Shown here in pieces: positions 1 to 64,000 of a DNA stretch of 64,000 bases (position 1 is the first letter of the stretch; each line of letters begins with the position of its first letter). Source of the DNA: Mariniflexile sp. AS56 (GTDB lineage Bacteria > Bacteroidota > Bacteroidia > Flavobacteriales > Flavobacteriaceae); NCBI RefSeq assembly GCF_030552475.1, contig NZ_JAUPED010000002.1, forward strand, positions 1 to 64,000. The letters are read 5' to 3'. Below the pieces are notes generated by a model. It was given only the letters and a program-made list of their open reading frames with translations. It made no database searches and was not told where the DNA came from. The translations under genes and the position numbers were made by a program.

Positions 1-12
1 AAATTAATAAAT

Positions 13-48
13 AAAAAAATCTCAGATTAAAATTTAACCTGAGATTTT
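13..48 (-). terminator. Rho-independent-type terminator of the DUF4231-like gene
   Basis: A perfect 10-bp inverted repeat (16-25 with 39-48, 13-nt loop) is followed on the minus strand by a run of seven T residues. It overlaps the stop codon of the minus-strand gene that ends at 47, so it most likely ends that transcript. Confidence 0.6.
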
Positions 49-322
49 AAAACTTACACAGTTTATGAGATACTGCCTCTTTAAATAAAAAGAGTGTATT
101 AATACTTGTTAGTATGGTAATGAAAATTCCAAGAAGACCTGTAATTATAGATATTAATTCAGAGTCTGATTGAATTTGTCCAACTAAAAAAGGAATAGAA
201 GCTGAAAATACGATTACTAGTATTTGAGTCTGTAAATAATAATTTTTGTTTATTTTTGATTTATGACCATACCAATTGATTTGGTCGTCAACTCTTTCTG
301 ATATGTATTGTTCTTCATTCAT
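47..322 (-). CDS. Small DUF4231/SLATT-like membrane protein, probably shortened
   Basis: The 91-residue product starts with an N-terminal segment of the form ERVDDQINWYGHKSKINKNYY, followed by two hydrophobic helices (about residues 30-50 and 57-79). This resembles the DUF4231/SLATT two-helix membrane proteins, which usually continue for 30-50 residues after LFKFQE. Here the product stops soon after LFLFKE, so the C-terminus is either lost or diverged. SLATT-type proteins have been proposed as pore-forming effectors or sensors, but no partner gene is visible. Its immediate downstream neighbourhood is outside the window. The family call is moderate and the function is unknown. Confidence 0.55.
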   Translation of the reverse strand: MNEEQYISERVDDQINWYGHKSKINKNYYLQTQILVIVFSASIPFLVGQIQSDSELISIITGLLGIFITILTSINTLFLFKEAVSHKLCKF

Positions 323-709
323 AATGACTGATAATTATTCGATATCCACAATGGCGTATATTCCTATTTTAAAAGAATTCTAGATTTGTAAGACTCCAAT
401 AGTTTGATCTTAATATTTAAAAATAGAGGTAAGTCTAGCCTTAAGTTTAATTAAAAATTTGAATGATATTAATTCAATCATAGAAAAAAATAAGAAAGAG
501 AGTATCTTAAATTACAATGATAAAAATTCTTTAGGGAAGAATTGGGTTCTTTGAATAATGGAATATAAATATAAGAAAAATATTTTTAAGATTACCTTGG
601 TAAATAATTATAATATGTTGCTTTGCAAAACAATTTATTAATAAAGAATCTAAGCGTTTGATGTGTAAAAAAGATAAAAATAAAATAACTTAAAATTATC
701 AATACATTT
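323..709. other. Gene-free AT-rich stretch
   Basis: No convincing coding frame, RNA gene or repeat is seen. The stretch separates the leftward gene starting at 322 from the rightward Rrf2-type gene, so it should hold the promoter of the former. The promoter of the latter begins near 710 and is described separately. Confidence 0.5.
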
Positions 710-754
710 AATTAAGATAAATTTGTCCTAATTAAAAAAAAATTTATACATTTG
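710..754 (+). promoter_or_regulatory. Promoter of the Rrf2-type regulator with palindromic operator
   Basis: The near-palindrome AATTAAGA-N8-TCCTAATT lies at 710-733 (one mismatch between arms). It covers a -33 element TTTG (722-725). A Bacteroidota -7 element TACATTTG is at 747-754, 21 bp downstream. An operator on the -33 element suggests autorepression by the gene it precedes. Related palindromes occur before ric (1227-1250) and nirK (5762-5785). Confidence 0.6.
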
Positions 755-774
755 TTTTAAATTAAGTGATTATT

Positions 775-1209
775 ATGTTTTCAAAAGCTTGTGAGTATGG
801 TATTAAAGCGTGTATTTTCATTGCGATAAATTCGTATGAAGGGAAGCGGGTGAGTCCTAAAGAAATAGCAGAAGAAATTAATTCTCCACATGCATTTACA
901 GCTAAAATTTTGCAAGCCTTGGTGAGGCAACGTGTGATTGATTCTGTTAAAGGGGCATATGGAGGTTTCGAAGTTAGTAAAAATGAAATTCAACATATTA
1001 AACTTGCTCAAATTGTAAAAGCTATTGATGGTGATCGTATTTATAACGGTTGTGGTTTGGGGCTAGAAAAATGTGATGAAAAACACCCATGTCCTGTGCA
1101 CGATAAGTTTAAAGGTGTGCGGGATGAACTAAAACAAATGCTGGAAAACACGAGTTTAGAAGAACTTGCTCTAAATATAAAATCGGGATCAGCATTTTTG
1201 AAACTCTAA
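775..1209 (+). CDS. Rrf2-family transcriptional regulator, NsrR-like
   Basis: The 144-residue protein has an N-terminal winged helix (about residues 1-65). A cysteine cluster follows at C93, C100 and C106 (C-x6-C-x5-C), where NsrR and IscR carry a [Fe-S] cluster. The neighbours are ric, a hemerythrin protein and nirK, and the shared palindromes make an NO-sensing, NsrR-type role likely. The reading frame is open from a GTG at 766, but the ATG at 775 gives the usual family N-terminus MFSKACEYGI and is preferred. The upstream promoter carries its probable own operator. Exact ligand specificity (NO versus Fe-S status) cannot be told from sequence. Confidence 0.85.
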   Translation: MFSKACEYGIKACIFIAINSYEGKRVSPKEIAEEINSPHAFTAKILQALVRQRVIDSVKGAYGGFEVSKNEIQHIKLAQIVKAIDGDRIYNGCGLGLEKCDEKHPCPVHDKFKGVRDELKQMLENTSLEELALNIKSGSAFLKL

Positions 1210-1226
1210 AAAAAATTTGAATATAA

Positions 1227-1250
1227 ATAGGATAAGTTTATCCGAATTAA
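1227..1250 (+). promoter_or_regulatory. Probable Rrf2 operator in front of ric
   Basis: The palindrome GGATAA-GT-TTATCC (1230-1243) followed by GAATTAAAAAAA aligns with the operator at 710-733; both share GATAA-n-TTT-n-TCC-n-AATTAAAAAAA. It sits 12-35 bp before the preferred ric start at 1262, in the expected promoter zone. No clear TAnnTTTG was found here. Confidence 0.45.
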
Positions 1251-1261
1251 AAAAAAACGTT

Positions 1262-1993
1262 ATGGAAACAGTACAAAAAGAATCACAAAAACAAATAGGG
1301 CAGTTTGTAACAGACGATTTTAGAACGGCAGCGGTATTTAGTAATTTCGGGATTGATTTTTGCTGCAAAGGCCATAGAACAGTTGAAGAGGTTTGCGAGA
1401 AAAAAGGAATTGATGCCAATGATTTATTAGATAAACTTCAAGCCATTTTAAGCTCTAAAACAGGCGAAACCATTGACTATAAATCCTGGCCATTAGATTT
1501 ATTGGCAGAGTATATTGAAAAAAAACATCACCGATATGTGGAAGAAAAAATTCCTGTGCTACGTCAGTTTTTAGATAAGTTATGTAAAGTTCATGGTGAT
1601 CGACATCCAGAATTATTTAAAATCAATGAACTTTTTTCTACTTCTGCTGGAGAATTAGCGAGCCATATGAAAAAGGAAGAATTGATCCTTTTTCCATTTG
1701 TAAAAAGAATGGTGAAAGCAAAATTAGAGGCAGGTGCTATTCAATCACCACAATTTGGAACGGTTGAAAACCCCATTGCCATGATGATGCATGAACATGA
1801 TACGGAAGGAGAACGCTTCAGACACATAGCCGAGTTAACAAACAATTACAATCCGCCTGCTGATGCATGTAATACTTATAAAGTAACTTTCGCTATGTTA
1901 AATGAATTTGAAAAGGATTTGCATTTACACATTCACTTAGAGAATAATATTTTATTCCCTGAAGCTATTAAACTAGAACAGCAATTTAATTAA
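1262..1993 (+). CDS. ric: Iron-sulfur cluster repair di-iron protein Ric (ScdA/YtfE)
   Basis: The 243-residue protein has an N-terminal ScdA_N domain with the motif FRTAAVFSNFGIDFCC and a C-terminal hemerythrin (HHE) four-helix domain. Di-iron ligand motifs include HHRYVEE, HMKKEE, HEHDTE and HIHLEN. Ric repairs Fe-S and other iron centres damaged by nitric or oxidative stress in the cytoplasm. The frame opens upstream at a TTG (1217), but this would place the palindrome 1230-1243 inside the gene. The ATG at 1262 gives the normal length and is chosen. It lies 52 bp after the Rrf2-type gene and is probably controlled by it. Confidence 0.92.
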   Translation: METVQKESQKQIGQFVTDDFRTAAVFSNFGIDFCCKGHRTVEEVCEKKGIDANDLLDKLQAILSSKTGETIDYKSWPLDLLAEYIEKKHHRYVEEKIPVLRQFLDKLCKVHGDRHPELFKINELFSTSAGELASHMKKEELILFPFVKRMVKAKLEAGAIQSPQFGTVENPIAMMMHEHDTEGERFRHIAELTNNYNPPADACNTYKVTFAMLNEFEKDLHLHIHLENNILFPEAIKLEQQFN

Positions 1994-2020
1994 TAGCACA
2001 GAACATATCTCTGTTAGTTA

Positions 2021-2311
2021 TTGAATAAATTCCGGAAGATTGCTTTTGTGTTTTCCGGATTTTTATTTGCCCTAATACTACAGAACAATTCAATAAAACA
2101 TACAAAAACTTTGGTTTTTGGGAGCTACATATTTGTTTTAGGTTTTATATTAACAGAACTTATTTTGTTTATTTATGGTATTTTGTTTTACTTGGGGAAA
2201 GGGCTGTTACCAAACTTCTATTTTATATTATTTCTATGCAGTATATTCTTGCCTTTGGGTATTTCTAGCTTTATTTTCACCATTTTAAACACTAAAAAAT
2301 ATGTCACATAA
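2021..2311 (+). CDS. Small integral membrane protein of unknown function
   Basis: The 96-residue, very hydrophobic product has about three predicted membrane helices (near residues 5-20, 30-57 and 66-88). The only in-frame start that gives this full length is TTG at 2021, so the start is uncertain. It lies 27 bp after ric and its end overlaps the next gene by 11 bp, which suggests translational coupling within a ric-hemerythrin operon. No family was recognised. A membrane partner for NO-stress proteins is only a guess from position. Confidence 0.55.
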   Translation: MNKFRKIAFVFSGFLFALILQNNSIKHTKTLVFGSYIFVLGFILTELILFIYGILFYLGKGLLPNFYFILFLCSIFLPLGISSFIFTILNTKKYVT

Positions 2312-2759
2312 ACCACTTAAACGCCACAAGGCATTACAACCTTTAAGTAGAGAGCATCACCACGGATTATTATTGTCTTGGAAAATTAGAGCAGGTTTTA
2401 GTAAAAATATAGAGCCAGAACGAATAAAAAAGTATGCCGATTGGTTTTTTAAAACTCATTTAATACCACACTTTGAATTGGAAGAACGTTATGTTTTTTC
2501 TGTTTTAGAACCCGATAATGAGTTGGTTAAAAAAGCACTGGCAGAACATAGGCTTTTAGAACGTTTATTTGCTAATGATGATTTACCACTGGCATTAAGT
2601 AAAATTGAAGAAGCATTGGTTAAACACATTCGTTTTGAAGAACGGGTACTATTTCCTGAAATACAACAAGTAGCTACCGAAGTAGAATTACTAGCCATAG
2701 AAAAAATTCATCAAGAATCTGGTTTTGTAGATAATCTTGATGATGAATTTTGGAAATAA
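2301..2759 (+). CDS. Hemerythrin HHE cation-binding domain protein
   Basis: The 152-residue protein is a single hemerythrin-like four-helix bundle. Likely di-iron ligands are in REHHHGLLL, HFELEE, AEHRLLE and KHIRFEERVLFPE. Such proteins bind O2 or NO or act in iron handling and nitrosative stress defence in the cytoplasm. The gene overlaps the preceding small membrane protein by 11 bp and follows ric, so all three are probably co-transcribed. It converges on the SCO gene with only 9 bp between stop codons. Confidence 0.85.
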   Translation: MSHKPLKRHKALQPLSREHHHGLLLSWKIRAGFSKNIEPERIKKYADWFFKTHLIPHFELEERYVFSVLEPDNELVKKALAEHRLLERLFANDDLPLALSKIEEALVKHIRFEERVLFPEIQQVATEVELLAIEKIHQESGFVDNLDDEFWK

Positions 2760-2768
2760 TTACTCTTT

Positions 2769-3482
2769 TTATGGTGTGATTTTTATAATCGTTTCAATGG
2801 TTTCTTTATTATCAACTCCCAAACCTTCTTGTTGGTGTATTAACTCGCCTTGGGTATTAAATACCGATATGATGTTGGAATGTGAAAAATCTATAGGTGA
2901 AATTTCTTTATATTTTACCGATAATACATTAGCAAACTCCCTAACACCACTCACAGAACCTTGTAAGAATGTCCATTGGTTGTTCTGCATACCATTTTCT
3001 TTTGCAAAAGCTTTTAGTTTTTCTGGAGTATCGGTTTCAGGATCTATACTCACTAATACAAACTGAATATTTTTTATTTTTTCATCAGGAATTGTGGATT
3101 CAATATAGCGCATATCTGCTGCCAAACGAGGACATGCTGCTTTACACGAAGTATATATCATAACCATCACTAATGTTTTACCTTTTAAATCTTTTAGCTG
3201 AATAGTTTTACCTTCTTCAGTATTCCATTTTGATGTTAAATTGAATATAGATTCTTCAGAAATAACTCCTGATTCTAAAGTTTTCGGACTATTGGCAACA
3301 AGTACCAAGTCCATGTTACAAATTTTGCAACTGCCTGTTTCATTATATGTTTTTTCACCTTCACACTTCATGGGGCATTGATATGCTTGGGCTAAATCAC
3401 TTGTTGTTTTTTTATCAGATCTACAACTTAAAACATTAGTGATTGTTATTAATATGATTACTATATATCTTGAAATTTTCAT
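2769..3482 (-). CDS. SCO1/SenC/PrrC-family copper chaperone lipoprotein with N-terminal HMBD
   Basis: The 237-residue protein begins with a lipoprotein signal ending in NVLSC (C20). A heavy-metal-binding domain follows (YQCPMK ... CKICNMDLV, about residues 35-60). The rest is a thioredoxin-fold SCO domain with the copper motif TSCKAACP (C113, C117) and a downstream His in DFSHSN. SCO proteins deliver copper to oxidases and other cuproenzymes in the periplasm. It is third in the nirK-nirV operon, 5 bp after nirV, so copper loading of NirK or the cbb3 oxidase is likely. A longer frame to 3515 would overlap nirV and lacks a proper signal; the ATG at 3482 is preferred. Confidence 0.88.
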   Translation of the reverse strand: MKISRYIVIILITITNVLSCRSDKKTTSDLAQAYQCPMKCEGEKTYNETGSCKICNMDLVLVANSPKTLESGVISEESIFNLTSKWNTEEGKTIQLKDLKGKTLVMVMIYTSCKAACPRLAADMRYIESTIPDEKIKNIQFVLVSIDPETDTPEKLKAFAKENGMQNNQWTFLQGSVSGVREFANVLSVKYKEISPIDFSHSNIISVFNTQGELIHQQEGLGVDNKETIETIIKITP

Positions 3483-3487
3483 AATTT

Positions 3488-4261
3488 TTATTTTGTTGGA
3501 ATGTCTTTTACACATCGAAACCCTAAATTTTTCATTGAGTATTTTGCTTTTAAACTGCCACGAATGGCGTATCGCATAAAGGCGGCATAATTCATTAAAT
3601 CGGTAGCGTTAACGGCGGCACTTGCACAGAATAAATTACTGTCTTTATCTACATCTTTTCTCGATTCTCCTGTTATTAAAACCGAATTAAAATCTAAAGT
3701 CCATTCCCAAACCAAACCATGTAAATCATGTACGCCCCAAATGTTTTTTTGATTTTCTCCAATCTTATTTTCGTTAGATCGTGGCGCTTCATACCAAGCT
3801 AAAATTTGTTTGTTGTATGAAGATTTAACTCGGGCATCTTTTGTGGTTTCATCAGCCATGGCTACATATTCCCATTCATCAATGGTTGGTAAACGTTTTC
3901 CTTGGCATTCACAATAGTCTTTGGCCGCAAACCAAGATATATAAGTTACTGGGCTATCTGGTTTTTCTGAATCCTTTAGTTCTAGATCGTTTTCCCAATT
4001 AGTGAGATAGCTCTTATCAACAAATAATTTGATGACTTTAGATTTTTGCCATTTAGGATATTGCTTTATAAAATTCGCATAGTCGGCATTGGTAACAGGA
4101 AAGACGTCCATTTCAAAATTTTTAACTTCAACAACGGAAGAATCGCGCCCGTAAAGTGGAATGTAACGGCTTCCTTTAATAGAAACCATGCCTTTAGTCT
4201 GTGCAAAAAGTAAGGGTTGAATTATTAATGTCAACAACAGAATAAAGGCTTTATTTTTCAT
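3488..4261 (-). CDS. nirV: NirV-like formylglycine-generating-enzyme (SUMF1) family protein
   Basis: The 257-residue protein has a signal peptide ending near FAQ (residues 1-20), so it is exported. It then carries an FGE-sulfatase fold, shown by FEMDVFPVTNADYANF, PVTYISWFAAKDYC, GKRLPTIDEWEYVAM, HDLHGLVWEWT and GFRCVKD. NirV proteins of this fold are encoded next to nirK in many denitrifiers; their biochemical role is not settled. The gene lies 5 bp after nirK and 5 bp before the SCO gene, a tight operon. The name rests on the family plus its position beside nirK. Confidence 0.85.
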   Translation of the reverse strand: MKNKAFILLLTLIIQPLLFAQTKGMVSIKGSRYIPLYGRDSSVVEVKNFEMDVFPVTNADYANFIKQYPKWQKSKVIKLFVDKSYLTNWENDLELKDSEKPDSPVTYISWFAAKDYCECQGKRLPTIDEWEYVAMADETTKDARVKSSYNKQILAWYEAPRSNENKIGENQKNIWGVHDLHGLVWEWTLDFNSVLITGESRKDVDKDSNLFCASAAVNATDLMNYAAFMRYAIRGSLKAKYSMKNLGFRCVKDIPTK

Positions 4262-4266
4262 TATAA

Positions 4267-5715
4267 TTATTTTCTGTTTTTCACTTTTTCTACCATGGCT
4301 TTAGTAATAACTTTTTTGGAATTGCCCCAACTATTGTATACATAGGTTAATACGTTGGCAATTTCATCTGGAGATAACATTTGGCGTGTCATTACACTAT
4401 TATATTTTTGCCCATTCACTGTAATTTCACCAGTTAACCCGTGAAGCACAACACCAATTGCCCTATCCACATCCGCATTTAAATAATCTGATTTAGCTAG
4501 TGGAGGAAATGCGTTAGGTATGCCTTGACCTTCGGCTTGGTGGCATGCAAAACAGGTTTGCATGTAAGCTTGTTTTCCGAATTCCATTTGTTCTTCGAAC
4601 GATTTAGCAGGGATTTCTGAAGCAATAATTTCACCAGTTGTTGGCATGGATTGTATACCAGGACCTTCAGGTAAATAAATGTCATCACGAATTTCACCAG
4701 AGTAAATTTTCTTATCTTTTTCACCTTCTACTTTCAACATACCTAAAGCCCCTTTATTAAAAGCTCTAAAAATAGAGTGGTCTACTAAAATAAAGGTGCC
4801 AGGTACATCGACACGAAACTCTATCATGGCAGCGCCACCAGCTGGGATTAATGTTGTTTGTACATTCTCGTTTATCAAATGGCCACCTTCAATATGTACT
4901 CTATCAAATATTTCACCAATAACGTGGAAAGATGATACTAATCCTGGCCCACCATTACCAACAAAAAGTCTAACGGTTTCTCCTACTTTAGCGGTCATGG
5001 CATTATCGCCCGTAAGTGCGCCTACTTTTCCGTTAAATACAACGTAGTCGGCTTTTTCATCCACTGCTTTTTGCATATCAAAAGGTTGTAAACCACGTTC
5101 GCCGTTTGCACCTTTGGTATAAAAATCACCTTGCATAATATAATATTCTTTATCAACTACTGGTAGTCCGCCTTCTGGTTCTACTAAAATTAAACCATAC
5201 ATACCATTAGCAATATGCATCCCTACTGGAGCGGTAGCGCAGTGATATACATACAATCCAGGGTTTAAGGTTTTAAATGAAAATACTTTTTCGTGACCAG
5301 GCGCTACAAACGATGATTCTGCGCCTCCACCAGGGCCAGTTACTGCGTGTAAATCGATATTATGCGGCAATTTGTTATTTGGATGGTTTTGTAAATGAAA
5401 TTCAACTTCATCTCCCACACGAGTTCTAATAAAACTACCCGGAACGGTGCCTCCAAATGTCCAATACATGTATTTTACACCATCGGTTATTTCACCTTCT
5501 TTTTCTAGAATTTCCATCTTAACCACAAGCTTTTTAGCTTTTCTCTTTCCCACCGGTGTTGGTACATTAGGAGGTGATGTTAATTCTGCAAGCATTTCTC
5601 TGTTTACAGGAATGTCTACAGCGTTAGCGTAACCTGTTTCTTTTTTGTCGAAGCAAGATGTTAAAAGTAGCATGGTAGCTATTGAAAACCCAAGTATTAA
5701 ATGTGGCTTTTTCAT
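4267..5715 (-). CDS. nirK: Copper nitrite reductase NirK, lipoprotein, with fused C-terminal cytochrome c
   Basis: The 482-residue protein reduces nitrite to nitric oxide in the periplasm or at a membrane surface. It starts with a lipoprotein signal (LLLTSC, C21). Two cupredoxin domains follow. Apparent type-1 copper ligands are H118, C159, H167 and M172; type-2 ligands are H123, H158 and H313; catalytic D121 and H264 are also present. A cytochrome c domain is fused at the C-terminus (CFACH, C388/C391/H392, possible axial M442). The fused haem probably feeds electrons directly to the type-1 site, as in other three-domain NirKs. The divergent promoter has a CRP/FNR-type box and an Rrf2-type palindrome. 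No nitric oxide reductase gene is in the window. Confidence 0.95.
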
Positions 5716-5761
5716 TTTTTAATGGTTTAAGTGATATTAATTGGTTTATTCTGGAATACTT

Positions 5762-5785
5762 AATTAAGATGATTTTGTCTTAATT
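5762..5785 (-). promoter_or_regulatory. Perfect palindromic operator (Rrf2-type) in the nirK leader
   Basis: AATTAAGA-N8-TCTTAATT is a perfect 8+8 inverted repeat and the best match to the site at 710-733 before the Rrf2-type gene. It lies just downstream of the minus-strand -7 element of nirK (5793-5800), around the expected transcription start. Binding there should block transcription. Confidence 0.6.
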
Positions 5786-5792
5786 GTAGATT

Positions 5793-5835
5793 CAAAAGTA
5801 AAACCTATATATAAATTATAATATGATATTTATCA
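5793..5835 (-). promoter_or_regulatory. nirK promoter: CRP/FNR-type box plus -7 element
   Basis: TGAT-ATTT-ATCA (5824-5835) lies exactly 23 bp from the minus-strand -7 element TACTTTTG (5793-5800). This places the box centre near -42, the position of a class II activator site. The predicted leader before the nirK start at 5715 is about 70 nt and holds the Rrf2-type operator. Confidence 0.65.
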
Positions 5836-5947
5836 GATTTCATAAAATGTTTCAATAAAGCTAAAACTAAATGAATGTGTGAAATTGTAGTGTTTGTGTT
5901 TTTTATTAGAGTATTATACAAAGGAATGAATGCATGTAAATGCTACA
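5836..5947. other. Central part of the nirK / 6034 divergent intergenic region
   Basis: This is the middle of a 318-bp divergent spacer. No coding frame or further palindrome is seen between the two CRP/FNR-type boxes, which face opposite directions. Confidence 0.5.
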
Positions 5948-5990
5948 TGATAATTATCATATTTTCAAATAATTGATGTCAGTACATTTG
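5948..5990 (+). promoter_or_regulatory. CRP/FNR-type box and -7 element for the gene at 6034
   Basis: TGAT-AATT-ATCA (5948-5959, inside a perfect 14-bp palindrome) is followed after exactly 23 bp by the -7 element TACATTTG (5983-5990). The predicted transcription start is near 5996, about 38 nt before the ATG at 6034. Confidence 0.65.
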
Positions 5991-6033
5991 GCAATAAATT
6001 ATATAGAGATTTAATAATTAGTTATTTAAGTTT

Positions 6034-7854
6034 ATGAAAAACACACATTCCTTCCATGTTCCTGTTATGGGAATTGGATTTACTATAGACACCCCATTAA
6101 AGATTGCGCAATATGGTATAGATTCGGTTATTTCTTTAGTTGACGATATTCTATTAGAGAAACTTAGAAAAATGTATAGTGATAAATTTGAACTACCCTA
6201 TAATGAAATCACTGATAAAATGGAAGATTTTAGAGCCAAAAGAATTACATCTTATTTGAATTTAATAAGTGATTTGGTCGAAAAAAAAATCCAAAATTTA
6301 AAAAATGTTTCCATTGAAAAAAGCGCCGAAATTAAAAAGTATATAGCCATGCTTCCAGATGGCTCTACTTTAAAAGCCGAGTTCAATAAACTCACGGGAA
6401 GTAATTCTGATATATTAGAACTTAAAAGTTGGGCAAACAAAAATTTAAGCATGGGGCATATTGATGTCAACATTATGACCAAGGTTGATAAGGATAATTA
6501 TAAAAAAGATGTTAAACTACCAGTAGAATATAATGATGCTCACGCGGCATTAAGAGGTTTTGCTCAAAGTAAACTAAAATCGTCAGTAATACTTTCCGCA
6601 GGTATGAATCCTCGTTTGTATGCTTACATGAGTCAGTTTGAAGATTTTTATCCAGATGCAGATGGTAATTTTAACAAGAAAATTATTTTAAAGGTTAGCG
6701 ATTTTAGATCAGCATTAATTCAAGGTAAGTTTCTAGCAAAAAAAGGGTTGTGGGTTTCAGAATATAGAATTGAATCTGGACTTAATTGTGGAGGCCATGC
6801 TTTTGCTACTGATGGGTATCTTCTAGGTCCGGTTTTACAAGAATTTAAAGAAAAACGTGAAGAGCTAAGAGCGTCTATCCAAGTAATTTTAAATCAGGAA
6901 TTAGAGCATCAAAATCGTATGGTCGTGAAAGATTCTTTACCTATAAAAATTACGGCACAAGGAGGCGTGGGAACAAGTGAAGAGCATGAATTTTTACTTG
7001 ACTATTACCAACTAGATGCTATTGGTTGGGGAACTCCTTTTCTGTTAGTACCAGAGGCTACCACGGTAGATAATTTAACTTTAAGTAAACTGGTGCAAGC
7101 AAAAGAAGCAGATTTGTATTTAAGTGATATTTCTCCTTTAGGCGTGCCATTCAATAACCTTCGAGATAATACTAAAGATGCTGAAAAAGAGCGATTAATT
7201 AACAAGGGAAGACCAGGGAGTTCATGCCCTAAAAAGTTTGTTGCGTTAAATAAAGAGTTTAAAGCAACGGGCGTTTGCACAGCATCTAGAGAGTATCAGC
7301 ATCATAAAATAAAAGAGTTAGATGTCCAAAATTTAACCTCGAGTGAGTATAGCAGTAAGTTTAATAAAATCGTTGAGAAATCGTGTACCTGTGTGGGACT
7401 TGGTACTTCGGCTTTATTAGCATATAATTTAGATACTAAGGTTGAAGGAACGGGTGTTTCCATATGCCCAGGACCCAACATGGCATACTATTCTAAAATT
7501 ATGAGTTTGAAAAACATGACCGATCATATTTATGGCAGAGATAATATGGTAACCAGAACTGATCGCCCAAATTTGTTCATTAAAGAATTAAACATTTATA
7601 TCGATTATCTAAACACGAAACTAGACGAGCTTAAAGATTCCATGAACAAAAAGGAAGAAAAGTATTTATTGACTTTTACTATGAACATGAAGGAAGGTGT
7701 TCAATATTATCAAAGTCTTTTTAATGAATTGACTGATGTATTCAAAAGTGCCAAAGAAGATGTTTTAAATGAGTTAGATAAATGTACACTAACACTACAG
7801 CAAATTCATTTAAAAATTGAAGCTAAATCAAAAAATCAACTAACGTTTAACTAA
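6034..7854 (+). CDS. Unrecognised 606-residue protein with TIM-barrel-like motifs and conserved-looking cysteines
   Basis: No named family was recognised. The N-terminus (GIGFTIDTPLKIAQYGID) and central segments KITAQGGVGTSEEHEF (about 305-320) and DAIGWGTPFLLVPEAT (328-343) recall the phosphate-binding loops of FMN-dependent TIM barrels of the IMPDH or nitronate monooxygenase type. Seven cysteines are present: C252 (LNCGGHAF), C398, C415, C451 and C453 (KSCTCVGL), C478 (SICPGPNMAYY) and C584. The clustering suggests metal or Fe-S binding. No signal peptide or membrane helix is seen, so it is probably cytoplasmic. The promoter has a CRP/FNR-type box, and the gene sits between nirK and the cbb3 genes, so a microaerobic or anaerobic role is likely. 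A hairpin without a U-tract follows the stop (7863-7898). Confidence 0.8.
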   Translation: MKNTHSFHVPVMGIGFTIDTPLKIAQYGIDSVISLVDDILLEKLRKMYSDKFELPYNEITDKMEDFRAKRITSYLNLISDLVEKKIQNLKNVSIEKSAEIKKYIAMLPDGSTLKAEFNKLTGSNSDILELKSWANKNLSMGHIDVNIMTKVDKDNYKKDVKLPVEYNDAHAALRGFAQSKLKSSVILSAGMNPRLYAYMSQFEDFYPDADGNFNKKIILKVSDFRSALIQGKFLAKKGLWVSEYRIESGLNCGGHAFATDGYLLGPVLQEFKEKREELRASIQVILNQELEHQNRMVVKDSLPIKITAQGGVGTSEEHEFLLDYYQLDAIGWGTPFLLVPEATTVDNLTLSKLVQAKEADLYLSDISPLGVPFNNLRDNTKDAEKERLINKGRPGSSCPKKFVALNKEFKATGVCTASREYQHHKIKELDVQNLTSSEYSSKFNKIVEKSCTCVGLGTSALLAYNLDTKVEGTGVSICPGPNMAYYSKIMSLKNMTDHIYGRDNMVTRTDRPNLFIKELNIYIDYLNTKLDELKDSMNKKEEKYLLTFTMNMKEGVQYYQSLFNELTDVFKSAKEDVLNELDKCTLTLQQIHLKIEAKSKNQLTFN

Positions 7855-7862
7855 AAATAAAT

Positions 7863-7898
7863 TTTCGGTTTTAAAAATAAGGTTTCTTAAAACTGAAA
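7863..7898 (+). other. Hairpin downstream of the 606-residue protein gene
   Basis: A 12-bp inverted repeat (7863-7874 with 7887-7898, one G-T pair, 12-nt loop) lies 8 bp after the stop. There is no T-run behind it, so it may stabilise or attenuate the transcript rather than act as a classical terminator. Confidence 0.4.
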
Positions 7899-7911
7899 CT
7901 AAAGAGTGACT

Positions 7912-7987
7912 AGAAAATGATAATTATCAAACCTGAGAATTATCATTTTCTCAGTGATATATCTTATCAACCTGTACAATACTTTTG
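7912..7987 (+). promoter_or_regulatory. ccoI upstream region with two CRP/FNR-type boxes and overlapping inverted repeats
   Basis: TGAT-AATT-ATCA (7918-7929) and TGAG-AATT-ATCA (7934-7945) lie 16 bp apart. They sit within a 14-bp inverted repeat (7912-7925 with 7938-7951), and a second hairpin pairs 7933-7939 with 7948-7954. A -7-like TACTTTTG is at 7980-7987, 34 bp after the second box, about one helical turn more than the 23 bp seen at the other promoters here. Confidence 0.5.
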
Positions 7988-8001
7988 AATATTAAATTAC
8001 T

Positions 8002-10377
8002 ATGACAGAAAAAAACTGTTTTCATTGCGGAGATTCATGTCAAAATGAAATTGTGAATTTTGACGATAAATTATTTTGCTGCCATGGTTGCAAAACGGTA
8101 TATGAGATTTTTTATGAGAATGATTTGGGCTCTTATTACGATTTACAATCCACTCCAGGAGCAACACCGAAAGACATAGTAGGGAAGTACGAGTTTTTAG
8201 AACAACCAAATATCATCGAGAAACTTACTGAATTTAATGATGGTTCCATTCAAATAGTAACGTTGTACATTCCGCACATTCATTGCAGTTCTTGTATTTG
8301 GATTTTGGAAAACCTTAGCAAACTCAATCCTAATATTAACGCATCTCAAGTAAATTTTGGAAAAAAACAGGTGCGAGTTACCTACAAAACTTCAAACTGT
8401 TCACTTAAAGATGTTGTTTTACTTTTAAGTAGTATTGGTTATGAACCCTATATTTCATTAGAAGATTATAAAACAGGAAAAACAACCATAAATCGTTCCT
8501 TAGTTTATAAAGTTGCCATTGCGGGGTTTGCTTTTGGAAATGTGATGTTTTTATCGTTTCCTGAGTATTTTGAAGTGGGTGAATTTTGGTTGGAACAATA
8601 CAAGCATCTTTTTAGATGGTTGATGTTTTTCTTTTCATTGCCAGTTGTGTTTTATGCTGGTTGGGATTATTTTATTTCGGCATATAAAGGGTTGCGTTCT
8701 AAAATTCTTAACATAGATGTCCCCATTGCGTTGGGTATTGCAGTTTTGTTTATTAGAAGTTCTGTTGAAATTATACTTAATATTGGTTCAGGTTTTTTTG
8801 ACAGCCTTACAGGGTTAGTATTTTTTCTGCTCCTCGGAAAATTTTTTCAGCAAAAAACCTACCAATTTTTATCTTTTGAAAGAGATTATAAATCGTATTT
8901 CCCTATTGCGGTAACTAAAATTGATGCTGAAGGAAAGGAAAGTCCCATTCAGGTTTATGATATTCAAAAAGGAGATCGGTTATTAATACGTAACGAAGAG
9001 CTTATTCCTGTAGATGGTATTTTGATGTATGGAAATGCATCAATAGATTATAGTTTTGTTACTGGAGAATCAGAAACCGTCATCAAAAATTCGGGTGATA
9101 AACTTTTTGCGGGAGGGAAGCAAACCACAGGTGTTATTGAGGTGGAGGTGCTTCATACAGTAGAGCAAAGTTACCTTACCCAGCTTTGGAGTAATGATGT
9201 TTTCAACCAAACCGAAGCTAAAAGTTTCACAACATTAACCAATGTAATTAGTAAGCGTTTCACTATTGGGGTTCTTTCAATAGCAATTATTTCTACTGCA
9301 TATTGGTTACTCGTAGATGCTTCTAAAGCATTAAACGTGTTTACTTCTGTATTAATTATTGCATGTCCTTGCGCCATTGCATTGGCAGCACCCTTTACCT
9401 TAGGGAATGTGTTGAGTATTTTCGGGAAACTTAAATTCTATTTAAAAAACGCTACCGTTATAGAACAATTGGCAAGTATCGATACCCTTATTTTTGATAA
9501 AACAGGAACTATTACATCTAGCCTAAAAAATAAGGTAGTTTATGAAGGTGAAACACTTTCAAATTCTGAAGAAATCCTTCTTAAAAACACCTTACGAGGT
9601 TCTAACCATCCGCTCAGTAGGTCGCTTTATAATTTATTGGATACACATAATATAGTAACGCTTAATCATTTTGAGGAGCATTTGGGCTATGGTATAGAAG
9701 CAAGATATCTTAATAATAGCATAAAAGTGGGGTCTTCAAAATTTGTAGGTAAAATGGAAACATCTACTGTTTTAGATACTTCAGTTTTTATTAGCGCTAA
9801 TAATCAGTACAAGGGAAAGTTTGTATTTCATTCAAGTTATAGAAAAGGCTTATCTAAACTGTTTAACAAGCTGAAAAAACATTTTGATTTGGTAATTCTT
9901 TCAGGAGATAATGAAGGGGAACGCGATAACTTAAAGAGGCTATTACCATCAAAAACAAAACTGATTTTTAATCAAAAACCTAATGATAAGTTGGAATACA
10001 TCAAATACCATCAATCGGAAGGTGCTAAAGTATTAATGATGGGGGATGGGTTGAATGATGCTGGAGCCTTGGCACAGAGTGATGTTGGTATTGCGCTTTC
10101 TGAAAATGTTAATGTATTTTCACCTGCTTGTGATGCTATTCTGGAAGCTTCAAAATTCAATAAGTTATATGATTATATCAAAGCCTCAAAAGCCGCCATC
10201 AAAATTATAAAATGGAGTTTTTTGTTGTCGCTACTATACAATAGTATTGGGTTGTATTATGCCGTTACTGGTCAATTGGCACCAGTTATTGCGGCCATTT
10301 TAATGCCTTTAAGTTCTATTAGTGTTGTTGTTTTTACAACGATATCCACCAATTGGTACTGCAGAAAATTAAAATAA
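8002..10377 (+). CDS. ccoI: CcoI/FixI copper-translocating P-type ATPase for cbb3 oxidase assembly
   Basis: The 791-residue P1B ATPase has an N-terminal Cys-rich metal-binding domain (CFHCGDSC ... CCHGC, residues 6-35) typical of FixI. An HMA-like motif CSSC is near residue 94. The transmembrane CPC motif (ACPCAIALAAP), the phosphorylation site DKTG, the hinge GDGLND and the copper-type YNSIG and MPLSSISV helices are present. It exports Cu(I) to the periplasm for loading the CuB site of cbb3 oxidase. It heads the cco gene run ccoI-ccoS-ccoNO-ccoQ-ccoP-ccoG-ccoH. Its upstream region holds two CRP/FNR-type boxes. Confidence 0.93.
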   Translation: MTEKNCFHCGDSCQNEIVNFDDKLFCCHGCKTVYEIFYENDLGSYYDLQSTPGATPKDIVGKYEFLEQPNIIEKLTEFNDGSIQIVTLYIPHIHCSSCIWILENLSKLNPNINASQVNFGKKQVRVTYKTSNCSLKDVVLLLSSIGYEPYISLEDYKTGKTTINRSLVYKVAIAGFAFGNVMFLSFPEYFEVGEFWLEQYKHLFRWLMFFFSLPVVFYAGWDYFISAYKGLRSKILNIDVPIALGIAVLFIRSSVEIILNIGSGFFDSLTGLVFFLLLGKFFQQKTYQFLSFERDYKSYFPIAVTKIDAEGKESPIQVYDIQKGDRLLIRNEELIPVDGILMYGNASIDYSFVTGESETVIKNSGDKLFAGGKQTTGVIEVEVLHTVEQSYLTQLWSNDVFNQTEAKSFTTLTNVISKRFTIGVLSIAIISTAYWLLVDASKALNVFTSVLIIACPCAIALAAPFTLGNVLSIFGKLKFYLKNATVIEQLASIDTLIFDKTGTITSSLKNKVVYEGETLSNSEEILLKNTLRGSNHPLSRSLYNLLDTHNIVTLNHFEEHLGYGIEARYLNNSIKVGSSKFVGKMETSTVLDTSVFISANNQYKGKFVFHSSYRKGLSKLFNKLKKHFDLVILSGDNEGERDNLKRLLPSKTKLIFNQKPNDKLEYIKYHQSEGAKVLMMGDGLNDAGALAQSDVGIALSENVNVFSPACDAILEASKFNKLYDYIKASKAAIKIIKWSFLLSLLYNSIGLYYAVTGQLAPVIAAILMPLSSISVVVFTTISTNWYCRKLK

Positions 10378-10395
10378 TTCCAAATAAGTCAAACA

Positions 10396-10438
10396 TGACA
10401 TATATCATATTTTAAAAATGTGTTCCATGGTAGTTTTG
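10396..10438 (+). promoter_or_regulatory. CRP/FNR-type box and -7 element before ccoS
   Basis: TGAC-ATAT-ATCA (10396-10407) is followed after exactly 23 bp by TAGTTTTG (10431-10438). The predicted start is near 10444, about 14 nt before ccoS. The structural oxidase genes therefore have their own promoter in addition to any readthrough from ccoI. Confidence 0.65.
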
Positions 10439-10457
10439 CATTATAAACAGATGTAAA

Positions 10458-10646
10458 ATGAGTGCTATTTATATTTTATTAACCATTAGTGTTGTTGTTG
10501 CAGTCCTCTTTTTTACCGTTTTTATAATTGCTGTAAAAAAAGGACAATATGATGATAGCTATACACCTTCCGTTCGTATGCTTTTTGAAGATGAACTTGT
10601 TAAAGACCAAACAAAATTAACCGTAAAACCTAAAAAGACCAATTAA
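10458..10646 (+). CDS. ccoS: CcoS, cbb3 oxidase assembly protein
   Basis: The 62-residue protein has one N-terminal membrane helix (residues 3-27) followed by the family motif KKGQYDD and a region rich in charged residues. CcoS is needed for haem and copper insertion into CcoN during cbb3 maturation. It sits between ccoI and ccoNO, 5 bp before ccoNO, as expected. Confidence 0.9.
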   Translation: MSAIYILLTISVVVAVLFFTVFIIAVKKGQYDDSYTPSVRMLFEDELVKDQTKLTVKPKKTN

Positions 10647-10651
10647 TTATT

Positions 10652-12844
10652 ATGGAAGTACAACAATTCTATTACGACAATAAGATTGTCAAAAAATTCC
10701 TAATAGCCACCATGTTATGGGGCGTTGTGGGTATGTTGGTAGGCTTATTACTGGCGTTTCTATTTTTGTTTCCTAACCTTACAGATGGTATTCCTTGGTT
10801 GAGTTTTGGGCGATTACGGCCTTTACATACCAATGCTGTTATTTTTGCCTTTGTAGGTAATGCTATTTTTGCAGGGGTATACTATTCAACACAACGTTTA
10901 CTAAAAGCTAGAATGGCAAGCGATGTTTTGAGTAATATAAACTTTTGGGGTTGGCAATTAATTATTGTCGCCGCAGCGATTTCTTTACCATTAGGCTACA
11001 CATCATCAAAAGAATATGCCGAATTGGAATGGCCTATTGATATTGCTATTACTCTAGTTTGGGTCGTTTTTGGTTGGAATTTGATAGCCACTATTCTTAA
11101 ACGCCGCCAACGCCATTTATATGTGGCTATATGGTTTTATATCGCCACGTTTGTAACGGTTGCAGTCTTACATATTTTTAATAGTTTGGAGTTGCCAGTT
11201 AGTGGTATGAAAAGTTACTCCGTATATGCAGGTGTGCAAGATGCGTTGGTGCAATGGTGGTATGGGCATAATGCTGTGGCATTTTTCTTGACAACTCCTT
11301 TTTTAGGTCTTATGTATTATTTTGTACCTAAAGCTGCGGATAGACCTATTTATTCATATCGCTTATCTATCATCCACTTTTGGTCCTTAATTTTTATCTA
11401 CATATGGGCAGGCCCTCATCACTTATTGTATACAGCTTTACCAGAGTGGGCTCAAAATTTAGGTGTTGCTTTTTCCATTATGCTTTTAATGCCTTCATGG
11501 GGAGGAATGATTAATGGTTTACTAACACTTCGTGGTGCGTGGGATAAAGTACGTGTTGATCCTGTGTTGAAATTCATGGTGGTAGCGATAACAGGTTACG
11601 GTATGGCAACTTTTGAAGGCCCTTTACTGTCTTTAAAAAATGTAAATGCTATTGCGCATTATACCGATTGGATTATTGCTCACGTTCACGTAGGTGCCTT
11701 GGCATGGAACGGATTCTTAACTTTTGGAATGATCTACTTCTTAGTACCTCGTTTATTCAAAACAAAATTATATTCAAACAGTTTAGCTAATTTACATTTC
11801 TGGATAGGCACATTGGGTATCATTATGTACGCACTGCCCATGTATGTTGCAGGCTTTACACAAGCCAGTATGTGGAAACAATTTAATCCAGATGGCACCT
11901 TAGTTTATGGTAATTTCTTAGAAACTGTTACTGAAATTATGCCCATGTATTGGATGCGTGCCATAGGAGGTTCATTATATATTATTGGTGTGTTTGTCAT
12001 GATTTATAATGTTGTAGTAACCATGAAACGCGGTAGCGAAGTAACCGATGAATTGGCTGAAGCTGCTGCATTACAACGAGTATCCAAAAAACGTGCTATA
12101 GGAGAGGGATGGCATGAGGTTTTAGAGCGAAAACCAATTCAATTGACAATTGGTGCTACAATCGCCATTCTTATTGGTGGGGTTATCCAAATTGTACCAA
12201 CCATTATGGTGAAATCTAATATTCCAACAATCTCTAGTGTAAAACCATATACGCCACTAGAACTTGAAGGCCGTGATATTTACATTCGAGAAGGTTGTGT
12301 TGGTTGTCATTCACAAATGATACGCCCTTTTAGAGATGAAGTAGAACGTTATGGTGAATATTCAAAAGCCGGAGAATATGTTTATGATCATCCATTTCTT
12401 TGGGGAAGTAAGCGAACAGGCCCCGATTTACATCGAATTGGCGCTAAATATTCAGACAATTGGCATTTGAATCATCTTTATGATCCACAAAGTACTTCCA
12501 GTGGTTCCATTATGCCAGCATATAAATGGTTGGTAACCGATGCATTGGATAAATCTGATACAGAAAAAAAGATGGAAGCCATGGTGTCTTTAGGTGTGCC
12601 TTATACCGATTTTGATATTGCGAATGCACAAAAAAGTATGACAGAACAAGGTGCAACTATTGAAAGCAACCTTTATTCTGACCCAGATTTTGAGAAAAAC
12701 TATGAAAACGATAAGAAAAATGGTGGTGCCAATTTTATAGAAATGCGCAATCGTGAAGTGGTTGCGGTTATTGCATATTTGCAACGTTTGGGTACTGATA
12801 TTAAAGTGAAAAATGTAGAAGTTAAAACGACACAAAACGAATAA
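10652..12844 (+). CDS. ccoNO: Fused cbb3 oxidase subunits I and II (CcoN-CcoO)
   Basis: The 730-residue membrane protein joins the haem-copper oxidase subunit CcoN (about residues 1-480, twelve helices, with metal-ligand motifs RPLHTN, WYGHNAV, AGPHHLLY and AHVHVGALAWNG) to the cytochrome c subunit CcoO (C549-x2-C552-H553 in EGCVGCHSQMIRPF). Residues about 500-522 form the anchor helix of the CcoO part. It reduces O2 to water with high affinity at the inner membrane. CcoN and CcoO are separate in proteobacteria; the fusion is the usual Bacteroidota form. Four bases separate it from ccoQ. Confidence 0.95.
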   Translation: MEVQQFYYDNKIVKKFLIATMLWGVVGMLVGLLLAFLFLFPNLTDGIPWLSFGRLRPLHTNAVIFAFVGNAIFAGVYYSTQRLLKARMASDVLSNINFWGWQLIIVAAAISLPLGYTSSKEYAELEWPIDIAITLVWVVFGWNLIATILKRRQRHLYVAIWFYIATFVTVAVLHIFNSLELPVSGMKSYSVYAGVQDALVQWWYGHNAVAFFLTTPFLGLMYYFVPKAADRPIYSYRLSIIHFWSLIFIYIWAGPHHLLYTALPEWAQNLGVAFSIMLLMPSWGGMINGLLTLRGAWDKVRVDPVLKFMVVAITGYGMATFEGPLLSLKNVNAIAHYTDWIIAHVHVGALAWNGFLTFGMIYFLVPRLFKTKLYSNSLANLHFWIGTLGIIMYALPMYVAGFTQASMWKQFNPDGTLVYGNFLETVTEIMPMYWMRAIGGSLYIIGVFVMIYNVVVTMKRGSEVTDELAEAAALQRVSKKRAIGEGWHEVLERKPIQLTIGATIAILIGGVIQIVPTIMVKSNIPTISSVKPYTPLELEGRDIYIREGCVGCHSQMIRPFRDEVERYGEYSKAGEYVYDHPFLWGSKRTGPDLHRIGAKYSDNWHLNHLYDPQSTSSGSIMPAYKWLVTDALDKSDTEKKMEAMVSLGVPYTDFDIANAQKSMTEQGATIESNLYSDPDFEKNYENDKKNGGANFIEMRNREVVAVIAYLQRLGTDIKVKNVEVKTTQNE

Positions 12845-12847
12845 ATC

Positions 12848-13033
12848 ATGTTAAAATTTGTCAAAAACTATATGGATAGTATTGAAGGTATAGAAATCTA
12901 TCCTATCATCTCATTATTGATTTTCTTTACCTTTTTTGTAGGGTTATTTTGGTGGGTTTTTACAGCCAAAAAAGACTATGTAAGTAAAATGAGTCATATC
13001 CCATTAGATAATCAAAACGATAGTAAATTATGA
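12848..13033 (+). CDS. ccoQ: CcoQ/FixQ small subunit of cbb3 oxidase
   Basis: The 61-residue protein has one membrane helix (about residues 18-38) with the FWWVF-type end and a short polar tail. CcoQ stabilises the cbb3 complex. It overlaps ccoP by 4 bp (ATGA type), indicating translational coupling. The call rests mainly on size, topology and position between ccoNO and ccoP. Confidence 0.85.
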   Translation: MLKFVKNYMDSIEGIEIYPIISLLIFFTFFVGLFWWVFTAKKDYVSKMSHIPLDNQNDSKL

Positions 13034-13926
13034 AACACTCACTTCCTTCATATATAAGAGTTCCATTAGTGTTCTTTATCATTTTTGGCAGCATTGAATA
13101 TTTTGTAGATTCTGGTAACCAACCAGCTTTTTTAAGATATCCAATTATTATGCTGTTTCTATTATTAGTAGTACTTATTTTGATCGCTATAGAAGCCGTT
13201 GTGGAAGCGTTGGAAAAAGTGATGTTTGAAAGTTTGGATGAAGCGGCAAAAGCACGTTACTTATCAGTACAAACTAAAACCCCTAAAATGGTTTCATGGG
13301 TAAAAAGAACTTATATTAAAATGTTAGGTTCCAAACCTATGGAAGCTGAAGGTGAAATTATTCTCGACCATAATTATGATGGTATTAGAGAATTAGATAA
13401 CGATCTACCACCTTGGTGGTTATACGGTTTTTACGCATCTATTGTGTTTGCATTTATATATATGTTGCGATACCATGTCTTTAATGGCGATAATCAATAT
13501 GATGAATTACAAGTTACTTTAGAGCAGGCAAAAGTAGACCTTGAAGAATACAAGAAAACGGCCAAAGATCTGGTAGATTATAATACGGTTGTAGTATCTC
13601 TTGATGTTAGTGATTTGTCCAATGGACAAAAGATTTTTCAATCTAATTGTGTCGCTTGTCATATGGCTGATGGTGGAGGTGGTATAGGTCCAAATCTTAC
13701 AGATACGCATTGGATTTTGGGTGGAGGTATTAAAAATGTATTCCATACCATATCAGAAGGAGGACGTTCAGGAAAAGGGATGATTGCTTGGAAACAAAGC
13801 TTAAAACCTTCCGAAATTGCACAAGTGGCAAATTATATATTGTCTTTGCAAGGTACAGTTCCTGCAAATCCAAAAGCTCCAGAAGGTGATATTTGGACAT
13901 CTGATCAAGCCAAAGATTTAAATTAA
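13030..13926 (+). CDS. ccoP: CcoP, cytochrome c subunit III of cbb3 oxidase, single-haem form
   Basis: The 298-residue protein has two N-terminal helices (about 10-25 and 38-58). It then has the CcoP N-terminal motif NYDGIRELDNDLPPWW with a following helix, and one cytochrome c domain (CVACH, C207-H211, with GIGPNLTD). Canonical proteobacterial CcoP has two haem c sites; only one CxxCH is present here, a form common in Bacteroidota. It passes electrons to CcoO/CcoN on the periplasmic side. It overlaps ccoQ by 4 bp and lies 45 bp before ccoG. Confidence 0.92.
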   Translation: MKHSLPSYIRVPLVFFIIFGSIEYFVDSGNQPAFLRYPIIMLFLLLVVLILIAIEAVVEALEKVMFESLDEAAKARYLSVQTKTPKMVSWVKRTYIKMLGSKPMEAEGEIILDHNYDGIRELDNDLPPWWLYGFYASIVFAFIYMLRYHVFNGDNQYDELQVTLEQAKVDLEEYKKTAKDLVDYNTVVVSLDVSDLSNGQKIFQSNCVACHMADGGGGIGPNLTDTHWILGGGIKNVFHTISEGGRSGKGMIAWKQSLKPSEIAQVANYILSLQGTVPANPKAPEGDIWTSDQAKDLN

Positions 13927-13971
13927 TAATCGCCTTAATTAGATTCTTAAAAGGAAGAACAATAAAAACGC

Positions 13972-15396
13972 ATGAATACACCAGATAACGAAAGTTTTAG
14001 AGATTCTCTTGGCACCATGACCAATGACGGGAAGCGTGCGTGGGTATTTCCAAAAAAACCAAACGGTAAGTTTTATAGTTATCGGAAAACAGTAAGTTAT
14101 GTGTTATTGGTTTTTTTGATGGCAGCACCATTTGTGAAAATCAATGGTAATCAATTTTTGATGTTCAACATTTTGGAACGTCGATTTAATATTTTAGGAT
14201 TCCCGTTTTGGCCACAAGACTTTCATTTGTTTGTGCTTTCAATGCTTGTTGGAGTTATTTTTATAGCCTTATTTACGGTTGCTTTTGGGCGTATTTTTTG
14301 TGGCTGGATTTGCCCACAAACCATTTTTATGGAAATGGTGTTTAGACGTATTGAATATTGGATAGAAGGGGATAGAGGTGCGCAAATGCGTTTGGATAAA
14401 CAAGTTTGGAATACGGATAAAATAAAAAAGAGAGGCATCAAATGGTTTCTGTTTTTGGTTATTTCATTTATTATCGCCAACGTGTTTTTAGCTTACTTAA
14501 TCGGAAGTGACAAAGTTCTTAAATATGTTTTAGAAGGTCCTTTGAATCACTTAAGCACTTTAGTTTCATTATTGATTTTTACAGCTGTTTTCTATTTTGT
14601 TTTTGCCTGGTTTCGTGAGCAGGTTTGCATCATAGCATGTCCTTACGGAAGGCTGCAAGGCGTACTACTCGATACTAAATCAATTGTAGTAGCTTATGAT
14701 TATAAACGTGGTGAAGCTGAAAACGGCAGGAAGAAATTCAGGAAAAATGAAGATAGGGAAGCTCTTGGTTTTGGAGATTGCATAGATTGTTTTCAATGTG
14801 TTAATGTGTGCCCTACAAGAATTGATATTAGAAATGGTACGCAGTTGGAGTGTGTGAACTGTACCGCATGTATTGATGAGTGCGATTATATTATGGAAAG
14901 TGTCAACCTTCCAAAAGGGTTAATACGTTATACCAGTGAAGAAGATATAGAAGAGAAAAAGAAGTTTGAATTTACACCTCGATTAAAAGGGTATAGTGCT
15001 GTTTTACTCATTCTTACTGGTGTTTTAATAGGGATGCTTCTTTTAAGAAATGATGTAGAAGCTAGAGTGCTGCGTTTACCTGGTCAGTTATACGAGCATA
15101 AGGAGTATAACATTATTAGTAACGTATTCACTTATAAACTGATTAATAAAACAACCAAAGATGTTAACGATATCAGTTTTAAATTACGAAAATATAAAGG
15201 CACTATTAAAATTGTTTCAACAGAAAAAACATTTGTAGTTCCATCACAAGGTCTTGCAGAAGGAACCCTATTTATAGAATTGCCGCAAAGTGAATTGGAT
15301 GGCGATAAAAACAAACTGATGATAGAGGTTTATAGTGGTAAAGATTTGTTAGAAACCACCACGGTAAACTTTTTAGGACCACGTAGTTACAAGTAA
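13972..15396 (+). CDS. ccoG: CcoG/RdxA/FixG iron-sulfur cbb3 accessory protein
   Basis: The 474-residue membrane protein carries the family motif CGWICPQTIFMEMVFR and two ferredoxin-type [4Fe-4S] clusters (DCIDCFQCVNVCP and CVNCTACIDECD). An Ig-like C-terminal periplasmic domain follows. CcoG is thought to reduce Cu(II) to Cu(I) for delivery to cbb3 oxidase. Several helices are seen (about residues 40-60, 83-103, 160-180, 195-215 and 340-360). It lies between ccoP and ccoH. Confidence 0.93.
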   Translation: MNTPDNESFRDSLGTMTNDGKRAWVFPKKPNGKFYSYRKTVSYVLLVFLMAAPFVKINGNQFLMFNILERRFNILGFPFWPQDFHLFVLSMLVGVIFIALFTVAFGRIFCGWICPQTIFMEMVFRRIEYWIEGDRGAQMRLDKQVWNTDKIKKRGIKWFLFLVISFIIANVFLAYLIGSDKVLKYVLEGPLNHLSTLVSLLIFTAVFYFVFAWFREQVCIIACPYGRLQGVLLDTKSIVVAYDYKRGEAENGRKKFRKNEDREALGFGDCIDCFQCVNVCPTRIDIRNGTQLECVNCTACIDECDYIMESVNLPKGLIRYTSEEDIEEKKKFEFTPRLKGYSAVLLILTGVLIGMLLLRNDVEARVLRLPGQLYEHKEYNIISNVFTYKLINKTTKDVNDISFKLRKYKGTIKIVSTEKTFVVPSQGLAEGTLFIELPQSELDGDKNKLMIEVYSGKDLLETTTVNFLGPRSYK

Positions 15397-15428
15397 ATTT
15401 TAATAAATAACACTAAAAATAATAGCAT

Positions 15429-15875
15429 ATGAAATTCAATTGGGGAACAGGTATTGTAGTGGCATTTGTGGGCTTCATAAGCTTTATATTGTATTTTGTT
15501 ATTACAATGAGTACCAATAAAAAGTATGAACACGACTTGGTTATAGAAAATTATTACGGACAAGAATTGGAGTTTCAAAATGCTATCAATAAAGAAGTTC
15601 ATTCCCAAACATTAAAGCAGGATATTATTTGGAAACGCACCTCTGAAGGTTTGCTTATTGAGTTTCCGGAAAACTTCAAACCCGAAGATATTTCAGGAAC
15701 AATAGCTTTATACAGACCATCGAATAAACTGTTTGATTTTGAAATTGTCATAGCATTATCAAATCATACTATTTTAATAACAGATAAACGTTTGTTGAAC
15801 GGACGCTGGAATTTAAAGGTTGATTGGAAAGTGCATGGTGAAGCTTATTTATACAAAAAAGAAATTATTTATTAA
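15429..15875 (+). CDS. ccoH: CcoH/FixH cbb3 oxidase assembly protein
   Basis: The 148-residue protein has one N-terminal membrane helix (about residues 6-27) and a periplasmic beta-rich domain typical of FixH. The signature YYGQELEFQNAINK lies after the helix. CcoH acts late in cbb3 assembly. It lies 32 bp after ccoG, and its stop is 1 bp before the next start. Confidence 0.9.
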   Translation: MKFNWGTGIVVAFVGFISFILYFVITMSTNKKYEHDLVIENYYGQELEFQNAINKEVHSQTLKQDIIWKRTSEGLLIEFPENFKPEDISGTIALYRPSNKLFDFEIVIALSNHTILITDKRLLNGRWNLKVDWKVHGEAYLYKKEIIY

Positions 15876-15876
15876 A

Positions 15877-16578
15877 ATGTTGTGGTCGTCATTCATATTT
15901 GGAATATTAGGAAGCTTTCACTGCGTGGGAATGTGTGGGCCAATTGCCTTTATGTTGCCTGTAGACAGAAGTCATTCTTTTCGAAAAGTAATCCAAATAG
16001 GGACTTATCATTTAGGGCGCTTGTTAGCTTACAGTTTGATAGGGTTGTTTTTTGGCTTGGTAGGTAAGAGTCTTTACATTTTTGGAATGCAACAACAACT
16101 CTCTATCATCATTGGAGTCTTAATGATTGTTGTAGTGCTCATGCCAACAAAAATATTCAACAACTACAATTTCTCAAAACCACTTTATACATTTATTTCT
16201 AAAATAAAATCGGCTTTAGGTAAAGCGTTAAAAAAGAAAACCGTCGATACTTTTTTAACAATAGGTTTTCTTAATGGGTTTCTCCCATGCGGGTTGGTTT
16301 ATATGGCGGTATTCGCATCTTTAACCATGCAAAATGCTATTGAAGGTAGTTTGTATATGGCACTTTTTGGTTTAGGAACCATACCGTTAATGACTTCAGC
16401 TATTTATCTGGGTAAATTTCTGAATGCTAAAGTGAAACAGCGCATTCAAAAAGCGGTACCTGTATTTGTGGTTCTTATGGGTGTTTTGTTTATTCTTCGA
16501 GGTTTAGGCTTAGGTATTCCTTATATTTCTCCTGCTCCTGTGCAAGAAATGGTTTCAGGAGCCTTGAACTGTCATTAA
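15877..16578 (+). CDS. SafE/TauE (DsbD_2-like) membrane protein linked to cbb3 genes
   Basis: The 233-residue protein has about six membrane helices. It carries the motif GSFHCVGMCGP near the start and a second GFLNGFLPCGLVYMA half, typical of the sulfite exporter TauE/SafE or DsbD_2 group found beside ccoGHIS in many genomes. Its cysteines (C15, C19 and the FLPCG cysteine) could bind or pass copper; a copper role in cbb3 assembly is proposed for such neighbours but not proven. The frame is open further upstream inside ccoH (15820); the ATG at 15877 directly after the ccoH stop is preferred. Confidence 0.85.
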   Translation: MLWSSFIFGILGSFHCVGMCGPIAFMLPVDRSHSFRKVIQIGTYHLGRLLAYSLIGLFFGLVGKSLYIFGMQQQLSIIIGVLMIVVVLMPTKIFNNYNFSKPLYTFISKIKSALGKALKKKTVDTFLTIGFLNGFLPCGLVYMAVFASLTMQNAIEGSLYMALFGLGTIPLMTSAIYLGKFLNAKVKQRIQKAVPVFVVLMGVLFILRGLGLGIPYISPAPVQEMVSGALNCH

Positions 16579-16586
16579 AGCATGAA

Positions 16587-16619
16587 AAAAGGGATTATTT
16601 TTTATAAACAGTCCCTTTT
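16587..16619. terminator. Bidirectional terminator between the cco run and the hemN-usp operon
   Basis: The arms AAAAGGGA (16587-16594) and TCCCTTTT (16612-16619) pair around a 17-nt loop. T-tracts follow on both strands, six T on the minus strand and four on the plus strand. It lies between two convergent genes that end at 16578 and 16646. Confidence 0.55.
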
Positions 16620-16645
16620 CCAAGATTAGTCTCCCTTTTATTTTA

Positions 16646-17479
16646 TTAAATTTTAAATGTTATTACCGGTAAGTTGGCGTGGTTTGCAACGTCTTCGCCA
16701 ATACTTCCTTCTAAAAAGTGTGCTAAGCCTTTTTTGCCATGTGTAGGTATGGCAATAATATCGGCACCTACTTTTAAAGCAAAGTTTATAACGCCTTCTT
16801 CAACAGTATAATCAGATACGTAATGTACGTCGTTCATTCTATCCAGGTTTGTACCGGCTTTGGTGAAAAAATTAACGACACTTTTTTCAATTTCTACAGA
16901 AGTTTTAAAACGCTCGTTGGGTAAATTCACATAAACCATATATATTTTAGAATTCATTTTCTCGAACATTTTAATGGCATTTTTATACGGATTGATAGAT
17001 TCTTCTGTAAAATCGCAAGCAAATACTACCGATTCAAAATTAATATCCTTTAATTTGTTTTTTATAACCAAAACCGGAATATCAGCATTTCTAACCACAC
17101 GTTCGGTATTGGAACCAACAAAAAACTCTTTAAAACCACTAGAACCATGAGAACCCATTATAATAAGGTCGGCATCGTTTTTTTGAGCCACATCATTAAC
17201 TTCACTAAAAACTTTAAAATGTTTAATAATTGGTGTTACTTTCACATCCTTTAAATAATCTTTCTTTAAAAAAGTTTCAAACTTTTGTTCAGATAATTTG
17301 TAGAAATAAGCTGCCTTTTCATATTGAAGGCCATCGGATGTTGTTAGCATGGTATCGGACATTTCTAACATATGCAAAGCCAGTACCTCTGCGTTGTATT
17401 TTGTTGCAAGTTTTGCTGCCACGTGCAAGGCATTTTCTGAATGTTCGGAAAAATCGACAGGTACAATAATTTTTTTCAT
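16646..17479 (-). CDS. Tandem-domain universal stress protein (UspA family)
   Basis: The 277-residue protein has two Usp domains (about 1-140 and 150-277). Each has the ATP-binding pattern G-x2-G-x9-G-S (MGSHGSSGFKEFFVGSNT, and PTHGKKGLAHFLEGS). Such cytoplasmic proteins help survival under starvation, low oxygen or other stress. It lies 16 bp after hemN on the same strand and is probably transcribed from the hemN promoter, which carries a CRP/FNR-type box. Confidence 0.9.
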   Translation of the reverse strand: MKKIIVPVDFSEHSENALHVAAKLATKYNAEVLALHMLEMSDTMLTTSDGLQYEKAAYFYKLSEQKFETFLKKDYLKDVKVTPIIKHFKVFSEVNDVAQKNDADLIIMGSHGSSGFKEFFVGSNTERVVRNADIPVLVIKNKLKDINFESVVFACDFTEESINPYKNAIKMFEKMNSKIYMVYVNLPNERFKTSVEIEKSVVNFFTKAGTNLDRMNDVHYVSDYTVEEGVINFALKVGADIIAIPTHGKKGLAHFLEGSIGEDVANHANLPVITFKI

Positions 17480-17495
17480 CTGTTTATGTTTTAAA

Positions 17496-18860
17496 TTAAA
17501 TAGTCATTGAAAACAGTTGTGTGTCGGGTTGTTTTCGTTGCAATAATAAATCGAAAGCCATACAAATATTTCGAACAAATGGTTGGCCTTTGGTGGTTAC
17601 TTTAATAGAATTTGAAAGTATATGCAGTAACCCATCTGCTTCCATTTCTTTTAATCGAATTAAAACTTCTGGAAGCTTATTAAAATATAACGCATCGTGT
17701 GTCCAGGATGTTTCAAATTGGCACATCAAATTCAGGATGTGTTTTCTAATTGTGAGATCTTCATTATTTAAAATATGACCTCGATATACTGGAATGATAT
17801 TGTGCATTATTAAATCGTAATATGCTTCAAGTCCTTTTACATTTTGTGAAAATCCATACCAACTATCACTTATGGAAGATACTCCAAGTCCAATCATAAC
17901 TTTGGTTTTAGATGCCGTATACCCCATGAAGTTCCTGTGTAATGTTTTGTTTTTCATGGATTTGTATAATGAATCGGTTTCTAAAGCGAAATGGTCCATG
18001 CCAATATCTTTATAGCCTGCTTTCGCTAGTAGTGATTTTCCTAATTCGTATTGTTGGTGTTTGGTTTCAGGCGATGGTAAATCGTTATCATTAAATCCGC
18101 GTTGTCCGTTGCCTTTTATCCAAGGTACATGGGCGTAGCTGTAAAAAGCAATACGGTCTGGTTTTAATTGGTTAGTTCTGTTAATGGTTTCCTCTATATG
18201 TGTCATAGTTTGAAAGGGCAATCCAAAAATAAGGTCATGGCCAATAGAGGTGTATCCAATTTGTCTCGCTTCCTCGGTTACACGTTTTACATTTTCAAAA
18301 GGCTGTATGCGATGAATGGCCTTTTGTACGGTTTCATTATAATCTTGAACCCCAAAACTAACACGTCTAAAACCTAAATTAAATAGGGTTTGTAGGTGTG
18401 ATTTTGTTGTGTTATTTGGATGGCCTTCAAAACTGAAATCATAATTCTCAGCAAGAATTGCTTTATTCAATAGACCATTAATCAGTATTTCTAGATTGTT
18501 TGAAGAAAAAAAAGTGGGTGTTCCACCGCCTAAATGCAACTCTTTTATTAGTGGCTTGGTATCGAACAAATCACAGTATAATTCCCATTCTTTTAATACC
18601 GCATTTATGTATGGCAATTCCACTTCATGGCGTTTGGTGATGCGTTTGTTGCAACCACAAAAAGTACATAAACTTTCGCAAAATGGTAAATGAATGTATA
18701 GACTAAGACCTTCTTCGGTATTACTTTCATTAAAGGATTTAATGAGTGAATTTTTCCAATTTTTTAATGAAAACGTTTCATTGTTCCAATAAGGTACAGT
18801 GGGATAGCTGGTGTATCTTGGGCCAGCAATATTATATTTATTAACTAAAGAAGTGTGCAT
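17496..18860 (-). CDS. hemN: HemN, oxygen-independent coproporphyrinogen III oxidase
   Basis: The 454-residue radical SAM enzyme converts coproporphyrinogen III to protoporphyrinogen IX without O2 in haem synthesis. The cluster motif HLPFCESLCTFCGC gives C61, C65 and C68, plus the HemN-specific C70. The substrate region GPRYTSYPTVPYW near the N-terminus is also typical. Length matches bacterial HemN. The promoter has TGAT-N4-ATCA 23 bp from a -7 element, so induction under low oxygen together with cbb3 oxidase is likely. A universal stress gene follows in the operon. Confidence 0.95.
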   Translation of the reverse strand: MHTSLVNKYNIAGPRYTSYPTVPYWNNETFSLKNWKNSLIKSFNESNTEEGLSLYIHLPFCESLCTFCGCNKRITKRHEVELPYINAVLKEWELYCDLFDTKPLIKELHLGGGTPTFFSSNNLEILINGLLNKAILAENYDFSFEGHPNNTTKSHLQTLFNLGFRRVSFGVQDYNETVQKAIHRIQPFENVKRVTEEARQIGYTSIGHDLIFGLPFQTMTHIEETINRTNQLKPDRIAFYSYAHVPWIKGNGQRGFNDNDLPSPETKHQQYELGKSLLAKAGYKDIGMDHFALETDSLYKSMKNKTLHRNFMGYTASKTKVMIGLGVSSISDSWYGFSQNVKGLEAYYDLIMHNIIPVYRGHILNNEDLTIRKHILNLMCQFETSWTHDALYFNKLPEVLIRLKEMEADGLLHILSNSIKVTTKGQPFVRNICMAFDLLLQRKQPDTQLFSMTI

Positions 18861-18879
18861 AGTAAGCGTTTTTAATATT

Positions 18880-18922
18880 CAAAATTAGCGTACTATTAGA
18901 ACTCAAACTATGATAAAAATCA
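18880..18922 (-). promoter_or_regulatory. hemN promoter: CRP/FNR-type box plus -7 element
   Basis: TGAT-AAAA-ATCA (18911-18922) is exactly 23 bp from the minus-strand -7 element TAATTTTG (18880-18887). The predicted transcription start is about 14 nt before the hemN ATG at 18860. Confidence 0.65.
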
Positions 18923-18940
18923 GTTAGTTCTTTTTACTTT

Positions 18941-19786
18941 CTATGTATCGTGCATTACCAAAAAAGGAATGTCGGTGTGGTAGCTAATGTTTTTAATTTT
19001 TGAATGAAAAAGAATTTGTTGAAAGTAGTTTAAGTTTTTTGCTACCATGGCAATTATAGTAGTGTTTCGGCTTGCAATAAAGCTTTGAATGGCTTCTTCA
19101 ATTTTAGAATTGGTTAACTGATGAAAGCTTTTAGTATACGGAGTAAAATACTCTTCCAACAGGTCTTTGTTACGTTGCTGGGTTATGCTTAATAAGTCGT
19201 TTTTTTTACTAATGTGAACCACACTTAAAGCCGATTGGTAGCGTTCTAAAATTTCGGCAATTGGTTGTAAATGCCCAAGTTCATAGGATAATGAATAATC
19301 AGTAGGAAATGCAATTTCTTTAATAGGCGTGTATATGGCATTCTCTGGAATTATTAATGTGGTACATTTTACTTTCGTAATTACATCACCAGCGTTACTC
19401 CCAATTAATAATTTTTTTAATCCTGTGGCACCTTTAGTCCCCATAACAATGGTATCAATTTTTCTTTCATAAATGTGTCTTCTAATGGTTTCAATGAAGG
19501 AGCCAGTATCTGAAAGTGTGAAAAATTTATGTGAATTGTTTCTTGGGAATTGTTGGCTAATACGTTTAATAAACTGCTTTAAGTGTTCTTTAGCGTTAGT
19601 TATATAAGTATCATTTAAAACACCCGTAGAAACCCCGTAAACGGAAGGTGTTGTGTTATTAGCGCTTGCTTTATCTACATGTAACAAATAAAAATGACAA
19701 TCCATTTTCTCATAAAAATGAATGGCATACACTATGGCATTCCATGAATTTTCAGAAAAATCTGTTGGCAATAAAATATGTTTCAT
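18941..19786 (-). CDS. Universal stress protein with degenerate second domain
   Basis: The 281-residue protein has two Usp-like domains. The first keeps the ATP-binding pattern MGTKGATGLKKLLIGSNAG near residues 116-134; the second lacks an intact glycine motif. The role is probably stress survival in the cytoplasm. It has its own promoter with a CRP/FNR-type box, and lies between the hemN operon and the sensor-regulator pair. Confidence 0.88.
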   Translation of the reverse strand: MKHILLPTDFSENSWNAIVYAIHFYEKMDCHFYLLHVDKASANNTTPSVYGVSTGVLNDTYITNAKEHLKQFIKRISQQFPRNNSHKFFTLSDTGSFIETIRRHIYERKIDTIVMGTKGATGLKKLLIGSNAGDVITKVKCTTLIIPENAIYTPIKEIAFPTDYSLSYELGHLQPIAEILERYQSALSVVHISKKNDLLSITQQRNKDLLEEYFTPYTKSFHQLTNSKIEEAIQSFIASRNTTIIAMVAKNLNYFQQILFHSKIKNISYHTDIPFLVMHDT

Positions 19787-19809
19787 TGTAATTGGGCCTT
19801 ATAACGATA

Positions 19810-19852
19810 CAAAGCTATAATTACAGTAAATTTTAAAATATGATAAGTGTCA
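19810..19852 (-). promoter_or_regulatory. Universal stress gene promoter: CRP/FNR-type box plus -7 element
   Basis: On the minus strand TGAC-ACTT-ATCA (19841-19852) lies exactly 23 bp from TAGCTTTG (19810-19817). The predicted leader to the ATG at 19786 is about 18 nt. Confidence 0.6.
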
Positions 19853-19878
19853 TGTTTACCAATTTAAGGTAAATAGGT

Positions 19879-20931
19879 TTAGTGAATATCCTTTAATTTT
19901 TGAATATCTAAAATTTTAATGGTACGCCCTTCAATATCAATCAATCCTGATTTTTTAAAATTTGAAAGCGTTCTTATTAAAGATTCGGTAGCAATACCAG
20001 CGGTACTAGCCAAATCGTTTCTTGAAATTTTAATGGAGTCATTTGGTTGACGATTCAGTTTATCGGCAAATTTTAGAATGGTATTTGCGGTTTTTTTATT
20101 AACAGAACTATATGCCATTTGTAAGAGCTGATCTTTAATGCTGGTTAAATCATCCGTTAATAATTGAATCAATTCCAAAGTTACTTTATGGTTGTTATTT
20201 AGAACATCTTTAAGCTGGTCTTTTGAAATACCAACTAACTCTAACGATTTTATAGCGATGGCGGTTTCTTGATAAGGTATATTTTGGATAAAAGACGTAT
20301 ATCCAAACAAATCATCCTCAGTATGTAATGCGGTAGTTAATTCTTTGCCTTGTTCATCAAACTTGTAGCATTTTGCAGCACCTTTGCTAATTAAATAAAT
20401 ATAGTTACTGTTTTGGCCTTCTTCATAAACAGTATCGCCTTTTTCGATTGAAAACTGCTGACCGTTATCTTCAAAGAAATTTTTAAGATCGTTTAGGGTG
20501 CGTAACTCATCTTCAACGTTGGTGTTACTATTTTTTAGAAGCTCATTTTCCTCGTTTAAAATAGCAACTTTTGCCAAACGGCTGTCTATAGCACTTACAA
20601 GTTCGTCTTCAGTAAAGGGTTTGGTAATATAATCATCTGCCCCCATATCCATACCTTTTCGAACATCTTTACGTTCGGTTTTGGCTGAAAGAAAAATAAA
20701 AGGAATAAAACGCGTTGCACTGTCTTTAGACAAGGCTTCTAAAACGCCATAGCCATCAATTTCAGGCATCATAATATCGCAAACTATAATGTCTGGAAGT
20801 TGTTTTTTTGCAACTTCAATACCAATTTTACCATTAGGAGCTGTTATAACTTCAAAATTTGAAAGCTCTAACAATTCTGCGGTGTTCTCTCTTAAAATAA
20901 CATCGTCTTCTATAAGTAGTAAACGTTTCAT
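19879..20931 (-). CDS. Response regulator with receiver domain fused to a CRP/FNR-type output
   Basis: The 350-residue regulator has an N-terminal receiver domain (D9, D10, phosphoacceptor D52, K104), a short coiled linker (about 122-150), a cyclic-nucleotide-binding-like beta-roll (about 150-265) and a C-terminal CRP-type winged helix (about 275-345). In the recognition helix ATESLIRTLSNF, E316 and R320 match the CRP/FNR residues that read TGA half-sites. FNR's Fe-S cysteines are absent, so the signal probably comes by phosphorylation from the kinase encoded upstream, with which it overlaps by 4 bp. It is the best candidate for binding the TGAY-N4-RTCA boxes in this window, combining FixJ- and FixK-like roles in one protein. 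Confidence 0.92.
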   Translation of the reverse strand: MKRLLLIEDDVILRENTAELLELSNFEVITAPNGKIGIEVAKKQLPDIIVCDIMMPEIDGYGVLEALSKDSATRFIPFIFLSAKTERKDVRKGMDMGADDYITKPFTEDELVSAIDSRLAKVAILNEENELLKNSNTNVEDELRTLNDLKNFFEDNGQQFSIEKGDTVYEEGQNSNYIYLISKGAAKCYKFDEQGKELTTALHTEDDLFGYTSFIQNIPYQETAIAIKSLELVGISKDQLKDVLNNNHKVTLELIQLLTDDLTSIKDQLLQMAYSSVNKKTANTILKFADKLNRQPNDSIKISRNDLASTAGIATESLIRTLSNFKKSGLIDIEGRTIKILDIQKLKDIH

Positions 20932-22172
20932 GGGGTAAATTGGTTTGGGATGGTTATAATGAAATTTGAGCCTTTGTTTTCTTCACTTTCAAATGAAATA
21001 TGGCCACCTAAATTTTCTAAATGGGTTTGTACAATGTTTAAGCCAATACCAGTGCCATGTGTTAACAACGCGTTTTCAGCCCTAAAATAACGATTGAAAA
21101 TATTTTTTTGGTCCTTTTCAGGAACGCCCATACCATTGTCAATCACTTTAAAAGTAGTTTCGGTGTTGTTTTGTTTAATTTCTAGGTAGATAATGGAATG
21201 CTCTGGCGAGTATTTTATGGCGTTGTGAATTAAATTAGATAAGGCCAGTTCCATTATCTTTTCGTCTTGTATTAACGATAAATCATCAATATGCTCGGGG
21301 TATTTTATTTGCTGGCCTTCTTTTAAAAGCATATTGGCATTATAAACAACCTCATTAACAATTTTACTGATTTTAAAATTTGAATATTTATAGTCTACTT
21401 TCCCCAGTTCCAGTTTTTCCAAAGAAAGAAAATCGTTAAGTATGTTGTTAAGGTAATGTACTTTCTCTGTAATAGTCTTAATATGCTTATCGCGCTTTTC
21501 TTGCTGTTCTGATAATTGGTATTTACCCAATAACATGGCAGAGGTTAAAATACCACTTAAAGGCGTTTTAAACTCATGTGAAACCAATGACAGAAATTTT
21601 GTTTTAAGTTCGTTTAATTCAATTTCTTTTTGGAGCGCTTTTTTTGTTTTATTTTCAGCGTCTATCCGTCTATTGTTTTCTATTTGGAGTTCTTCGTTTA
21701 GTGTTTTTAATAGTAAAACAGAATCATTAAGTTCCTTAGTGCGTTTCTCAATTTTTAATTCTAGTTCAGTATTTAATTCCGTTATTTTTCGTTCGTGTTC
21801 CTTTCTAACAGAAATATCAATAACCAAAGCCATAACGTAGTCTTTGTTTTCTAACTGAAAAGGATTTAGTCCAGCTTCTACTGGAAATATGCTTCCATCT
21901 TTACGTTTGCCAAAAATATCCCTGCCATGTCCCATTTGGCGGCGTTCTTGGTCTTTCATAAAACCTTTAAAATGTGCAGCGTGAGAAGGGTGGTAGTTAT
22001 TCGGTATTAATACATTAAGATGTTGACCAATAAGCTCATGACGGTTGTAACCAAACATCTTGTCTGCCGACGCATTGGTTTCGGTAATGGTTTGAAGCGC
22101 ATCAACCACTACAACACCTTCTGAAACCGAACCTAATAAAACATTAAAAACATCGTGCTCTTTGGTAAACAT
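20928..22172 (-). CDS. PAS-domain sensor histidine kinase, FixL-like
   Basis: The 414-residue kinase has a PAS domain (about 8-125), a coiled coil (about 125-190), HisKA (SLVSHEFKTPLSG, phosphoacceptor H199) and HATPase_c (N317, DNGMG 345-349, GTGIGL 373-378). No membrane helix is seen, so it is cytoplasmic. In the PAS domain, counting back from GHGRDIFGKRKDG, H64 falls where FixL has its haem-ligand histidine, and R84 matches the conserved FixL arginine. This makes oxygen sensing through haem possible, but many non-haem PAS domains share the motif. The stop overlaps the response regulator start by 4 bp. Confidence 0.9.
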   Translation of the reverse strand: MFTKEHDVFNVLLGSVSEGVVVVDALQTITETNASADKMFGYNRHELIGQHLNVLIPNNYHPSHAAHFKGFMKDQERRQMGHGRDIFGKRKDGSIFPVEAGLNPFQLENKDYVMALVIDISVRKEHERKITELNTELELKIEKRTKELNDSVLLLKTLNEELQIENNRRIDAENKTKKALQKEIELNELKTKFLSLVSHEFKTPLSGILTSAMLLGKYQLSEQQEKRDKHIKTITEKVHYLNNILNDFLSLEKLELGKVDYKYSNFKISKIVNEVVYNANMLLKEGQQIKYPEHIDDLSLIQDEKIMELALSNLIHNAIKYSPEHSIIYLEIKQNNTETTFKVIDNGMGVPEKDQKNIFNRYFRAENALLTHGTGIGLNIVQTHLENLGGHISFESEENKGSNFIITIPNQFTP

Positions 22173-22256
22173 AGACTTAGGTATGAAATGTGATAAAATG
22201 AAACAATGTTTTAAGGTTTTTTGTAAAGAGACCTATTATAATAAATGCTGCAAATG

Positions 22257-22299
22257 TGACAAATATCATTGAACAGGTTTTAGTTTACTAGTAATTTTA
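22257..22299 (+). promoter_or_regulatory. CRP/FNR-type box and -7-like element before the flavin split-barrel gene
   Basis: TGAC-AAAT-ATCA (22257-22268) is exactly 23 bp before TAATTTTA (22292-22299), which differs from TAnnTTTG only in the last base. The gene starts at 22383, giving a leader of about 78 nt. The box is also 85 bp upstream of the kinase gene on the other strand, but no -7 element at the matching distance is seen in that direction. Confidence 0.5.
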
Positions 22300-22382
22300 T
22301 AACAAAAATAAGGAAAATGATTTTTAACGACAGCTTATTCGGGAAATCAATCGTGAAAATTATAAACTAAAATATCAAACAA

Positions 22383-22838
22383 ATGATACAGAACATTGAA
22401 GAGAAAGAAATGAGATTTATTTTGGAGAACAATTATGTTGGTCAATTAGGTTATGTTTATCAAAACAGACCTTTTGTAGTACCCATTACATATTATTTTG
22501 ATAAAGAGAGAAATGCTGTTATTTGCTACTCTGGCGATGGCCATAAAATGAAAGCCATGAGGAAAAATAAAGACGTTTGCCTTCAAATAAGTGACATAAA
22601 CACGGTAAACGATTGGAAATCTGTATTGGTACATGGAAAATTTGAACAACAATTTGGAAGTAATGCCAAAGCTTGCTTGCATCAATTTTCATTGGGAGTT
22701 AAAGATCTTATCATGGAAAAAGAAAAGGCCGTACTAGATTTTATTCACGAATTTTCGAGCAAGGTGAGTGATGAAGGTCATGCCGTCGTTTTTTTAATTG
22801 AGATAGAGGAAATGACAGGGAAAAAGAGGAATACTTAA
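22383..22838 (+). CDS. Pyridoxamine 5'-phosphate oxidase-like FMN-binding split-barrel protein
   Basis: The 151-residue protein has the flavin split-barrel pattern of the nitroimidazole-resistance/Pyridox_ox_2 group: GQLGYVYQNRPFVVPITYY, a GDGHKMKAMRKNKDVCLQIS segment and a WKSVLVHGKFE strand. Members bind FMN or related cofactors and act as small oxidoreductases in the cytoplasm; the substrate cannot be read here. Its promoter region has a CRP/FNR-type box, tying it to the low-oxygen gene set. It converges with the YceI-like gene at 22890. Confidence 0.85.
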   Translation: MIQNIEEKEMRFILENNYVGQLGYVYQNRPFVVPITYYFDKERNAVICYSGDGHKMKAMRKNKDVCLQISDINTVNDWKSVLVHGKFEQQFGSNAKACLHQFSLGVKDLIMEKEKAVLDFIHEFSSKVSDEGHAVVFLIEIEEMTGKKRNT

Positions 22839-22889
22839 TTCTTATTTTATAACTACCAAACTTGTTGAAGAGTGTACGCTCTAAAAACT

Positions 22890-23477
22890 TTATTCGTATT
22901 CCTGAAGCACTAATTTAAAGTTAATTACAATGTTTTCAGACACTACAATTAGACCTAATATTTTTTTTGGTGCTTCTAGGTTGAAATCTTTAATATTCAA
23001 TTTAAGGTCTCCTTTAATTATCCAATTTTGATCTTTATCGTATGCTATTTTCATATGATAGGATTTAGATTTTCCTGCTAGTTCTATTTCTAATAAAGCA
23101 TCAGCAGTATTCTTTTTGTTTGGATATAGTTTGATTTCTTTTAATTTAAGTTTGATTTTAGGGTAAATATCAGATTTCAACAATCCATGAAAATCTCTGT
23201 TGATTCCTTTTCCACCACAATCAAAACCATTGTTTTCTAGAATTAACGTCGATTTTTCAAATTTTATAACATCATTTACACTTTCATAAAGGATAGGAAT
23301 AGGTGCATCTATATTTTTTATGTTGTATATACATTTAAAGTCGGTAACATTACTTATGCCTGTAATATACAATGTGCTTTTAGGCGTAATGAGTATAGAT
23401 TTCCTGTGTTTTAGTACTTTTGTTGAAGAAAAAGAAACCATTAAAAGAAATGATAAGATGAAACTGAATCTTTTCAT
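22890..23477 (-). CDS. YceI-like periplasmic lipid-binding protein
   Basis: The 195-residue protein has a signal peptide (about residues 1-20) and a lipocalin-like beta-barrel of the YceI type. Typical segments are STLYITGISNVTDFKC near the start and a C-terminal LNIKDFNLEAPKKILGLIVV followed by I-x-I-N-F. YceI proteins bind isoprenoid or amphiphilic molecules in the periplasm. It is third in a YceI-porin-YceI group but is separated from the porin by a terminator, so it may have its own promoter in the 90-bp gap. Confidence 0.8.
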   Translation of the reverse strand: MKRFSFILSFLLMVSFSSTKVLKHRKSILITPKSTLYITGISNVTDFKCIYNIKNIDAPIPILYESVNDVIKFEKSTLILENNGFDCGGKGINRDFHGLLKSDIYPKIKLKLKEIKLYPNKKNTADALLEIELAGKSKSYHMKIAYDKDQNWIIKGDLKLNIKDFNLEAPKKILGLIVVSENIVINFKLVLQEYE

Positions 23478-23511
23478 GACATAGTAGTTTAATTATTTGA
23501 TTATGAAAATT

Positions 23512-23561
23512 AAAAAAAAGCCAATCTCATTTTTTTTATGGAATGAGGTTGGCTTTTTTTT
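23512..23561. terminator. Bidirectional terminator between the porin and the distal YceI gene
   Basis: The arms AGCCAATCTCAT (23519-23530) and ATGAGGTTGGCT (23543-23554) pair with one G-T pair and a 12-nt loop. They are flanked by an A-run (23512-23519) and a T-run (23554-23561). On the minus strand it ends the porin transcript, whose stop codon is at 23568. Confidence 0.75.
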
Positions 23562-23567
23562 ATGAAC

Positions 23568-24836
23568 TTAGAAACTAATAGCGGCTTCTAGCACAAGCCC
23601 GTTAAACTTACCGTCCTCTAATAAATTCCCACTAGGGTAATCGTTAAATTTTTGGTTTACATATTCGGCTTTTAGTAAAATGTTTTTAGTCATGAACCAG
23701 CCAGCACCTAGTTGGAACCTGTCTACATTTACATCATCGCCAGTTGTTAATTCAGCACTTACAGTATTGTATCGCGTTCCTAAATAAAAGCTCTCAGAAG
23801 TTCCAAATCTATATATTATTTCACCTGCATATTGGGTTGCTTTTCTTCTGTCTATTTCAGTTAAGGCTTTTCCTGATGTCAATTCAACGGTTCCAAAAAC
23901 TTCCAACCCGTTGTATTTTAGGAAAGGATTAATCATAACTGCTGTGATTTTATTTTTGAATCCTGGGTCGAAACGTCCAGATCTAAAATTATCGCTAGTT
24001 GAAGTGGCATCTTGCATAACACTGTAATATCTAGACCCTGCTCTATCTGCTGTGTATAAATAAACAGACTGTGCGTACCCTGTATTATATAAAGAGCCTG
24101 TTAATCTAAATCTAAAATCATCTGAAATTTGCTTGTCATAACCAACTTTTGCTAAGAAAGCTGCACCTCCAGTAGTACCATTAGCTATCTTAACATTTTG
24201 GTTTAATTTTCCATTAGAAAACCCTATCATAGCTAATAAACCACTATCGCATTGGTACAGAACTTCTGCACCCACTTCAGTTGTAAAAGAATCCATAATT
24301 AAGTTGCCTACAAACGGGTTGAAAAGTGTTTGTGCATTGTCACTTCTTCTAAAATGCGCATCACCATAGTTGTTTTCCATATGTCCAATTTTAATAGTGG
24401 TATGTTTCATAAGCTCTTCTAAAAAGCCTTCACTAATAAAATTTAATTTATCAATTTGAAAGTATCCTCCCTTAACATAAGGTTCTGGATGATGTCTAGA
24501 AGATAGATATGTTCTTAAATGCATTCGCACACCATCATAAAGTGCTACGTCTAAATCTAAATTAGCAGTAGCTAAGTTAAAGTTGCTTCCAATTTCTCCT
24601 AAAGGAATAACTCCAGAGTTCCCATTATCTAAAGATTGAAACTGAAGTGTAGAAGCACCCCCAACTCTCACTTTTACACCGTTAAAGGTTGAAATAGAAT
24701 CTTTAGGCTCTTCAAAAATGCCAATACCATCTTTATCTTGTGGTTTAAAATGATCTAAATTTCTGTTTTGTCCATAAATACTGAATCCAATGAGTACGAT
24801 TCCTAACAGTATTACTTTTTTTAATATTGCTTTCAT
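23568..24836 (-). CDS. Outer-membrane porin-like beta-barrel protein
   Basis: The 422-residue protein has a signal peptide ending near IYGQ (residue 22). It then has alternating strand patterns of a phosphate-selective-porin-like or similar barrel, ending in an aromatic residue (AAISF), typical of outer-membrane barrels. The segment MKHTTIKIGHMENNYGDAHF resembles the pore region of porins. The substrate is unknown. It lies 30 bp after a YceI gene on the same strand and is probably expressed from that gene's promoter, which has a CRP/FNR-type box. Confidence 0.75.
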   Translation of the reverse strand: MKAILKKVILLGIVLIGFSIYGQNRNLDHFKPQDKDGIGIFEEPKDSISTFNGVKVRVGGASTLQFQSLDNGNSGVIPLGEIGSNFNLATANLDLDVALYDGVRMHLRTYLSSRHHPEPYVKGGYFQIDKLNFISEGFLEELMKHTTIKIGHMENNYGDAHFRRSDNAQTLFNPFVGNLIMDSFTTEVGAEVLYQCDSGLLAMIGFSNGKLNQNVKIANGTTGGAAFLAKVGYDKQISDDFRFRLTGSLYNTGYAQSVYLYTADRAGSRYYSVMQDATSTSDNFRSGRFDPGFKNKITAVMINPFLKYNGLEVFGTVELTSGKALTEIDRRKATQYAGEIIYRFGTSESFYLGTRYNTVSAELTTGDDVNVDRFQLGAGWFMTKNILLKAEYVNQKFNDYPSGNLLEDGKFNGLVLEAAISF

Positions 24837-24866
24837 AATTTTTGTTTTTAAATTTTTGTTGTTTGG

Positions 24867-25451
24867 CTATTTGAATATGGTTGAAAATTTAATTGTAATA
24901 ACATCGCCTGTAGTAATAGTGCCTAACAAGGCCTTTGGAGGTTCTATTTTGAAGTCTGTCATTTTAATTTTCTGTTCGCCAATAAGCGTTATTTTATTAT
25001 CTAGAATACTTAATGAAAGTTCCAAGGGAATCTGTTTTTTTACCCCAGAAATACTTAAATCACCTTCAGCTTTTAATGAAAATTTGCCGTTTCCCTTGTT
25101 TATAATTTCGTTAACTTGGGTTAATTGAAAAGAAATGGTTTTATAGCTGCTCGTGTTTAAAGCTTTATAAGTATTCTTATCCATGCTGGATTTACCACTT
25201 TTTAAGCTTTCGGCTACTATATCAATGTTGCATTTATCAATCTCGCCAGCTTCCATGTTTTTAAAAACTATTTTTCCACGTTGTTGTTCGGCAGTAATAT
25301 GCCAATCGTGTAAACTTGAAGTTCCTAAAACAGAAAGTGTGGATTCATAGTTTATTAAATTGAATTGTTGTGCTTGAATTAAGTGAGATGCTAAAATAAA
25401 AAAAGCCATAAAGCTTAAAACTATTTTGTACATTTTTTTATTTGGATTCAT
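24867..25451 (-). CDS. YceI-family periplasmic protein
   Basis: The 194-residue protein has a signal peptide ending near IQAQQ and a YceI beta-barrel: STLSVLGTSSLHDWH, SMDKNTYKALN, DLSISGVKKQIPLELS and FKIEPPKALLGTITTGDVITIKF. It probably binds isoprenoid or other lipid-like ligands. A second in-frame ATG at 25433 gives a shorter, equally good signal peptide. It is the first gene of a YceI-porin operon and has a CRP/FNR-type box 55 bp upstream. Confidence 0.88.
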   Translation of the reverse strand: MNPNKKMYKIVLSFMAFFILASHLIQAQQFNLINYESTLSVLGTSSLHDWHITAEQQRGKIVFKNMEAGEIDKCNIDIVAESLKSGKSSMDKNTYKALNTSSYKTISFQLTQVNEIINKGNGKFSLKAEGDLSISGVKKQIPLELSLSILDNKITLIGEQKIKMTDFKIEPPKALLGTITTGDVITIKFSTIFK

Positions 25452-25872
25452 AATCTTTGGTTTTAATTATGATGCAAATTTCAGACACAATGGGAGTTTA
25501 AAAAATGATAAATATCATACCTATTTAAAAAAGAGATTTCTCATTTATAATTGAAGTAATATGAAGAGTAGGAGAAGTTAGTTTAATAAATTAGATTGAA
25601 AAATTAGCATGAGGCATACTATTATAAAGCTGTAAATTTGTTAGATAGATAGAAGGGGGAATATTAAAAGAAACGGTAAAGAGCCGATTAGTTTTGTTAA
25701 TAGGCTTATCATTTTAAGTGTTTTGTCCAATTATTTAATGTAATCGACTCATGACTTATGATGTAAAGAGATTATCATGCACAAATGGTGGTGTATGTTA
25801 CTGTAGTTGAAGTTATTAGTGACTCTGATCTCTATGTCTAATTTAATGGAGTAATTGAATAGATAATTGCGA
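25452..25872. other. 420-bp gene-free region
   Basis: This region lies upstream of the YceI gene and downstream of the YdjM-type gene, both on the minus strand. It holds the YceI promoter near its left end (25475-25517). No coding frame, hairpin terminator or repeat was recognised in the rest. Confidence 0.5.
25475..25517 (-). promoter_or_regulatory. YceI-porin promoter: CRP/FNR-type box plus -7-like element
   Basis: TGAT-AAAT-ATCA (25506-25517) lies exactly 23 bp from the minus-strand GAAATTTG (25475-25482), one base off TAnnTTTG. The distance to the ATG at 25451 fits a short leader. Confidence 0.55.
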
Positions 25873-26871
25873 TTAATTCCCCTTCACCCGTTGCCATAAA
25901 TGAAGCATCAGTTTTTTACCATCACGAGGTGTTTTTTCTTGTTCAATAAAATTGATTTCTCCGTTATTGTTAACATCAATTCTGTATTTAAAAACGAAAT
26001 CTTGCGATTGAGGTTCTAAGCTTAATAACCCAAAACGTAAGTCATTGTAGTATAACTCACCATCTGTTTTATTAATGGTGTACCAACCTTCTGAAATAGC
26101 AATCATTTGTTTTACTTTTTCATTTTTGACAAGATCGCCCAATAAGTCATGATTTTTGGGGTACGTTTCAAAGCGAATAGCTTGAGTGTCAAAAAACGAA
26201 TAGTTTCCTAATAAATAGGCATCTTCGGTTTCAATGTTTGCACTCCATAAAATGGTGTTTAATGGTGACGGTCTGGTGTCAATTTGTTTATATGCAATAT
26301 TTTTATTTTGTAATGCTGTTTCAAACTTTTGGAATGCAAACCATTTTAAAAGAAATGTGAGTGCTAAATATGCAGTGCTAATTGTGAGTCCGATATCATT
26401 ATAAAAGCGACGTTTTTTTGAGATTTTATTTTGAAACATCGTTAAAATCAAAAACACTAAAAAAGGCAAGGTATAAAGTGGGTCTATAACAAAGATGGTT
26501 TTAAACGCGAGTCTTAAATCTATAGGCCAAAAAAGTTGTGTGCCCCAAGTAGTGTGCGCATCTAAAATGGGGTGGGTTAGCAATGCCCAGAAAAATAGCC
26601 AAGACCAGTCTTTAAAATTTTTATAAGCTTCATACCGTGATACTAGCCACCCGAAAATTGGAGCGAAAAGTATTGAGAATAATATGGAATGGGTAAACCC
26701 GCGGTGCATGGATAAAGCAGAAACAGTATCTGTAAAATAAGAAGCAAAAACATCTAAATCTGGAATAGTACCAGCGATGGCGCCATATAACATGGCTTTA
26801 TTGCCTGTTTTTTTTCCTAAAACAGCTTCGCCAATGGCAGCTCCTAAAACAATTTGTGTGAGTGAATCCAT
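25873..26871 (-). CDS. YdjM-family membrane-bound metal-dependent hydrolase
   Basis: The 332-residue inner-membrane protein matches the YdjM/LexA-regulated hydrolase family. It starts MDSLTQIVLGAAIGEAV and has GTIPDLDVF, MHRGFTHSILF and LTHPILDAHTTWG, whose D and H residues are the likely metal ligands. About five helices are seen, followed by a soluble C-terminal region (residues 180-332). The frame is open to 26934, but the ATG at 26871 gives the normal N-terminus. It is also supported by a minus-strand -7 element TACTTTTG at 26881-26888, which would leave a very short leader. The substrate is unknown. Confidence 0.88.
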   Translation of the reverse strand: MDSLTQIVLGAAIGEAVLGKKTGNKAMLYGAIAGTIPDLDVFASYFTDTVSALSMHRGFTHSILFSILFAPIFGWLVSRYEAYKNFKDWSWLFFWALLTHPILDAHTTWGTQLFWPIDLRLAFKTIFVIDPLYTLPFLVFLILTMFQNKISKKRRFYNDIGLTISTAYLALTFLLKWFAFQKFETALQNKNIAYKQIDTRPSPLNTILWSANIETEDAYLLGNYSFFDTQAIRFETYPKNHDLLGDLVKNEKVKQMIAISEGWYTINKTDGELYYNDLRFGLLSLEPQSQDFVFKYRIDVNNNGEINFIEQEKTPRDGKKLMLHLWQRVKGN

Positions 26872-26880
26872 AATATGCTT

Positions 26881-26961
26881 CAAAAGTAAGGTATCGAAAG
26901 TGAATTTGCGCAGAGGAAGCCATTTTTGCAACACCAGTGCACTAAATAATTTATATATTTG
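26881..26961. promoter_or_regulatory. Divergent promoters of the YdjM-type gene and the 26968 gene
   Basis: On the minus strand TACTTTTG (26881-26888) lies about 10 bp before the YdjM-type start. On the plus strand TATATTTG (26954-26961) lies 6 bp before the ATG at 26968. Both are TAnnTTTG -7 elements with very short leaders. The positions decide the starts against the longer open frames. Confidence 0.5.
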
Positions 26962-26967
26962 TATGCA

Positions 26968-27363
26968 ATGAAAGTAATTACATCCATATCCATGTCCATA
27001 CTATTTATGTTTCAGGCAGCCATGCCAAACATAGACATGGGGTGTGAGTTTCAAAAAATTGCTGCAGTATATTCACATTATCTAGAACACAAAACATTTG
27101 ATGGCGACACGTTTCTAGATTTTGTTTTAGAAGATTACATTCTTGATGATGGAAGTGGGGCAGAGCACCATGAAAATTCCAACCATCACGAAACACCACT
27201 TCATAGTTCGCACCAATGTGGCCATGTTACTTTCTTTTTTTCTCAAGAAGCTCAATTCATTTTAGAAGCTTTTAATTATAAGGAAATTTTAAAATTTGAT
27301 TATTACAATACATCACTTTCTTCCACCTATTTAGATACTTTATTTCAACCGCCTCGGGTTTAA
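26968..27363 (+). CDS. Small exported His-containing protein at the head of the metal-efflux block
   Basis: The 131-residue product has an N-terminal signal sequence (MKVITSISMSILFMFQAAMP). A histidine-containing stretch (AEHHENSNHHETPLHSSHQCGH, about residues 72-92) could bind metal. The C-terminus ends FQPPRV, like other short proteins found before CzcA/CusA genes in flavobacteria. No named family was recognised. It lies 94 bp before the CzcA-TolC fusion gene, on the same strand. The -7 element at 26954-26961 supports the ATG at 26968 rather than an upstream TTG. A metal-binding accessory role is an inference. Confidence 0.7.
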   Translation: MKVITSISMSILFMFQAAMPNIDMGCEFQKIAAVYSHYLEHKTFDGDTFLDFVLEDYILDDGSGAEHHENSNHHETPLHSSHQCGHVTFFFSQEAQFILEAFNYKEILKFDYYNTSLSSTYLDTLFQPPRV

Positions 27364-27457
27364 AAATGCTCGTTTCTATAAAATAGAAGCTGTATATTTT
27401 ATGGTCTTACTATTCTAGAAGGCTAAATTATTTTACAAACATTTTTAAACAAATTAT

Positions 27458-30400
27458 ATGCTTAATAACATTATTAGGTACTCTGTAACGCACAAATTGG
27501 TTATAGGGCTACTCACTTTGGCTTTAATTATTACGGGCGTTTATTCGTTACGTCAGCTTCCTGTAGATGCTGTGCCCGATATTACCAATAACCAAGTACA
27601 GGTTATTACCAATTCACCCACATTAGCGGCGCAAGAGGTGGAGCGCCTCATTACTTTTCCTATTGAAATCACCATGGCAACCATTCCGAAAATAGAAGAA
27701 ATTCGTTCGTTTTCACGTTTTGGTTTATCTGTGGTTACTATTGTTTTTGAAGAAGATGTCGATGTTTATTGGGCACGTCAACAAGTGAACGAGCGTCTTG
27801 CAGATGCGCAATCTCAAATACCAGAAGGTATAGGGAAACCTGGAATCGCACCATTAACTACGGGGCTTGGAGAAATTTATCAATATGTGGTTACAACCAA
27901 GCCTGGTTATGAAGATCGTTATGACGCCATAGAATTGCGAACCATTCAAGATTGGGTTATTAAAAGACAACTTTTAGGCACAAAAGGGGTTGCAGATGTG
28001 AGTAGTTTTGGTGGTTATTTAAAACAATATGAAATCGCCATACGTCCGGAACGCTTAAACGCTATGAATGTTTCAATTTCTGAAATTTTTAAAGCTTTAG
28101 AAACGAACAATCAAAATACGGGTGGTGCCTACATCGAAAAAAATGATAAAGCTTTATTTATTAGAAGTGAGGGCTTTGTTGCTTCCATAGAGGACATTGA
28201 AAATATTCTTGTTAAACAAACTAGCGGAAGAAACCCCATTTTAATAAGCGATGTGGCAAAAGTACAAATAGGAACAGCGATTCGTTATGGTGCCACGACA
28301 CGTAATGGTGAAGGTGAAGTTGTTAGTGCTATTGTGATGATGCTAAAAGGCGCAAATTCAGCCCAAGTGATTACAGATGTTAAAGATAAAATTGAAACGA
28401 TTAGTAAAACATTACCAGAAGGTGTCGTTATTGAACCTTTTTTGGATAGAACGAAATTAGTAAATAATGCGATTGGAACCGTTACGACAAACTTGGTGGA
28501 AGGGGCACTAATTGTTATTTTTATTTTACTATTACTATTAGGTAATTGGAGGGCAGGATTAATTACGGCTTCTGTAATTCCATTAGCCTTATTGTTTGCA
28601 TTTTCTATGATGCATATTTTTGGGGTTTCAGCCAATTTAATGAGTTTGGGTGCAATTGATTTCGGACTTATAGTTGATGGTGCTGTTATTATAGTAGAAG
28701 CGACTTTATTCCATTTAGGTGCATTAAAATTAAAGAGGAGGCTTACACAAGAAGAAATGGATGAAGAAGTCTATCAATCTGCCAGCAAAATTAGAAACTC
28801 GGCAGCCTTTGGAGAAATTATCATCCTTATTGTGTATTTACCTATATTGGCTTTGGTGGGAACAGAAGGAAAAATGTTCGGACCTATGGCTCAAACAGTT
28901 AGTTTCGCCATTTTGGGTGCTTTTATACTGTCCCTAACCTATATTCCTATGATGTCTGCGCTTGTTTTAAGTAAAAATACCAATCATAAAAAGAATATTT
29001 CCGATAGGATAATGCATTTCTTCTATAAAATTTATGAACCTATTTTGAAAAGAGCCATGCAAGCACGTATGCTCGTTGTTTCAGTAACCATTCTATTATT
29101 TGTGTTGGCTTTTATGGTGTTTACAAAATTAGGAGGTGAGTTTATTCCAACACTAGAAGAAGGTGATTTTGCAGTTGAAACACGGGTGATGACGGGAAGT
29201 TCACTTTCCAATACCATTAAGGCTACAACCAAAGCAGAAAAAATACTTTTAGATAACTTTCCGGAAGTGGAACAAGTCGTTTCCAAAATTGGTTCTGGTG
29301 AAATACCTACAGACCCGATGCCTGTGGAAGCGGCCGATTTAATGATTATTCTCAAAGATAAATCGGAATGGGTTTCGGCTTCCAACAGAGAAGAATTAGC
29401 AAATAAAATGGCTGAGGCTTTAGAGGTGATTCCGGGTGTAACTTTTGGTTTTCAACAACCTATTCAGATGCGTTTTAATGAACTGATGACGGGTGTGCGC
29501 CAAGATGTAGCCGTAAAAATTTATGGTGAAGATTTAGAACAACTATCCAAGTACGCCAATCAAATTGGACAAATTGCAGGAACTGTTGATGGTGCTGTAG
29601 ATGTTTATGTGGAGGAAGTGACCGGTATTCCCCAAATTGTAATTGATTATAACCGAGCACAATTAGCAAAATATGGTTTGGATATTCAATCTGTAAACAC
29701 CACCATTCAAGCTGCTTTTGCTGGGGCATCTTCGGGGTTGGTTTATGAAGGAGAAAAACAATTTGATTTGGTAGTGCGTTTGGAAGGAGACCATAGAACC
29801 AGTCTTTCAGATGTTCAAAATCTATATATTAATGGTGTGAATGGGCAGCAAATACCATTGCAGCAAGTAGCTAAAGTTTCCATCATAGATGGCCCCTATC
29901 AAATACAACGCGATGATACTCAAAGACGTATTATTACAGCGTTTAATGTGCGTAATCGGGATGTGGAAAGTGTCGTGGAAGAAATAAGCCAAAAAATTGA
30001 CAGTCAAGTAAATTTAGCACCCGGTTATAGCATTAGTTACGGTGGGCAATTTGAAAATTTGGTAGAAGCTAGGCAGCGTTTATCCATTGCGGTGCCTATG
30101 GCATTGTTGCTTATTTTCATTTTACTGTATTTCACTTTTGGATCTATAAAGCAAGGTGTTTTAATATTTACAGCCATACCATTATCTGCTATTGGAGGTG
30201 TGTTTGCGCTTTGGCTTCGCGATTTACCTTTTAGTATTTCTGCGGGTGTTGGTTTTATTGCACTTTTTGGAGTCGCCGTATTAAATGGAATTGTGTTAAT
30301 TGCAGAATTCAACCGACTAAAAAAAGAAGGCGTTTCAGATGTTTTTGAACGTATTTACCAAGGTACTAAGACTCGTTTGCGCCCTGTAATAATGACCGCT

Positions 30401-31843
30401 GCGGTAGCTTCTTTAGGGTTCTTACCTATGGCAATTTCTCAAACCTCCGGGGCAGAAGTACAACGTCCTTTAGCAACTGTTGTTATTGGAGGTTTAATTA
30501 CCGCTACTTTTTTAACGCTTATAGTCTTGCCTATTATTTATTATTATTCAGAAAAAAACATGAAAATGAAAGGGAATAAAATGGGTTTACCTGTGTTTTT
30601 AATCTTTTTCGGATCTGTTTTCGCTGTAAACGCACAAACGGCACCAAAGGTAAAAGTATTCAATAATCTAGAAACTGTTGTAGAGACGGCGTTGAGGAAT
30701 AACCCCAATATCGAAATATCAAAATTACAAACAGACCAAGAACGGGCTTTAAAAGGAGCGAGTTTTAATCTTCCTAAAACAGATTTTGGTTTAGAATATG
30801 GTCAAACCAACAGCGCTGTAACTGATGATACCCGGTTTAGTGTGAATCAAACTTTTGCATTTCCAACAGTATATAGCAACCAAAATAAGCTTTCAAAGGC
30901 GAAAATCGCATCTACGGAATGGAATCAAAAAGTTGTAGAAAATGAGTTGGAAGCACAGGTAAAGTCGGTTTATTATGGGCTTTGGTATCTTAAAAGCAAA
31001 GAACGTGTGTTAGTGCAGCAAGATAGTATTTATCAAAAATTTCAGTATGCGGCAAATCTTCGTTTTAAAACTGGTGAAAGCAATGCCTTGGAAAAAGCAA
31101 CAGCCACGGCAGAATTAGCCGATATTGAAATTGCAATGCAAAACAATAGGTCTAGTATAAAGGGGTATCAACTACAGTTGCAAAACCTTCTGAATTCTGA
31201 TAGTTTGGTAGATATTTATGTGGGTGATTTAGAAGTGAAAACCGTTATGTTTTCAGAAACATCTGTAGATAGTTCAGCTGTTTCAAATAACCCATTAGTG
31301 TACTTCTATAAATCAAAATTAGACATTTCAAATAAGGAACGTTCCGTGGAAACGGCAAAAATGTTACCCGATATAACTTTAGGGTATTTCAATCAATCTT
31401 TTATTGGGAATGGGGTAACTGCAAGTGGAACCCCAACCGTATTCGATTCTGGCGATCGTTTTACGGGTGTGCAATTAGGGTTAAGTATACCTTTATTTTT
31501 TAAGTCGCATACATCAAAAATAAAAGCGGCAAAAATTCATGAAAAGGAAATAGAAGCACAATTAGAAGCGGTTACTAAGTATACGCAATCGCAATTTCAA
31601 ACGGCTATGGAATCCTTAAGAAAGGATAAAGAAAATTTAGATTTTTATAGTTTGAACGCCTTACCCCAATCAGACTTATTATTAAAAAGTTCGCAACGTG
31701 GTTTCCAAGAGGGAGAGATTCAATACGTTGAATATGTGCAAGGCATTAATAGAGCTTTAGCCATACAAATTAAATATTTAGATTATATCAATCAATATAA
31801 TCAAACCCTTATAACCATTGAAAAACTGACATCAAATAATTAA
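27458..31843 (+). CDS. CzcA-type heavy-metal RND pump fused to a TolC-family outer-membrane channel
   Basis: The 1461-residue protein is an HME-RND transporter (about residues 1-1034) followed by a TolC/OEP domain (about 1042-1461). The helix-4 signature DFGLIVDGAVIIVE is the divalent-cation (Zn/Co/Cd/Ni) type. At the junction, MKMKGNK, a hydrophobic stretch and NAQT look like a complete signal peptide. Processing there could release a separate TolC moiety. The pump drives periplasm-to-outside metal export using the proton gradient, with the adaptor encoded 4 bp downstream. Fused pumps of this kind occur in Bacteroidota. Confidence 0.93.
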   Translation: MLNNIIRYSVTHKLVIGLLTLALIITGVYSLRQLPVDAVPDITNNQVQVITNSPTLAAQEVERLITFPIEITMATIPKIEEIRSFSRFGLSVVTIVFEEDVDVYWARQQVNERLADAQSQIPEGIGKPGIAPLTTGLGEIYQYVVTTKPGYEDRYDAIELRTIQDWVIKRQLLGTKGVADVSSFGGYLKQYEIAIRPERLNAMNVSISEIFKALETNNQNTGGAYIEKNDKALFIRSEGFVASIEDIENILVKQTSGRNPILISDVAKVQIGTAIRYGATTRNGEGEVVSAIVMMLKGANSAQVITDVKDKIETISKTLPEGVVIEPFLDRTKLVNNAIGTVTTNLVEGALIVIFILLLLLGNWRAGLITASVIPLALLFAFSMMHIFGVSANLMSLGAIDFGLIVDGAVIIVEATLFHLGALKLKRRLTQEEMDEEVYQSASKIRNSAAFGEIIILIVYLPILALVGTEGKMFGPMAQTVSFAILGAFILSLTYIPMMSALVLSKNTNHKKNISDRIMHFFYKIYEPILKRAMQARMLVVSVTILLFVLAFMVFTKLGGEFIPTLEEGDFAVETRVMTGSSLSNTIKATTKAEKILLDNFPEVEQVVSKIGSGEIPTDPMPVEAADLMIILKDKSEWVSASNREELANKMAEALEVIPGVTFGFQQPIQMRFNELMTGVRQDVAVKIYGEDLEQLSKYANQIGQIAGTVDGAVDVYVEEVTGIPQIVIDYNRAQLAKYGLDIQSVNTTIQAAFAGASSGLVYEGEKQFDLVVRLEGDHRTSLSDVQNLYINGVNGQQIPLQQVAKVSIIDGPYQIQRDDTQRRIITAFNVRNRDVESVVEEISQKIDSQVNLAPGYSISYGGQFENLVEARQRLSIAVPMALLLIFILLYFTFGSIKQGVLIFTAIPLSAIGGVFALWLRDLPFSISAGVGFIALFGVAVLNGIVLIAEFNRLKKEGVSDVFERIYQGTKTRLRPVIMTAAVASLGFLPMAISQTSGAEVQRPLATVVIGGLITATFLTLIVLPIIYYYSEKNMKMKGNKMGLPVFLIFFGSVFAVNAQTAPKVKVFNNLETVVETALRNNPNIEISKLQTDQERALKGASFNLPKTDFGLEYGQTNSAVTDDTRFSVNQTFAFPTVYSNQNKLSKAKIASTEWNQKVVENELEAQVKSVYYGLWYLKSKERVLVQQDSIYQKFQYAANLRFKTGESNALEKATATAELADIEIAMQNNRSSIKGYQLQLQNLLNSDSLVDIYVGDLEVKTVMFSETSVDSSAVSNNPLVYFYKSKLDISNKERSVETAKMLPDITLGYFNQSFIGNGVTASGTPTVFDSGDRFTGVQLGLSIPLFFKSHTSKIKAAKIHEKEIEAQLEAVTKYTQSQFQTAMESLRKDKENLDFYSLNALPQSDLLLKSSQRGFQEGEIQYVEYVQGINRALAIQIKYLDYINQYNQTLITIEKLTSNN

Positions 31844-31847
31844 AAAG

Positions 31848-33038
31848 ATGAAAAATATACTATATAAATTAGTGCTATTAACGACGCTCGTTTTAGCAAC
31901 AGGCTGCAAAGATAAACAGGCTAACAAGGCGGAAGATATGCATGAAGCTGAACATGAAAACGTGGTAGAGTTTACCGAGGCACAATTTGCACAAACAGAT
32001 ATACGTGTTGGTAAAATTGAAAAGCGTAACATTGGCCATGAAATTACTGTAAATGGGATGATAGATGTGCCGCCACAGGGTAATATTTCGGTAACAGTGC
32101 CGTACGGAGGGTTTTTAAAACAAACAACAATGCTTCCTGGAACCAAACTGAAAAAAGGACAAGTGATTGCCACCGTTGAAAATCCTGAATTTATTGAATT
32201 TCAAAGAGATTATTTGGAAGCATTAGCGCACAATGAGTATCTTAAATCAGATTTTGAAAGACAAGAAACGCTGAATAAAGAAGAAGTGACTTCGACTAAA
32301 GTATTCCAAAAAGCAAAAAGTAGTTATTTAACAAATAAGGCCAATATTCAAGCTTTGGAAAGTAAATTACGGTTGATTGGTATTAACCCTTCAAGCGTGA
32401 AAAACGGTAAGATATCTTCCGTTGTTAGTATACATTCGTCCATAAATGGCATTGTGCGGGAAGTGTATATCAATACAGGGAAATATTTCACTCCACAAGA
32501 TGTGTTAATGGATATTACAGATGCATCTGATTTGCATGTAGAATTGAAAGTCTATGAAAATGATATTCCGCTTATTCGGATAGGACAACGCATCCGTTTT
32601 AGACTCGCAAACGCTCCCGATGCGTGGATGGAAGCAGAAGTGTTTTTAGTGGGAAATAATGTGCGTACAGATAGGTCTATTACCATTCATGGGCATTTAA
32701 AAGAAGAAAATGAGGCCTTGCTACCAGGTATGTTTATAAATGCCAATATTGAAGTGGAGACTTTGGAACTATATGCAGTTCCAGAAGAAGCTGTTGTGAG
32801 GTTTGAAGGGAAACATTATATTTTTAAATCTGAAGGAAAAAGTAAAGAGGATGACCAGATGATGCATCACTTTGAAATGCTTGAAGTGATTAAAGGAAAC
32901 GAAGAAGAAGGTTTTGTAGCTGTTTCTTTAGTAGATAAAACTCAAGATATTTCAAAATTAGATATTGTTTTAAAAGAAGCCTTTACAGTATTAGCGAAAG
33001 CAAAAAACAGTGAAGAAGAAGGTGGTCACGGACATTAA
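31848..33038 (+). CDS. RND efflux periplasmic adaptor (CzcB/CusB-like lipoprotein)
   Basis: The 396-residue adaptor begins with a lipoprotein signal (LVLATGC, Cys about 20). A short His/Glu-rich stretch (EDMHEAEHENVVEF), barrel-sandwich, alpha-hairpin and beta-barrel domains follow, with typical VTVPYGGFLKQT, LPGTKLKKGQVIATVENPEF and LLPGMFINANIEVE segments. It joins the inner-membrane pump to the outer-membrane channel. It lies 4 bp after the CzcA-TolC gene and 9 bp before a Fur-family gene, so one operon is likely. The C-terminus ends in GGHGH. Confidence 0.92.
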   Translation: MKNILYKLVLLTTLVLATGCKDKQANKAEDMHEAEHENVVEFTEAQFAQTDIRVGKIEKRNIGHEITVNGMIDVPPQGNISVTVPYGGFLKQTTMLPGTKLKKGQVIATVENPEFIEFQRDYLEALAHNEYLKSDFERQETLNKEEVTSTKVFQKAKSSYLTNKANIQALESKLRLIGINPSSVKNGKISSVVSIHSSINGIVREVYINTGKYFTPQDVLMDITDASDLHVELKVYENDIPLIRIGQRIRFRLANAPDAWMEAEVFLVGNNVRTDRSITIHGHLKEENEALLPGMFINANIEVETLELYAVPEEAVVRFEGKHYIFKSEGKSKEDDQMMHHFEMLEVIKGNEEEGFVAVSLVDKTQDISKLDIVLKEAFTVLAKAKNSEEEGGHGH

Positions 33039-33047
33039 AAATGGAAT

Positions 33048-33464
33048 ATGGATAACATAGAAAAATTATTTGCATCAAAAAACATTCGTGTTACGGCTAT
33101 GCGTTTGCTTATTTATAAATTTCTAGCAGAGAAACAAATTGCGGTTACATTAAGTGATATTGAAAACGCTTTTGATAAAGCGGATAGAACAACCTTGTAT
33201 CGAACTATTAAAACGTTCGAAGAGAAAGTTATTGTGCATCAAATAGATGATGGTACAGGAATTACTAAATATGCTTTATGTGAAAAAGGTTGTAATTGTG
33301 ACATTGAGACAGACTTACACCTCCATTTTCATTGTAATAATTGTAATGAAACCATTTGTTTAACAGATCATAAAATACCTCAAATTAAAGTGCCAGAGGG
33401 TTTTGTCTCAGAAAATGTGAATTTGGTTGTTAAAGGTATCTGCGATAAATGTAGCGGGTATTAA
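33048..33464 (+). CDS. Fur-family metalloregulator (Zur-like)
   Basis: The 138-residue protein has a winged helix (about 1-80; RVTAMRLLIYKFLAEK, DRTTLYRTIKTFEE) and a dimerisation domain with metal ligands: HLHFHCNNCNETICL and a C-terminal CDKC. The two CxxC pairs make the structural zinc site. It is the last gene of the divalent-efflux operon and 57 bp before merTP. Control of zinc or related metal genes is likely; the exact metal cannot be read from sequence. Confidence 0.88.
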   Translation: MDNIEKLFASKNIRVTAMRLLIYKFLAEKQIAVTLSDIENAFDKADRTTLYRTIKTFEEKVIVHQIDDGTGITKYALCEKGCNCDIETDLHLHFHCNNCNETICLTDHKIPQIKVPEGFVSENVNLVVKGICDKCSGY

Positions 33465-33521
33465 TGCACTTCCATTGCATGGTATTTTAGAGCATCTTTG
33501 TATGCATAAAATAAAATACTA

Positions 33522-34130
33522 ATGAATATTAAATTAATAGCTACGGGTGTAATCACAGCAATTACAGCATCACTGTGTTGCGTTACACCCGTTTTAGCAC
33601 TCATAGCTGGAACTACTGGTATTGCTTCTACTTTTTCTTGGATAGAACCGTTTAGACCCTATCTTATGGGGTTAACTGTTCTGATTCTTGGTTATGCCTG
33701 GTATCAAAAATTAAAATTTGTAGAAAGCGTGGATTGTGCTTGTGAAACGGATGAAAAACCAAAATTCATACAGTCGAAAACCTTTTTAGCTATTGTAACG
33801 GTATTTGCCGTTGTAATGCTGGCTTTCCCATATTATTCAGGTTTTTTTTATCCCACAAATGAAAAGGAAAAAGTAGTAGTCAATACATCGGATTTAACAA
33901 CAACCGAATTTAAAATTAGTGGAATGACTTGCGCAAGTTGTGAAGCACACGTAAATCATGCCGTAAATACTATAAATGGAGTTGTTCAATCCAAAACATC
34001 TTATCAAAATGGAAATGCCATCATTGCATTTGATAAAACACAAACAAATGAAGCAGCCATAGAGAAAGCCATTAATTCAACTGGTTATTCAGTAACAACT
34101 AAAAAAGAGCACGAATGGAAATTCAATTAA
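33522..34130 (+). CDS. merTP: MerTP: mercuric-type transport protein fused to a periplasmic HMA domain
   Basis: The 202-residue protein has a MerT-like part with a vicinal pair in SLCCVTPVLAL (C20, C21) and about three helices. It continues into a MerP-like heavy-metal-associated domain with GMTCASCEAHV (about residues 130-200). An additional pair CACE sits in the loop after the second helix. MerT/MerP proteins import Hg(II) for reduction by MerA, but no merA is visible. In flavobacteria this gene often stands beside zinc/cadmium genes, so its true substrate is open. The next gene overlaps it by 16 bp. Confidence 0.88.
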   Translation: MNIKLIATGVITAITASLCCVTPVLALIAGTTGIASTFSWIEPFRPYLMGLTVLILGYAWYQKLKFVESVDCACETDEKPKFIQSKTFLAIVTVFAVVMLAFPYYSGFFYPTNEKEKVVVNTSDLTTTEFKISGMTCASCEAHVNHAVNTINGVVQSKTSYQNGNAIIAFDKTQTNEAAIEKAINSTGYSVTTKKEHEWKFN

Positions 34131-34321
34131 AATCAGAAATTACCTGTCCAAATTGCAACTATAAAAAAGTAGAGGAGATGCCAACAAATGCTTGTCAGTT
34201 TTTTTATGAATGTGATAATTGCCAAACGGTGCTTAAACCAAAAGAAGGAGACTGTTGTGTTTATTGCTCATATGGGTCTGTGGCATGTCCTCCAATTCAA
34301 GAAAATAAGGGTTGTTGCTAA
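34115..34321 (+). CDS. Small GDCC-motif cysteine-rich protein
   Basis: The 68-residue protein has twelve cysteines. An N-terminal CPNCNYKK and CDNCQ form a zinc-ribbon-like pair, followed by the family motif GDCCVYCSYGSVACPPIQ and a C-terminal GCC. It belongs to the small 'GDCCVxCSYGxxxCPPxQ' proteins found next to merTP; the function is unknown, metal binding is likely. Its start lies inside merTP (16-bp overlap), so the two are translationally coupled. Confidence 0.85.
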   Translation: MEIQLKSEITCPNCNYKKVEEMPTNACQFFYECDNCQTVLKPKEGDCCVYCSYGSVACPPIQENKGCC

Positions 34322-34391
34322 CAGATTGAGACTATTAAGTTTTCTATTCTTTGTATTATAAAATCGTTTTTAGAACCAATCATTTTTAATT

Positions 34392-36332
34392 ATGAAAAAA
34401 AAGAAACTCAATTTAAGAGATATTAGACCATCATCCGAATCGGGACATCATCATAACCATGGGCAACACCAAAGTGGGCTAAAGATGTATATACCTGCAA
34501 TTATAAGTATGTTTATGCTTTTGATTGGGATTGCTTTAGATTATTTTAAAACACCTTTTTTTAAAGATTGGCTGCGCTTAATTTGGTATATCATAACGTA
34601 TTTACCTGTTGGTCTTCCTGTTGTAAAAGAAGGATGGGAAAGTATTAAAAAAGGCGACGTTTTTACGGAATTCCTTTTAATGTCAATTGCAACTATTGGT
34701 GCTTTTTCAATAGGAGAATTTCCAGAAGCAGTGGCGGTAATGTTATTTTATGCGGTAGGTGAATTGTTTCAAAATGCAGCAGTAACTAAGGCTAAGAGAA
34801 ATATTAAAGCCTTGTTAGATGTGCGTCCTAAAGAAGCAAATGTTTTTAGAAAGCAAACGGTAGTTAACGTGAGTCCAGAAACAGTAGAAGTTGGCGAGAA
34901 AATTCAAATTAGAGTAGGTGAAAAAATCCCATTAGATGGTGTTCTAATTTCCGAAAAAGCATCTTTAAATACAGCCGCTTTAACTGGTGAAAGTAAACCA
35001 GAAACTATAACTAAAGGAACCCCCGTTTTTGCAGGTAGCATTAATTTAGAAAGTGTTATTGAAGTAGAAGTGACCAAAGAATTTAAAGACAGTTCTATTG
35101 CTAGAATATTAGATTTGGTTCAAAATGCTACTGCCAGAAAATCAAAAACTGAATTATTTATTAGGCAGTTCGCGCGTATTTACACGCCTATTGTGGTCTT
35201 TTTGGCTATTGGTGTTACTCTATTACCCTATTTTTTTGTGCCTGATTATGTGTTTAGAGATTGGTTATATCGCGCATTGATTTTCTTAGTGATTTCCTGT
35301 CCGTGTGCTTTGGTTATTTCTATACCACTGGGTTATTTTGGAGGCTTAGGTGCTGCTTCAAAAAATGGTATTTTATTTAAGGGCGCTTCGTTTTTAGATG
35401 CGATGACTAAAATTAACACCTTAGTCCTGGATAAAACAGGTACGGTTACAAAAGGCATTTTCAAAATCACTAAAATAAAAGTGATTCATAGCGAAGAGAA
35501 AGAATTCATGAACTATCTAATGGCCATGGAAACACAATCTACGCATCCTGTAGCCAAAGCTATTTTGGAGTATAAAATGCAAGATGTAGGTTTTAAAGCG
35601 ACTGAAGTATCAGAAATAGCAGGTAAAGGTCTAAAGGGTGTTGTAAACGGAAAAACGGTATTAGTTGGTAATAAAGCTTTAATGACTGCTAATAATATAT
35701 CAGTTTCAGAAGAAACCGAATCTATTGTAGAATCTATTGTTTTGGTGGCTATAGATAATGAGTTTGCTGGTTATGTTGTTATTGCAGATGAACTAAAGGA
35801 AGATGCAATGGAAACTATTTCAGGATTGCATAAAGTTGGCATTAAGAACATAATAATGCTTTCTGGAGATAAAAATTCTATCACACAAAAAGTGGCTTTA
35901 GAATTGAAGATTAAAATAGCTAAAGGTGGTTTGCTACCAGAAGATAAATTAAATGAAGTTGAAAAATTAAAGCAAAACTCGAATAACAAAATAGCTTTTA
36001 TTGGAGATGGTATTAATGACGCCCCCGTTCTTGCAGCAAGCGATGTGGGAATTGCTATGGGTGGATTAGGAAGTGATGTGGCCATTGAAACTGCCGATGT
36101 AATTATTCAAACAGATCAACCTTCAAAAGTGGTAAAAGCTATAAAAATAGGTCGTTCTACTCGAACAATTGTATGGCAAAATATAGGTTTGGCATTCGGA
36201 GTTAAAGTTATCGTGCTTATTTTGGGGGCAGGTGGTTTGGCAACCATGTGGGAAGCCGTTTTTGCAGATGTAGGTGTCGCTTTATTGGCTATATTGAATG
36301 CTGTTAGGTTACAACGAATGCATTGGAATTAA
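34392..36332 (+). CDS. zntA: Zn/Cd/Pb-translocating P-type ATPase (ZntA/CadA type)
   Basis: The 646-residue P1B-2 ATPase has a His-rich N-terminus (GHHHNHGQHQ) instead of an HMA domain. It also has the CPC helix (SCPCALVISIP), the DKTG phosphorylation site, GDGINDAP, and a last helix ADVGVALLAILNAVRLQ whose D-x-G marks zinc/cadmium specificity. It exports Zn(II), Cd(II) or Pb(II) from the cytoplasm. It follows merTP and the GDCC gene on the same strand. The Fur-family gene upstream is a plausible regulator. Confidence 0.92.
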   Translation: MKKKKLNLRDIRPSSESGHHHNHGQHQSGLKMYIPAIISMFMLLIGIALDYFKTPFFKDWLRLIWYIITYLPVGLPVVKEGWESIKKGDVFTEFLLMSIATIGAFSIGEFPEAVAVMLFYAVGELFQNAAVTKAKRNIKALLDVRPKEANVFRKQTVVNVSPETVEVGEKIQIRVGEKIPLDGVLISEKASLNTAALTGESKPETITKGTPVFAGSINLESVIEVEVTKEFKDSSIARILDLVQNATARKSKTELFIRQFARIYTPIVVFLAIGVTLLPYFFVPDYVFRDWLYRALIFLVISCPCALVISIPLGYFGGLGAASKNGILFKGASFLDAMTKINTLVLDKTGTVTKGIFKITKIKVIHSEEKEFMNYLMAMETQSTHPVAKAILEYKMQDVGFKATEVSEIAGKGLKGVVNGKTVLVGNKALMTANNISVSEETESIVESIVLVAIDNEFAGYVVIADELKEDAMETISGLHKVGIKNIIMLSGDKNSITQKVALELKIKIAKGGLLPEDKLNEVEKLKQNSNNKIAFIGDGINDAPVLAASDVGIAMGGLGSDVAIETADVIIQTDQPSKVVKAIKIGRSTRTIVWQNIGLAFGVKVIVLILGAGGLATMWEAVFADVGVALLAILNAVRLQRMHWN

Positions 36333-36343
36333 AATAAGATAAC

Positions 36344-36957
36344 ATGAGTAAGAAATTACATTGGGATAACGTATTTAAAACAAAAGCGTTGGATGAAGTA
36401 AGTTAGTATGAAATGGAACCAGAAACCTCATTATCATTTATTAAAGAATCGAATATTTCTAAATCTGCAAAAATTATGGATGTAGGAGGTGGAGATAGTT
36501 TTTTAGTAGATAATTTATTAGCGCTTAGGGTATAAGGATATTACTGTGCTCGACATCTCTGAGGCAGCCTTAGAACGCGCAAAGTTGCGTTTAAAGGAAC
36601 AAGCAAAACAAGTGAAATGGATTGTTGCCGATATCACTAATTTTGTTCCAACTGAAAATTATGATTTTTGGCATGACAGAGCTGCATTTCATTTTTTGAA
36701 AAGAAGAAAAAAGTATAAGCAATTACATAGATACGGTTCAAAAGTATATTAATATCGGCGAACATTTAGTTGTTGGTACTTTTTCTAAAAATGGTCCCAA
36801 AAAATGCAGTGGTTTGAATATAAAACAATATTCTGAGATTACAATGAATACCTTGTTTAAAGCGAATTTCAATAAAATACAATGTGTAGAAAAAGATCAT
36901 AGAACACCTTTTGAAACAAGTCGGAATTTTGTTTATTGTTGGTTTAAAAGAAAATAA
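36344..36957 (+). pseudogene. Broken SAM-dependent methyltransferase gene
   Basis: Reading across frames gives a class I methyltransferase: MSKKLHWDNVFKTKALDEVS, AKIMDVGGGDSFLVDNLL, GYKDITVLDISEAALERAK, WIVADITNF, WHDRAAFHFL and NYIDTVQKYINIG, ending CWFKRK. Three lesions interrupt it. A TAG at 36404-36406 replaces the Trp expected in VSWYE. A frameshift lies near 36521-36526, and another in the T/A runs near 36691-36710. It starts 11 bp after the Zn/Cd ATPase gene, where intact relatives may be part of metal-resistance operons. It is probably no longer functional unless the lesions are sequencing errors. Confidence 0.85.
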
Positions 36958-37061
36958 TTACAAGCCATGTTATAATTGATTCGTTGCTTTAATAATGTGA
37001 ATTTAGCTACTGTAATCCATTTAAACTTCTGTTAAATTATACATAATTTGTTAAAATTTCG

Positions 37062-37069
37062 TAAGTTTG
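37062..37069 (+). promoter_or_regulatory. -7 element of the HYC_CC_PP gene
   Basis: TAAGTTTG matches TAnnTTTG and lies 8 bp before the ATG at 37078. It supports that start and marks the probable beginning of the copper operon. No CRP/FNR-type box is found 23 bp upstream. Confidence 0.45.
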
Positions 37070-37077
37070 CAATTAAT

Positions 37078-37494
37078 ATGAAAGAAGTGTCCCATAAAAT
37101 AATATCCATGTTCATGGCTTTTGTAGTGCTTGTCTCTACAATGTCATTTACTATTGATATGCATTATTGTGGTGATACTTTGATGGATACGGCAGTTTTT
37201 CACAAGGTTGAAACTTGTGGCATGGAAATGCAACCAGCAGTATCGAATTCAGGATGTCCTGTTGTAAAAAATGATTGTTGTAAAGATGAGCAAGTTCTTG
37301 TAAAAGGTCAAGATGAGCTTAAAATTTCTTTTGATACAGTTACTTTTGATCAACACGTATTCATTGCATCATTCTTTTACGCTTATATTAATCTTTTTGA
37401 AGGAACACAAGATAAAGTTTCTTCTTTTGGAGATTACTACTCACCACTCGTCATAAGGCAAATCTACAAGCTTGACGAGACTTATTTAATTTGA
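37078..37494 (+). CDS. HYC_CC_PP-family exported protein
   Basis: The 138-residue protein has an N-terminal signal (about residues 1-28) followed by DMHYCGDTL, TCGMEMQ, DCCKDEQ and a late YYSPL. This fits the small 'HYC_CC_PP' family found before CusA-type pumps in Bacteroidota. The Cys, His and Met residues suggest copper or silver binding in the periplasm. The frame is open from 37048, but the -7 element at 37062-37069 lies inside that extension, so the ATG at 37078 is preferred. It is 107 bp before cusA. Confidence 0.8.
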   Translation: MKEVSHKIISMFMAFVVLVSTMSFTIDMHYCGDTLMDTAVFHKVETCGMEMQPAVSNSGCPVVKNDCCKDEQVLVKGQDELKISFDTVTFDQHVFIASFFYAYINLFEGTQDKVSSFGDYYSPLVIRQIYKLDETYLI

Positions 37495-37601
37495 TTTTAA
37501 ACTTTAGACACGGCCATCCAATAACGAAATGTTGTTAGGATGTTTTGTTGTATTCGGTGTTTTTCTAACACCAATTTCTAATGATTTAATAATCAAGTTA
37601 T

Positions 37602-40600
37602 ATGTTAAATAAAATTATAAAATATTTTCTTGAGAATAAGTTAATAACTGTTCTTATCTTAATTACTTTCATTGTGTGGGGTGTGTCTACATCACCATTC
37701 AACTGGAATACCGGTTTTCTGCCTAAAGATCCCGTTCCTGTGGATGCGATCCCAGATTTAGGTGAAAACCAACAAATAGTTTTTACAGAATGGGGAGGCA
37801 GGTCTCCTCAAGATATTGAAGATCAAATTACTTACCCGCTAACAACCTCTCTTTTAGGAATACCAAATGTCAAGTCGATACGAAGTTCGTCTATGTTCGG
37901 TTTTTCAAGTATTTATATCATTTTTGAAGAAAAAGTAGATTTCTATTGGTCGCGCTCTCGTGTTTTAGAAAAATTAAATTCGCTACCTAACAATTTATTA
38001 CCCGATCAAGTAAAACCCGCCTTGGGTCCAGATGCCACAGCATTAGGTCAAGTGTATTGGTACACTATTGAAGGACGCGATCCAGAAGGTAATGTAACCG
38101 GTGGTTGGGATTTAGATGAATTACGCTCGGTACAAGATTACTATGTAAAATACGCTCTAAATGGAGTGTCTGGCGTTTCTGAAGTGGCCTCGGTAGGTGG
38201 GTATGTTAAAGAGTACCAAATTGATGTGAATCCGGATGCCTTAAAAGCATATAACGTAGGTATTGACATGGTCATGATGGCTGTGAAAAATTCCAATCGT
38301 GACATAGGTGCCAAAACAATCGAAATTAATAAAGCCGAATATTTTATTCGCGGATTGGGTTATATCAAATCTACCGAAGATATAGAAAATACGGTGGTAA
38401 GTGTTAAAGATAATAAGCCTATTCTAGTTAAAGATGTGGCTCATGTAAATTTAGGACCAGCCACTCGAAGAGGTGTTTTAGATAAAGGCGGTGCCGAAGT
38501 TGTTGGTGGTGTTGTTGTGGCACGTTATGGCTCGAACCCGTTAGAAGTTATTAATAATGTAAAGACAAAAATAAAAGAGTTTTCATCTGGTTTACCTAAA
38601 AAAACATTAGCAGATGGCACGGTTAGTCAGTTAACTATCGTGCCTTTTTATGATCGGACGCACCTTATTGAAGAAACTATTAGCACATTAGAAACAGCGC
38701 TCTCTCACGAAATTCTAATTAGTATCATTGTGGTACTTGTGCTTATGATGAATTTAAGGGCGTCCATCATAATATCTAGTTTATTACCGGTTGGTGTTTT
38801 AATGACTTTCATAATCATGCGTTATGCTGGGGTAGATGCCAATGTAGTGGCATTATCTGGTATTGCTATTGCCATTGGTGTCATGGTCGATATTGGTATT
38901 GTGTTTGTTGAAAACATCATCCGACATTTAGAAATGCCCGAAAACCATGGAGTAAAAGGGAAGGTGTTAATGAATGTTATTTATGAAGCGACCAAAGAAG
39001 TGGCATCGGCAGTAACTACAGCCTTGGCTACAACCGTGGTTAGTTTTATACCGGTTTTCGCTATGGTGGGTGCCGAAGGAAAATTATTTAGACCGCTAGC
39101 ATTTACAAAAACATTTGCCTTATTAGGTACCTTCCTTTTAGGTATTATTGTATTGCCTGCCTTAGCACATTTTGTTTTTGGAATAAATTATGATAAAAAG
39201 AAAGTAAAAAGAACTTGGGGAATCATCCTTATTGTAGCTGGTTTGCTTTTGGCCTTTTATATGCACATGTGGTTGCCACTAGTGTTATGTGTTTTAGGTT
39301 TAAATTCTTTATTTGAACACAAATTACCGCTTAAATTCAATAAGTATTCAAACTATATTAATGTTGGTTTAACCTTATTTATAGCCACCTTTTTCTTAGC
39401 TGAAGAGTGGATGCCATTGGGTCCACAAAACCTTCTAATTGTAAATTACATATTTGTACTGGTTTTAATCGGGGTTATTTTAGGCGCTTTATTAGCGATT
39501 GTACATTTCTACGAACCCGTTCTTAAATGGTGTTTGAATAATAAAGCGAAGTTTTTCTTAGTGCCACTTTTTACATTGCTATTTGGTATTTTTATCTGGA
39601 TAGGATTTAATGGCACTTTTGGATTTGTCGCTAAAGGATTCGATAAAATGGGTTGGAATGTTAAGGAAAGCAAAGGCTGGACTTCCATGGCTAAAACATT
39701 TCCAGGAATAGGGTCTGAGTTTATGCCAACTTTAAATGAAGGTTCCTTTTTATTAATGCCTACTGCCATGCCACATGCTGGTTTGGAAGAAAGTAAAAAT
39801 ACGGTTCAGAAATTAGATATGCTTCTCGCGAATATTCCAGAAGTAGACATTGCTGTTGGTAAATTAGGTCGTGTAGAAAGTGCAATCGACCCTGCACCCA
39901 TTTCGATGTTTGAAAATATCATCAATTATAAACCGGAGTTTATAGCTTCAGAAGAAGGGAAACCCATTCGATTTAAGGTTGATAAAGATGAAAATTTTGT
40001 ACTTAAAAACGGAAAGGTTGTTTCAAATAATGATGCTTTAAATCAAAGTATAAAAGAAAGCGATTTAGTACCCGATGAAGATGGCGAGTTTTATAGAAAC
40101 TGGCGTTCTCATATTAAAAGTTCTGATGATATTTGGAAAGAAATCATTAAAGTTTCTAAACTTCCAGGCGTGACCTCTGCACCAAAATTGCAGCCTATTG
40201 AAACCCGATTGGTAATGCTGCAAACAGGAATGCGAGCTCCTATGGGAATTAAAGTATATGGTCCCGATTTAAAAACCATTCAAGATTTTGGAATGGAGTT
40301 GGAAGGGATCTTGAAGCAAGTTCCTTCTGTAAAAGCAGATGCTGTTTTTGCCGATAGAATTGTTGGGAAACCTTATTTACAAATGAACATTGATAGATCT
40401 GCGATAGCGCGTTACGGGCTAAGTGTAGAAAGTGTTCAACAGGTTGTGGAAGCTGCTGTAGGTGGCATGAAAATTACATCAACCGTTGAAGGTCGGGAAC
40501 GTTATCCTGTTCGTGTTCGCTACCCTAGAGAGTTGCGAGACGATCCGGGAAAAATAAAAAAAATACTAGTACCAACGCCTACAGGTGTTCAAGTGCCGTT

Positions 40601-41417
40601 GGGTGAGCTTATTAGCTTGGAGTTTGTAAGAGGGCCACAAGTAATTAAAAGTGAAGAAACCTTTTTGGTAGGTTATGTGTTGTTTGATAAAAACGAAACA
40701 TTCGCAGAAGTAGATGTTGTTAATGATGCCCAAGACCTGATACAAGAAAAGATTGATTCTGGCGAATTAGTGGTGCCAAAAGGAGTGAGTTATAAATTCT
40801 CAGGAAGTTATGAGAATCAAATTCGAGCAGTTAAAAAATTGGCGATTGTAATCCCGATAAGTTTAGTCGTGATATTCTTGTTATTATTCTTCCAGTTTAA
40901 AACAGTGATTGCATCATCTATACATTTTTCAGGTGTTTTTGTGGCTTTTGCGGGTGGTTTTATCATGTTGTGGTTATATGGACAAGATTGGTTCTTGAAT
41001 TTTTCAATAGCCAACGTGAATATGCGCGATTTGTTTCAAATACACCCCATTAATTTAAGTGTTGCCGTATGGGTTGGGTTTATAGCCTTGTTTGGTATTG
41101 CGACCGATGATGGTGTGATTATGGGAACCTACATTCACCAAGTGTTTGAAGAGCGTCAACCAAAAACAGTAGAAGCAGTACGAGAAGCTGTTTTGGTAGC
41201 CGGTAAAAAACGTGTGAGACCAGCAATGATGACTGCTGCAGTTGCTATTATCGCCTTGCTCCCTGTATTAACATCGCGAGGTAAAGGTTCCGATATTATG
41301 ATTCCCATGGCGATACCAACATTTGGTGGTATGATTATTCAATTGATGACCATGTTTGTTGTGCCCGTATTACAAGCCTTTTGGAGAGAAACAGTAATTA
41401 AAAGAAATCGAAAATGA
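37602..41417 (+). CDS. cusA: CusA-type copper/silver RND efflux pump, enlarged
   Basis: The 1271-residue HME-RND pump is longer than E. coli CusA (1047). Extra helices are seen around residues 535-670, and an insert around 770-840 contains EEGKPIRFKVDKDENFVLKN. The helix-4 signature AIAIGVMVDIGIVFVEN is the monovalent Cu(I)/Ag(I) type rather than the DFG...DG form of the first pump at 27458. LVMLQTGMRAPMGIKVYG carries methionines expected in the metal pathway. It works with the TolC protein (4-bp overlap) and the adaptor encoded next. Confidence 0.92.
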   Translation: MLNKIIKYFLENKLITVLILITFIVWGVSTSPFNWNTGFLPKDPVPVDAIPDLGENQQIVFTEWGGRSPQDIEDQITYPLTTSLLGIPNVKSIRSSSMFGFSSIYIIFEEKVDFYWSRSRVLEKLNSLPNNLLPDQVKPALGPDATALGQVYWYTIEGRDPEGNVTGGWDLDELRSVQDYYVKYALNGVSGVSEVASVGGYVKEYQIDVNPDALKAYNVGIDMVMMAVKNSNRDIGAKTIEINKAEYFIRGLGYIKSTEDIENTVVSVKDNKPILVKDVAHVNLGPATRRGVLDKGGAEVVGGVVVARYGSNPLEVINNVKTKIKEFSSGLPKKTLADGTVSQLTIVPFYDRTHLIEETISTLETALSHEILISIIVVLVLMMNLRASIIISSLLPVGVLMTFIIMRYAGVDANVVALSGIAIAIGVMVDIGIVFVENIIRHLEMPENHGVKGKVLMNVIYEATKEVASAVTTALATTVVSFIPVFAMVGAEGKLFRPLAFTKTFALLGTFLLGIIVLPALAHFVFGINYDKKKVKRTWGIILIVAGLLLAFYMHMWLPLVLCVLGLNSLFEHKLPLKFNKYSNYINVGLTLFIATFFLAEEWMPLGPQNLLIVNYIFVLVLIGVILGALLAIVHFYEPVLKWCLNNKAKFFLVPLFTLLFGIFIWIGFNGTFGFVAKGFDKMGWNVKESKGWTSMAKTFPGIGSEFMPTLNEGSFLLMPTAMPHAGLEESKNTVQKLDMLLANIPEVDIAVGKLGRVESAIDPAPISMFENIINYKPEFIASEEGKPIRFKVDKDENFVLKNGKVVSNNDALNQSIKESDLVPDEDGEFYRNWRSHIKSSDDIWKEIIKVSKLPGVTSAPKLQPIETRLVMLQTGMRAPMGIKVYGPDLKTIQDFGMELEGILKQVPSVKADAVFADRIVGKPYLQMNIDRSAIARYGLSVESVQQVVEAAVGGMKITSTVEGRERYPVRVRYPRELRDDPGKIKKILVPTPTGVQVPLGELISLEFVRGPQVIKSEETFLVGYVLFDKNETFAEVDVVNDAQDLIQEKIDSGELVVPKGVSYKFSGSYENQIRAVKKLAIVIPISLVVIFLLLFFQFKTVIASSIHFSGVFVAFAGGFIMLWLYGQDWFLNFSIANVNMRDLFQIHPINLSVAVWVGFIALFGIATDDGVIMGTYIHQVFEERQPKTVEAVREAVLVAGKKRVRPAMMTAAVAIIALLPVLTSRGKGSDIMIPMAIPTFGGMIIQLMTMFVVPVLQAFWRETVIKRNRK

Positions 41418-42670
41418 GAGTAATAAATATATATAAGATATTACATATAAGATATTTAATTCTTGTGGCGGTATTGTGTTCAACGGGCGTTCAAAGTCAG
41501 ACTTTAAATGATTATTTAAGTATGGCTACTCAAAATAACCCCGAAATACAATCGGCATATAAAACCTTTGAAGCTGCTTTAGAAAAAGCACCTCAAGTAA
41601 GTTCGTTACCCGATCCTAGTTTAACCATGAGTGCCTTTGGGCGGATGATTGAAACGCGATTAGGTACGCAAGAAGCACGTTTCAGCTTCATGCAAATGTT
41701 TCCGTGGTTTGGAACTTTGGAAGCTAAAAAGAGTGCTGCCAATTTAATGGCAGAGGCTACGTTTCAGAAGTATTTAGATTCTAAAAATGAAGTCTTTTTA
41801 ATGATTAAGAAGTCCTATGCAGAAATTTATGAACTAAATAGGATGGTACAAATTGAAGAAAGAAATCTTGAGATTCTAGACAACTATAGAGAGCTCGCTT
41901 TAAGCAAATTTAAAAGTGGTAAAGGCGCTATGGTCGATGTGGTTCGAATTGATATTAAAAGAAACGATAGCGAAACCAAAATTCAGTTATTAAACGAGCA
42001 AAATGAACCGCTTCAAATTGAGTTTAATAGTTTGCTAAATAGAGATTTAAACGCTTTAATAAATATACCAGACGCTTTGCCTTTGGTTGATGTTACTTCG
42101 CTTCTTGAGTCTGATAGTTTATTTGTTTCTAATCCTAAATTATTGGGTTTAGATAAAATGATAGCATCTTATGAAGCTCAGAAAAAGATAGTTAAAAACG
42201 AAGGATTGCCAATGATAGGTTTGGGATTAGATTATTCAATTATTTCCAAGCGCGATGTTCCTGGCTTAGAAATGAATGGGCAAGATGCTATCATGCCTAT
42301 GCTTTCGGTAACATTGCCCATTTTCAGAAAAAAATATAAGGCGAAGCAAAATGAAGTAGCCTTTATGTTAGAGGCAACAACCTATGATAAGCAAGCTGTA
42401 AAAAATAAGCTGCAAACAATGTACAGTATGGCGAATTATAAATTTTCAAAAGCGAATACCTTAAATGCCTTGTACAAAAAACAAACAGAAAGTACACAAC
42501 AAGCCATTTCTTTATTAATAGCGGCTTACAGTAATTCTGGAATCAATTTTGAAGAAATTTTAAGAATGAATCAAGATTTGTTAATGCTTCAAACGGCAAC
42601 AGTTTTAGAAACTAAGAATCAGTTTGTAGCGCAATCAACAATAGATTATTTAATAGCTAATCAGCAATAA
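41414..42670 (+). CDS. TolC-family outer-membrane efflux protein
   Basis: The 418-residue protein has a signal peptide ending near VQSQ and two OEP repeats with long helices (NDYLSMATQNNPEIQSAY; DNYRELALSKFKSGKGAMVDVVRI). It forms the outer-membrane channel of the CusA-type pump. Its start overlaps cusA by 4 bp and its stop is 1 bp before the adaptor gene, so the three are one translational unit. Confidence 0.92.
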   Translation: MRVINIYKILHIRYLILVAVLCSTGVQSQTLNDYLSMATQNNPEIQSAYKTFEAALEKAPQVSSLPDPSLTMSAFGRMIETRLGTQEARFSFMQMFPWFGTLEAKKSAANLMAEATFQKYLDSKNEVFLMIKKSYAEIYELNRMVQIEERNLEILDNYRELALSKFKSGKGAMVDVVRIDIKRNDSETKIQLLNEQNEPLQIEFNSLLNRDLNALINIPDALPLVDVTSLLESDSLFVSNPKLLGLDKMIASYEAQKKIVKNEGLPMIGLGLDYSIISKRDVPGLEMNGQDAIMPMLSVTLPIFRKKYKAKQNEVAFMLEATTYDKQAVKNKLQTMYSMANYKFSKANTLNALYKKQTESTQQAISLLIAAYSNSGINFEEILRMNQDLLMLQTATVLETKNQFVAQSTIDYLIANQQ

Positions 42671-42671
42671 G

Positions 42672-44429
42672 ATGAATACAAAAATTAAAAATATATTAAA
42701 GATGGTAGGGATTCTATTTATAGGCCTACTATTAGGATGGATGGTATTTGGTGGAAGTGAAACTCCAAAAGAAGAACACGACCATAGTGAAGTAGAAGGC
42801 GCAGAAACTATCTGGACTTGCTCTATGCACCCGCAAATACAAATGAAGGAACCTGGGCAATGTCCATTATGTGGCATGGATTTAATTCCTCTAGAAGCTA
42901 ATGAATCGGCTATGGACCCAAATGCATTTCAAATGACTGAAGATGCTATGAAATTGGCAAACATCCAAACCATGGTTGTGGGAAGTAAAGACGCCAACAA
43001 GAAATTAGCCTTGAACGGAAAAGTGCAGATTGATGAGCGTAAGTTGTACACGCAATCGTCTCACATTTCAGGGAGAATAGAGAAGCTTAACGTTAATTTT
43101 ACAGGTGAGAAAGTAAGTCGAGGTCAAACTCTGGCCATGGTATATTCCCCAGAATTGGTGACTGCTCAAGAAGAGTTATTACAGGCTAACCGTATTAAGG
43201 AATCGCAACCCGAATTATTTGAGGCTGCCAAACAAAAGTTGAGTAATTGGAAAATTGGAGCAACTACCATAAATAAAATTATTAGTAACAATAAGCCTAT
43301 TCAGCAATTCCCAATTACTGCAGATGTTTCTGGAATTATTACTGCTAAAAAGGTAGATTTAGGTAACTATGTTGGTCAAGGAATGCCTATATATGAGATA
43401 GCTGATTTATCGTCTCTTTGGGTGCTTTTTGATGTGTATGAAACTGATATGTCATGGGTGAAAGTAGGCAATAAAATAAACTATACCGTACAATCGTTAC
43501 CAGGTGAAACTTTTGAGGGGGCTGTTTCTTTTATCGATCCTTTAATCAATCCTCAAACACGTGTGGCATCAGCGCGCGTTGAAGTTAAAAATTCTGAAAA
43601 TAAGTTAAAACCAGAAATGTTTGTTTCTGGGGTTGTTAGTAATAATTTATCGACATCAACCTCAAAAGATATTGTAATCCCAAAAACAGCAGTGATGTGG
43701 ACGGGTGAGCGTTCTGTAGTTTATGTTAAAAGTATGACTGCAAATAAGGTGAGTTTTAAATTACGAGAAGTGTTACTAGGAGCTTCTTTAGGAGATGCGT
43801 ATCTAATAAAAGAAGGGCTTTTAGAAGACGATGAAATTGTTGTTAGAGGTACTTTTACTGTGGATGCAGCATCGCAATTAGCAGGTAAACCAAGTATGAT
43901 GAATCCTGGTAGCGAAGCGATGTCCTCTTCAAATGAAACAGAAACGTCTAAGAAAAAGGAAACGAAAAGTATATCGGTAAATCAAAAAGCAAAGGATGCT
44001 TTAAAACCAGTGATTTCGGAATATATGTCTTTATCAGATGCGCTCGTTAATGACGATTTAGCGGCTGCTAAAAAGGCTGGAAACAAATTGCTTAAAGCGG
44101 TTGAAGGCGTAAATATGGGGTTGTTTACAGGTGAATCTCACACTGTTTGGATGGACTTAAGTGGTAATTTAAAAAAGGGACTAGAACACGTAAATCACTT
44201 TAGTAGTTTAGACGATTTTAGAAAGTCGCTTGGACAAATATCTGATGCTGTGATTAATCTTGAAATAACGTTCAAACCAAATAAGGGAACTCTTTATGTG
44301 ATGCACTGCCCTATGGCAAACAGCAATAAAGGTGGCGATTGGTTAAGTACATCGAAAGAAGTTAAAAACCCATACTACGGTCAAGCCATGCTTACCTGTG
44401 GTGAGGTTTCAAAAGAGTTAAAAGAATAG
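42672..44429 (+). CDS. cusB: CusB-type periplasmic adaptor with N-terminal HMBD and C-terminal DUF3347
   Basis: The 585-residue protein has an N-terminal membrane anchor (about 7-25). An HMBD follows (WTCSMHPQIQMKEPGQCP, then CGMDLIP, about 36-72). The adaptor core (about 95-410) has HISGRIEKLNVNFTGEKVSRGQ and SLPGETFEGAVSFIDP. A C-terminal DUF3347 domain (about 440-580) ends with CPMANSNKGGDWLS and NPYYGQAMLTCG. It links CusA and TolC and probably hands over Cu(I)/Ag(I). The same DUF3347 module is encoded alone at 47012. Confidence 0.92.
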   Translation: MNTKIKNILKMVGILFIGLLLGWMVFGGSETPKEEHDHSEVEGAETIWTCSMHPQIQMKEPGQCPLCGMDLIPLEANESAMDPNAFQMTEDAMKLANIQTMVVGSKDANKKLALNGKVQIDERKLYTQSSHISGRIEKLNVNFTGEKVSRGQTLAMVYSPELVTAQEELLQANRIKESQPELFEAAKQKLSNWKIGATTINKIISNNKPIQQFPITADVSGIITAKKVDLGNYVGQGMPIYEIADLSSLWVLFDVYETDMSWVKVGNKINYTVQSLPGETFEGAVSFIDPLINPQTRVASARVEVKNSENKLKPEMFVSGVVSNNLSTSTSKDIVIPKTAVMWTGERSVVYVKSMTANKVSFKLREVLLGASLGDAYLIKEGLLEDDEIVVRGTFTVDAASQLAGKPSMMNPGSEAMSSSNETETSKKKETKSISVNQKAKDALKPVISEYMSLSDALVNDDLAAAKKAGNKLLKAVEGVNMGLFTGESHTVWMDLSGNLKKGLEHVNHFSSLDDFRKSLGQISDAVINLEITFKPNKGTLYVMHCPMANSNKGGDWLSTSKEVKNPYYGQAMLTCGEVSKELKE

Positions 44430-44496
44430 CCGTTTGAGGTTATTTTAGAGTTTTAATATATCTATTTTAAATCTCAATTAATGAAACATAAATAAA

Positions 44497-46959
44497 ATGA
44501 AACATACAATAAAATACATAAGTAAATGCTTTACGTGTCTACTGGCATTCTTTATGCTAAGCATACACTTAGAAGCACAAACAAACACGCATGTTGAAGG
44601 TAATGTTGATAACCTTCCTGTTAAAGAATATAGCATAACTATTGATAAAGCGATGGTTAATAAAGCAGGGAAAGAGGTTATGGGCATGACTATTAATGGT
44701 ACGATTCCCGGACCCGTTTTAGAGTTTACAGAAGGGGAATATGCTGTAATTAATGTTAAGAACAATCTGGATACAGAATCATCTATTCACTGGCATGGGC
44801 TTTTGCTTCCTAACTTTTTTGATGGCGTTCCGTATTTAACTACGCCACCTATAGAAGCGGGAGCTACTTTTAGATATGAGTTTGCTTTAAAACAATCTGG
44901 GACTTATTGGTATCATTCACACACCATGTTACAAGAACAAAGTGGCGTGTATGGTTCCTTTGTAATCAAACCTAAAAAACAAACATTGAAGTATGATAAG
45001 GAATTAGTTTTAATGCTTTCTGATTGGACAAATGAAAAGCCAATGAATGTACTGCGTAATTTAAAACGTGGTAATGAGTGGTATGGGATAAAAAAGGGTA
45101 CGTCTACACCACTAAATAAAGTAATTGCACGTGGTGCTTTTGGAGCACAACTTGATTTTTGGAGACAGCGTATGGAAGGGGCTGATATTGCCGATGTGTA
45201 CTATCCTGCCTTTCTTATAAACGGAAAAGAAACTATCGAGTATCCTGAATTTAAACCAGGAGAAAAAGTACGATTAAGAATTATTGATGGTGGAGCGTCT
45301 ACCTCTTTCTGGATGACTTTTGGAGGTGAAACACCTACATTAATATCCTCGGACGGATTGGATGTGGTTCCGGTACCTCACAACAAAACGTTTATTGGTG
45401 TTGCGGAAACTTATGATTTTATTGTAACTATTCCCGATAGTGGAAAAATGGAATTTAGAATTACAGCTCAAGATGGTTCTGGTACGGCATCTGCTTTTTT
45501 AGGAACAGGTCAAGTTTTACCGGCCGAAGTTATTGCGAAGCCAGATAAAATAGCAATGATGCAGAAAATGGCTAAAATGAAAATGAAAATGGGCGCGCAC
45601 GCCATAAAATTTCAGCCTAATAAAGATGAACGTCATGAAATGAAAAACGAGTATGGCATGCAGATGGATGATATGGCGGGTATGAAAATGTCTGATACTA
45701 AGGAGATGGACCATTCTAAAATGAAAGGAATGGACATGGAAAAACCGGTTGATTCAAAGAAAATGGATCATTCAAATATGGATGGGATGAAGCCAGAAGC
45801 AAAGGAAACACCTATGGCTATGGACCATTCTAAAATGGATCATTCTAAAATGAACCATACGGATACCGATAAAAAAACGGATATGAAGGAAATGAACATG
45901 CCTAAAACCGAAACGAACATGGCGGGCATGCAAATGGATGGTATGGATATGTTTTCAGAATATAACTATGATTATTTAAAATCACCCAATAAAACCACTT
46001 ATGATAAAAATGTACCTGTAAATGAAGTGTTATTAAACCTTACGGGGAACATGAGTCGTTATATCTGGAGTATGAATGGTGTGCCATTATCAGAAACCGA
46101 CAAAATAAAAATTAAAAAAGGTGAGGTTACTAGGATAACATTCAACAACTTAACCATGATGCATCATCCCATGCATTTACACGGTCATTTCTTTAGAGTT
46201 CTAAATAAAAATGGTGATTATTCACCCTTGAAGCATACGGTAAACGTACCACCCATGCAGCAAATAACTATTGAGTTTTATGGTGATGAATATGGCGATT
46301 GGTTTTTCCATTGTCACATTTTATACCACATGATGGGAGGAATGGCTCGAGTTTTTAGTTATGATACGCCTCGTGATGCGCGATTGGAAGCGTACCCGTT
46401 ACAAAAACTTATTGATGAAACAAACCACCAATATACATGGGGAATGGTAGATGTGGCTTCAAACGTAGCAGCAATTAATGTAGTGAGCTCTAACCTTAGA
46501 AATCAATTTAACCTCTCTCTTGAATACGGTTGGAATAAAAATATGGAAGCAGAAGTTACCTATGAAAGGTATTTACATGATTATTTACGTGTATTTGGTG
46601 GTGTAAATGTTGAAAACGAAATAGATGGTAGTTTAGATGAATTTAGCACGACAGCAGTTGTTGGGGTGCGGTATTTAACGCCGTATTTATTTTCGTTAGA
46701 TGCGCGAATCGATAATCAATTACGTCCACGTGTTTCTTTAGGAAGAAGTGTGATGTTGTTTCCAAAGTTTTCGGTATTTGGTTATTACGAGTACAAAATA
46801 GATCTAGGTTGGGTAAATACGTTGCCTATAAATACAGACTATACTTCAGATACCGTATGGAGTGCAGGCGCAGAATACATGCTTTCTAGAACGGTTTCCT
46901 TAATGGGAAGTTATGATAACCGTTTTGGAGCAGGTGGGGGCTTATCAATACGTTTTTAA
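44497..46959 (+). CDS. Multicopper oxidase (CopA/PcoA type) fused to a C-terminal CopB-like barrel
   Basis: The 820-residue protein has a signal peptide ending near LEAQ and three cupredoxin domains. Copper-site motifs are SSIHWHGLLL (H98, H100), YWYHSHT (H140, H142), HHPMHLHGH (556 onward) and FHCHILYHMMGGM (H605-C606-H607). A Met/His-rich insert (about 350-490) with MDHSKM repeats probably binds Cu(I). After about residue 650 the sequence resembles the CopB outer-membrane barrel and ends in an aromatic residue (LSIRF). It probably oxidises Cu(I) to Cu(II) in the periplasm while tied to the outer membrane. It lies between cusB and the DUF3347 gene. Confidence 0.88.
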   Translation: MKHTIKYISKCFTCLLAFFMLSIHLEAQTNTHVEGNVDNLPVKEYSITIDKAMVNKAGKEVMGMTINGTIPGPVLEFTEGEYAVINVKNNLDTESSIHWHGLLLPNFFDGVPYLTTPPIEAGATFRYEFALKQSGTYWYHSHTMLQEQSGVYGSFVIKPKKQTLKYDKELVLMLSDWTNEKPMNVLRNLKRGNEWYGIKKGTSTPLNKVIARGAFGAQLDFWRQRMEGADIADVYYPAFLINGKETIEYPEFKPGEKVRLRIIDGGASTSFWMTFGGETPTLISSDGLDVVPVPHNKTFIGVAETYDFIVTIPDSGKMEFRITAQDGSGTASAFLGTGQVLPAEVIAKPDKIAMMQKMAKMKMKMGAHAIKFQPNKDERHEMKNEYGMQMDDMAGMKMSDTKEMDHSKMKGMDMEKPVDSKKMDHSNMDGMKPEAKETPMAMDHSKMDHSKMNHTDTDKKTDMKEMNMPKTETNMAGMQMDGMDMFSEYNYDYLKSPNKTTYDKNVPVNEVLLNLTGNMSRYIWSMNGVPLSETDKIKIKKGEVTRITFNNLTMMHHPMHLHGHFFRVLNKNGDYSPLKHTVNVPPMQQITIEFYGDEYGDWFFHCHILYHMMGGMARVFSYDTPRDARLEAYPLQKLIDETNHQYTWGMVDVASNVAAINVVSSNLRNQFNLSLEYGWNKNMEAEVTYERYLHDYLRVFGGVNVENEIDGSLDEFSTTAVVGVRYLTPYLFSLDARIDNQLRPRVSLGRSVMLFPKFSVFGYYEYKIDLGWVNTLPINTDYTSDTVWSAGAEYMLSRTVSLMGSYDNRFGAGGGLSIRF

Positions 46960-47011
46960 TCAATTTATAATTATAATAACAACAATTCAAACAATTAAAA
47001 AACAAGTAAAA

Positions 47012-47650
47012 ATGAAAAATTTATCAGTAAAAACAGGTATTTTATCAATGGCATTTCTAACATTAACAGCGATGTCTTGCAAAAGCGAAACTAAAAAAAC
47101 AGAAACTGAAGATACCCATGCTATGGAAGCAAGTAGCCATGAAAATGAAGGGCATGACCATGCTACTATGCATGGAGATTCAGACAGTCATGAAAGAAGT
47201 GTTGAGGCATCTACTGAAAAAAATGCAGCAACAACACCTATTTTAGATGCTTACATTCAAATTAAAAATGGTTTAGTCGCAGATAGTAAAGAGAAAGCAG
47301 CAGCAGGAGCAACAGCTTTATTAAAAGCTTTTTCAGCATTTAATATGTCTGAATTAAAAGGAGACACTCATAATGAATATATGGAAATTTTAGAAAGTGC
47401 TAAAGAACATGCAGAACATATTGTAGAAAGCACTATCGATCACCAAAGAGAGCATTTTGAAGGTCTAAGCACAGATATTAGTGATTTAGTAACTTTATTA
47501 GGTACAGAAAAAACACTTTATAAAGATTTTTGCCCAATGGCAAATAACAATAAAGGTGGTGCTTGGTTAAGTGAAGTAAAAGATATTAAAAATCCATACT
47601 TCGGTGCTAAAATGTTAAAATGTGGTAGCGTACAGCAACAAATTAACTAA
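47012..47650 (+). CDS. DUF3347-domain lipoprotein
   Basis: The 212-residue protein has a lipoprotein signal ending LTLTAMSC (Cys about 22) and a His-rich stretch (about 30-65, with HENEGHDHATMHGDSDSHE). The DUF3347 domain ends CPMANNNKGGAWLS and NPYFGAKMLKCG. It is paralogous to the tail of the adaptor at 42672 and probably binds copper in the periplasm. The frame is open from 46913 inside the oxidase gene; the ATG at 47012 with a normal lipoprotein signal is preferred. Its stop is directly before the next start. Confidence 0.88.
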   Translation: MKNLSVKTGILSMAFLTLTAMSCKSETKKTETEDTHAMEASSHENEGHDHATMHGDSDSHERSVEASTEKNAATTPILDAYIQIKNGLVADSKEKAAAGATALLKAFSAFNMSELKGDTHNEYMEILESAKEHAEHIVESTIDHQREHFEGLSTDISDLVTLLGTEKTLYKDFCPMANNNKGGAWLSEVKDIKNPYFGAKMLKCGSVQQQIN

Positions 47651-48097
47651 ATGAAGTTAGTTAAAATTATAAGTATAATTTTATTAGTTGTGTTTGTGGG
47701 TATTCAATTTATACCCACAACACGCAACTTAAGTAAGGATGTTTCCAATTCCGATTTTATGGTTGTTTTTGATGTGCCAAAAAATATAGAATCTAAATTA
47801 AAAGTGTCCTGTTATGATTGCCATAGTAATAACACCTATTATCCATGGTATAATAAAATTCAACCTGTAGCTTGGTTTTTGGAAGATCATATCAACGAAG
47901 GAAAAGCTGAACTTAATTTCAGCACATTTGGGGAGTATTCAAAACGAAGACAAAAGAGTAAGTTAAAATCGATAATGAGTCAAATTACTGATGATGAAAT
48001 GCCTTTGGAGTCTTACACATTAATTCATAGCGATGCTAAATTATCTAAAGAAGATAAAAAAGAAGTTGTTAGTTGGATAGAGACACTCGTTTATTAA
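47651..48097 (+). CDS. Haem-binding-domain (Haem_bd) protein
   Basis: The 148-residue protein has an N-terminal membrane or signal helix (about 4-20) and a Haem_bd domain with CYDCHSNNTYYPWYNKIQP (C-x2-C-H near residue 56). It is probably a small c-type haem protein on the periplasmic side. It begins immediately after the DUF3347 gene stop, so the two are co-transcribed. Why a haem protein sits in a copper operon is not clear; redox coupling to copper is one possibility. Confidence 0.88.
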   Translation: MKLVKIISIILLVVFVGIQFIPTTRNLSKDVSNSDFMVVFDVPKNIESKLKVSCYDCHSNNTYYPWYNKIQPVAWFLEDHINEGKAELNFSTFGEYSKRRQKSKLKSIMSQITDDEMPLESYTLIHSDAKLSKEDKKEVVSWIETLVY

Positions 48098-48224
48098 AAT
48101 AATGTAAGTGTTTTACCTTGATTTTTAGGCTGATATGGAAGTTTTATAAATGGTTCTAAAAATCATATAACCCATTTTTTTATGTAATACTTAATTTTGA
48201 AATGAACCTTAAAATTAAATAAAC
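48098..48224 (+). promoter_or_regulatory. Spacer with possible -7 element before the DUF305 gene
   Basis: The 127-bp gap holds TAATTTTG at 48192-48199, matching TAnnTTTG, 25 bp before the DUF305 start. No -33 element or CRP/FNR-type box at the usual distance was found. Confidence 0.3.
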
Positions 48225-48704
48225 ATGGAACAAAATCACTCAAACTCAAAGAAAAACCCGTATCCGAAATTTGCTTTAATAATGGCAGTTTCATTTATAA
48301 TCATGTATTTGGTTATGTTTTTAAATTTAGCGGAGACCGATCACGTTTTAAATAGTTTAACCCGTGTGTACATGACCACGTTAATGATTGCGGCTATGGC
48401 TATAACCATGTTGTTATTTATGTGGAATATGTACCCCAAGCTTAAAGTTAATCTAGGAATTTTGGCATTTTCTGCTATAACATTTTTGGGAACCTTATAT
48501 TTGTTAAGAACACAAACGTTTGTAGGCGATATTCAATATATGAAAGCCATGATTCCGCATCATTCATCTGCTATAATGACGAGTAGCGAAGTAGAATTTA
48601 AAGATCCCGAAGCTAAAAAATTGGCTGAAGATATTATCATTGCACAGAAAAAAGAGATTAAACAAATGAAGGAGATGATTGCACGTTTAGAAAACAAAGA
48701 ATAG
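48225..48704 (+). CDS. DUF305-domain membrane protein
   Basis: The 159-residue protein has three helices (about 16-36, 46-66 and 75-93) and a C-terminal DUF305 segment MKAMIPHHSSAIMTSSE ending in a charged helix (KKEIKQMKEMIARLENKE). DUF305 is a ferritin-like helical domain; its His/Met motif suggests copper or other metal binding. It is common in metal-resistance clusters. It lies 1 bp before the AraC-type gene. Confidence 0.85.
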   Translation: MEQNHSNSKKNPYPKFALIMAVSFIIMYLVMFLNLAETDHVLNSLTRVYMTTLMIAAMAITMLLFMWNMYPKLKVNLGILAFSAITFLGTLYLLRTQTFVGDIQYMKAMIPHHSSAIMTSSEVEFKDPEAKKLAEDIIIAQKKEIKQMKEMIARLENKE

Positions 48705-48705
48705 T

Positions 48706-49269
48706 ATGGTGAAATTAGCAATCAAAAACATGGTTTGCAACAGGTGTATTATGGTTGTGGAAGCTGAGCTAGAAAAGCTGGGGCTTCAGGTTTTAAACAT
48801 CGAGTTAGGAGAAATTACGCTTCAAAATATAGTGTCTTCAACAGAAAAGGAATTAATAAAAGCACACCTAGAACCTTTGGGTTTTGAATTGTTAGATGAT
48901 GTAAACAGTAAAACGATTCAAAAAATTAAATCGGTACTTATCGATTTAGTTCAAAATAAAAACAATGATATTACTATCAACGTATCCGATTATTTAAAAG
49001 AAAATTTACACCAAGATTACAGTAAATTAAGTAACCTATTTTCTCAAGTTGAAGGCATAAGCATCGAGAAATATTTTATCAATTTAAGAATTGAAAAAGT
49101 AAAAGAACTTATTGTTTACAACGAGTTATCACTTTCAGAAATTGCAAATCATTTAAACTACAGTAGTATTGCGCACTTAAGCAATCAATTTAAAAAAGTA
49201 ACTGGTTTTTCGCCTTCCTATTTTAAAAAAATGAAAGGGAATAAACGTATACAACTAGATCAATTATAA
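48706..49269 (+). CDS. AraC-family regulator with N-terminal HMA-like metal domain
   Basis: The 187-residue protein starts with an HMA-like ferredoxin fold (residues 1-65) with the metal motif MVCNRC (C11, C14). The C-terminal half is an AraC double helix-turn-helix (about 90-180; SLSEIANHLNYSSIAHLSNQFKKVTGFSPSYFKK). No sugar-binding AraC sensor domain is present. It probably senses Cu(I) directly through its CxxC site and controls the adjacent copA and possibly the whole copper block. It lies 1 bp after the DUF305 gene and 79 bp before copA. Confidence 0.88.
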   Translation: MVKLAIKNMVCNRCIMVVEAELEKLGLQVLNIELGEITLQNIVSSTEKELIKAHLEPLGFELLDDVNSKTIQKIKSVLIDLVQNKNNDITINVSDYLKENLHQDYSKLSNLFSQVEGISIEKYFINLRIEKVKELIVYNELSLSEIANHLNYSSIAHLSNQFKKVTGFSPSYFKKMKGNKRIQLDQL

Positions 49270-49348
49270 ATTTCGCAAATCAAAACCATAATTGTGTAAA
49301 CACTTCAGGATTTTGATTCAGACCTTTGTAGTATAAAATCATAAAATT

Positions 49349-51880
49349 ATGAAACATACATATCACATAGATGGCATGACTTGTTCTGGCTGTGAGGCTA
49401 AAGTTCAAGGCGATTTGGCCCAAGTAGAAAACGTACTTCAAGTACATGTTTCCAAAGAAAAAAAGGAGGCAGTTATTGAAATGCATAAGCATGTTTCGTT
49501 GGGTGTTTTTCAAGACGCTTTGGGAGGCACAGGTAGTAAATATCAAATTTCGATACCAGGAGCAGAGCCTTCTAAAAAGGAAGAAAAAACATCTTGTTGT
49601 TCTACACAAAATAAAGAACATAAACATACAGCGACACCACACAAACATGCCGCAGGGAAATTTTATTGTCCTATGCATTGTGAAGGCGATAAGGTATTTG
49701 ATGAAGCGGGAGACTGTCCGGTTTGCGGAATGGATTTAGTGCAAGAAAAAACACTTACGGCATCAAGTACTCAGTTTACTTGCCCAATGCACCCTGAGGT
49801 GGTAAAAGAGGAGCCAGGTGCGTGCCCTATTTGTGGTATGGATTTGGTACCTATGGAAGCAGGTCTTTCAGATGAAGATAAAACATATAAAAAACTCCTA
49901 AAAAAGTTTTGGTTGGCTGTCGGTTTTACGGTGCCTATTTTTTTAATAGCCATGTCTGAAATGATACCTAATAACCCTTTGTACGCTGTTTTAGAACAGA
50001 AATATTGGAATTGGGTTCAGTTTGCATTATCAATTCCTGTGGTGTTTTATGCCACTTGGATGTTTTTTGAACGCGCATGGACCTCTCTTAAAACACAGAA
50101 TCTAAATATGTTTACCTTAATTGGTATTGGTTCTGGTATTGCCTGGTTATTTAGTGTTTTTGCGATGCTATTTCCTGAAGTGTTTCCGGCGGATTTTAAA
50201 ACACCTGAAGGGAATGTGTTTGTGTATTTTGAAGCGGCTACCGTTATATTAACCTTGGTTTTGTTAGGGCAACTGCTAGAAGCGAGAGCCCATAGTCAAA
50301 CTAGTGGCGCTATTAAAGCATTATTGAAGTTGGTACCTGCAACGGCAACACTTGTTGAGAACGGTACAGATAGAGTTATTGCTATTGATAAGATTAATAA
50401 GGGTGATTTACTTCGCGTGAAGCCCGGTGAAAAAATTCCGGTAGATGGTCGTATCGTTGAAGGAAGTAGTAGTATTGATGAGTCGATGATTACCGGTGAA
50501 CCTATTCCAGTTGATAAGGATGTTGATGATGCTGTAAGTTCTGGAACCATTAACGGTACAAAATCGTTTATTATGAATGCGGAAAAAGTGGGGTCAGAAA
50601 CTTTACTTTCTCAAATAATTCATATGGTTAATAATGCCAGTCGTTCTAAAGCGCCTATTCAAAAATTGGCAGACAGAATTTCCAAGTATTTTGTGCCTAT
50701 TGTATTAGTTATTTCAATAGTAACATTTATAGCTTGGGTTATTTTTGGTCCCGAACCCGCTTATGTTTTTGCGTTTGTAAATGCCATTGCGGTATTAATT
50801 ATAGCTTGCCCATGTGCATTGGGTTTAGCAACACCTATGTCTGTTATGGTAGGCGTGGGGCGTGGCGCTCAATCTGGTGTACTGATAAAAAATGCGGAGG
50901 CTTTAGAGAAAATGAATAAAGTAGATACGCTTATTGTCGATAAAACAGGAACCATTACAGAAGGGAAGCCATCTGTAGAAAAAGTGATTTCGACAAGTGA
51001 AATTAGTGAAGCTGTGTTAGTTGAATATATGGCGTCACTAAATCAATATAGCGAGCATCCTTTAGCAGAAGCCATTGTTACTTATGGAAAACAACAGAAA
51101 ACCGCAATAGTTAAAGTAAATGATTTTGAAGCCATCGCCGGAAAAGGTGTTGTGGGAACTGTAAAGGAGCACAAGGTCGCTTTAGGAAATGCTAAATTGT
51201 TGGAGCAATTAGAGATTGCCATACCAAGTGATTTAGCAAACCAAGTAGTTCATGAACAAGAACAGGGTAAAACAGTTTCGTATATCACTGTAAATAATAA
51301 TGCGGTTGGTTATGTGAGTATTTTTGATGCCATCAAAGCAACAAGTGTGCAAGCCATTAAAGCGTTACAGGAAAGTGGAGTAGATGTAATCATGCTTACT
51401 GGCGATAATAAGAATACAGCAAAAGCAGTAGCAGAACAGTTAAATTTAAGACACTACAAAGCAGAATGTCTCCCAGAGGATAAATTAAATGAAATTAAGC
51501 AACTTCAAGCTCAAGGTAAAATTGTAGCCATGGCTGGTGATGGTATTAATGATGCACCAGCTTTAGCACAATCAGACGTGGGTGTGGCTATGGGTACAGG
51601 AACCGATGTGGCTATAGAAAGCGCTTCCATCACTTTGGTGAAAGGTGATTTACAGGGTATTGTTAAGGCTAAAAAGCTAAGTCATGCTGTTGTTCGTAAT
51701 ATCAAACAAAATCTGTTTTTCGCATTTGCGTATAACGTTATAGGGGTGCCTATTGCTGCGGGTGTGTTATATCCTGTATTTGGTTTACTATTATCACCCA
51801 TGATTGCGGCATTGGCCATGAGTTTTAGTTCGGTGTCTGTTATTGGGAATGCATTGCGATTAAGAAAGGCTAATATATAA
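49349..51880 (+). CDS. copA: Copper-translocating P-type ATPase CopA with HMA and two HMBD domains
   Basis: The 843-residue P1B-1 ATPase has an HMA domain ([12 protein letters not shown]12/C15) and two HMBDs ([13 protein letters not shown] to CPVCGMDLV, about 106-131; [13 protein letters not shown] to [11 protein letters not shown], about 143-168). Eight helices follow, with [26 protein letters not shown] and the copper-type FAYNVIGVP and [15 protein letters not shown]. It exports Cu(I) from the cytoplasm. It follows the HMA-AraC regulator gene on the same strand, and a separate promoter in the 79-bp gap is likely. Confidence 0.95.
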
Positions 51881-52000
51881 AAGATTAAAAATTAATGTAT
51901 TAATTCATTTAATAAAGTTAAATTGTAGGAATAATGTCGTTATAGGCTTTTATTTATTGAAATACTCGATAAAACGCTTGTTTTTAACGATTAATTGTAA

Positions 52001-52008
52001 TAACTTTG
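52001..52008 (+). promoter_or_regulatory. -7 element of the gene at 52035
   Basis: TAACTTTG (52001-52008) matches TAnnTTTG, with TTG at 51978-51980 as a possible -33 element 20 bp upstream. The -33 TTG ends the sequence TCGATAAAACGCTTG (51966-51980), which recurs with two changes at 59226-59240. Confidence 0.45.
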
Positions 52009-52034
52009 TCTTTTAAACCCCCTAAATCGCAGAC

Positions 52035-52481
52035 ATGAAAACCAAAATTATTCTATTTAGTGTTGTCTTATTTTTAATAGCAGGAGTAAGTTTTGCTCAA
52101 AAAAAGAATGAGCCCAAAAGTATTATTAGTGAAAAAGTAACCATTAAAAAATACCATAAAAAGGAAGAGTTGGAGCGCATGCAAAAAGGTGAGTTATTAG
52201 TCTTGTATATGGAACGTATAGAAGTATTAGTTAAAACATTGCCATACATTGCTTTTGCTTCAAAACCTGGTGTTACTATGAGTACTTTAGGTATTCCTAA
52301 TGATAACGATAATAGAAAAATTTTAGAAAATCAGTTTGAAGCAACAGATGATTATTTTGAAGCAACAACCGAGTTTCATACACAAATATTACCCTATTCA
52401 GATACTAATAAGTTAGTTTCAGCCATAATCTTTTATGAAGAAATAATGAAATCACTACATCAATACAGTGTCTATCATTAA
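52035..52481 (+). CDS. Small exported protein of unknown function
   Basis: The 148-residue product has a clear signal peptide (MKTKIILFSVVLFLIAGVSFAQ) and a helical mature part without recognised motifs. Segments are KKEELERMQKGELLVLYMERIEVL and EATDDYFEATTEFHTQIL. No cysteine is present in the mature protein. It stands alone between copA and the surface-protein genes, with its own promoter and terminator. Function is unknown; a periplasmic location is inferred from the signal peptide. Confidence 0.75.
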   Translation: MKTKIILFSVVLFLIAGVSFAQKKNEPKSIISEKVTIKKYHKKEELERMQKGELLVLYMERIEVLVKTLPYIAFASKPGVTMSTLGIPNDNDNRKILENQFEATDDYFEATTEFHTQILPYSDTNKLVSAIIFYEEIMKSLHQYSVYH

Positions 52482-52538
52482 AAAGGTTTTTTATCTGCTT
52501 TATTAAAATAGAATGTAATCAAAATTAAATATCACAAA

Positions 52539-52572
52539 AGTCAATCTTATAAACTAAGGTTGGCTTTTTTTA
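52539..52572 (+). terminator. Terminator of the gene at 52035
   Basis: The arms AGTCAATCTTA (52539-52549) and TAAGGTTGGCT (52555-52565) pair with two G-T pairs around a 5-nt loop, followed by a T-run. It lies 57 bp after the stop at 52481. Confidence 0.7.
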
Positions 52573-52828
52573 GGTTTATTGAGAATGAAAACAAAAAGTT
52601 TCTATCATCATTTTTAATAAAAGAGTAGAGATAAGTGCTAGTAAGCCGTGTAAGAAAACACATTTTATTTACGGTCAAAATGTATTTCATCGAGCCGTTA
52701 GACCATAAAAGCTGAATATTTTATGCGTTTCATCGAAATATTTGGTATTTCGTGGGGTGTTTTTGTAAATTTGAATATGAATAAGTAGGAAAATCTTATT
52801 AAGGTTTTCATGCACAACAAAAAAAACT
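52573..52828 (+). promoter_or_regulatory. Upstream region and promoter of the beta-helix gene
   Basis: The -33 element TTTG (52741-52744) and the -7 element TAAATTTG (52766-52773) are 21 bp apart, the same spacing as at the Rrf2-type promoter. An inverted repeat CGAAATA-N5-TATTTCG (52734-52740 with 52746-52752) covers the -33 element. TTTCATCGA occurs twice (52685-52693 and 52728-52736). No gene is seen in this stretch. Confidence 0.5.
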
Positions 52829-54172
52829 ATGAAAAACTTTGCCCAAATCACGTTAATATTCTTTTTTATTTTAGGGAATGTTAATGCGCAACAAGAAAAA
52901 GGAATTATAGGTGCCAATAATTGGTTATATAACTGGACAGACTTTAAGCCAAACCAAAAACAATATGATGAACCTACTCAGATATTGGCTGGTACAATAG
53001 ATAAAGACACAAAACTATCTAAAAGAGAAACCTATATGTTATTAGGAAGTGTTTTTGTAACTAACAATGCAACACTAACTATAGAACCAGGAACGGTTAT
53101 ATTAGGTGATTTTGCTACAAAAGCATCTTTAACTATTACTAAGGGAGCAAAAATTATTGCTAACGGTTTAGAAACAGATCCAATTATATTTACGTCAAAC
53201 AGAAGTGTAAAACGTTCTGGAGATTGGGGAGGCATCATTTTATTAGGTGATGCGCCTAATAACAAGTTTGGAAACGGATCTGTAGCTTCTTTATATAGTG
53301 ATTTAGCACAATCTGCCTACGGAAACACAAACTATGGCGGAACCAACTTAGAAAGTAATTCAGGTAGCTTAAAATATGTTAGAATTGAATTCTCAGGAAA
53401 AAGAATAAAAAACGACGATTATTTTAGTGGTTTGTTATTGGCTTGTGTTGGTAGTAAAACCGTTGTAGAGAATGTAATGGTTAGTTATTCTGCTGGTAAT
53501 TCTGTAGAAATGCTTGGTGGTGATGTTTGTTTAAACAGAGTAGTATCGTATAGATCGAATAGTAACGACTTTAAGTTTAATTATGGTGCACAATGTAGAT
53601 TAGATAACTCTTTAGCAATTAGATCTCCTTATGTTTCAAGTAGTTCTGCAGCAAGATGTTTACAAGTGGCGTCTTATAATAAGAGAGAAGAAGTAGACTT
53701 TACTAAAAAACAAACACATGTTAGTGCTAATAACTTAACATTTTTAAATGATAGCGAAAACTTAAAATCTGATATAGAAATGGGCTTAGTTAAAGAAGCT
53801 TTATATATAGGACAGAATGCGAAGTTAGAAATGAGTAAAAGTGTTATATCAGGATTCAATCCAGCGGTATTGCTAGAAAACACGATTGTTATTAATCAAG
53901 AAAACTTAGAAAAAGTGAAGTTTGCAAACATGTATTTCAATAACTGTAAAGGAAATATTTTTGTGGAAGATGATTCTAATAATGAAGATTTAGAAAATTG
54001 GTATGGTAATAGTTCATTTTTTAATGTATATTCTAAAAGTAATAACGCAGAAACCTTTATTGACTTTGCAAATGAAAGAAGACCAGATTTTAGATTACGT
54101 ATTAACAAAATAATAGCTTCAAAAGCAGGAGTTTATGCAAACGAAGATTTAGGATTAGGATCATTAGATTAA
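52829..54172 (+). CDS. Exported protein with right-handed beta-helix repeats
   Basis: The 447-residue product has a signal peptide ending near VNAQ and a parallel beta-helix-like body. Typical segments are NATLTIEPGTVILGDF, SLTITKGAKIIANG, WGGIILLGDAPN and KYVRIEFSGKRIKNDDYFSG. Proteins with this GxWGGIxLxGxA pattern are common surface or secreted proteins of Bacteroidota. No T9SS C-terminal sorting domain is recognisable at the end (GVYANEDLGLGSLD), which is unusual for this family. It may stay in the periplasm or leave another way. It precedes the type-B CTD gene by 157 bp. Confidence 0.8.
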   Translation: MKNFAQITLIFFFILGNVNAQQEKGIIGANNWLYNWTDFKPNQKQYDEPTQILAGTIDKDTKLSKRETYMLLGSVFVTNNATLTIEPGTVILGDFATKASLTITKGAKIIANGLETDPIIFTSNRSVKRSGDWGGIILLGDAPNNKFGNGSVASLYSDLAQSAYGNTNYGGTNLESNSGSLKYVRIEFSGKRIKNDDYFSGLLLACVGSKTVVENVMVSYSAGNSVEMLGGDVCLNRVVSYRSNSNDFKFNYGAQCRLDNSLAIRSPYVSSSSAARCLQVASYNKREEVDFTKKQTHVSANNLTFLNDSENLKSDIEMGLVKEALYIGQNAKLEMSKSVISGFNPAVLLENTIVINQENLEKVKFANMYFNNCKGNIFVEDDSNNEDLENWYGNSSFFNVYSKSNNAETFIDFANERRPDFRLRINKIIASKAGVYANEDLGLGSLD

Positions 54173-54329
54173 TCTAACCGATGAATTAAATTTAATGAAG
54201 TTTATAAAACAATAGGTTCCTACACTTTTCTGTAATACTTTTAAGCAGTTTTAGGAATTCTTTTCACCAAGTTTTGTTATAACGATAAAGGTTTCTAGAA
54301 GTTTAATTTACAAAAGAAAACACTATCGC

Positions 54330-55763
54330 ATGAGAAACTTAACTTTTATTAACCTTGTTTTTTTTGTAGCATTTTTTACTCAAATTATAAGTGCACAAGT
54401 AGTAATTGGTAAACCCAGTTTAGGTTTTAGTCAGGCTTGTGCGAATCCTTCATTCAATAGTTATAATACAACATTTACTTTTTCTCCGGAAGCGTCACTA
54501 ACAGGTTCAAACCAATTCATTATAGAACTTTCAGATGCTTCAGGTAGTTTTACAACTCCAACAGTTGTATTCACGTCTGCTCAAGGTGCTGTTACAGTTT
54601 CTCCCGCAACTTTAAGTTTTTCATTACCTACCACAACTGGAGGTGAAGCTTATAAAATACGAATTAAAACAACATCACCTGCAGGGAGTAGTACACCTTC
54701 AAATGCATTTCCTGCCTATTATAAATTACAAGACACGCCATTCAGTATAAATAATTTAATAGCAACAGGTGCTTATTGTGCTGGCGGAAGTTATTTGTTA
54801 ACCATCGATAATCCCGGAACAGGAGATAACGACTCTCCTTTAAAATATCCATCATTAAGCTTTAATTGGTATAAAGAAACAGGTTCAACACCTGTACTTG
54901 TAGCTGCAGGAGAAACCTTAGCTGTTAATGCTCCAGGGACTTATTTTGCCAGAACGAATTACGGTACCTGTACATCAGAATCCTACTCAAATCGGGTTAC
55001 AGTAAGTGAGGCGACTTCAAGCTCTACCTCATCAATAAGTTCTAGTTTAGGGAATCCCTATTGCTCCAGTGAGGGTGCAACTACTTTAAGTGCTATTAAA
55101 GGAAATAGTTATAAATGGTATAAAGATGGAAATGAAATAGATGGAGCTACAAACCAAATGTATGTGACTAATGAAGCTGGAATGTATGCAGTAACCGTCG
55201 ATTTAGGAAGTTGCACTACAGGTGCAACCATCGATCTTGAAAATAGTGGATTTACAAGCAGTATTGATGTTTCGGAATTTAATACAATTGAAACGGGTGA
55301 TAGCTTAACAGCGACCGTTACCACAGATGCGGCTAACCCTACATTTGAATGGTATTTTAATGAAACGCTTATACCTAATGAAACGAGTAACAGTTATGAG
55401 GCTTCTCAAATAGGTAACTATAAAGTGGTGATTACACAAACAGAAGGTTGTGCTGCAAGTACCGAATATCGTTTTTCAATAACAGAACCTTTTCCAAGCG
55501 TGCCAAATATTCCTAATTTGATAAGTCCGAATGGCGATGGAATTAACGATACCTGGGTAATACCTCAAGAATATGTGGTGGGCACCAATACAGAAGTACT
55601 TATTTTAAGTTCTCAAGGTAAAGTGATGCTTCAAACAAACGAGTATCAGAATAATTGGCCAGAAAATCAGCTAGATTTTAAATCAGTTAATCCTGTTTAT
55701 TATTATATTATTACGCCTACAAATAACAATATTCGAAAAGGCTCCATCACGGTTGTGAAATAA
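54330..55763 (+). CDS. Surface protein with T9SS type-B (gliding-motility-associated) C-terminal domain
   Basis: The 477-residue product has a signal peptide (about 1-22, IISAQ) and Ig-like beta domains (about 30-380) with repeated cysteines (YCAGGSYLLTI, YCSSEGATTLSA). A C-terminal type-B sorting domain starts around 395 (PNLISPNGDGINDTWVIP) and ends KGSITVVK. Type-B CTD proteins are exported by the type IX system and usually pair with a PorP/SprF protein. The next gene, directly adjacent with no spacer, encodes one. The target of the surface domains is unknown. Confidence 0.9.
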   Translation: MRNLTFINLVFFVAFFTQIISAQVVIGKPSLGFSQACANPSFNSYNTTFTFSPEASLTGSNQFIIELSDASGSFTTPTVVFTSAQGAVTVSPATLSFSLPTTTGGEAYKIRIKTTSPAGSSTPSNAFPAYYKLQDTPFSINNLIATGAYCAGGSYLLTIDNPGTGDNDSPLKYPSLSFNWYKETGSTPVLVAAGETLAVNAPGTYFARTNYGTCTSESYSNRVTVSEATSSSTSSISSSLGNPYCSSEGATTLSAIKGNSYKWYKDGNEIDGATNQMYVTNEAGMYAVTVDLGSCTTGATIDLENSGFTSSIDVSEFNTIETGDSLTATVTTDAANPTFEWYFNETLIPNETSNSYEASQIGNYKVVITQTEGCAASTEYRFSITEPFPSVPNIPNLISPNGDGINDTWVIPQEYVVGTNTEVLILSSQGKVMLQTNEYQNNWPENQLDFKSVNPVYYYIITPTNNNIRKGSITVVK

Positions 55764-58700
55764 ATGAATAAATACCTACTGCATATTATCATTTTTTTCT
55801 GTTTTGCACAGATGCTCCATTCTCAAGAGGATGGCGTTGTTGCATTATCTATACCCGTTAGAAATTCATTAAAATTCAATAAGTATGTTATAAACCCAAC
55901 CTTTAGTTTTGTAAGGGAGCAGAATAAATATCTTAGTTTTTCAAATAAAAGAGAATGGGCGCAGTTTGAAAACGCACCCCAAACTTATTTGTTTGGTTAT
56001 TCGGGTAGGTTATCTGAAAATACAGGAATGGGTATTGGTTTATTTCAGCAAAATTATGGCGTATTAACCACGTTTGGAGGGGTATTGAATTACGCTTACA
56101 ATGTTGTTTTAGATAGAGATAGTAATTTAACCTTTGGTTTGAATTTAGGTTTTTATAAAAGCGGCATAAATGAAGCCAATGTAGTTACTAATTTTCAAGA
56201 CCCATCATTGCAAAATATACCATCTCACATGGTTGCCACGATAAATCCAGGAATTAATTATGGGACAACTTTTTTCGATTTTGGTGTATCTCTAAATAAT
56301 CTAGTATCTTATAATTTTAATACGTCTCAAATAATTGAAGAAAATCCGGAGCAAAGTGTACAAGCTCATATTATGTATACGGGTTTTGTCGATAGTCGTG
56401 GTTTTTTAGATAGAAGTAAGTTTTCTGGTTTGCTGCGTTCAGAATTTAAAAAAGATCAAACAGTTTTATCGGGTATCATGATGTTTACAACAACCAAAGG
56501 TATTTGGGGACAAACCGGTTATAATACGTTATATGGTTTATCGGCTGGAATAGGACTTAATATCACCAAGCAAATTGCTATCGAGTATAATTATGAGAAA
56601 GAAATGGGTGATATGGCTGCTTTTGGAAATTCACATGAAGTAACCGTAGCTTATAAATTTAATAAAAGACAGCGTTATAATTATAGTGATGATGAAGATG
56701 AGGGGGCGTTAATTTCTCCAACGAATAAATCAAGAAAATCAACATCGAAACCAAAAAAGGCAACAACTACAGAGAAAGTTGATAGAGCAGCTATTGCAGA
56801 AGCAAAAGCACAAGCTAGAGCAGAAGCTTTAGCTAAAATTGAAGCGAAAAAAGAAGCTCGACTTAAAACAATTGAAGAAGCAAAAGCGAAACAAGCAGCC
56901 ATCATAGAGGCTACTGCAGAAGAAAATGCCAAAGTTGAATTAGAAGAAGAAACCAAAGCTAAAGAAGCGGAAGCCACAAGAGTTAGATTAGCTGAGGAAG
57001 CTCGAGTTCAAGAAATAGAAGCAGCTCGAGTTAAGTTAGCAGCAGAAGTTAAAGCGCAGGCCGATGAAGTTGCTAGAATTAAATTAGCAGAAGACGCTGA
57101 AGCAAAAGAAGCGGAAGCCACAAGAGTGAGATTAGCTGAAGAAGCTCGAGTTCAAGAAATAGAAGCAGCCCGAGTTAAGTTAGCTGCAGAAACCAAAGCG
57201 CAAGCAGATGAAGTTGCTAGAATTAAATTAGAAGAAGAAACCAAAGCTAAAGAAGCAGAAGCTACAAGAGTTAGATTAGCCGAGGAAGCTAGAGTTAGGG
57301 AAGTAGAAGCAGCCCGAGTTAAGTTAGCTGCAGAAACCAAAGCGCAGGCCGATGAAGTTGCTAGAATTAAATTAGAAGAGGAAACTAAAGCAAAAGAAGC
57401 GGAAGCCACAAGAGTGAGTTTAGCTGAAGAAGCTAGAGTTAGAGAAGTAGAAGCAGCGCAAGCCGATGAAGTTGCTAGAATTAAATTAGAAGAAGAAACC
57501 AAAGCTAAAGAAGCAGAAGCTACAAGAGTGAGATTAGCCGAGGAAGCGCGAGTTCAAGAAATAGAAGCAGCCCGAGTTAAGTTAGCAGCAGAAGTTAAAG
57601 CGCAGGCCGATGAAGTTGCTAGAATTAAATTAGAAGAAGAAACCAAAGCTAAAGAAGCGGAAGCCACAAGAGTTAGATTAGCCGAGGAAGCTCGAGTTCA
57701 AGAAATAGAAGCAGCTCGAGTTAAATTAGCAGCAGAAACCAAAGCGCAGGCAGATGAAGTTGCTAGAATTAAATTAGCAGAAGAAACCAAAGCTAAAGAA
57801 GCGGAAGCTACAAGAGTAAGGTTAGCCGAGGAAGCGCGAGTTCAAGAAGTAGAGGCAGCGCGAGTTAAGTTAGCTGCAGAAACCAAAGCGCAGGCAGATG
57901 AAGTTGCTAGAATTAAATTAGCAGAAGAAACTAAAGCAAAAGAAGCGGAAGCTACAAGAGTGAGATTAGCCGAGGAAGCTAGAGTTAGGGAAGTAGAAGC
58001 GGCCCGAGTTAAGTTAGCTGAAGAAGCTAAAGCGCAGGCAGATGAAGTTGCCAGAATTAAATTAGAAGAAGAAACTAAAGCAAAAGCAGCTGAAGCTACA
58101 AGAGTAAGGTTAGCTGAAGAAGCTAGGATTAAAGAAATAGAAGCAAACAGAGCAAATGAAGTTCCAAAAGATGCTACAACCATTTCTATGGAAACTATAA
58201 CCAAATCTGCGACAGACTCTAAAGCGATACAAGAAGATTTGATAATCAAATTAAATGAAACGGTAGCTAATAGAGAAAAAGACCTTAAAGATTTAAAAGA
58301 GGAAAACGATTTAAGCGAACAAGGTATTTATTCGGCACCTAAGCCATTTAAAAGTGTATCGGCTGAAAATGCTGCTTTGGAGTCTTTAAAAGTTCAAATA
58401 GATGAGGTTATTACTTCTCAGGATTTAAAAATTAAAGAATTAGAAGCTCTTTATAATGAAAGGCTTAAAAAAGTTCCGAATACTGAAGATGCTGTGAATA
58501 TGATTTATTTAAATGAAATTTTAATACTGAAAGAAGCACAAGCAAAAGCAAAACGCTCTAAAGCAACTTTAGTATCAGAATTAGAAAGCATCAAAATAGC
58601 GACTGAAATCGAGCGTAAACGACGCATAAAACGTGCTGCTTATGATAATGAGGATGATACCTATAACAAAGATAGAGCAAGCTTAAATCGCATAAAACAA

Positions 58701-59039
58701 ACTACAGAAGTTAGTGCTGTTCCGCTTAAGGAATCAGACTTCGATTTTGGTGAAGCCCAGGGCGATAATATTAAAATAATGAAAGATGTTAAAAATATAG
58801 AAAGTGGCTATTATTTAGTGATTGCTGTACATAATGATGTTGCTAAAAGAGACGCGTTTTTAACCAAAGCGGTAGCTTCTGGGCAACAAAACATTAACTT
58901 CTTTTACGATGTAGCTACAAGTAGCTATTATATTTATTATGAGAAATTTGATGGTCTTGAGTCTGCCAGAAATGCTATGCAATCTAAAGGTAGCACACCG
59001 TATAATGGGAACATGTCTATGGTTAAGATAGAGAATTAG
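55764..59039 (+). CDS. PorP/SprF-family T9SS membrane protein fused to a repeat coiled coil and SPOR-like end
   Basis: The 1091-residue protein has a signal peptide ending near HSQ (about 20) and a PorP/SprF outer-membrane barrel (about 25-310; NPTFSFVREQNKYLSF, TGMGIGLFQQNYG, GLSAGIGLNITKQIAIEYNY). An acidic/Lys-rich linker follows. A highly charged Ala/Glu/Lys/Arg coiled coil is built from 48-residue repeats (about 394-795), then more coiled coil. The C-terminal SPOR-like region (about 1010-1091; GYYLVIAVHNDVAKRDAFL and FFYDVATSSYYIYY) may bind peptidoglycan. SprF proteins are needed for surface delivery or attachment of their partner CTD protein, here probably the one at 54330. Ordinary PorP/SprF proteins are about 300 residues. 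Confidence 0.88.
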   Translation: MNKYLLHIIIFFCFAQMLHSQEDGVVALSIPVRNSLKFNKYVINPTFSFVREQNKYLSFSNKREWAQFENAPQTYLFGYSGRLSENTGMGIGLFQQNYGVLTTFGGVLNYAYNVVLDRDSNLTFGLNLGFYKSGINEANVVTNFQDPSLQNIPSHMVATINPGINYGTTFFDFGVSLNNLVSYNFNTSQIIEENPEQSVQAHIMYTGFVDSRGFLDRSKFSGLLRSEFKKDQTVLSGIMMFTTTKGIWGQTGYNTLYGLSAGIGLNITKQIAIEYNYEKEMGDMAAFGNSHEVTVAYKFNKRQRYNYSDDEDEGALISPTNKSRKSTSKPKKATTTEKVDRAAIAEAKAQARAEALAKIEAKKEARLKTIEEAKAKQAAIIEATAEENAKVELEEETKAKEAEATRVRLAEEARVQEIEAARVKLAAEVKAQADEVARIKLAEDAEAKEAEATRVRLAEEARVQEIEAARVKLAAETKAQADEVARIKLEEETKAKEAEATRVRLAEEARVREVEAARVKLAAETKAQADEVARIKLEEETKAKEAEATRVSLAEEARVREVEAAQADEVARIKLEEETKAKEAEATRVRLAEEARVQEIEAARVKLAAEVKAQADEVARIKLEEETKAKEAEATRVRLAEEARVQEIEAARVKLAAETKAQADEVARIKLAEETKAKEAEATRVRLAEEARVQEVEAARVKLAAETKAQADEVARIKLAEETKAKEAEATRVRLAEEARVREVEAARVKLAEEAKAQADEVARIKLEEETKAKAAEATRVRLAEEARIKEIEANRANEVPKDATTISMETITKSATDSKAIQEDLIIKLNETVANREKDLKDLKEENDLSEQGIYSAPKPFKSVSAENAALESLKVQIDEVITSQDLKIKELEALYNERLKKVPNTEDAVNMIYLNEILILKEAQAKAKRSKATLVSELESIKIATEIERKRRIKRAAYDNEDDTYNKDRASLNRIKQTTEVSAVPLKESDFDFGEAQGDNIKIMKDVKNIESGYYLVIAVHNDVAKRDAFLTKAVASGQQNINFFYDVATSSYYIYYEKFDGLESARNAMQSKGSTPYNGNMSMVKIEN
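56943..58150 (+). repeat. Tandem 144-bp repeats coding for the coiled coil
   Basis: Eight units and a ninth partial unit begin at 56943; unit nine begins at 58065. Each full unit codes for 48 residues, typified by ETKAKEAEATRVRLAEEARV then KAQADEVARIKL. Unit 4 lacks 10 residues (30 bp) between VEAA and QADEV, at a short GCAGC/GCGCA repeat, as expected from replication slippage. Units differ mainly by synonymous changes and by QEI/REV and EV/ET swaps. The number of copies may vary between strains. Confidence 0.9.
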
Positions 59040-59411
59040 TTCTTCGTATTTTAATTATAATAATGAATACAACCCACTAATTATTAGTGGGTTATTGTTG
59101 ATTGGATTTGAAGCGTCACTTTTTCAATAATACAGCCTTATCAAATTTCTATGGATTGACAGAACATGTTTTAGATGTAAAAGGCTACAAATTATTTCAT
59201 TAATTTAGCCTAAAGTATTATTTCATCGATAAAAGACTTGATTTGTAGCTTTAATTTATCATTCTTCCAAAATAATTTCCGATATTTATACCGTTTAAAA
59301 ACAATTATTTAAGGTTAAATATTTTTAGCGTAAGAATATAGTTATCTTTATGTGATTGTGATTACAGTTTCTTTTTTTGCCCAAGAAAAGAAGTCCTAAA
59401 TTGAATCTACT
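59040..59411 (+). promoter_or_regulatory. Gap with terminator hairpin and upstream region of the adhesin gene
   Basis: The perfect inverted repeat AACCCACTAA-TTA-TTAGTGGGTT (59072-59094) follows the SprF-type gene and probably ends its transcript, though its T-tract is weak. The rest holds TCGATAAAAGACTTG (59226-59240) and a weak -7-like TATCTTTA near 59342. No coding frame was seen. Confidence 0.5.
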
Positions 59412-62400
59412 ATGAAAAAAACTACTTTTACTAATAAATTACTTATCGTTTTAGTGTCTTTATTGTGCTTTGGTAGTATGATGGCGCAAAACCTTGTTCC
59501 CTTTAGTCCGAGATATGATAGAGCCATAAAAGGGGATGTCCTTTTGATTGGGAACAGTAATGTTGGTTTACATGTTACAGATCCTTATAATGGCAACAAT
59601 ACAAATGATAGAGAAAATGCTGCTGTTTTTGTTGATATTGATTCCGATCCAAGTACATTTAACTCCAGTACAGCAGATTTAGATGTACCCAACGATGTTA
59701 GTTGTTATAAAATAGTATATGCAGGTTTGTATTGGAGTGCTGTTGTTAATGGTTCTACTCCCATAAATACCATTAAATTTAGAGTTCCAGGCTCCTCATA
59801 TGTAGATATTACAGGAACTCAAATTTATTTTCAAAATGCTTCAAATAATAATAATTCAAATACTTATGCCTTTTATCAAGATGTAACGAGTTTAGTTACA
59901 GCTTTACCAGATCCAGAAGGAACCTATGGCGTCGCTAATATATCATCGTTAGTAGGGCCTAAACCAAATTCAGAAGGACTTTCTGCAGGTTGGTCACTTT
60001 TTGTAGTTTATGAAGATCCGCTTTTACCAAGTAAGTACATTACTTCTTTTGATGGTTTTACAAAAATAACGAGTAGTATTAATGAAACATTTCCGGTTTC
60101 AGGATTTAAAACGATACCTGTAGGACCTGTTCGTGCTAAATTTGCATTTAGTACTATTGAAGGGGATCGTGGGTATTCGGGTGATTATTTAGAACTTAAT
60201 GGAACAGCAATTAGTGCGACAAATAATGCTGGTACTGTAATTCGTCCAGCAAACAACTTTTTTAATAGTACGGTTTCTTATATCGACCCACTAACAAACG
60301 CACCAGAACTTTTTACAACACGAACCCCAGATGGTTCAAATACCTTAGGGTTTGATGCTGGTATTATAAATATACCGAATGCAGGAAACACTTTAATTGC
60401 AAATGGTGCAACTTCAGCAACCGTGAGTTTGGGAAGTAATCTGGATATTTATTACTACTATTTTAGTGCTTTTGCTATTGAAATTATTGCACCAAATATT
60501 GTATTAACCAAAATTGTTGAAGATGTATTAGGAAACAATATTGGCGGACAAATTGTCGATTTGGGAGACGAGCTCTATTATACTATTGGCCTTCAAAATA
60601 CAGGGAATGATGATGCGACCGATTTGACTATCAGAGATATCCTTCCAACAAATATTGTATTTAATTATCCTTCGGATATGGGAGTATTGCCTCTAGGTGT
60701 TACTGTTCAAAGTTATAATGCCACAACTAGAGAGCTTATTTTCAGTATAGACCCGTCTATAGTTGAAGAAAACGATCCCGTTTCAGAAATTCGTTTTAAA
60801 GTAACCGTAGTTTCAACTTGTAGTTTATTAAGTGATGCTTGTTCTAATAACATTGATAATCAGGCTTATTCAACCTATAAGGGAACTATTAATCCTGATT
60901 TTACGATTTCAGATGATCCTAGTTTTAGTACCAACACAGGCTGTTTATTAACTCCAGGAGCAACCAACTTTTTAGCAGATTTAAATGATTGTACTTTTGA
61001 AGAAGAAGTGATTCTTTGTGGTGCTAGTACCGTATTAACAGCGGGTAATGGTTATGATGCTTACTCATGGTCTACAAGTGCTTCTGGAACTCCAGTAATA
61101 GGCACAACCCAGTCAATTACAGTAACAACCCCAGGCACTTATTATGTACATAATACCGCAGTGGCACCGTGTCAATCAACCGATCAAATTTTTAATGTGG
61201 TTACTTTTGGAGCTGGAGTAACAAATCCAGTTATTCCTTTTGCAGATGAGGTTGTTACCTGTCCGAATGATGGTAAACAATTACCTAATATTTTTCTTTG
61301 TGGTGCTAACGATTCTCGTTTTATTGAAACCAACATAACGGATACCTCGTCTATTATTTGGGAAAAATTAGACGAATCAAGTTGTGCAGCCGTTACAGAA
61401 GAAGATTGTGCCAATGAAAATACCGCTTGTACTTGGAATCAAGTGGCTACAGGTCCCAATTTTATGGCTGATACTTCTGGGCAATACCGACTTACTTTAA
61501 ATTATACAGGAGGTTGTTTTAATCAATTTTATTTCAATGTATATGAAAATCTATTGGTGCCAACAGTAAGCTCGCGAGATATTTATTGTACAACACCAGG
61601 TGAAATATCAATTGGAGGTGTACCTAGTGGTTATGAATATAGTATTGATGGTACAAACTATCAAACAAGTAATGTGTTTTCAATAACGACACCAAATCTT
61701 TATTCAGTATATATTAGACAAATTGGTGTATCACCAAACCCATGTATTTTTACAGTACCAGATGTTCAAATAAGACTGCGAAACTTTACTGTAACTTCTG
61801 CCATAACTCAACCGTATTGTAATGGTGAAAAAGGCAGTGTGAAGTTGGCCGCTAATAATGTGCGTCCACAGTATTTCTATGCCATTTATGACGGTGCAAC
61901 CTTAATAAATAGTGTCGGTCCTATAAATGATAGTGATTACACATTTGCAAACTTAAACCCAGGAAGCTATATAGCCACCGTATCAACCGAAGATGGTTGT
62001 ACAGAAACTGTAGCTATTGAAATAATAAACCCACCATTATTAACAGCGACTTCAGCATTAACAAAACCATTAACATGTACCGATGGTGAGATTACCGTGT
62101 ATCCAGTAGGAGGGACACCGCCTTATTACTATTTTGTAAATAGTACCACTGTTTTTCAAAGTACACCCGTAATTACAGTACCAACGGCTGGGGTTTACGA
62201 TATTACTGTTGTAGATTCTAATAACTGTTCTGCTGAAACATCTATTACGGTGAGTGCTACACCAGCACCCGATTTTACAGTTAATAAAACAGATATTTTA
62301 TGTTCTGATGCTGGTGATACAGGAGTTATTACGGTGAACGTTACAAATACGAATGGAAACAGTTTAATGTATAGTATTGATAATGGCGTAACCTTCTTTA

Positions 62401-64000
62401 ATTCAGCGACCTTTACAGGATTGGCTGCAGGAAGTTATGATGTCGTTGTGCAATATACTGCAGGAACCGATGCTTGTGTATCAACCCCGCAACCAATAAC
62501 GATTACTACGGCAACGGCTATTGATGCTACCGCGACATTAAGCACACCATATACATGTACCACAAACGGTGTTATTACCGTATCGGGTGTTACAGGAGGT
62601 GCTTCACCATATACGTATAGTATTGATGGTGTGAATTTCCAAACTGGTTTAACTTTTTCTGGTCTTGTAAATGGAACTTATACGGTAACCATAAGAGATG
62701 CGAGTGATTGTACCTTTACAGCAATACCTGTAACGATAGACCCGTTAAACCCTCCAACAGATTTAAGTTTTAGTAACACGCCTATTAGTTGTCCGTCAAT
62801 CACTTCTAGTGTAACGGTTACCGCGACTGGTGGTGTTGGAACTTTAGAATATCAAATTATTACCCCAACGGGATCTGCAACAGCATACCAAACGTCAAAT
62901 ACTTTTGCAGGCTTAACACCAAATACTTATACCTTTAGAGTACGAGATGCAAACGACTGTGTTTATACAGAATCGTATACAATAGCGCCTTTAGTACCAA
63001 TCACATTAAATACCGTTTTAACTAAAGATTTAGACTGTACGGCTTCACCAGATGCTATAATAACAGGGACATTCTCAGGAGGAGTTGCTCCATTTACTTA
63101 TGCAGTATCTGTAAATGGCGGTACGTATAGTTCATTAGGAACAACACCTTCACCTTTTAACTATACAACACCAACCAATGGTACTTACCAGTTTCAAGTA
63201 ACCGATGTGAATGGTTGTACTGCGGAATCGAGTGTACAGACCGTCAATGCGATTTCGTTACCCAATATTATTTCTGTAGTACAAACACAGCAAATTTTAT
63301 GTAACGGTGATAGTTCAGCAGCAATTGATATAACGATAGATAATACTGTAGGTACGCCAGCCTTTACCATTAATGTAAATAATGATACCACAGGAACAAA
63401 TTATGGTACACAAACATCTAGTTTACCAGCCGGAACTTATACTATAACTTTAACCGATTCAAAATCGTGTATAGATACTGAAACGATTGTTATTGGAGAA
63501 CCAACACCTATTAATGTAGTTCACCATGCAGTCGATATTAGTTGTGACCCTATTTTTGGAGTTTCAAAAGGATCTGTTATTGTCGATGCTGTTTCAGGAG
63601 GAACTGCTCCTTATAATTATTTTGTTACAGGAACTAATGGGTATTCAGATTTAGAACTTAATTCATCAGGTTCAACTTCTGTAACTTTTGATGTCGTTGA
63701 TTTCGGATTGTATCAAATAAACGTCGTGGATGCTAATGGCTGTTCAATTTTAATTCAGGATGTTTTAGTTGCGTCTCCCCCAAATAATTTAGATATCAAT
63801 ATCGATACTACTGCAGATTGTATTACTGGCGGGCAAGCAGAAATTAGTGTAGGTACCGCGTTATCGAGTGCTGGTCCTTTCTTCTTTAGTATTTATAATG
63901 GTACTACTTCTGTATATCCAAATCCACCAGGAACTTGGTTTCCAGAAGATGGTTTGGGTAGCAAAAAAACAACTTTTACAGGCTTGGTTCCAGGAGTTAC
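59412..64000 (+). CDS. SprB-like giant surface adhesin, incomplete at the window end
   Basis: The frame is open from ATG 59412 to the window edge (at least 1529 codons), so the 3' end is missing. It has a signal peptide ending MMAQ. An N-terminal domain follows (about 25-360; DRAIKGDVLLIGNSNVG, YAGLYWSAV), then a DUF11-type repeat (about 370-470). The rest is many SprB-type beta repeats with the pattern C-x-G-x-I-T-V ... GGTxPYxYxxx ... GxYTVTVxDxxxC (from about 800). Such proteins are T9SS-exported gliding or attachment adhesins and normally end in a type-B CTD, which would lie beyond the window. Many paired cysteines occur in the repeats. Confidence 0.88.
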   Translation, partial: MKKTTFTNKLLIVLVSLLCFGSMMAQNLVPFSPRYDRAIKGDVLLIGNSNVGLHVTDPYNGNNTNDRENAAVFVDIDSDPSTFNSSTADLDVPNDVSCYKIVYAGLYWSAVVNGSTPINTIKFRVPGSSYVDITGTQIYFQNASNNNNSNTYAFYQDVTSLVTALPDPEGTYGVANISSLVGPKPNSEGLSAGWSLFVVYEDPLLPSKYITSFDGFTKITSSINETFPVSGFKTIPVGPVRAKFAFSTIEGDRGYSGDYLELNGTAISATNNAGTVIRPANNFFNSTVSYIDPLTNAPELFTTRTPDGSNTLGFDAGIINIPNAGNTLIANGATSATVSLGSNLDIYYYYFSAFAIEIIAPNIVLTKIVEDVLGNNIGGQIVDLGDELYYTIGLQNTGNDDATDLTIRDILPTNIVFNYPSDMGVLPLGVTVQSYNATTRELIFSIDPSIVEENDPVSEIRFKVTVVSTCSLLSDACSNNIDNQAYSTYKGTINPDFTISDDPSFSTNTGCLLTPGATNFLADLNDCTFEEEVILCGASTVLTAGNGYDAYSWSTSASGTPVIGTTQSITVTTPGTYYVHNTAVAPCQSTDQIFNVVTFGAGVTNPVIPFADEVVTCPNDGKQLPNIFLCGANDSRFIETNITDTSSIIWEKLDESSCAAVTEEDCANENTACTWNQVATGPNFMADTSGQYRLTLNYTGGCFNQFYFNVYENLLVPTVSSRDIYCTTPGEISIGGVPSGYEYSIDGTNYQTSNVFSITTPNLYSVYIRQIGVSPNPCIFTVPDVQIRLRNFTVTSAITQPYCNGEKGSVKLAANNVRPQYFYAIYDGATLINSVGPINDSDYTFANLNPGSYIATVSTEDGCTETVAIEIINPPLLTATSALTKPLTCTDGEITVYPVGGTPPYYYFVNSTTVFQSTPVITVPTAGVYDITVVDSNNCSAETSITVSATPAPDFTVNKTDILCSDAGDTGVITVNVTNTNGNSLMYSIDNGVTFFNSATFTGLAAGSYDVVVQYTAGTDACVSTPQPITITTATAIDATATLSTPYTCTTNGVITVSGVTGGASPYTYSIDGVNFQTGLTFSGLVNGTYTVTIRDASDCTFTAIPVTIDPLNPPTDLSFSNTPISCPSITSSVTVTATGGVGTLEYQIITPTGSATAYQTSNTFAGLTPNTYTFRVRDANDCVYTESYTIAPLVPITLNTVLTKDLDCTASPDAIITGTFSGGVAPFTYAVSVNGGTYSSLGTTPSPFNYTTPTNGTYQFQVTDVNGCTAESSVQTVNAISLPNIISVVQTQQILCNGDSSAAIDITIDNTVGTPAFTINVNNDTTGTNYGTQTSSLPAGTYTITLTDSKSCIDTETIVIGEPTPINVVHHAVDISCDPIFGVSKGSVIVDAVSGGTAPYNYFVTGTNGYSDLELNSSGSTSVTFDVVDFGLYQINVVDANGCSILIQDVLVASPPNNLDINIDTTADCITGGQAEISVGTALSSAGPFFFSIYNGTTSVYPNPPGTWFPEDGLGSKKTTFTGLVPGV

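Follow-up and report, generated by a model that had tools for sequence, protein, structure and literature searches.

The window, i.e., the whole stretch of 64,000 nucleotides of Mariniflexile sp. AS56 that was analysed, carries on its minus strand a gene for a sensor histidine kinase followed by a gene for a response regulator whose receiver is fused to a CRP/FNR-type output (Table 1). The original prediction had described a kinase/regulator pair with an overlap of 4 bp, and both open reading frames are real and occur in this order on the same strand. In the kinase, Pfam recognises PAS (residues 12-120), HisKA (190-256) and HATPase_c (303-410) domains; the protein is free of cysteines and shows no clear transmembrane segment. 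The regulator comprises Response_reg (5-115), cNMP_binding (161-247) and HTH_Crp_2 (282-349).

Architecture and conservation of the pair

Typical features of two-component systems are present, namely the HisKA histidine, the HATPase and the Asp/Asp/Ser/Lys set of the receiver, encoded by adjacent genes. Features of the CRP/FNR superfamily are found in the regulator as well, with the cNMP-binding fold and an HTH_Crp domain with the E..xR arrangement for TGA. As the output consists of cNMP_binding and HTH_Crp_2, the regulator does not share the LuxR-type HTH of FixJ. Its only cysteines are Cys51, in the receiver, and Cys188, so that the N-terminal Fe-S cysteines of FNR are absent, as had been predicted. 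Judged from the sequence, the cNMP fold appears to be devoid of an obvious cAMP-binding arginine, with Q-E-T-A where CRP has E-R-S-A. A structure search with the regulator returned only CRP/FNR/FixK2-type proteins among the best 50 matches, and no receiver-CRP fusion was among these. The residue numbers proposed earlier are right for H64, R84 and H199 of the kinase and for D52, E316 and R320 of the regulator. H64 and H199 are invariant across 41 aligned kinases, and D52, E316 and R320 across 33 aligned regulators.

Table 1. Positions of the pair, its domains, presumed targets and boxes in the window
Feature	Position	Strand	Basis
Receiver-CRP/FNR fusion regulator, 350 aa	19879..20931	-	ORF list, Pfam, alignment
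Receiver domain, residues 5-115, with D52	20587..20919	-	Pfam, alignment
CRP-type cNMP-binding fold, residues 161-247	20191..20451	-	Pfam; without FNR cysteines
HTH_Crp_2, residues 282-349, recognition helix GIATESLIRTLSNFKK with E316 and R320	19885..20088	-	Pfam, alignment
PAS-HisKA-HATPase sensor histidine kinase, soluble, FixL-like, 414 aa	20928..22172	-	ORF list, Pfam
PAS domain, residues 12-120	21813..22139	-	Pfam; best PDB matches are FixL and DosP haem-PAS
His64 codon, aligned with FixL/DosP proximal haem ligand	21981..21983	-	Alignments, partner kinases
His199 codon, HisKA phospho-acceptor	21576..21578	-	109/109 partner kinases
ccoNO, fused cbb3 oxidase subunits I/II, presumed target	10652..12844	+	
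hemN, presumed target	17496..18860	-	
Box TGACAAATATCA, 85 bp before kinase, 126 bp before divergent gene 22383	22257..22268		73/95 relatives before kinase
Box TGATAAGTGTCA before usp gene 18941-19786	19841..19852		81/86 relatives
Box TGATAAAAATCA, 51 bp before hemN	18911..18922		Motif search
Box TGACATATATCA, 256 bp before ccoNO	10396..10407		73/76 family genomes, mostly ~-260
Box TGATAATTATCA before copper-ATPase-like gene 8002	7918..7929		Motif search, relatives
Box TGATAATTATCA, 86 bp before ORF 6034-7854	5948..5959		Motif search
Box TGATATTTATCA, 109 bp before nirK (4267-5715, -)	5824..5835		Motif search
Box TGATAAATATCA, 55 bp before first yceI of yceI-porin-yceI-like genes	25506..25517		4/4 relatives

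Of 100 Flavobacteriaceae genomes, 42 encode orthologues of the fusion. Except for a single locus, all 110 fusion loci contain a same-strand kinase of like type, at a distance of at most 100 bp in 108 of the 109 cases, and the identical 4-bp overlap is found in 36 loci. A usp gene nearly always follows the pair, and hemN, ccoG-ccoH, ccoP, ccoNO, a copper ATPase gene, yceI and the small flavin-type gene at 22383 are located nearby in many loci. The partner kinases (L032, L052, L065, L088 and others) come in forms of about 410, 500 and 630 amino acids, which suggests one to three sensor domains combined with the same regulator. Outside the Flavobacteriaceae, fusions of 39-46% identity were found across the Bacteroidia, and several of these loci adjoin cco genes and hemN as well. 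Pricia antarctica contains a second receiver-CRP/kinase pair (L079:628-3322, minus strand), which shares 42% identity and is oriented divergently from the main one.

Further genes of the window include a row that encodes SCO1-like and EgtB-like proteins and copper nitrite reductase (2769-5715, minus strand), with two boxes ahead, and a 606-aa protein of no clear family (6034-7854, plus strand) encoded between nirK and the copper ATPase gene. The yceI-like, beta-barrel-like and yceI genes (22890-25451, minus strand) are grouped in a few relatives (L031, L042, L096, and L105). An RND efflux pump (ACR_tran) is fused to an OEP outer-membrane efflux domain in one ORF of 1461 amino acids (27458-31843, plus strand).

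The PAS domain and its possible signal

With the PAS domain as sole query, the 13 best PDB matches were all FixL or DosP and placed H64 on the proximal haem ligand; the residue occupies the position of H200 of BjFixL in pairwise as well as multiple alignments. Of 105 partner kinases of the Flavobacteriaceae, 103 retain a histidine at this position, whereas an alignment of the extracted domains showed it in none of the genome's 23 other PAS domains; it is therefore not a general PAS feature. The proposed alignment of H64 with the FixL haem ligand is thus borne out. R84, proposed to match the conserved arginine, aligns with Arg220 of FixL but, present in 85 of 105 partner kinases, is less conserved than H64.

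The kinase reaches 97.6 bits against the curated FixL model NF041777, which has a cut-off of 850 bits, and is therefore not filed as FixL proper. Its PAS domain belongs to an R-x-MG-x-GRDL subgroup, and in the alignment its distal pocket departs from FixL, with Q79, H82, A100, and L102 at the positions of I215, I218, L236, and I238 of FixL. H82 also aligns with the axial methionine of DosP and is found in 47 of 105 relatives. A haem in the PAS domain is likely but, given this diverged pocket and the position of H82, could be six-coordinate. The AlphaFold model has pLDDT values of 62-64 around residues 61-80, so that the PAS core near H64 is of low confidence, and the Foldseek matches of the kinase were set aside, as they consisted mostly of kinase cores or LOV-kinase chimeras at very high rmsd. 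Oxygen, NO and redox are all possible signals.

One might suppose that the pair runs a microaerobic regulon through the boxes of Table 1 while the PAS domain responds to a signal other than oxygen at a haem, such as redox or quinone state, NO, a metal bound by H61-H64-H67, or another cofactor. H61 and H67 are often conserved too (65 and 74 of 105 partner kinases, respectively), polar residues replace those of the FixL distal pocket, with H82 at the DosP axial methionine, and the paralogous pair of P. antarctica uses a kinase without the PAS histidine, so that the wider family is not locked to this residue. Such paralogues occur in other genomes as well. Nevertheless, of the three histidines H64 is conserved most strongly, and the partners of the fusion across the class include essentially complete FixL haem-PAS kinases. 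In detail, the PAS domains of four of these kinases (L337, L340, L345, and L352) are 42-50% identical to Bradyrhizobium FixL over its full length and contain a PHIIGIGR-type motif together with the flanking pocket residues, i.e., a near-complete FixL haem-PAS. In case of L352, FixL came first in the PDB search (2.7e-31), and the FixL-like Bacteroidia kinases score just 161-173 bits against NF041777. The histidine at the haem-ligand position was present in all 16 partner kinases scored outside the Flavobacteriaceae. We regard a signal of another kind as unlikely and retain oxygen, perceived by a haem at H64, as the preferred reading.

The TGAY-N4-RTCA box and its probable reader

The pattern TGAYNNNNRTCA occurs nine times in the window, compared to a mean of 3.4 in shuffled sequences, of which 1 in 100 reached nine. 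Eight of the nine boxes are intergenic, all within 5.8-25.6 kb, and lie upstream of nirK, the ORF at 6034, the copA-like gene, ccoNO, hemN, usp, the kinase operon and yceI; the ninth, inside a coding region, is presumably due to chance. The pair is thus placed among genes with matching boxes, including ccoNO, hemN and nirK, in agreement with the original prediction. The box preceding the kinase operon likely indicates autoregulation.

Phylogenetic footprinting with a spacing of 4 recovered the box in 81 of 86 usp, 73 of 95 kinase, 6 of 6 ccoNO and 8 of 9 copA promoters, versus about 0-6 at other spacings (0-3 and 5-10). Among the 100 family genomes, 76 contain ccoNO, and the box is present in 73 of these 76 ccoNO promoters, mostly around 260 bp before the start. 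In fusion-bearing genomes outside the Flavobacteriaceae it precedes ccoNO in 21 of 22. The invariance of E316 and R320, together with the conservation of the boxes, is in good agreement with the proposed recognition of TGA half-sites.

The loose box shows no excess across the whole genome (229 sites versus 213 in the control), and promoter position and conservation were taken as evidence in its place. Sites of this short box outside conserved promoters therefore mean little. A pattern search with the stricter box TGAYAWWWRTCA gave about 47 sites in the genome. In a 20-kb stretch of the window 7 of 7 were situated in promoters, versus 5 of 40 elsewhere (Fisher p 1.3e-5; clustering of the sites in 20 kb, p ~2e-9), although both p values flatter because the stretch was picked post hoc. 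The promoter sites elsewhere belong to hemA, whose divergent neighbour is an AraC gene, to pta, to an HPF-type gene, to a methyladenine glycosylase gene that diverges from a thioredoxin gene, and to a porin gene adjoining the FNR-type gene described below.

Except for one, all 35 cco genomes without the fusion contain a cysteine-bearing FNR, usually encoded close to cco; the exception is an assembly of 82% completeness. Of the 41 cco genomes with the fusion, 15 are devoid of FNR of either type, and the box before cco is kept in 13 of these 15, with no exact box in the other two. The remaining 26 also encode an FNR-type protein, and the two regulators may therefore share targets. Other CRP-type proteins of the fusion-only genomes, of which a sample of 11 was read, carry a recognition helix of the TSRVVISR type without the TGA-reading glutamate. 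The helix of the fusion nearly matches that of FNR, GTATESAIRILSQFKK. Taken together, the replacement pattern, the kept box and the closely similar helix make it probable that the fusion recognises the same box as FNR and can take its place. The suggested link to the cbb3, hemN and nirK genes is strengthened by the boxes upstream of them and by the replacement of FNR at the conserved cco box. An origin of the fusion from inside the local cysteine FNRs found no support, as the tree places the fusions as one group beside the FNRs (support 83/88, moderate).

The genome of the window contains no cco-linked FNR but another cysteine FNR-type protein, a second candidate reader of the box that the original prediction had overlooked. 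Its gene (L263:10007-10762, minus strand; genome G000 C3:60009-60761) is located between a nitrate-transport operon and molybdopterin genes. Proteins of this type were found in 15 of 100 family genomes and are likely nitrate/molybdenum regulators, which could share boxes with the fusion. That the boxes are read mainly by this protein, with the fusion controlling something else, would fit its CxxCxxxxC motif with a further cysteine, its E..xR helix (EEQVIR) and a box in the neighbourhood of its own gene. It is, however, present in only 14 of 76 cco genomes, compared to 73 of 76 for the box, and sits in a nitrate/molybdopterin context. Moreover, the box is retained in 13 genomes that encode the fusion but no FNR of either type, and in most relatives a box directly precedes the operon of the pair and the usp gene next to it. 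We therefore consider this reading very improbable and hold to the fusion as the probable reader. Although flavobacterial genomes encode dozens of receivers and PAS domains (here 41 receiver or CRP matches and 24 PAS domains), a chance neighbourhood of an ordinary PAS kinase and response regulator with respiratory genes, with no shared function, is contradicted already by the box footprint, besides the conserved pair, the histidine, the FNR replacement pattern and the proximity of cco and hemN in distant Bacteroidia, and is highly improbable.

Proposed switch and comparison with known systems

The anatomy of the proteins, the conserved pair, the box and the FNR replacement pattern are read from the sequences themselves. 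On this basis, the kinase and the fusion probably constitute a two-component microaerobic switch acting on TGAY-N4-RTCA boxes. The kinase would sense oxygen limitation, most likely by a haem held at His64 of its FixL-type PAS domain, and in its active state phosphorylate Asp52 of the regulator. Phosphorylation of the receiver would allow the fused CRP domain to dimerise or to adopt a DNA-binding form, and the regulator would then bind the boxes before the genes of the cbb3 oxidase and its copper ATPase, hemN, nirK, yceI, usp and its own operon. A single protein would in this way do the work of rhizobial FixJ and FixK, on a box that is read by FNR in flavobacteria without the fusion. Phosphotransfer, the direction of regulation and the haem/oxygen signal are what we infer, the direction from what is known of cbb3, hemN and nirK physiology. 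With less assurance we lean towards a wider statement: that throughout the Bacteroidia the fusion is under the control of a FixL-type kinase with a haem and itself recognises the FNR box at cbb3 and haem genes, with FNR replaced in many genomes and phosphorylation in place of an Fe-S cluster.

Bacteroidota are common in low-oxygen habitats, and to our knowledge the oxygen control of their respiration is poorly understood. The analysis yields a concrete regulator, a box and a presumed regulon comprising cbb3, copper ATPase, hemN, hemA, nirK, pta, and usp genes. It also points to a natural experiment, in which one and the same promoter box is retained and its reader appears to alternate between FNR, an Fe-S sensor, and a receiver-CRP protein that would be phosphorylated. 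Such a rewiring of a transcription factor's input with its output kept is directly testable.

In the FixL-FixJ-FixK system of rhizobia, cbb3 (fixNOQP) and haem genes are the targets (PMC4999443). Both systems share a FixL-type PAS kinase, a receiver, a CRP/FNR-type output on boxes with TGA half-sites, and cbb3 and haem genes as targets, presumed ones in the window. They differ in the diverged distal pocket of the PAS domain of the window and in rhizobial FixJ, whose LuxR-type output turns on a separate fixK gene. The Pfam domains, and the finding that across the class the fusion is paired with PAS kinases retaining the FixL haem histidine, support the original view of a compressed FixL-(FixJ+FixK) architecture. 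As receiver and CRP output reside in one protein, the oxygen-control circuit would, if true, be one transcription step shorter than FixLJ-K. An alternative wiring from FixL to FixK is given by hFixL-FxkR-FixK of Rhizobium leguminosarum and R. etli (PMC4999443, PMC7888657), in which FxkR, unlike the fusion, is a separate regulator in what is still a cascade. The flavobacterial cysteine FNR encoded next to copA-cco resembles the fusion in its recognition helix, its box and the position of that box about 260 bp before ccoNO, but senses oxygen by its own Fe-S cluster, whereas the fusion has a receiver and no such cysteines. DosP is similar in its PAS sequence and in the position of the histidine ligand, but is a c-di-GMP phosphodiesterase and not a kinase. 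In a search of open-access papers, which makes for a weak negative, no description was found of a receiver-CRP fusion in the Bacteroidota or of FixL-like control of cbb3 in this phylum. The parts are known; their combination, its spread across the class and its exchange with FNR at a single conserved box appear to be new.
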